IMG/VR virus record: IMGVR_UViG_3300032207_000296
Span: 1-26,161 of that record
Direction: 5' to 3' (one strand)
Source: a virus
DNA length: 26,161 bases
In this document: in pieces, positions 1 to 26,161 of the stretch
Position numbering within the stretch: the first letter of the stretch is position 1
Layout of the letters: each line of letters starts with the position of its first letter
Notes under the pieces: generated by a model
What the model was told of the DNA's origin: nothing
What the model saw: the letters and a program-made list of their open reading frames with translations, nothing else
Databases searched by the model: none
Position numbers and translations under genes: made by a program

Positions 1-2
1 AT

Positions 3-500
3 TCCAAACAACTCCAAAAAATAATTGAGACAGTTTTTGACGTTAATTTATTAGACAAAAGCAGAAGAAGAGAAATAGTAGAAGCCAGGATAGCTTACTC
101 TAACATACTTCACGAGGTCAATAACCTAACTATATCTGCCATCGCAAAGACTTTAGGTAAAAACCACGCTACAGTTATACATTACCTAAAACATTTTCAC
201 TACATCCAAATGGATAACGAGCTGTGGAATAAGTACCTACAATGCTACAATTCCTATACAGAAAAGGCTCATCCAGTGCACGACATGGAATTACAAAAAT
301 GCAAAAATTATGTCTATTCTTTGGAGAATAAAATAAATGTATTAACTTTGAATATAAATCGTTTAAAAAACGAGCAAGAAAAGTTCAACATTATGAATGA
401 GGAATACGCTCCTCTTTACAAGTTAATTAAAGAAAGAGTAAAACCTCAACAAGTAGAGCAAGTAACCAGAAGATTAAACACATATCTAAATGGCATATAA
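3..500 (+). CDS. DnaA domain IV-like DNA-binding protein (5' partial)
   Basis: The frame is open from the left edge, so the start lies outside the window; 165 residues remain. An ATG at 210 exists but lies downstream of the recognisable domain and is not the real start. Visible residues 21-65 resemble the C-terminal DNA-binding domain of the replication initiator DnaA: RRREIVEAR, then a helix-turn-helix, then the signature stretch IAKTLGKNHATVIHYLKHF. In DnaA the G-x-x-H-(S/A)-T-V part contacts the DnaA box. After it come about 95 mainly charged, probably helical residues with a coiled-coil look (around residues 95-125) that are not part of ordinary DnaA. Whether an ATPase domain lies upstream cannot be seen. 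A role in replication initiation or in diverting host DnaA sites is inference. The 3' end overlaps the next gene by 11 bases, so they are probably co-transcribed. Confidence 0.75.
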   Translation, partial: SKQLQKIIETVFDVNLLDKSRRREIVEARIAYSNILHEVNNLTISAIAKTLGKNHATVIHYLKHFHYIQMDNELWNKYLQCYNSYTEKAHPVHDMELQKCKNYVYSLENKINVLTLNINRLKNEQEKFNIMNEEYAPLYKLIKERVKPQQVEQVTRRLNTYLNGI

Positions 501-723
501 CATAAATGACGTAGAGAAAATAGCAGAGTTCAAGTCTTGGTCAGACAGACAAAAGATTGATGAGCTCCTACGGATTGATTGTGATATATACACCAACTTA
601 GGTAAGGACTCAACCAAGACCGAAAAAGAAACAGCCAAAAAAAATTCACGAAAGATATACCGCTTGATAAAGGGTATAAATAATAAGTTAGGCAATGATT
701 TTTTAGTCGCTATGGACAGATAA
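490..723 (+). CDS. Small hypothetical phage protein, 77 aa
   Basis: I do not recognise a family with a known function. The protein is charged and probably all-helical. Its C-terminal half (residues 45-77) is rich in Lys and Arg and ends in GNDFLVAMDR. It has no signal peptide, membrane segment or cysteines. The start ATG lies inside the last codons of the DnaA-like gene (11-base overlap) and the stop is three bases before the next ATG, so it sits inside a compact operon and is probably translationally coupled. An ORF of 97 codons on the opposite strand covers the same bases but is not supported by context. Confidence 0.7.
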   Translation: MAYNINDVEKIAEFKSWSDRQKIDELLRIDCDIYTNLGKDSTKTEKETAKKNSRKIYRLIKGINNKLGNDFLVAMDR

Positions 724-726
724 ATA

Positions 727-915
727 ATGACACTAACAGCACTGGAGGAAGAGAGAATAAAGCATGTGAACCTTATCACAGGCGCTCTCCACGACTCCTG
801 TGACGAAATATACGAGTCGCTTATTGATAGAGATTACTCTGCTTGTAAGACCCAAGCCAAATCACTTATATTACAACTCAAAAATATAATTGACTCTATA
901 GAAGATGACATATAA
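727..915 (+). CDS. Small acidic helical protein, 62 aa
   Basis: The function is unknown. It looks like a two-helix acidic protein: residues 5-35 and 40-60 have heptad-like spacing of Leu and Ile, and it ends in the acidic tail IDSIEDDI. Two cysteines (residues 25 and 40) are present without a metal-site pattern. It starts three bases after the previous stop and overlaps the phosphoesterase gene by 11 bases. The tight packing on both sides is the main evidence that it is real. Small acidic proteins in early phage regions are often host-takeover or regulatory factors, but nothing in the sequence shows that here. Confidence 0.65.
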   Translation: MTLTALEEERIKHVNLITGALHDSCDEIYESLIDRDYSACKTQAKSLILQLKNIIDSIEDDI

Positions 916-1624
916 TAAAGACGTTCGTCCGCGGCTCAAAGGAAATAAACTGGCTGCTTTTAACCATATTACCAGCAAAGAAAAAAGAATACTTGTAATT
1001 GGAGACATACACGCTCCATTCACTTTGCATGGCTATCTTGATTTCTGCAAAGAAACTTACGCTATATATAATTGTAACCAGGTTATTTTTATTGGCGACA
1101 TCATTGATAATCACTATTCCTCTTTTCACACTACAGACCCAGACGGCATGGGCGGTGGAGATGAACTTGACTTAGCAATTAGTCATATACAAGATTGGGT
1201 AAGTGCTTTTCCAAAAGCAGATGTGCTCATTGGAAACCACGACAGAATGATTATGCGTAAAGCATTTGAGTCTCAGATACCCAAGCGGTGGATTAAATCT
1301 TACAACGAAGTGTTGGGAACGGAATGGAATTGGGTTGAGAGAATTGTGTATGACAATGTTCAATACGTACACGGAGAAGGAGGAACAGCTCGAACAAAAG
1401 CTAAGAACGACATGATGTCTACAGTTCAAGGACATATACACACCCAAGCATATACAGAATGGATGGTTGGAAGAAACTTTAGAGTTTTTGGTATGCAGGT
1501 AGGATGTGGCATAGACTGCTCAGCTTATGCAGCTGCGTATGCAAAACATTTTAAAAAACAAGCTATTGGATGTGGAGTAGTTATTGGTGGCCACACAGCT
1601 ATCAATAGACTTATGGAGCTATGA
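905..1624 (+). CDS. Calcineurin-like metallophosphoesterase
   Basis: All the hallmark metal-binding blocks of the family are present in order: GDIHAP (D34, H36), GDIIDN (D65, D68), GNHDR (N111, H112, D113), VHGEG (H156) and GHIHT (H177, H179). These residues coordinate a two-metal centre that hydrolyses phosphomonoesters or phosphodiesters. The length of 239 residues is normal for a stand-alone cytoplasmic enzyme, and there is no signal peptide. Phage members of this family are common, but their substrates (nucleic acid ends, cyclic nucleotides or phosphoproteins) are mostly unknown, so I give no specific one. Cysteines at 201, 205 and 223 in the C-terminal part are not canonical. The start overlaps the 62-residue gene by 11 bases, and the stop overlaps the next start in an ATGA arrangement. 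Confidence 0.9.
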   Translation: MTYNKDVRPRLKGNKLAAFNHITSKEKRILVIGDIHAPFTLHGYLDFCKETYAIYNCNQVIFIGDIIDNHYSSFHTTDPDGMGGGDELDLAISHIQDWVSAFPKADVLIGNHDRMIMRKAFESQIPKRWIKSYNEVLGTEWNWVERIVYDNVQYVHGEGGTARTKAKNDMMSTVQGHIHTQAYTEWMVGRNFRVFGMQVGCGIDCSAYAAAYAKHFKKQAIGCGVVIGGHTAINRLMEL

Positions 1625-1998
1625 CGCAGACAAGACTCAAAGCAATCAGTACTTTTACAGATAGATTTTCAGGAAGCTACAAACAGCTGGATGAGAATGA
1701 TGTAGACTTTAGGGTATACAACAAAGAAAAAAAACTCATAGCTTACGTAGAGGTTATACCCTGTAATAAATCTATCAAAGACTGTTTCCCCCTGGCTATA
1801 TCTTTAAGAAAGCTATCTCACTTATCTGCCAAAAGATTAAACCCAGTTATTATATGGTCGTGTTTAGATGGAATTATGTATGCTAAAATAAACGAAGTGC
1901 AAGGTAAAGTAAAATGGCATGGAGAGAATGAATACTCTGCAGAGCTGTTTGTGTTTTACGATAAGCAAAAGTTATTTAAGTATGCGAGGTATTATTAA
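1621..1998 (+). CDS. Hypothetical protein, possibly nuclease-fold related, 125 aa
   Basis: I do not recognise it with confidence. The layout is an Asp in a short strand (D27, D29), a hairpin turn, then LIAYVEV (E44), then a helix (LRKLSHLSAKRL), then VIIWSCLDGIMYAKI (about 76-90). This strand-strand-helix-strand order resembles the core of PD-(D/E)XK nucleases. However, the catalytic Lys expected two residues after the Glu is Ile46, so it would be inactive or use another Lys such as K50. This is inference from pattern only. The ATGA overlap with the phosphoesterase puts it last in the + operon. Its stop codon overlaps the stop of the convergent giant gene. Confidence 0.7.
   Translation: MTQTRLKAISTFTDRFSGSYKQLDENDVDFRVYNKEKKLIAYVEVIPCNKSIKDCFPLAISLRKLSHLSAKRLNPVIIWSCLDGIMYAKINEVQGKVKWHGENEYSAELFVFYDKQKLFKYARYY
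1995..1998. other. Convergent overlapping stop codons (TTAA)
   Basis: The palindrome TTAA supplies TAA to both strands: bases 1996-1998 end the 125-residue + gene and bases 1995-1997 end the giant - gene. The two operons therefore meet with no gap and no hairpin. Any termination signal must lie inside coding sequence or be absent. Confidence 0.95.
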
Positions 1999-4900
1999 TC
2001 GCCATACATTTCTTCTTTCAACTCTTCTCTTATCTGTCTTTTCTCTTTAGCTATTTCTCTTTTGATATCTTCGATTTCACGCATAGAACCTTGAGGCCCA
2101 TATAAGTCTTCATATAAGTCAGGGAAAAACTTTTTCATGTCAGTCTTATTCATCCTGTCTCTCTTGACCTCTCTCTTGCTGGGTCTATATGATGGGGATA
2201 TACCAAGCACATCATATATGTTGTCTTCAAACTCTGCTTCTGTGGAGTCTTGTCCAAAAGTATTTCCTAAACCTATGAATGGGTCGACTTGCGCTCCTAT
2301 CACAAGCTCCAAGATGGGTAAAATTTGTGACTTGAAAGTTCCTTCTTCATTACGCAAACCTTTTCTAATTTTACGCACAACGCTTTCTATAGGGTTAACT
2401 ACATTATCAGAATACGTTATCTTCTTTTTGTAGTCTTCACCTTCAATCATTCTACCAACTAAATCATACTCTTCGATTGTCGCTCCAGCATAGGGTATTT
2501 GATACAGTAAGTTCATACCAGCCATGGCCTCTGCCATCTTTTTAAGAGCGTCCATTCTATCCTCGTCATCACCTTTAACAAACTTAGCTATGTTTGAAAC
2601 GCCTACAAACAATACGTTTGCTATAGCAGCGTTTAAATAAAACCCTCGTATGTCTTGTTTGCGTGGCATCTTGCCAGCTTGTACACTTCTTATTATGTTG
2701 GTAGATGTCTGCATAACTTTGTTCATCTGCAAAAACAACGTACTACCAAACATTGTAAATCCACGCTGTAAAGCATTATTGCTTTGCTGTAAAGGTATTT
2801 TGTCAGCACCTCTTCTGGACTGTTGAGTGGCATTGTAGTTGTTAAAAGCTTCAACAGCTTCTGCTTTTGACATGCCATTCTTAATGTTTCTTTTGTAGTT
2901 AATCATATACCCCATAACACCGAGTATATCACCTATGATAGTAGGGGATGCAGCTGCTGATTTGAAAGCACGTATAGCTCTACCCACTTTGTCTGTTCTT
3001 TTGCTTACTCGTTTAAAAGTTTTAGAACCAGACTCTAATCCATAAATGTCTCCTTCAAGACCTTGCTCTACCCTTTTTCTAAAAGTGGGAGAGATTTCCA
3101 TAGCTTCTCGTATAGCTCCTTTTGCGCCAACCAAATCTTTGGCTAAATCAAACATAACCTGAGCGCCATCAACCATAAACATTATAGGGTCAAGTGCAGA
3201 TTTTACCACATTGGGAACTTTAGAGTCTTTGTTAAAGAAACTATATTCTTCGTAAGCATTGATAAACGAAGTGGCTTGTTTTAAAATTTGTATAGCTTTA
3301 AATGAAAGAGCAAAGCCAGTAAACCTAACCTGCATGCCGTCTAAAAATTTATTAGATAGATTCGACTTCATGCCAGCGTTAGGGTTGATGGCAAAGTTTA
3401 CGGCTTGTTTTATTGGTTGTCTCATTCCCATCTGCTCAATCAGCATTGCAACTGAAGGCGTATTAAAAAACGCATTTAACATTTTAGTTCCCTCAGCATA
3501 AGCCTTGTACTTCTCCATTGTTTGGAAATGATTTTCTAAAGTAGAAGTAAAGTCAACAGCATCGAGCTCAATGTTTAAAGCTTTGTCACTACGTTCTTTC
3601 AATGCAGGTGCGGTCTCTGCATTAAATATACCTTCAAAGTTTGCGTTCCTTAAATCAACTGTGATGTCGTCTTTGTTTACAGTTTCTGGCGCTTTCATGG
3701 TTGGGAAGTAATTATCTATAAAACCTAAGTTAACATCATTCATTTGAGAATAGACTGCGTTAACGCTTTCATAGTACTCATTGCTTAAATAATCAACAAC
3801 CTTGTCTGCAAACTCTTTTGCTTTTGGGTCAAGCATTTCTTCTACTTTGGCTAAACCAGATTCGCCAATCTGTTGAAGTAATACATCTCTTTGTATTTCG
3901 TTCTTGCTAAGCGCATACATTCTTAGAAGCTGGTCACCACTGAATACATCTTTTCTTATCCTTCCAGTTCTTTTGTTTCTAACATCCATATTGACAACAC
4001 CGATGTTGAGTAATCTTTTTATTTCATTGTATCCTTTTCTTACTCCTTCAATGCTGTTGGCGAGCTCATCTAATTTTGTTTTAGTTTCAAACAATCCAGT
4101 GTTATACTGGTTATCCATTCGATTAAGTCTTCGATAAACCTTGTCTCTAAATACAGTTTTCCCTTCAGTAATTCTATCTAATAGATTTGTAAGCGTGCCC
4201 AGGTGTTTAAACCAATCTTTAGATTGTCTGATAAATTTACCTGCAGAGGTATACTTCATTGTTTTAGCCAGCTCTATTAGACCTTTACCAACGCCTAATT
4301 TTTTTAACTTCTGCAAGTATTGTTTTCTTTTTGCACTAAACTCTTGTGCCTCTAAAACATTTCCGTCCTCATCAAAAAGCTCAGGGTTTGTTTCTTTAAT
4401 CTGCTCAGTAACTTCATTAGCTTGAGCTTCATACTGAGCGACACGCTGTGCTCTTCTGGACTTGAAGGTAGCGATAGACTCGCCTCTTATTTGTTGAAGC
4501 CTGTTCATTAGTTGTTGAACTTGATTCAAGTCCATATTCATAACGTCTGCAAAATTATCAAAAGCCAATGCGTCAAACACTAAACTTTGTTCTCTGGTCG
4601 TAATAGTTTCTCCAGCTCTTTGTCGTTGAAGGATATCGGTAATGACTTGCTCATTCGTCACTATATTATTGCGTAACTCCTCCATTGCCTCCACATCATT
4701 TTTAAGCGCAGCGTTTAAGACTTTCTTTGCAGAGTTGAAATAAGACTGGCCTTCTTTACTCAATCCTTTAGCTCTTCTCTTCCCTGACTTTGTAAATCCT
4801 GTGAGAGCTTTTGACTTGACCACTTTTAAAATATCATTCAGCATAGCTTTTTTCATTTTAGCTTGCTGTTCTTGAACCATTTTAATTACAAACTCACCAT

Positions 4901-7900
4901 CAGCTAATAGCTTTGCTTCTGTGGTGTTAGTGACTCTATTAATTAATCTATTAATTTGCGCTTGGGTAAACGTATTTGAACGTGGTAAATTATTTCTAAT
5001 AAATGTTTTGAGTCTATTTTGCGCATCACGCAGACTTGTCTCGCCTTTCTTGCGGTCTTTTAGAGACTGTCTAATGGACGATATTTCTTTTTGTACGTTT
5101 CGATTAGCTCGCGTTCCTAAAGTCCTGTCAAACGAGCTTAAAAGCTGTAATTGAGTCTGTTCAGGCTGTGCTTGAAAGATTGCATTTTCTTTCATTAAGT
5201 CCATAGCTTTTTGACGTACGTCTGCCATGGTTGTTTCTTCAGTAGTAAACTCAGTCAAACCTTGTCGAACCTCATTGAACAATTGAGTGCCTTGTTCTAC
5301 ACCACCCTCCACATTTCCAAACTCAGATGGCATTGTAATATCTTCATCAATTCTTACTGTCATGGCTTCATTGATGTCGGTACGATTAAACCCTCTTCCA
5401 ATTAATACTTCGCGTATAGACGCATCGCTTATTCCATTCTCTCTGCCTGTGTTTATGATAGACTGCATAGACTGGCCTGTGCTAAAAGCTACATCCCCAT
5501 CTTTTAATTGTGTAAGTTGTTGGTCTGACAATTTTATTTCTCTGCCTGAAAAGATATCGGCAAGAGCTGTTCCCACAAACGCATCAAGATTCATGTCTTG
5601 GATTTCATCCACAGTCAAATCTTTTGACATTTTGAACTGAGCTTTTATATAATTCCACATACCAGCAAGCCATTGTTGGAACTTGCTTTTTAATGAAGCG
5701 TCTGCTATTTGTTGCCCTTTGTCTCCAATAAGAATAGCCATTGTTTCGTCTACAGCTTTTTCCTCATTGTTCTTAAACTTTTTTAGCTGGCTTTGATATA
5801 AAGGGGTTTGTTTTACCAGCTCTTTACCTTGGTTGTAAATCTGCTGGCCTTTTGGTGTGGTCTTTAAAAACTTAATCCACACGTGACCCATCTCGTGAAT
5901 AGACGTGTTAAATAGTTGTGATTGAGAATTGTGTACTTGAGGATTAATATATATATCTCCATTCACAGTCATACCATAAACGATATCTTCTCCCACGCTG
6001 TACTTTTGTACTTGCGGTGATGTAACAATCTCATCAAATGTTTGCTGGTCTGTGCTGATTACAACGCCAGGAAAAGCTTTGTTGATAAATGAGTTAAGCT
6101 TGTTGGCGTTATCTAAGTTTTCGTTAGCAGCTTCAACAAAAAACTCACGCTGATTGATTCCTCTTCTACCTTTTGTTTCATCAATTTCTAAGGTTAATCT
6201 TTGAGTGCTTTCTATGGGTCTGCCTGGCTCAAGGATTTGCTGTAAGTCTTGCACCTCTTGACTTGCAGCTTCTGATATTTGCCTTAGTTGGTTAAGGTCT
6301 AAGTCTATGTACTCGGATACATCAATGCCCTGGAAACGAGCATCATTCTCTATCGCTTGGACGAGCGAGTTATAAAGGTCTTGCCCACCCTGTCGAGACT
6401 CGGCCCTTTCTTTTGCAATTCGTCCAATAATTTCTTTCCGAGTTCCCTTGTCGATGAAGTTGGACTGGACTGGTCGGTAGTCTTTGATTTCATAATTAAC
6501 ATTATTATTATTAAGGTTCTCTGCAAATATACCAATTTTATCCTGAAGCATAGGGTCAGCAAAATCAAATATATCTATGAAGCTAACTTCATTAGTAGAT
6601 TCATTGATTGAAAAATCAGTTATACCTGCTTGTTGCAGAGCGTTCATAGCAGCTTGTGTGTCACTTACTTGTATGACATATTCATTGCCATTTTGCTCTT
6701 GAGTATTGTCCTGTACATATTGTGCAGCGATAGTGCTTTCTTGAGTTTCAGGAGCTAATGCAGCGACCATAGCTGCATATTCTTCTGCTTGTTGCAAGGT
6801 CGCGTCAGGCAGAACTACACGATTACTGATTTCAATTATCTCTTGTCCAGCTTCGTTTTTGTATCCACCTATACCTTCTTCCACTTCAACTGTAAGTCCA
6901 AGCTGATTACCGATACCTGTAAGGTTATCTTTGTATTGAATATAGTTTTTATCTTGACGTAACTGGTTTGCTTCTTCAACTGTATTTATTGTGGTGTTAA
7001 AGAATGGAGCTACTGCGACTATTGGGCCTACGGAACTATCCTCCGTTTGGGCGGTCTGAGGTTGCGCGGTTTCGAGTTGGGGTACTCCTGTTCCCACCTC
7101 TTGGCCATCTCTGGTTTGTTCGCGTACATCCACCTCCTCTGTTTCTCTGATTTGAACGGCATCTAATTTATTTTCTAAAAGTTTGGTTGTTTCATCGTCA
7201 TTATCAACAGTAAGCATCGTACCTAAAAGAGTTGGGCGATTCTTTTCGTTGATATATTTAATAAACTGCGCACGTGTTACACGCTTGCCATCTATTGTGT
7301 ATCTTCCAACATCCTGACGAACTTCAGGGGTAGACTCGACTAAGCCTTCCAATAATGTTCGTTGACCTGGTGGTAGTTGTTTTTTGTTTTCAGTAATGAA
7401 AGCAAGTTCAAAGTTAATGTCTGCTACCTTTTTACCAAATACAGCTTTTCTGTTTGGCGTTGCAGTGTATTCTTCTTTGGCTGCTAATAGTTGCATAACT
7501 CTTGCCTTCAAAGCTTTGTTTGCTGGTGTGTTTTTGCCCACTCCTAACTGTAGTAAGTTATCAGCGTCTTTAGATAAACCTAAGTTTTTTTGTATCCTTT
7601 GATTAACATCTTGGTCAATTTGACCAAGTCTCTCCATGTTATTAGACCACTTTGATATCTGTGTGTTAGTTCCTCTTGCCTCCAAAAGCAATGGTATGTC
7701 GGTGAATGTATCTGCAAGCTCTATGTTACTAAGCTTTCTGCTATCTACAAATAAATTAACAGCCATGTGAGAGGTGTTGTTTCCAAACCCACCTATTGAT
7801 TCTGCTAAAATATCCTTTACATTTATCTCATCACCTACGTTTACCTGTGCTAATGTTTCACCTAAGCCTTCTGTAACAGGGTCAATCAGTGAACGCTCAG

Positions 7901-10250
7901 CGGCAAATGCTGTAAAACGCGTACCTCTGCCAGCCATACTGCTAACTTTAAAGACACGACCAGCGAGTCCTGCGCTAAGGTAATCTACTACAGCGATAGG
8001 GATACCACGTTTCATTCCACGCTCTTTAGCTATCTCCCATATCTCAGGGTCATTAATGGCTGCCACATTGTCTTCAGGGTCTAAAGGATTAAGTCCTTTT
8101 TTCTGCATAGCTTCAAAAAAAGCATTGGTATATTCTAATGCTAAAGATGTTGCAGCAAATCCAACTCTAAATCCACGAGTAGCTCCTTTTACTGTTCCTG
8201 GGCCTGGTGCAATAGCTGTTCCTATACCAGCGCCAGCCACAGTGCTTCCAGTTATTATTTCAAATCCATACGGCAACATCTGACCAATGCTGTTAGCAGC
8301 AAGTGTAAGTGCTAACTCTGCAGGGTCATCTGCAAAAACTTTCATGGTTTCTTTTAAACCTTTAGCTCTATTCCACCTGGACATAATTCGAGAGTCTTTG
8401 TAGTTTATATTCTTACCCTTGAATGTAGCTATCATTTGTGCAGCTTTCTTTATATCTTCTGGGTCATTGACATCTAAAGTGGAAAAGTCAAATGGTAAAC
8501 CAGTTGATAGTTGCAACAAAACCTCACCTGCATTTCCATTGTTAAGTCCTTTTTGAAACTCTTGAATAACCGATGTAAAGTTATCTGTAAACTCATCAGT
8601 TATTGTTTGGTCATGCTTGGCATCATAAAATGTTAAAGCTTGCTCATACTTTTGAGCAGCATTAGTTTTTGTAGCTTGAGCCTCTCTGTACGCAACCTTG
8701 AGTCCATCAATTAAATCTGCTTCAGCTTCAGTCTGAGGTTTTATTGAGTTTAAATCTTCAAGCTTAACTCCAAAGGTTGTAAGAGATTGCAATTGCAAAT
8801 TATCTAAAAAGAACTCTGCCTGAGCATTTGTTTGTGCGGCTACTTGCGCTACCTTTTGATATTCTTTTTCTAACTCTACGTCCAAAGATTCTCTCAGTCT
8901 AATCTTATCATCATCCATAACAACATCAAAAAGATTTTGCTCTTGCTGTTTCAAGTCAGTAAGAACTTGTTGTATGTCATCACGCATGATACCATCCACA
9001 TAGAGATTGCTGTATTTTTTACGCTCTTCTTCCGTTAGGTCTTTTAGATACTCTGCTCCAAACTCAGCCAACTCCCCTTCAATAAAATCAATTTTATCTC
9101 TTACTTTTAAATAGTTTTGATAAATTTTATTCTCTTCTGCGAAATCTAAACCTTCCTCTGCATAGATAACTTGACCTAAGGCATGCGATGAGTGTCTATC
9201 TTTCCACGAACCTTGAGCAAACTCTTCTGCTTCTTCTTGCGTATCAAACTCAAACACTTCCCCTCTTTCTTCCGCTAACAATTTAGCGTCATCAAACCCT
9301 AACTCTTGCCACGTGTTTGCAGCAGAGCCATAGAAGTTTGGGTCTTTAGGAAACAATGTAGGGATTACTTTGTACTTACCATCTTCTTCAAATGAAGTAA
9401 ACAAAACTGTAGACCGAGAACCATCTGGATTAACGCGAGCAAACTTGCGCATTTGCTGTGCACGCATAGCTTTTTCATTTAGACTTTCCTCAGCTGTTTT
9501 TTCTTTTGGAGATAAAGCGTGCTCGCTTATGAAGTCTTTTAGCTTTTGAGATTCAAGCACTTCGGTCTTTGATGTAAAAGGGTCAAGGTCTATGCTTATA
9601 GTGTTCTTACCATCCGAAGTGGTTACAAGCATAGCGTCTCCTAAACCTGCCTCTTCAAAAGTAAATCCATACTTTTGAAAGTTGTCTATCATGAAAGGAA
9701 CAACATCCTCTTCTTCCTTTGCTATAAGTTTAGCATCTAAATTTGAAACAGCTAAAGCAAACTCAGGGTCTTGTAAAAGTATTTCAGATTGTTTTTTTCT
9801 TTCCAGTTCAGCAGCTTCAGCCTTTTCTTGTTCTTGCTCCTGGAATTGTTGCATTTTAACAGCTCTGTCAGCTTCAAACTCTTCTCTTCGAGCAGTCGCT
9901 TCCGCAGCTTCTATAGGAGATATAAACTTTTGTTGACCTACTTCTGTGGCATCAATAGCAACCTGGGGTGGTTCGGCTTGAAGTATTTGTTCACGCTCTG
10001 ACGAGTCCAACAAACCAGTTTCCAAACCTGAAACCATATCTGGTTCGTCTTTTTTTTTTACTGCGGTAATGCCTATCAAGGTTTGATAGTCCTCAATTGT
10101 TCCGTTGAAGCCACCTTGTTTAAACATTTCAAATGAGTCATTTAGAGCATCAGGGTTTCCAGCTAAGAGCTCTTTAAACTCATCGCGAGAACCTCTGTAT
10201 CCTCCTTGGAGAAACATATTGTAAGCATCAATAAAAGCTTGTTCGTTCAT
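1995..10250 (-). CDS. Giant polyvalent/internal virion protein with zincin motif, 2751 aa
   Basis: This is probably a capsid-internal protein ejected into the host with the DNA, as inferred from its size, its place after the tail genes and its features. Residues 5-59 hold two tandem 24-residue motifs (QGGYRGSRDEF and QGGFNGTIEDY). Residues about 85-135 are Glu/Gln-rich. Residues about 267-350 resemble a module seen in podovirus internal proteins (IPTLFPKD to EEFAQGSWKD). Residues 646-713 are hydrophobic and Gly/Ala-rich. IHEMGHVW (H1452, E1453, H1456) is a zincin HExxH motif, with E1502 in DETMAILIGD a candidate third zinc ligand. A long helical, basic region spans about 1650-2100. Hydrophobic stretches occur near 2497-2516 and 2537-2560, and the tail ends in charged helices. 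Such multi-domain phage giants are called polyvalent proteins. The peptidase may act on the capsid, the cell wall or host proteins; the sequence does not say which. It starts two bases after the preceding gene. Confidence 0.85.
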   Translation of the reverse strand: MNEQAFIDAYNMFLQGGYRGSRDEFKELLAGNPDALNDSFEMFKQGGFNGTIEDYQTLIGITAVKKKDEPDMVSGLETGLLDSSEREQILQAEPPQVAIDATEVGQQKFISPIEAAEATARREEFEADRAVKMQQFQEQEQEKAEAAELERKKQSEILLQDPEFALAVSNLDAKLIAKEEEDVVPFMIDNFQKYGFTFEEAGLGDAMLVTTSDGKNTISIDLDPFTSKTEVLESQKLKDFISEHALSPKEKTAEESLNEKAMRAQQMRKFARVNPDGSRSTVLFTSFEEDGKYKVIPTLFPKDPNFYGSAANTWQELGFDDAKLLAEERGEVFEFDTQEEAEEFAQGSWKDRHSSHALGQVIYAEEGLDFAEENKIYQNYLKVRDKIDFIEGELAEFGAEYLKDLTEEERKKYSNLYVDGIMRDDIQQVLTDLKQQEQNLFDVVMDDDKIRLRESLDVELEKEYQKVAQVAAQTNAQAEFFLDNLQLQSLTTFGVKLEDLNSIKPQTEAEADLIDGLKVAYREAQATKTNAAQKYEQALTFYDAKHDQTITDEFTDNFTSVIQEFQKGLNNGNAGEVLLQLSTGLPFDFSTLDVNDPEDIKKAAQMIATFKGKNINYKDSRIMSRWNRAKGLKETMKVFADDPAELALTLAANSIGQMLPYGFEIITGSTVAGAGIGTAIAPGPGTVKGATRGFRVGFAATSLALEYTNAFFEAMQKKGLNPLDPEDNVAAINDPEIWEIAKERGMKRGIPIAVVDYLSAGLAGRVFKVSSMAGRGTRFTAFAAERSLIDPVTEGLGETLAQVNVGDEINVKDILAESIGGFGNNTSHMAVNLFVDSRKLSNIELADTFTDIPLLLEARGTNTQISKWSNNMERLGQIDQDVNQRIQKNLGLSKDADNLLQLGVGKNTPANKALKARVMQLLAAKEEYTATPNRKAVFGKKVADINFELAFITENKKQLPPGQRTLLEGLVESTPEVRQDVGRYTIDGKRVTRAQFIKYINEKNRPTLLGTMLTVDNDDETTKLLENKLDAVQIRETEEVDVREQTRDGQEVGTGVPQLETAQPQTAQTEDSSVGPIVAVAPFFNTTINTVEEANQLRQDKNYIQYKDNLTGIGNQLGLTVEVEEGIGGYKNEAGQEIIEISNRVVLPDATLQQAEEYAAMVAALAPETQESTIAAQYVQDNTQEQNGNEYVIQVSDTQAAMNALQQAGITDFSINESTNEVSFIDIFDFADPMLQDKIGIFAENLNNNNVNYEIKDYRPVQSNFIDKGTRKEIIGRIAKERAESRQGGQDLYNSLVQAIENDARFQGIDVSEYIDLDLNQLRQISEAASQEVQDLQQILEPGRPIESTQRLTLEIDETKGRRGINQREFFVEAANENLDNANKLNSFINKAFPGVVISTDQQTFDEIVTSPQVQKYSVGEDIVYGMTVNGDIYINPQVHNSQSQLFNTSIHEMGHVWIKFLKTTPKGQQIYNQGKELVKQTPLYQSQLKKFKNNEEKAVDETMAILIGDKGQQIADASLKSKFQQWLAGMWNYIKAQFKMSKDLTVDEIQDMNLDAFVGTALADIFSGREIKLSDQQLTQLKDGDVAFSTGQSMQSIINTGRENGISDASIREVLIGRGFNRTDINEAMTVRIDEDITMPSEFGNVEGGVEQGTQLFNEVRQGLTEFTTEETTMADVRQKAMDLMKENAIFQAQPEQTQLQLLSSFDRTLGTRANRNVQKEISSIRQSLKDRKKGETSLRDAQNRLKTFIRNNLPRSNTFTQAQINRLINRVTNTTEAKLLADGEFVIKMVQEQQAKMKKAMLNDILKVVKSKALTGFTKSGKRRAKGLSKEGQSYFNSAKKVLNAALKNDVEAMEELRNNIVTNEQVITDILQRQRAGETITTREQSLVFDALAFDNFADVMNMDLNQVQQLMNRLQQIRGESIATFKSRRAQRVAQYEAQANEVTEQIKETNPELFDEDGNVLEAQEFSAKRKQYLQKLKKLGVGKGLIELAKTMKYTSAGKFIRQSKDWFKHLGTLTNLLDRITEGKTVFRDKVYRRLNRMDNQYNTGLFETKTKLDELANSIEGVRKGYNEIKRLLNIGVVNMDVRNKRTGRIRKDVFSGDQLLRMYALSKNEIQRDVLLQQIGESGLAKVEEMLDPKAKEFADKVVDYLSNEYYESVNAVYSQMNDVNLGFIDNYFPTMKAPETVNKDDITVDLRNANFEGIFNAETAPALKERSDKALNIELDAVDFTSTLENHFQTMEKYKAYAEGTKMLNAFFNTPSVAMLIEQMGMRQPIKQAVNFAINPNAGMKSNLSNKFLDGMQVRFTGFALSFKAIQILKQATSFINAYEEYSFFNKDSKVPNVVKSALDPIMFMVDGAQVMFDLAKDLVGAKGAIREAMEISPTFRKRVEQGLEGDIYGLESGSKTFKRVSKRTDKVGRAIRAFKSAAASPTIIGDILGVMGYMINYKRNIKNGMSKAEAVEAFNNYNATQQSRRGADKIPLQQSNNALQRGFTMFGSTLFLQMNKVMQTSTNIIRSVQAGKMPRKQDIRGFYLNAAIANVLFVGVSNIAKFVKGDDEDRMDALKKMAEAMAGMNLLYQIPYAGATIEEYDLVGRMIEGEDYKKKITYSDNVVNPIESVVRKIRKGLRNEEGTFKSQILPILELVIGAQVDPFIGLGNTFGQDSTEAEFEDNIYDVLGISPSYRPSKREVKRDRMNKTDMKKFFPDLYEDLYGPQGSMREIEDIKREIAKEKRQIREELKEEMYGD
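10074..10238 (-). repeat. Tandem 24-residue motif at the N-terminus of the giant protein
   Basis: Residues 6-29 and 36-59 of the 2751-residue protein align without gaps. Shared positions include Asp at 3, MF at 7-8, QGG at 10-12, Gly at 15, acidic/aromatic residues at 18-20 and Leu at 23. This is a protein-level repeat; the DNA copies have diverged. Confidence 0.75.
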
Positions 10251-10252
10251 AA

Positions 10253-12175
10253 TTATTTGTTATAACGAGATGTGTCTACGACATTTGGATTTGCATTTAC
10301 TCCCCCTCCTTGGCTCACTTGTTGGCGTGAACGAGGTGTGAATGAAATGTTTTGTCTTTGAAGAGCTGGATTCAAAGCAATAGACTCTTTATCTTGTGTT
10401 GACAATATATAATCTCTTATTTCTTGCATAGCTCCTGGAGCGGTAACATCAAACTTTTTGGACACTCGTCTTCCGTCTTTATTAGTTACAAATACTTTAA
10501 CTGTACTGTTTGCCATATCTGCAACGTCATTAATTTCAACTCCAAATGGTGGAGGATTATTTTTAAAATACGTTTCAACTGCTTCAGATGGCTCTGCCTC
10601 TTGTGAGAAATCAACATCTGGTATGCCCTCTTCTAACATTCTGGTGTAAGCAGCGGTAGATGTTTCTGTTTCTATTTTACCTGTACGAGTCGCAAACACG
10701 TCTTGCATTGATTCAGCTGAGAAATCTAATGGAGCTGGAACTCTGTTGCCATTTGCATCCTCTACAAATCTTACACCACCTGCACGCTGTAACACTGTGC
10801 TTACATCGTCAATACCATGCACTTCGTTTCCAAGCTGTGCCCATTCAGTAATTGTTATATTGTTAGGGTCATAGTTAATCGTTCGGTTTTTAGTTTCATC
10901 CGAATAAACAAAATCAATAACCCCTGGAGATGTAGTGTCAATAGCAATTAGTCCACTTTGTTGAGCTTTTTCACTACCAAGCAAGTTATTAATGGCTGTA
11001 ACCTTTTCCTCAGGTGTTCCGTATGCAATATCATTCCAAGAGCTTAGTGATGTTTCTTCAAGCTTTTTAGCTTTGTCAGACGCTTCAGTTGTTGCAGATT
11101 TCTGTGGCTCATTGTAAGTTGATACTGTTTCCTCCTTGTCTATCTGGTTTCTAAAATTGGTTTGAACTGCTTTGAAGGCAACTTCCTTTTGCTTAGGCGA
11201 AAGGTCTGGAGTTATACTTCCTGAACCATCATCTTGAACAAGTATAAAATTGTCATCTGTGTACGCTTTGTTCTTATCAAAAGTTAATTCGTAACGCTTT
11301 CCAGTGTCAGGATTTATAGTTACGTAGTTAGTAAGAACAGATAAAGCGTTCAATGGATTAGCTTCAATATATGAATTAATCATATCTTGTTCCATCTTCT
11401 CAAAGTTATCAACTGCGTTTTTTTGGTCTTCTGTTAATTTACCTCTTAACGTAGCGTCAAGCATCTTTGTAATTTGACCAGCATATTCTGGCCCTCCAGC
11501 TTGTCTAACAGAAGTGATAAAGCTACCTAATCTATCAGCTTCAGCTTCCATAGTCGCTCCTACTTTGAAAACATCATATTGTTGTTTCTGTCTATTTCTT
11601 AATTGATTTACTGTAAGAAAGTCGTTAGGGTCTTTACTTAACTGCCTTATGCCATCGACCTCTACCATTTTACCTATGCTCACAGCGCCAGTTTCTGGGT
11701 TAATATAAGAGCCTGTGTTTCTTAAATTAGCTAATCCTTCAATCTGACTCATTAGCCAACCTTCTAACTCTTGAGCCTCTCCGTTTTTAGACCTTTCAAT
11801 TTTAGCAGAATATTCTTCTTGATACTCTTTTGATAAGTCAAAGAGTTGTTTTGTTCCGTCAGTAAGGTTTTGACGCTGTACTGTATAGGCTTTAGTTGAT
11901 AATAAACCTTCTTGTAAAAGTCTATCTTGTAAAAGTCTGGCTTGCTGTGCCTGCTCTGCGTGTTCCAAAGCAAACTGATTAGCACTTGCATAGTCTCCTG
12001 ATGGTGCGTTATTTAGTACTTTCTGATATTCAGAAGACGCATCAAAAAATTTTTTCTTACGAGCTTCTCTGGCCTCTCCAGCTTCTTTGAGTTTAGTAGT
12101 TACATTTTCACTAATCTCTTGCCAGTTTATTCCAGTATCCGCATCTCTCTCTATGTATCCGTAATATGTAGACAT
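10253..12175 (-). CDS. Probable internal virion protein, 640 aa
   Basis: I do not recognise a named family. Residues 20-140 are rich in Ala, Glu, Gln and Lys and look like long helices or coiled coil. The middle is mixed, and the C-terminus (from about 600) is Gln-, Asn- and Ser-rich and probably flexible, ending NPNVVDTSRYNK. There is no signal peptide, membrane segment or catalytic motif. It lies between the 305-residue protein and the giant protein, with a 1-base stop/start overlap (TAATG) upstream and a 2-base gap downstream. T7-like podoviruses place their ejected internal core proteins in the same order after the tail genes. That role is an inference from position and composition. Confidence 0.7.
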   Translation of the reverse strand: MSTYYGYIERDADTGINWQEISENVTTKLKEAGEAREARKKKFFDASSEYQKVLNNAPSGDYASANQFALEHAEQAQQARLLQDRLLQEGLLSTKAYTVQRQNLTDGTKQLFDLSKEYQEEYSAKIERSKNGEAQELEGWLMSQIEGLANLRNTGSYINPETGAVSIGKMVEVDGIRQLSKDPNDFLTVNQLRNRQKQQYDVFKVGATMEAEADRLGSFITSVRQAGGPEYAGQITKMLDATLRGKLTEDQKNAVDNFEKMEQDMINSYIEANPLNALSVLTNYVTINPDTGKRYELTFDKNKAYTDDNFILVQDDGSGSITPDLSPKQKEVAFKAVQTNFRNQIDKEETVSTYNEPQKSATTEASDKAKKLEETSLSSWNDIAYGTPEEKVTAINNLLGSEKAQQSGLIAIDTTSPGVIDFVYSDETKNRTINYDPNNITITEWAQLGNEVHGIDDVSTVLQRAGGVRFVEDANGNRVPAPLDFSAESMQDVFATRTGKIETETSTAAYTRMLEEGIPDVDFSQEAEPSEAVETYFKNNPPPFGVEINDVADMANSTVKVFVTNKDGRRVSKKFDVTAPGAMQEIRDYILSTQDKESIALNPALQRQNISFTPRSRQQVSQGGGVNANPNVVDTSRYNK

Positions 12176-13092
12176 TATCTTTTAAATTCATTTATACGAG
12201 GAACTCCATACAAGTTTGTTCCTGCCGATAAAGATTGCTGAATCATATTTCTTTGAGAAGGAGTCATTTGTAGAAGAGCCAATTGAACTTGTTGTGGTGT
12301 CATAGAAGAAAAAGCTGCCAAATCTAAATCACTAAATTGCCCAACTCCTAAACCACCTGATTGACCAATCATTCCAAATTCATCAAACATTTCTGGTGTA
12401 AATGTCATTTTACCAATTTGTTGACCAAAAGATGCTGGGTCATAGGTTTGTCTAAATTCTTTTCTTGTACCTCCTCCAGCTAAGAAATCTTGCCTTTGTT
12501 GCTGGCGGAAATTTCTTTCCATTTGACTAACATCTCTTGCAGCTGCTGATTTTTTAAAGTCAGGTATTGCGCTCACTCCTTGCACAGCTAAATTAGCAAC
12601 TCCCATTGCTCCTTGCTGTAAATATTGACTACGTCTTTGTTCTGCATCAGCCATGGCTTTCTGAGCGCCTTGTATTTCACCTAAAGCTAATTGAGATTTG
12701 ATGTCTGATTTCCGAGTATCTTCATCTGCTGTTAATTTTTCCAACTCGAATAAATCTTTACCCATTGATGTTCGCTGTTCTGCTGCAGCTTGCAAAGCAG
12801 CTTGATTCAATCGGTTTGCGCCTGCCATGACTCCGCGCTGGTCTCCCTCTTGAAGTGCATTTATTTGAGATTGTACGTTTGTTTTTAAAGTATCCTGAGC
12901 TATTTCGTATGGCTCTTTCTGGATAGCCATAGATTCATACTCATTTTTTGTAAGCTCTTTTTCAATGTCTCGCATAGCATCTTCAGCTTTTCTTGCGGCA
13001 TCTTCTTCAAGCCTTCTTTGTTTGCCTGCTTGTATAAAGCTAAAAGTTGTTGCGCCTGCTGATAACACTAAGCCTGCTATTACTCCTGACAT
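12175..13092 (-). CDS. Probable internal virion protein B-like, 305 aa
   Basis: The N-terminus has a short hydrophobic, small-residue segment (GVIAGLVLSAGATTFSF, residues 3-19). A long Ala/Glu/Gln/Lys-rich helix or coiled coil follows (about 20-180), then a Gln-rich patch with QQQRQDF, and a Met/Gln/Ser-rich end with two similar elements (SSMTPQQVQLALLQ and MTPSQRNMIQQS). One hydrophobic N-terminal helix followed by a Gln-rich coiled coil is what one sees in the small T7-type internal virion proteins (gp14 type), which insert into the outer membrane during ejection. I infer that role from layout, not from a sequence match. Its start overlaps the end of the cupin gene by 13 bases and its stop overlaps the next start by one base, so these genes are translationally coupled. 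Confidence 0.7.
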   Translation of the reverse strand: MSGVIAGLVLSAGATTFSFIQAGKQRRLEEDAARKAEDAMRDIEKELTKNEYESMAIQKEPYEIAQDTLKTNVQSQINALQEGDQRGVMAGANRLNQAALQAAAEQRTSMGKDLFELEKLTADEDTRKSDIKSQLALGEIQGAQKAMADAEQRRSQYLQQGAMGVANLAVQGVSAIPDFKKSAAARDVSQMERNFRQQQRQDFLAGGGTRKEFRQTYDPASFGQQIGKMTFTPEMFDEFGMIGQSGGLGVGQFSDLDLAAFSSMTPQQVQLALLQMTPSQRNMIQQSLSAGTNLYGVPRINEFKR

Positions 13093-13604
13093 AATAATGT
13101 TTTATTTACAATTATATGCTCTGGTAAATCTCTATAGTCTTCCGTATAAACATCCACTTCAGCATCTTTAATATTTTTTGCATCTGTCCTGTAAACACAA
13201 ACCCAAGTGCAATCTTCGTGCATATATGCTACTCTTTGTGTGCCGATTTCAGTCATCACCTTCATAGGCGCTTTTATTCTTTTTACCTCACCTGTATCTA
13301 AAAGTACCGACATTTCTCCTTTTAGAAAAAATGAGGGGTGGTTTTGCTTATGAATATAACTAACCACTAAAGCACCTTTAGGCATCAATATCTCTCTGGT
13401 ATATAAACCATCTTGTAGATGATGCTTGACAGGCATAAGCTCTTCCATTTCAGAGGTGTGATGCTTTACACCTTCTTTGTGTTGTAATATAGTGTCTTTG
13501 AAGACACTAATATTTTCCCACAACACCCCTCTATTTTGGTGAACATATTGCAGTACATCTTCAGGTTTTTCTTTTTTCCTTTTGAATATACTTAATATAC
13601 CCAT
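13080..13604 (-). CDS. Cupin-fold phage protein, 174 aa
   Basis: Residues about 58-140 fit a single cupin beta-barrel. Strand pairs flank IHKQNH (H85, H89), followed by FLKGEMSVLLDTGE. The second half contains EIGTQRVAYMHEDCTW (H129). H85, H89 and H129 could bind a metal as in motifs 1 and 2 of cupins. The first 15 residues are Lys-rich, which may be a nucleic-acid or capsid contact. Related cupin-like proteins occur in tail modules of marine phages, where their job is unknown. It is the first gene after a promoter-like element that ends six bases before its ATG, so its message may be nearly leaderless. It overlaps the next gene by 13 bases. Confidence 0.75.
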   Translation of the reverse strand: MGILSIFKRKKEKPEDVLQYVHQNRGVLWENISVFKDTILQHKEGVKHHTSEMEELMPVKHHLQDGLYTREILMPKGALVVSYIHKQNHPSFFLKGEMSVLLDTGEVKRIKAPMKVMTEIGTQRVAYMHEDCTWVCVYRTDAKNIKDAEVDVYTEDYRDLPEHIIVNKTLLCQE

Positions 13605-13605
13605 A

Positions 13606-13625
13606 CTTTTCTACAAAGATAAGAA
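13606..13625 (-). promoter_or_regulatory. Predicted Bacteroidota-type promoter, copy 2
   Basis: In the 23-base gap before the cupin gene, the - strand reads CTTATCTTTGTAG (13611-13623). TATCTTTG matches the Bacteroidota -7 consensus TAnnTTTG. Over 20 bases it is identical at 18 positions to the element at 22581-22600. A clear -33 TTG box is not seen; TTTC lies about 21 bases upstream of the TA. Confidence 0.6.
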
Positions 13626-13627
13626 TT

Positions 13628-14431
13628 TTAAGGATAACTTTTGAAAGCCTCTGATTTGACTGCAAACAGCTCTGTGGCTGCAGTATTGTCATTAGTAAGC
13701 TTAAATAAACAGTAGTGACCAAGCACACCTTGAGATTCGGCAACTGGATTTTTAATATATAGAAAATAAAAATCTTGCGCTGGTATAGGGATAGCACCTT
13801 GAGCTTGGTTGTCAACCACTACAGTCGAAACATTTGTAGCTTTGTTATATGTAACAGAAGTAATTTGTCCACAAAACTGAGGTGTTAATGTGGTTACTGG
13901 AGGTGTGTTGTCTGCAAAAAATAATTGGTCTCCAACAGATATAATAGAACCTAAATCTAAATTAAAAGTTATTGTAGCCGTAGTTGCATCGTTTTGCGCG
14001 CTTGCACTGTTTCCAATACCAGTTAAAGAACGTAAAGCAAATTGATTAGCGCCAGCTGGATTTGTGCTGTTATTTCTTACAAACGCAAACCAGTCAGATT
14101 CTTTTTGAGCAAAATAATTTTTATCTATAAATCCGTTTGTTTGCAAATCAGTTTCAAGTTCAGCTGCCCAACTATCATCGCTTTCAAGAGCAAGAGTCTT
14201 AAATTTTTTATTATCAAGAGGAGACTCGTTAAACACACTGGTTATTGTAGAGTTGTATTGAACTCCATAAAAGTTATTTCTATCTACTTTATCAGAGTTG
14301 TGTTTATACAAGTTGCCACCTTTAAATGTATACAAAAATTGATTCATACCGTGAATGTAATCAGGATAATAACTATAACAAGAAGGCCATCCTTTTGAGT
14401 TTTCGCTGTATGTTAAGGTTATATTTGACAT
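13628..14431 (-). CDS. Virion tail protein, nozzle-associated type, 267 aa
   Basis: The N-terminal half has a pattern I associate with tail nozzle/stabilisation proteins of Bacteroidota phages: SYYPDYIHGMNQFLYTFKGG, then LYKHN, RNNFYGVQY and SVFNESPLDNKKFKTLALES (residues about 20-85). The C-terminal half (from about 130) is a beta-rich, Thr/Val/Asn-rich domain containing a run like ITFNLDLGSIISVGDQLFF. It has few charged helices, no signal peptide and no catalytic motif. It lies 10 bases after the duplicated tail protein, and its stop is followed directly by the promoter-like element. In related phages this first domain seems to belong to a larger nozzle-type protein, so here it may be a detached module. 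I recall that link rather than having checked it. Confidence 0.7.
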   Translation of the reverse strand: MSNITLTYSENSKGWPSCYSYYPDYIHGMNQFLYTFKGGNLYKHNSDKVDRNNFYGVQYNSTITSVFNESPLDNKKFKTLALESDDSWAAELETDLQTNGFIDKNYFAQKESDWFAFVRNNSTNPAGANQFALRSLTGIGNSASAQNDATTATITFNLDLGSIISVGDQLFFADNTPPVTTLTPQFCGQITSVTYNKATNVSTVVVDNQAQGAIPIPAQDFYFLYIKNPVAESQGVLGHYCLFKLTNDNTAATELFAVKSEAFKSYP

Positions 14432-14441
14432 ATTATATTTT

Positions 14442-16169
14442 TTACGTACAGTTTCCAGTTGCTATTACAATACCATTTGAGCTCACTTCAATGAAATCAT
14501 TGTTATCCATAATATAAAATCCTTGAGGCAGCGGTGTTACACCATCCTGGTCTTCAAATACAAAATTATGAAGTTCAGGGTAGGTGTTTTGAACGCCATT
14601 AAACTGAGCAAAGAAAAATTGCTGAGTGAAATCTGTTGAGCACGTACTATCACCTTGCCCTACTGTAGAGTTAAATGATGGTAAGTGTGCAGGACAATTT
14701 ACCTGTATATTCCATCCAGTTGGGCATGGCCCTAAAACTTCAATAGTAACAATATTTGGCGTAGCATTTGGCTTTGGTATTACCATCATATTATCTACGC
14801 TCATAGTCAATGCGTTTGTTTGATTGTCTGCACCGCTAAGAGTGTAGTTTCCACTGTTTGGAGTATTAGGCCCCCATGTATTTTGTGGCGTTAAAATACT
14901 TCTGGTGTAACTAAATGTTCCTATTCGCGGTTGCCAGCAATTGTCATTGGGGTCTCCTAAAAGTGTAAACGCAGCAGGGTCACTGGATTGGCTTTCTCGG
15001 TAGCCTAACCCTGGAGTAGATAGTGTGTTGTAATAAACGCCATCATATTCAACTCTTATTCCATCAGGCACTCCTATTGGGTCAAAATATATAATAACTG
15101 CACCAGTGTCATTTACTGTAGAACCAGCATCTAATTCAATCGTATAGTGACCTTGTTGACCTTGTGGCGGATTTAGATTTCCAGCACATGGTAAAGGTGG
15201 GTTAGTACAAGCTCCTGTGCTAACGACTATGCCATGTACTATTTCAATATATGTGCTGTTATTTAAAATAACAAACTGAGGTGTTGCTGAAGGGTTGATT
15301 GCGCCTGCTCCAGTATCATCAAAGAAAACATAGTTTCCGACTTCAGGTAAAGTGTTTGTGTCAGGATTAAAAGAAGTGACAAGTCCAGTATTAGGGTCAA
15401 ATGTAGCAGTTGCATTTGGCGCATAAAAATAATTGTTTACTACACTATCGCAATCAGTATCGTTTCTTACAGCCGAACCTTGAAACGGAGCTAATGGGCC
15501 TGGACAAAAAGCTTCATATTGAAAAAATGTACCTTGTATTGGGCCAAAGTAATCTATGTTCATTGTAGATACAGCAGTGCCCTTTGGAATTACCTGAGTG
15601 TAAACAGTTGCTCCTCCTCCACCTCTCAAGTCTACGTTATTTGAATTAACATTAACAGCTTGATTTGGCAGGTTACTTTGTATGTAACTACCATCAGTTT
15701 GTATAGTATATACAGGTAAATCAGGTGTAGTTACAGGAGTGTTTATGTTACTCCCATAATAGGTTGGCTCACCAGGCGTGCTATTTAAACCTATAGGGTC
15801 TCCATTGTTACCTTGGAAAGTTAGCTGATTAAATGTCTGTCCATCAAATGTTACCAACACTCCATCAGGAATTGAATTACCAACTACAGAGTAAATAATA
15901 ACAGCTCCAAGGTCAGCTCCGACACCGACTTGAGCTAAGAAAGTACCATTAACACCAGTATCCGAAAAACCTGCGATATCCCCACAAGGCACAGCGCACG
16001 ATGGGCAATTTTGCTGAGGCAAAAGCACGCAATTAACTTGTTCACGAACAATAGAGCCATTGGAATAAAATCCATCTGGTGCACATTGATTCATATCAGC
16101 ATCTGCATAAACAGCTGTTGAGCTGCTTAAATCAGGGCCATTTAAATAATATGTAGTTTCTGTTGCCAT
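14442..16169 (-). CDS. Duplicated, cysteine-rich tail protein, 575 aa
   Basis: This is probably a surface-exposed tail or receptor-binding protein, judged from position and composition (very rich in Asn, Thr, Gly and Pro, few Lys, beta-rich). It consists of two halves that align (residues about 60-322 and 327-575). Each opens with a sandwich-like stretch (LGAVIIY to IPDGVLVTFDG, and TGAVIIY to VPDGIRVEYDG) and ends with VGNYVFFDD to VVSTGACT or LHNFVFEDQ to VIATGNCT. About 16 cysteines recur at matching places, including NCPSCAVPC near residue 60; disulfides or metal binding are possible. I chose the ATG at 16169, two bases after the nozzle stop. The frame could also open at a TTG at 16190, but that would overlap the nozzle gene and is less likely. 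Confidence 0.75.
   Translation of the reverse strand: MATETTYYLNGPDLSSSTAVYADADMNQCAPDGFYSNGSIVREQVNCVLLPQQNCPSCAVPCGDIAGFSDTGVNGTFLAQVGVGADLGAVIIYSVVGNSIPDGVLVTFDGQTFNQLTFQGNNGDPIGLNSTPGEPTYYGSNINTPVTTPDLPVYTIQTDGSYIQSNLPNQAVNVNSNNVDLRGGGGATVYTQVIPKGTAVSTMNIDYFGPIQGTFFQYEAFCPGPLAPFQGSAVRNDTDCDSVVNNYFYAPNATATFDPNTGLVTSFNPDTNTLPEVGNYVFFDDTGAGAINPSATPQFVILNNSTYIEIVHGIVVSTGACTNPPLPCAGNLNPPQGQQGHYTIELDAGSTVNDTGAVIIYFDPIGVPDGIRVEYDGVYYNTLSTPGLGYRESQSSDPAAFTLLGDPNDNCWQPRIGTFSYTRSILTPQNTWGPNTPNSGNYTLSGADNQTNALTMSVDNMMVIPKPNATPNIVTIEVLGPCPTGWNIQVNCPAHLPSFNSTVGQGDSTCSTDFTQQFFFAQFNGVQNTYPELHNFVFEDQDGVTPLPQGFYIMDNNDFIEVSSNGIVIATGNCT
14445..15191 (-). repeat. C-terminal copy of the internal duplication (protein level)
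   Basis: Residues about 327-575 of the tail protein. It starts with GHYTIELDAG and TGAVIIYFDPIGVPDGIRV and ends with FIEVSSNGIVIATGNCT, matching the N-terminal copy in the same order. Confidence 0.7.
15204..15992 (-). repeat. N-terminal copy of the internal duplication (protein level)
   Basis: Residues about 60-322 of the tail protein. It starts with GTFLAQVGVG and LGAVIIYSVVGNSIPDGVLV and ends with YIEIVHGIVVSTGACT. It contains an extra, poorly matching middle part (about residues 125-210). Confidence 0.7.
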
Positions 16170-16171
16170 AT

Positions 16172-19100
16172 TTATGGTGTTCCTGTACAATTACAACATA
16201 CGTCATCTAAATCAACTGTTGAGTAGCACAAGTCTTCTGCAACTGATTTTCTGTAATCGTATATCAAATATAAGTAATCCCCAGTAGTTGGCATAATAAA
16301 CGATGATTTGTAAGCTATTGGAGCTTGTGACGTATCTGTCGTTAACAAATCAGAAGCGTTTAATAAACTTAGTATACTTGCTGGAGTTGTGTTATATACA
16401 GTGTTTGTTCTTAAAACTCTAAACTCATTTTGGCTTGGGTCAAAAACAAAGTCATCTGTATTATCTTTTCTGGATATAATCGAAACACTTGCGCCATCGG
16501 CAGGGATTACTCCTGCTCCTTGAGGGCCAGTAACACTTTCAAATTGTGATACCACTATGGATGCAGTGTCGTCAATAAATTGAACTTGCTCCGAATGTAA
16601 TGGTGAAACAAATGTTCCATCAACCCATCTATATTCATTGTGGATAAGCTGTTCAGCTTCAGTTGCATTTGTTAAACACACTTGAACAATTGTAATAACA
16701 TCAGCAACAGGACAATTAACTACAACTGAAACAATTGAGTCAGTAGTAGGCACAATAGTAATATTTACCTCCTCTTTGTCTACAACATTCTTATCAATGT
16801 TTATAGTTCCTGTAGAATTACTGCTGTTTGTAGTTCCGTTGTATTCAGCTGTTACTGTAGCGCTACCATCAATAATAACATCGACAGCTACATTGCCAAC
16901 CAACTGGCCTACATCTACACAGTATTCTACTGTATTGTTGGCCTCTAAATTAAATGTTCGTTTAAGGTCACAATCAAAACACAATGGAAGGTCTGGTAAT
17001 TCTTCCATGTTTGAGCTAATAACATACTCGTTCATATATGGGTCATACCCACCCAACTTCTGCGTGTCTGGAGAAGCTATAAATAAATCTCTAAAATAAG
17101 AACGCAATCCAAACTCTGAAATAACAGTTAGTTGTTCGCTCTGACCAGAGCCAGAAAGTTTTAAAACAACTCCTCTTTTAGAGTCAGTAAAGTATTTATC
17201 GAATCCCCATTGTACGTAGCTTTCTGGGTTTTTACTAATACCATATTCTTCAATACGAGCAATCTGAGTTCCTAAAACTTCAGGAACAGATGCCACTTGC
17301 CCACCGCCAGTTGAATCAGATAGGAGGTTTTTACCTGTTAAGACGTAAGATATTTTATCTTCTTGCAATACTAATATATCTGTTTCTCGTCCATCTAATT
17401 TTTGTATTGAGCCAAAAGTGTCTTCTAATGGCTTGAAGTTAAGTAGACCTAAATTAAACTCGTTGAGTTTATTTACATTAGACTCGTCATTGTAAACACC
17501 ACTATAAGTTAAATCAGCAAACCTATGAGCTTCTTTAAAATCAACTTCTGAAGTTGACGCTGTTCTTTCTCCAAGTGCAAATTCTTTTCCTATTATAGAA
17601 TCTCTAATTTTGTAGCTCTCTACACCATTGCCAAAAGCATAGCAATTAAAAAATGCAGTGTCTATAATAGCTGACTGAACGTCTGTTTGCGATTGTACAT
17701 TCCCTGAATGATGTCCAGTTGTAGTGTCTATGTCATAAGACTGAGAAGACTCATACCATAAATCTGGCGTTGCGTCTTGAGGTAAAGTTTCAAACACTAT
17801 AGTAGATTCTGCTCTAATAACAGTAATCTCCATTTCTACACTCGCTCTTCTTTTACGTGAACCACTACCTATGTGGCGACAAGTATTTGTTCCAGTTACC
17901 ATAAACAATGTTTCATTGGTTTGGGTATCTCTAAAGAACTTAAAATAATACGTACATGATGCTGTAGGTATATCGTTTTTATTTGTCGCTATTTGCTGAA
18001 TGTATTGAGTTCTGAAGTATGGAGGTGGACAATCAGCCTCACCTTTTGTTTCAGCTGTTCCTGTATTTAATCGTGGCGCAATATTTTCTCCATTAAAAAA
18101 ATCTACAAAATTATCATAGTTTTGTGCAGAAACGTGGTCTATTTCAAGCGTGTACCTTCTTCTTTCACACTTAGTACGTATACCAGGTCTATTAAAATAC
18201 CATGACATGTTAACCCTTGAGCCAGCTGGTATAGTGTAATCTATGAAAGCTCCTGCATTGTTTGGGTCTTCAATGTTTACAGGATACCTAACTATAGGAT
18301 GTGCATCATCGTCTTTTGCTGTGTCTTTTTTTACGCCTGGAGCTATAGTTGGAAGGTCACCTTGAATAACATTAAAGTCATTTGCTTTAATTCTCATGTA
18401 AGTTCCTGCAGGAACAAACAAATCGTTACCATCTGCATCAGTCGGAGCTGGGTCTAAAAAGTCTTTAGTCTGAGCTGATTTTTCCAAAACAGTAGCATAA
18501 TTACACCTTTCTGTTGGGCCCTCAGTATCTCTTTTAACTATTAGCCTATCGCCCTCTTCTACTTTTCTGGCGTTTTCTCCTTGTAATAAAAACAGAGTTT
18601 CGTTAGTTGTTGGGTCGTTAAAAAATACATTAGTAAAAATAGTTTCGTAATCTTCCATATCTGGTTTTATTACGAATTTATATTTTGATGCCCAAACTGG
18701 AGCTAATTGAGTAGGCGGTATGCTTATTTGTACTTTGTTAACCAGGCTTGATAGTGAACAGGGAACATGAATGGTATTCAAAGGACTGACAAGCGCAGTG
18801 GTTGACCTATTAAATTCGTCCATATACACAATCCCAATCTCATAATCTCTATTGCTATGCAAACTTTTGGGGTTTCCTAACTCGGTATAAGTACCATCTG
18901 CAGTTACAATGTCATAGTATTCGTACACTCTTTGAGTAGGAGTTGTTGTATCATCAACAAACTCCATAGCTAACAAACTAAATCCTATTTCGTTGCTACC
19001 AGGGGATGTATATACTTGTATAGCTTGACCTGTAGAAGTAACGCCACTGGCAAATTTTGTTAAACTATCCAGGTTATTTGGCACAGCACAATTAAACTGG

Positions 19101-20596
19101 TCAGTAAAAGTAAAACCATCACACGAAGTTGGGTTACCTGGAACTGGGTCAAACACTGGTTTTATATTTGATGAAGTTCCCACAAGCTCCGCAAAAGCTG
19201 GGTCAGTAGCTAATTCATAAACACTATTGAAATCTTGAGGCAATATAAAGGTAAGCGCTATATCTATTTGGTCTGTTTGCTCAGCTGGGAATGGAGTTTG
19301 TCCGCCAAAAGTAGAGTGCCCAAATCTTACTTCTAAATTTAGAGTTGCTCCTTGTTTGAGTTCTAACCCATCTAAATCAAAATTAACTCTTCCATTCAAT
19401 ATATTTATTGGAGCGTCTACTGTATAAATTTGCTCTGCTGCTTCGTCTTCCAACTCATTTAAACCTATCTCTTCCGAGATTAAAGTTGCACTATATTCAA
19501 ATTTAACAGGGTTGGTGTTTTTATCAAGTAAATCAAAACCATCAACATAGTTTCCATAAACAAGACGATTACCCATAATGGTTTGTGCTTTTGCTCTTAT
19601 CGGCACATTATCGTAAAGGCGCACAAGTTCTGTATTTGGTAAAACAGTAAATATTTTACTATTAGTAAAATTAATTTCGTAATCAGTATTGTTTGCTAAA
19701 CCTAATTCAAATTTGTTGAATTTTTCTATAGACTTGATGACACCACTTGTAGATTCTTTGAAAACAACTTCAACGTCTTTTACTAATTCACTGCCTGTGT
19801 TATATTCAATTTTTACAGAATTAAAAACATTTTTCATGCCTTCATTTAATCCTGAGTCAGTTTCAAGACTAAAATTACTTGGCTGAAAAGCTATGTCCGA
19901 AAATTGAGATAGAGCCGAATATTCTCCATCAGCATATTGATATCTGTACGCAAAAGATAAATATCTTTCTTCCAAAAAATTTTCTTCTCCACTTACGTTT
20001 TGAAGTGTAATCTTTGGAGATGAGCTTGGTGGTTTTTTAATTACCAGCAGTTCTTCAGCAGTAAAACTGTCGACTAAAGGAACTCCGTTGGGTAATGTTT
20101 TCCCTGTTACAAGGTTTATGAATCTGGGTGGATTTATATTATCTGTAAAAAATAATAAATCTTCAACTCGATTAACACCTGTAATTAAAAACTGAGGATT
20201 AAAATCTAATGTAGTTTTAGTTTGACTTCCATCATTTACACTAACAGCATGATATGTAGTTACATTCTCAACAACATTGAATGAAACTATTAAGTCTAAT
20301 ATATTTGATGGTGAACCTGGAAAAGCTGGGTCATGAACAAACCATATTATGGTTTCTCTTTGTCCATCTTCAAACGAACCAATACATTTAGCTTGATTAC
20401 TAAGTGGTACATTGTTAAACTCTAATGCAGTTATCTTTTCGTTTCCCTTAGAGTTTTCTACTGAGCCAATCTCCGACTGTTCGGTAGAACCTAATCTGAC
20501 GTTGAGTCCGTCTATATATTCTCCGTTAGGCACAAGGCGTTCATCAACGCTCTTGTTCATTCGTCCAGCTATAAAATTTCTTTGCGTAGTTGGCAT
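16172..20596 (-). CDS. Tail nozzle / stabilisation protein, 1474 aa
   Basis: This is a large beta-rich protein of the type that forms the tail nozzle (T7 gp12-like, called stabilisation protein in crAss-like phages). N-terminal hallmarks are FIAGRMNKSVDERLVPNGEY with DGLNVRLGS (residues about 8-45), then propeller-like repeats, LLFFTDNINPPRFINL (about 150-165) and YRYQYADGEYSALSQFSD (about 218-235). A TNETLF element occurs twice, near residues 657-679 and 882-908. The last 250 residues hold a beta-sandwich (VEYCVDVGQLVGNVAVDV, near 1224) resembling the repeated domain of the next gene, and a cysteine-rich end VCCNC. It is well above T7 gp12 in size (about 800 residues), so it carries extra domains that could be adhesive. 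It starts one base after the ring-protein stop. Confidence 0.8.
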   Translation of the reverse strand: MPTTQRNFIAGRMNKSVDERLVPNGEYIDGLNVRLGSTEQSEIGSVENSKGNEKITALEFNNVPLSNQAKCIGSFEDGQRETIIWFVHDPAFPGSPSNILDLIVSFNVVENVTTYHAVSVNDGSQTKTTLDFNPQFLITGVNRVEDLLFFTDNINPPRFINLVTGKTLPNGVPLVDSFTAEELLVIKKPPSSSPKITLQNVSGEENFLEERYLSFAYRYQYADGEYSALSQFSDIAFQPSNFSLETDSGLNEGMKNVFNSVKIEYNTGSELVKDVEVVFKESTSGVIKSIEKFNKFELGLANNTDYEINFTNSKIFTVLPNTELVRLYDNVPIRAKAQTIMGNRLVYGNYVDGFDLLDKNTNPVKFEYSATLISEEIGLNELEDEAAEQIYTVDAPINILNGRVNFDLDGLELKQGATLNLEVRFGHSTFGGQTPFPAEQTDQIDIALTFILPQDFNSVYELATDPAFAELVGTSSNIKPVFDPVPGNPTSCDGFTFTDQFNCAVPNNLDSLTKFASGVTSTGQAIQVYTSPGSNEIGFSLLAMEFVDDTTTPTQRVYEYYDIVTADGTYTELGNPKSLHSNRDYEIGIVYMDEFNRSTTALVSPLNTIHVPCSLSSLVNKVQISIPPTQLAPVWASKYKFVIKPDMEDYETIFTNVFFNDPTTNETLFLLQGENARKVEEGDRLIVKRDTEGPTERCNYATVLEKSAQTKDFLDPAPTDADGNDLFVPAGTYMRIKANDFNVIQGDLPTIAPGVKKDTAKDDDAHPIVRYPVNIEDPNNAGAFIDYTIPAGSRVNMSWYFNRPGIRTKCERRRYTLEIDHVSAQNYDNFVDFFNGENIAPRLNTGTAETKGEADCPPPYFRTQYIQQIATNKNDIPTASCTYYFKFFRDTQTNETLFMVTGTNTCRHIGSGSRKRRASVEMEITVIRAESTIVFETLPQDATPDLWYESSQSYDIDTTTGHHSGNVQSQTDVQSAIIDTAFFNCYAFGNGVESYKIRDSIIGKEFALGERTASTSEVDFKEAHRFADLTYSGVYNDESNVNKLNEFNLGLLNFKPLEDTFGSIQKLDGRETDILVLQEDKISYVLTGKNLLSDSTGGGQVASVPEVLGTQIARIEEYGISKNPESYVQWGFDKYFTDSKRGVVLKLSGSGQSEQLTVISEFGLRSYFRDLFIASPDTQKLGGYDPYMNEYVISSNMEELPDLPLCFDCDLKRTFNLEANNTVEYCVDVGQLVGNVAVDVIIDGSATVTAEYNGTTNSSNSTGTINIDKNVVDKEEVNITIVPTTDSIVSVVVNCPVADVITIVQVCLTNATEAEQLIHNEYRWVDGTFVSPLHSEQVQFIDDTASIVVSQFESVTGPQGAGVIPADGASVSIISRKDNTDDFVFDPSQNEFRVLRTNTVYNTTPASILSLLNASDLLTTDTSQAPIAYKSSFIMPTTGDYLYLIYDYRKSVAEDLCYSTVDLDDVCCNCTGTP

Positions 20597-20597
20597 A

Positions 20598-21521
20598 TTA
20601 CTTTATCCATTTATCCTGACCTCTTAAATTCATTAATAGTCGGCCAGGGTGTATATTACTAATTCTAATTTTAGCATTTCTGAGCAAAGCTGAACTACGC
20701 TTACGAGCTCTATTAACAATAAACTCTTGCGTTCCTTGCTTACTATTTAGAATTGCAAACTGGACGTATGCGTACACATATTCTTCAAATAATTTATTTA
20801 CACTTACTTTAGAATCATCTCCAGATTCCATTCCATCAGACACATATTCCAGTATACAAAATTCTTTTGCCATGCCAGAACTAAAATTAATTACTCCAGC
20901 TTTTTGGTCTATACGGAAAGTAGGATTAGAATTAGCTGTTTCTGTATTCAAACCATATCGAGCGCCTATGGCGTAATCGAAATACCAGTAACCATCACAG
21001 CAGTAACCTTCCATATTATGATAAGGACTATTTTCATTTAAGTATATACTCTTTTTAGTTCCTTCAATTCTTTGCAGGTCTATCAATGATGAAGATGGCT
21101 TGAGAACATTCCCCTGGTCATCAAATAAAATTTTACAATCGTGGTCTTGCAAGTAAGCATCACTGTAATTAGTTTGTATATTTTCAGTAAGAGGTCTAAG
21201 AACACCATCTTTATATATAGATATTCTAACCCAGTTGACATAATCAGGTGGAAGTACAAATCTTAAATTATCACACACCTGAAGTTCTAATACTTTTATT
21301 TCCTTGAAGGCATCGTAATTAAGTTCCTGAATAGCTCTTTTTGCGTGAAACAAAACTTTGAAACGCTCTTCATTATTTACAAGAGAATGATTGCCTGCAT
21401 ACATCAACATAAAATTGTTGACAATATCTTCCAAGCTTACATACTGGTATGACCCCCAGTTTTCATTTTCTGGTGTTCCGCCTCCATTTTCGTAATATTG
21501 CCATGCACTAATATATGCCAT
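20598..21521 (-). CDS. Tail ring/adaptor protein (tail tubular A-like), 307 aa
   Basis: The stretch LFHAKRAIQELNYDAFKEIKVLELQV (about residues 57-82) followed by LPPDYVNWVRISIYKDG is characteristic of ring or tubular proteins that sit between portal and nozzle in crAss-like and T7-like Bacteroidota phages. Helices come first, then a beta domain (about 85-220), then a C-terminal helical part with basic RARKRSS near 270 and an end close to LRGQDKWIK. Cys-Cys at about 174 (GYCCDGYWYFDY) is unusual for a cytoplasmically assembled ring protein. It overlaps the preceding gene by one base (TAATG) and is followed one base later by the nozzle gene. The exact ring identity cannot be decided here. Confidence 0.75.
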   Translation of the reverse strand: MAYISAWQYYENGGGTPENENWGSYQYVSLEDIVNNFMLMYAGNHSLVNNEERFKVLFHAKRAIQELNYDAFKEIKVLELQVCDNLRFVLPPDYVNWVRISIYKDGVLRPLTENIQTNYSDAYLQDHDCKILFDDQGNVLKPSSSLIDLQRIEGTKKSIYLNENSPYHNMEGYCCDGYWYFDYAIGARYGLNTETANSNPTFRIDQKAGVINFSSGMAKEFCILEYVSDGMESGDDSKVSVNKLFEEYVYAYVQFAILNSKQGTQEFIVNRARKRSSALLRNAKIRISNIHPGRLLMNLRGQDKWIK

Positions 21522-22570
21522 TATTTCTCATTTTGATTTTCTACCAATTCTTGCGATTGTCCAAATTGAACTGCTTCAGCTTCTCTTATGGACATACCAG
21601 CAAATTGTAATATTTTCATGACCAATGTTGGCTCTTCATCTTGTGGTAATTCAAAATCCTGATAGTCTGAAGCGCTTTGGTTAAACGTAGGTTCGCTACC
21701 CACTAAATTAAAATACGTCCACTTTGGGTCTTTGGGATATCTTATATACTGACAAAATACTCTACCAAAATTATTCGAGCTAAAATCAGGATTGACCCCA
21801 ACGCCTAAATAGTATTGAGTCCACGAAGGGTTTTGAGGGTATATCTGCAATACGTCTTCATTTTGAGTATACACAGGAAACATCTCGGTAGGCTTAGTTA
21901 AATTAGATTGACTAAGCATAGTTGCCTTTGCTTGTGTAACTTTATCGACATCTTTTACACCATCTCGCATATTGTAAATAGTGTATGACATACCTAACCC
22001 TGCTAAGTTTTCACTTATATATATAATATTTCGGCTTGCTGGGTCAAGGACATCAACAAAGCCTCCACTTCCTCCTATTTGAACATAATCCCCTGGTCTT
22101 ACTCCAGATGCAAAAAAATCAACATTGGTATCTTCCAATATTGTACCAGCACTGCCATTTGTGGCTATACTGCTGACCAAAACTTTTGTGTTGTATAAAA
22201 CCTTATTGATTAAATAATAATCAAATCCAGTTGTATTAGTTGTCGGCACTCGCCAATTATTAATCTGCGGTAACCCGGCTCCTCCTCCACCTTGAGTTTG
22301 GTCTGTTGTCGTAACATTAGTAAGTGGGTCAAAACGAGAAAACATATTAATTACTTCCTCGTAACCTTTTGTTATGTCAGCCAAACCAGTGCCTGACTGG
22401 CGTACATTTTCCTTATTGATTTGATAATTGTATTGATAAAAGTAGTCTTCAAATATATCTAATTGAGCTTGCTTAGCATACAAGTTAAAATCGTTTGGAG
22501 TAATGTATCCGTAGTTGTTTTTATTCAACAAAGACAGCACAGTTTCTCGCACTGAATTAATCATGCTCAT
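21521..22570 (-). CDS. Head-tail ring/adaptor protein, 349 aa
   Basis: The helical N-terminus (VRETVLSLLNKNNYGYITPNDFNLYAKQAQLD is the key part, residues 7-38) has the look of the first ring or adaptor proteins of crAss-like and related Bacteroidota phages, which bind the portal. A Gly-rich linker with GGGGAGL (about 93-99) and a beta domain follow. The C-terminus from about 310 is helical (DEEPTLVMKILQFAGMSIREAEAVQF). Two in-frame ATGs (22570 and 22564) are possible starts; I took the longer. It is preceded by the promoter-like element, which ends 15 bases before the ATG, and by the terminator of the previous transcription unit, so it begins a new unit. It overlaps the next gene by one base. 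Confidence 0.7.
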   Translation of the reverse strand: MSMINSVRETVLSLLNKNNYGYITPNDFNLYAKQAQLDIFEDYFYQYNYQINKENVRQSGTGLADITKGYEEVINMFSRFDPLTNVTTTDQTQGGGGAGLPQINNWRVPTTNTTGFDYYLINKVLYNTKVLVSSIATNGSAGTILEDTNVDFFASGVRPGDYVQIGGSGGFVDVLDPASRNIIYISENLAGLGMSYTIYNMRDGVKDVDKVTQAKATMLSQSNLTKPTEMFPVYTQNEDVLQIYPQNPSWTQYYLGVGVNPDFSSNNFGRVFCQYIRYPKDPKWTYFNLVGSEPTFNQSASDYQDFELPQDEEPTLVMKILQFAGMSIREAEAVQFGQSQELVENQNEK

Positions 22571-22580
22571 CGGTTAATTT

Positions 22581-22600
22581 CTTTACTACAAAGATAAGTA
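22581..22600 (-). promoter_or_regulatory. Predicted Bacteroidota-type promoter, copy 1
   Basis: The - strand reads CTTATCTTTGTAG at 22586-22598, with TATCTTTG matching TAnnTTTG. It sits just downstream of an intrinsic terminator and 10 bases before the ATG of the 349-residue ring protein; the 13-base core ends 15 bases before it. The same 20-mer (18/20) lies at 13606-13625. The upstream -33 position is the T-tract and stem of the terminator, so no good -33 box is visible. Confidence 0.6.
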
Positions 22601-22631
22601 AAAAAAAAGAGGATGCGTTTCCGCACCCTCT
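22600..22631 (-). terminator. Intrinsic terminator after the 251-residue gene
   Basis: On the - strand, arm GAGGGTGCG (22622-22630) pairs with CGCATCCTC (22609-22617) around a GAAA tetraloop: nine pairs with one G-U, plus one A-T pair outside. A run of about nine T follows (22600-22608). This is a textbook Rho-independent terminator with a GNRA loop. Confidence 0.9.
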
Positions 22632-22685
22632 ATGAGTAATTTGAACCATGCTCTTCATGAAAGAAGAACACTGCAAATGTATGTA

Positions 22686-23441
22686 TTATTTTTCAGCTTT
22701 TAGCTTTTTTTCTAAAAACTTTAATATATCTATCCCTTCATCAGATTGTAAATAAGATGCTATAACATACAATGGGTCTTCGCCAAATGGCAAAGTCAAC
22801 ATTCTTTTTTTGTTTGAAGACGTGTTGAAGTACACATCTTTTTTAGAATTTTTGTAAATCAAAATCTTCTTGTTGAATAGTTGAGTGATAGTTGCCTGTA
22901 GCTTCATCATTGGGTCGTTAATCGCTTCTAAGAAATCATCAGGATGGCTTTCTGCAAATACTAATAAATCTCTGCGTAATTCTGATGAAGTTATTTTAGC
23001 AGGGTCTATCCCAAACAATACACTTGACAAATTTTCAACCTGGTCAATATCAAGATTTCTGGCTTCTATAAGAGCATCAACTCTGGAGTTTAGTTTATTA
23101 ACTTCAGTTTGTGCGTCTTGTTCCTGATTTACTTCTATAAATTTTTTACCATTGTATGGATGGTAATGTAAAAATTCCTGCAGAACTGGATTGGTTCGTG
23201 GAACACGTAAAAATCCATCTTCAAATATAACTGGCTCAACTATAGCGTTGCCGTCTTGTTCGTCTTCAAATGGTGAGTTTTGATTTCGTGCATATCGTAA
23301 AGCTCGGTTTACACCTTTAGTATTATCAAAATAAAGTAAAGGTCGTTTACTTGAGCTTCTGGTTTGCAGCATAAAAGAAAGTGGTGCTGCGTTGCGTGTG
23401 AGTTTGTAGACCTTGTCTACAAGGTTTTTTCGTTGTTTCAT
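22686..23441 (-). CDS. Virion-associated protein of unknown function, 251 aa
   Basis: I do not recognise a named family. The N-terminus is basic (MKQRKNLVDKVYKL). The middle has PVLQEFLHYHPYNGKKFIEVN (about 103-123), followed by a helical stretch with a probable coiled coil (about 125-155). A helical domain with SELRRDLLVFAESHPDDFLEAINDP (about 155-180) comes next. The end TLPFGEDPLYVIASYLQSD (about 215-235) is followed by a Lys-rich helix. There is no enzyme motif, signal peptide or membrane segment. It sits between the major capsid gene and the ring proteins, where other phages encode head completion or decoration proteins; that is inference. It is flanked by terminators on both sides, so it may be made at a lower level than capsid. 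Confidence 0.75.
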   Translation of the reverse strand: MKQRKNLVDKVYKLTRNAAPLSFMLQTRSSSKRPLLYFDNTKGVNRALRYARNQNSPFEDEQDGNAIVEPVIFEDGFLRVPRTNPVLQEFLHYHPYNGKKFIEVNQEQDAQTEVNKLNSRVDALIEARNLDIDQVENLSSVLFGIDPAKITSSELRRDLLVFAESHPDDFLEAINDPMMKLQATITQLFNKKILIYKNSKKDVYFNTSSNKKRMLTLPFGEDPLYVIASYLQSDEGIDILKFLEKKLKAEK

Positions 23442-23464
23442 TTTATTATAATTTAATTTAATTT

Positions 23465-23503
23465 AAAAAAAAGGAAGGGAGACGATAGGCGACTCCCCTC
23501 CTT
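23465..23503 (-). terminator. Intrinsic terminator after the major capsid gene
   Basis: On the - strand, arm AAGGAGGGGAGTCG (23490-23503) pairs with CGTCTCCCTTCCTT (23471-23484) around a five-base loop CCTAT (23485-23489). That is 14 positions with one G-U pair and one U-U mismatch. It is followed by a T-run (complement of 23465-23472). It begins 10 bases after the capsid stop codon. No TAnnTTTG element is seen between it and the next ATG. Confidence 0.88.
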
Positions 23504-23513
23504 ATAACTAATA

Positions 23514-24968
23514 TTACTCCTTGAACATGAAGAAGTTGTTCGCGCCCATAACGCAAACACATCTTTCTGATAGGAAGTTAACTTCCATCGCATCAAGGTC
23601 GCTTGTAGCAGCGCCACCAGCAGAACCTGTAATCCAAGTTTTGTAACGTCTGTCTTCAGTTTCTGAAGCTCGGTATCTAACATGCAAGAATGGTCTCTTA
23701 GCGTTTTTACCAAGGATTTGGTCATAAACAGTAGTCGAACCAGCAGGAACTAATAGTCCATTTACAACATCAGAACCAGTACCAGCTGTAAGTCCACCAC
23801 GCATTGTGGGGTCGTTTAGATATTTCCAGTCAGACTTATAGAAATCATAACCTCTGCGGAATCCTGTGAATCCAAGATTAAGGGCCATTTCTTCGTCATT
23901 GTCAAACAATCCGTAAGAAGTACCACCTGGATTACCATAAGAATTTTGAGCAGCTAACATATTGTCGATGTCAAAGCTTGAGTCTCTGTTTAGGAAAATT
24001 ACATTTTCCTCAATAGCTCCTTGCTTATCAAGTCGAGAAATGATAGAGTCAAAATCTGAAAGAGCGCTTGGGAAAGCTCCTGACCACAAGTTTCCTCGTG
24101 TTTCTACCGCGTGGAATACACCTTCAGAACCTTTATCACCTACTATATCAGAGGAAGTCTGCGCTTTTACACCAGAACCTGCTTCAGCTGGAACAGCTTC
24201 AATCATAGCAGTTTCAAGATAGTCGTCAAAACGAAGTCTTGTTTCGTGCTCTGATTTTAGATACCATAGATATCCAGTTGCTCCATTTTCAGTAGTAACT
24301 TCAATCCATCCGATTTGAGCCATATCTGAACCAGATACCGCATATTTGTCTTTTAGGATAATAGGAGAATTGTCAAAGATTTCATCTTCAGCTTCCAAAG
24401 AACCTACCATTCCAGTAGTACCTTTCTTAAATTCTGAACCATAGATGAAAATAGTTGCGTCATCATTACCTAATCCTGTACCTCCTGTATAACCTTGCGC
24501 GTCATAGAAAGCAATTGTTACTTGTTTGTTTGCTAAATCAACAGCAATAACAAGACCTTTAAATTCGCCACTTCCGTCATTGTTAGCAACAACAACAGTT
24601 TGACCAACTCGAATTGCAATCTGTCCTGCAGTAAGGCCAGTAGCAGCTCTATCAGGAACTAATGTGTCGTTGATTTGGAAAACAACTTCTCCGCCTGCAA
24701 CAACAGTACCTGCACCACACTTAACATATTTTGTGTGAAGTCGTCCTTGCTCTGCCCACTTAACGAGGTCAGAGTTTGAAGGTAGCTCTGCTCCTACCAA
24801 ACGTAAGAAAGAGGAAATTGTTCTGTTACCATAACGCTCGAACTCTTTTTCGTACGTGTCTGGTAGATACTGATTTAGAAAATTAAAATCAGTAATGTAG
24901 TTTGTAGCCAACGGCACTTGTTGTGGCGCTGGTTGTAACTGAAACCCTGGGGTTGCTTGTACACTCAT
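23514..24968 (-). CDS. Major capsid protein (HK97-fold, crAss-like type)
   Basis: At 484 residues it has the right size for the capsid proteins of crAss-like and related Bacteroidota podoviruses. The N-terminus has YITDFNFLNQYLPDTYEKEF followed by RYGNRTISSFLRLVGAEL (about 24-62). An inserted beta-rich domain (about 85-190) may be the I-domain-like insertion. After it come IGWIEVTTENG, the helix LKSEHETRLRFDDYLETAM (about 234-252), and the stretch GYDFYKSDWKYLNDPTMRGG (about 377-396). The last is typical of the C-terminal axial domain in this lineage. The protein ends VMGANNFFMFKE. It lies immediately after the scaffold-like gene (23-base A/T gap, no Shine-Dalgarno) and is followed by a strong terminator, as expected for the most abundant structural protein. 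I assign the fold from pattern memory and context; a structure prediction would settle it. Confidence 0.85.
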   Translation of the reverse strand: MSVQATPGFQLQPAPQQVPLATNYITDFNFLNQYLPDTYEKEFERYGNRTISSFLRLVGAELPSNSDLVKWAEQGRLHTKYVKCGAGTVVAGGEVVFQINDTLVPDRAATGLTAGQIAIRVGQTVVVANNDGSGEFKGLVIAVDLANKQVTIAFYDAQGYTGGTGLGNDDATIFIYGSEFKKGTTGMVGSLEAEDEIFDNSPIILKDKYAVSGSDMAQIGWIEVTTENGATGYLWYLKSEHETRLRFDDYLETAMIEAVPAEAGSGVKAQTSSDIVGDKGSEGVFHAVETRGNLWSGAFPSALSDFDSIISRLDKQGAIEENVIFLNRDSSFDIDNMLAAQNSYGNPGGTSYGLFDNDEEMALNLGFTGFRRGYDFYKSDWKYLNDPTMRGGLTAGTGSDVVNGLLVPAGSTTVYDQILGKNAKRPFLHVRYRASETEDRRYKTWITGSAGGAATSDLDAMEVNFLSERCVCVMGANNFFMFKE

Positions 24969-24991
24969 AATTTTTTACTTTTTTAAAATTT

Positions 24992-26142
24992 TTAACTTTT
25001 CTTTAAACTTCTAATTTTTAGTCCTCTCCCTGAGGATTGACTAATTGAGCGATACTGTGTTCCTCCCTTTTTAGCTACTTCTGGTGCGTTTCTCGTAGTC
25101 ATATTAATATTTTTCATCTTACGATTTACGTCCTCAGTTGCATCAGCTTTGCCTTGTTCGTAAAAGAACTTAGCAAGTCTGTCAGGGTTGAGCGCAGCAG
25201 CTAAAGCTTTATGGTAGTTTGCAGCGTCTTTAATAAGGCCTTTGTCATCTAAATATTTCCCAATAAAATTCATTGGGGTTTCTTGTGCCTTTTTAATTTC
25301 AGCTGCAGTTCCACCTGGATTGTAAACAATTTTATTGTCTCCAATAGTAAAGTTAAAACCTTTAAACTCACTATTTAGGACTTTGTCCGTCTCCTGGTTA
25401 AACCAAGCGACCTTTCGCGCTTGTTCTTGCTCGAAAGTTTTAGCTTGCTCTACATATTGTTTATAGCCTTGATACTCTTCACTCTCTTCAAAAGACCCAA
25501 CCGAACTTGACTCAAGGGGTTGTTTGTACATCTCTTTCTGTTCGTTAAAGAACTTCTTAGCTTTAACAATTGCTTTTTTCTTTGCCAACTTTATTTTTTT
25601 GATATCAAGCTCTGAATCTTCATCTTCATCAAACTTGTAATCTTCCATCATTAGCTCCGCGTCTTCTCTATCAAATCCTTCTTCGGTTGCTAAGATGTAC
25701 TCAGTCAAAAGTTGGTCTTCAGTAAGGGAGTCAAAGTCTCTGTTTAATTTAACATAGTCTTCAATTCCTCTTCCTGTTTTCTTTTTATACTCAAAATAAG
25801 CAGCTACATCTTCTGGTAATTCTTCAGACTTAGAAGTTTCTTCTAATAAATCTGACACAGAGTTAATCTGCTTATCGTATCTATTCTTAATAAATGAAAG
25901 AACGTCTTCCTCGTTTAACTCTGAGGATTGAGTTGTTTCTTCTTGTGCTTGGTCTTCCGACTGTACACTGTCTTCGGTTTCTGTGGAGGTGGCACTCTCA
26001 TTGCCGATAACCACTCGCTCCACTTCAGTTGCCTCATTTTCAACTTTGGCATCTTGATTATTTTTTTCTTCTGCCTCTTGAAGTAATTTTTCTTCGACTT
26101 CAATTGCAGATTTTTCTTCGGTATTTGATACCTCTCTAACTT
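24992..26142 (-). CDS. Scaffold-like, acidic head assembly protein (5' partial)
   Basis: The frame stays open from the stop at 24992 to the end of genuine sequence, giving about 383 residues without a start. A GTG at 26023 could begin a 343-residue form, but 39-40 acidic residues upstream (IEVEEKLLQEAEEKNNQ and neighbours) read on smoothly, so the true start is probably beyond the window. The N-terminal 150 residues are strongly acidic (EDSVQSEDQAQEETTQSSEL, later DEDEDSELD). A Lys-rich helix follows at about residue 140-170 of the GTG form, and YHKALAAALNPDRLAKFFYEQGKADATEDV near 265-295. The end is basic, with KSLKIRSLKK-like composition. Acidic head, helices, basic tail and position just before the capsid gene fit a scaffolding protein. 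That is inference. Confidence 0.75.
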
Positions 26143-26161
26143 CTGTCTCTTATACACATCT
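26143..26161. other. Nextera/Tn5 mosaic-end adapter (artefact)
   Basis: The last 19 bases read CTGTCTCTTATACACATCT, which is exactly the Tn5 mosaic-end sequence used in Nextera library adapters. It is untrimmed library DNA, not phage sequence. It also creates a false - strand frame beginning with MYKRQ and a stop in the scaffold-gene frame. Confidence 0.97.

Follow-up and report, generated by a model that had tools for sequence, protein, structure and literature searches.

Two conserved intergenic boxes of an Elemovirus-like podovirus as predicted host-type promoters, one behind a terminator and one near-leaderless

The DNA analysed here, referred to as the window, comprises 26,161 bases (positions 1-26,161 of the IMG/VR virus record IMGVR_UViG_3300032207_000296) and is a fragment of an Elemovirus-like podovirus. 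Its nearest annotated relatives are MW202828 (Manatee Spring) and the Flavobacterium 'elemo' phages; Cellulophaga phi13:2 and Maribacter phage Panino are more distant. The hosts of the cultured relatives (Flavobacterium, Cellulophaga and Maribacter) all belong to the Flavobacteriia. The structural genes are located on the minus strand and include further PHROG head and packaging families besides the genes given below. The following features, all on the minus strand, are relevant to this study:

13080-13604, minus strand: gene of a cupin-fold protein (174 aa) behind the putative promoter P3, matching short tail fibre/adhesin families (PHROG 24280, E 1.2e-23)
13605-13609, minus strand: predicted P3 leader of 4-5 nt, near-leaderless, from the box-to-ATG distance and a predicted start site
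13614-13621, minus strand: P3, -7-type promoter box TATCTTTG of the cupin-fold adhesin gene and following genes, assigned by conservation and its position after the muzC stop codon
13628-14431, minus strand: muzC, muzzle C-terminal-domain protein, the gene before P3 (PF25729 crAss_MUZ_C, E 5.7e-17)
16172-20596, minus strand: muzzle gene (PF25731 and PHROG 14478)
21521-22570, minus strand: gene opening the P2 unit, from a virion structural protein family (PHROG 14543, E 2.4e-32)
22571-22584, minus strand: predicted P2 5' leader of about 14 nt beginning with AAAG, predicted start at 22584 or 22583, from the box-to-start distance in F. johnsoniae
22589-22596, minus strand: P2, -7-type promoter box TATCTTTG for the ring/muzzle block (gene 21521-22570), assigned by conservation in homologs
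22600-22608, minus strand: T9 tract, U-tract of terminator T2, probably also the A/T-rich element of P2 (-16 to -24 in F. johnsoniae numbering)
22609-22631, minus strand: T2, hairpin of the terminator assigned to the gene 22686-23441 transcript (10-pair stem with 6 G-C pairs, -17.6 kcal/mol)
23465-23501, minus strand: T1, intrinsic terminator between genes 23514-24968 and 22686-23441 (-19.0 kcal/mol, T8)

In our model the blocks are arranged in the order P1, 24992 gene, 23514 gene, T1, 22686 gene, T2/P2, ring and muzzle genes, P3, adhesin and giant genes, with P1, the promoter of gene 24992, located past the window end. The earlier label 'cupin gene' for the 13604 gene is supported by an AlphaFold model of moderate confidence (pLDDT 72.9), whose best Foldseek matches were cupins (E about 1e-6). 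The product thus combines a predicted cupin (double-stranded beta-helix) core with families annotated as short tail fibre or adhesin. A PDB sequence search with this protein gave no match, and none was obtained when the plasmid collection was searched with the muzzle C-domain protein. Genes 16172-20596 and 13628-14431 of these small podoviruses match Crassvirales muzzle families, which provides a structural link between the two groups. The first plus-strand gene (window 3-500) resembles the C-terminal helix-turn-helix of DnaA with 31.3 bits, just under the cut-off of 31.5, and MW202828 and phi13:2 likewise carry DnaA-annotated genes. The last 19 bases (26143-26161, CTGTCTCTTATACACATCT) represent a Tn5/Nextera mosaic-end adapter, a sequencing leftover at the contig end, so that the gene running off at 26161 is cut by an artefact.

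The original prediction proposed near-identical elements in front of two gene starts, 13604 and 22570, and this was borne out. CTTATCTTTGTAG is present in two exact copies on the minus strand (13611-13623 and 22586-22598), and the 20-mers CTTATCTTTGTAGAAAAGTA and CTTATCTTTGTAGTAAAGAA are identical at 18 of 20 positions. The intergenic segments were simulated 300 times with a first-order Markov model, and no 20-mer match between simulated segments went beyond 16 positions. The intergenic DNA totals 251 bases, so that the earlier figure of roughly 300 was about right. As anticipated, the 13-base match is unremarkable over the whole window, where four 13-mers with two or fewer mismatches were found compared with 1.63 expected, and 8 of 100 shuffles reached four. 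The 13-base repeat indeed ends 6 bases before the ATG at 13604. Both copies share the core TATCTTTG (22589-22596 and 13614-13621). A feature missed by the original prediction is a strong intrinsic terminator (22600-22631), whose T9 tract the copy at 22589 directly follows.

A search for the element before gene starts in relatives had been proposed as a check and was carried out; the element is retained at both places wherever the sequence of the relative reaches far enough. In front of the 22570 gene, TATCTTTG was found in all 69 distinct homolog upstream sequences that were long enough to cover the site. Upstream of the 13604 gene, TATCTTTG or TACCTTTG, i.e. TA(T/C)CTTTG, was present in 35 of 35 distinct homolog upstream sequences, counting relative L125, in which a GTG start codon follows 4 nt after the box. 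Homologs were further collapsed at 75% N-terminal identity and TAHHTTTG was sought within 60 nt of the start; gene starts in the uncultured relatives were called by a simple script. The motif preceded 19 of 24 clusters at P1 (24992), 6 of 6 at P2 (22570) and 18 of 19 at P3 (13604; 19 of 19 with L125). Taken together, 43 of 49 divergent clusters at the P1-P3 genes carried it, compared with 7 of 147 at the eight remaining structural starts (Fisher p about 3e-29, a value that overstates independence, as the relatives share ancestry and the counts are not independent events).

On the minus strand, the P2 region reads hairpin (22631-22609), T9 tract (22608-22600), ACT, TATCTTTG (22596-22589), leader and ATG (22570). 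T2 has the make-up of an intrinsic terminator, a G+C-rich hairpin directly followed by a T-tract. The register between terminator and box is largely fixed: of 65 distinct relatives, 58 have a gap of 3 nt between T-run and box and 5 have one of 2 nt, and the T-run has a length of 9 in 41 of the 65. The sequence of the T2 stem varies among relatives, yet nearly all of them still fold (mean -15 kcal/mol). An alignment of 20 sequences of the 22570 region, with a mean column identity of 49%, displayed invariant columns only in the T-tract and the eight box bases. The stretch in which a -33 element would fall is occupied by the hairpin and harbors no -33 TTG. Of the 61 intergenic terminators in all genomes, 28 had TAHHTTTG within the next 20 nt and only one had the reversed motif, most of the 28 being P2 itself. 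T1 is not followed by a -7 box in the window; such a box is present at this position in elemoA and MW202828.

The position of the T-tract coincides with the A/T-rich stretch of host promoters, and a single tract therefore probably serves both as U-tract of the terminator and as A/T-rich stretch of P2. Kang et al. showed in vitro that E. coli polymerase can remain bound to the DNA once an intrinsic terminator has ended the transcript, and can then initiate again from a promoter close by (PMC6978380). P2 likewise lies just past an intrinsic terminator, a geometry in which a retained polymerase could initiate again. We consider it conceivable, although rather doubtful, that P2 is a fused terminator-promoter module in which the polymerase released at T9 would be handed straight to P2 (termination-coupled reinitiation), and that the fixed register was selected for this hand-over.

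The P3 box is located 6 nt beyond the muzC stop codon in the window and 6-9 nt past it in 21 of 22 genomes, including elemoA with a muzC identity of 27%; phi13:2 lacks it. The muzC stop codon and the bases following it provide the A/T-rich stretch of P3. In contrast to the box, the gene behind it is exchangeable. Among 21 genomes, the cupin-fold adhesin was found in 16, a different family of 135-137 aa in 4 and another gene in 1. The adhesin gene is replaced in this way at the P3 junction of elemoA, MW202828, G013, G016 and G014, which marks a cassette position. No Pfam match above the cut-off was obtained for the 135-137-aa family. In 17 of 18 adhesin clusters the box precedes the start codon by 4-9 nt (by 18 nt in the remaining one), and in the 135-137-aa family by 4-7 nt. 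Assuming transcription starts 4-5 nt after the box, the mRNA leaders at P3 would comprise 0-5 nt; an earlier translational start is excluded in the window by an in-frame TAG just upstream of the ATG. The conserved geometry is compatible with the near-leaderless message that had been suggested for the 13604 gene. In F. psychrophilum, leaderless transcripts account for 5.5% of mRNAs (PMC9723704). The predicted P3 leader resembles these Bacteroidota transcripts (PMC9723704) but differs in that its shortness is kept over many phages and unrelated downstream genes. In the annotation of elemoA gp24 (NC_055852.1, record 48134), the start codon precedes the P3 box and the reading frame runs through it; going by the conserved geometry, translation is predicted to begin six codons later, at an ATG whose A would be the first transcribed base. 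In the elemoA record the P3 box lies at the gp25/gp24 junction and the P2 box TATCTTTG at 42113-42120.

Promoters of the Bacteroidota primary sigma factor (sigma-ABfr or sigma-A) consist of a -33 TTTG, an element described for B. fragilis, and a -7 TAnnTTTG element. TATCTTTG matches the -7 element of this promoter type. In F. johnsoniae the -7 element is TAHHTTTG, with G excluded from the free positions; promoters of this species are rich in A/T at -18, initiate 4-5 nt past the box and have a -33 signal that is weak or absent genome-wide (PMC6847099), so that the -33 element was not taken as a defining feature. Intergenic TAnnTTTG sites within 60 nt before a start were collected from the window, 18 related virus records and three annotated phages. 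The free positions of the resulting 174 sites were TC in 79, TA in 37, AC in 24 and CC in 11 cases, with other combinations making up the rest. G occurred at these positions in only 6 of the 174 promoter-like sites compared with 477 of 1242 coding matches away from starts. Like host DNA, structural-strand sites and the P2 T-tract showed A/T enrichment between -17 and -22. Position 5 after TTTG was A in 78% of the structural-strand sites, which are A-rich where the start is expected. Parabacteroides DNA from the plasmid collection (200 kb) gave a similar profile, based on only 34 sites. It is mainly the avoidance of G at the free positions and the agreement with F. johnsoniae promoter features that lead us to assign the box to the host sigma-A type.

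In their exact -7 sequence TATCTTTG, the absence of G, the A/T-rich stretch around -18 and their position upstream of gene starts, P2 and P3 resemble Bacteroidota sigma-A promoters. They deviate from these in three respects: P1-P3 have no -33 TTG, the P3 leader is predicted to be very short or absent, and the A/T-rich stretch of P2 is a terminator T-tract. A scan for E. coli-type sigma-70 promoters gave 63 matches compared with 52.5 expected and is uninformative for Bacteroidota. On the host side, a contig scan with a phage GroEL gave a single locus; the genome concerned carries a 584-aa open frame with a sigma domain, too long for the Bacteroidota primary sigma factor, and was dropped in favour of the Parabacteroides DNA. 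The Parabacteroides 'plasmids' NZ_OY725790.1 and NZ_OY725823.1 (L194-L197), 237-278 kb in size, carry housekeeping genes (valine and asparagine tRNA ligases, bamA and pfkA) and look like mislabelled chromosome pieces.

Several other explanations of the repeat were considered. A 13-mer match with two mismatches is not rare in 26 kb, but both copies are restricted to intergenic DNA, and chance as their origin, to which we attach practically no probability, is refuted by their conservation in relatives down to about 27% muzC protein identity. A translational or mRNA-level element at the two starts, such as a ribosome entry site or leader structure, would suit the 4-9 nt between the P3 element and the start codon as well as the lack of Shine-Dalgarno sequences in Bacteroidota (PMC6847099). 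This reading is very unlikely, however, given that the distance to the start codon is 15-19 nt at P2 and that the box also precedes unrelated downstream genes; moreover, its frequent location right behind terminators (28 of 61, with one reversed motif) makes little sense for a translation signal. Equally improbable is an operator to which a repressor or activator would bind. It would account for a short conserved DNA word at several starts, and some early copies are palindromic (TATCTTTGTACAAAGATA), but most copies are not, the free positions obey the sigma-A rule, and the palindromes can be explained as two -7 boxes of divergent genes placed face to face. The translational or operator role considered in the original prediction is thus disfavoured, the box being retained at the P3 junction even when the downstream gene is unrelated. 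Near-palindromic pairs of facing -7 boxes such as TATCTTTGTACAAAGATA occur between divergent genes at G016:1481-1498, G001:2738-2756, G007:53202-53220, G003:45009-45025 and other sites, and are candidates for bidirectional promoters with overlapping, mutually exclusive starts.

A further alternative is a dedicated late-promoter class, recognised either by host polymerase that a phage factor has modified or by a sigma factor or polymerase of the phage, as in T4. T4-type late promoters carry only a -10 element, TATAAATA, and no -35 element. Like these, P2 and P3 drive virion genes and have only the downstream box conserved; unlike these, their box equals the host consensus. The difference in upstream elements is in favour of such a class. 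A TTG at a spacer of exactly 20 nt was found at 8 of 28 replication-strand sites compared with 3 of 69 other structural-strand sites (p = 0.002), and at a spacer of 19-21 nt it occurred in none of the 43 P1-P3 clusters (Fisher p = 0.0003 against the 8 of 28). Furthermore, the free positions are mostly TC at P2 and P3 and mostly TA on the replication strand, where TATATTTG is preferred. On the other hand, P1 uses TA or AC, so that no single box is common to P1-P3, and host promoters generally show little -33 signal (PMC6847099). Among 21 related genomes, PF04542 (sigma-70 region 2) matched in none and PF04545 (region 4) gave no match above the cut-off, a search that could miss strongly diverged factors. 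A regular expression for DxDxD, a crude and weak check for a phage polymerase, found nothing in the giant proteins of the window; the 2751-aa protein encoded at 1995-10250, which has no assigned function, might be a phage polymerase or co-activator. In crAss001, a distant crAss-like phage, transcription of the middle and late genes has been attributed tentatively to the host RNA polymerase (PMC8375218). The TAHHTTTG box is shared by replication-strand genes and no phage sigma factor was found in these 21 genomes, both of which argue for ordinary host sigma-A recognition and make a dedicated class improbable. Of the 'phage late promoter for a Bacteroidota host' proposed originally, the conserved Bacteroidota -7-type promoter is retained, in line with relatives that infect Bacteroidota, whereas a special late class is not; 'late' would follow only from the downstream genes being virion genes. 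Among the papers searched, none combined a Bacteroidetes phage with a late promoter. The data read as one host sigma-A system used at two strengths. The structural promoters lack the -33 element and may be weaker or follow another timing, and a phage co-activator might act at them.

Hence, both copies are very probably -7 elements of promoters read by host RNA polymerase with its primary sigma factor of the Bacteroidota sigma-A type. P2 would restart transcription directly after the terminator that ends the preceding message, and the ring/muzzle block would for this reason form a unit of its own. P3 would start a further message 4-5 nt before the adhesin ATG, giving a near-leaderless mRNA and additional transcripts for the adhesin gene and the genes behind it. 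These assignments provide a candidate map of the promoters that serve the structural genes in a group of Bacteroidota podoviruses that is widespread and for the most part uncultured; one scan gave at least 598 pattern-matched relatives. Being simple host-type elements of deep conservation, the promoters may find use as tools and may help to indicate the hosts of uncultured phages. Moreover, the weld of T2 and P2 in fixed register offers a natural substrate for asking whether recycling of polymerase after termination, so far an in vitro phenomenon, operates in nature.
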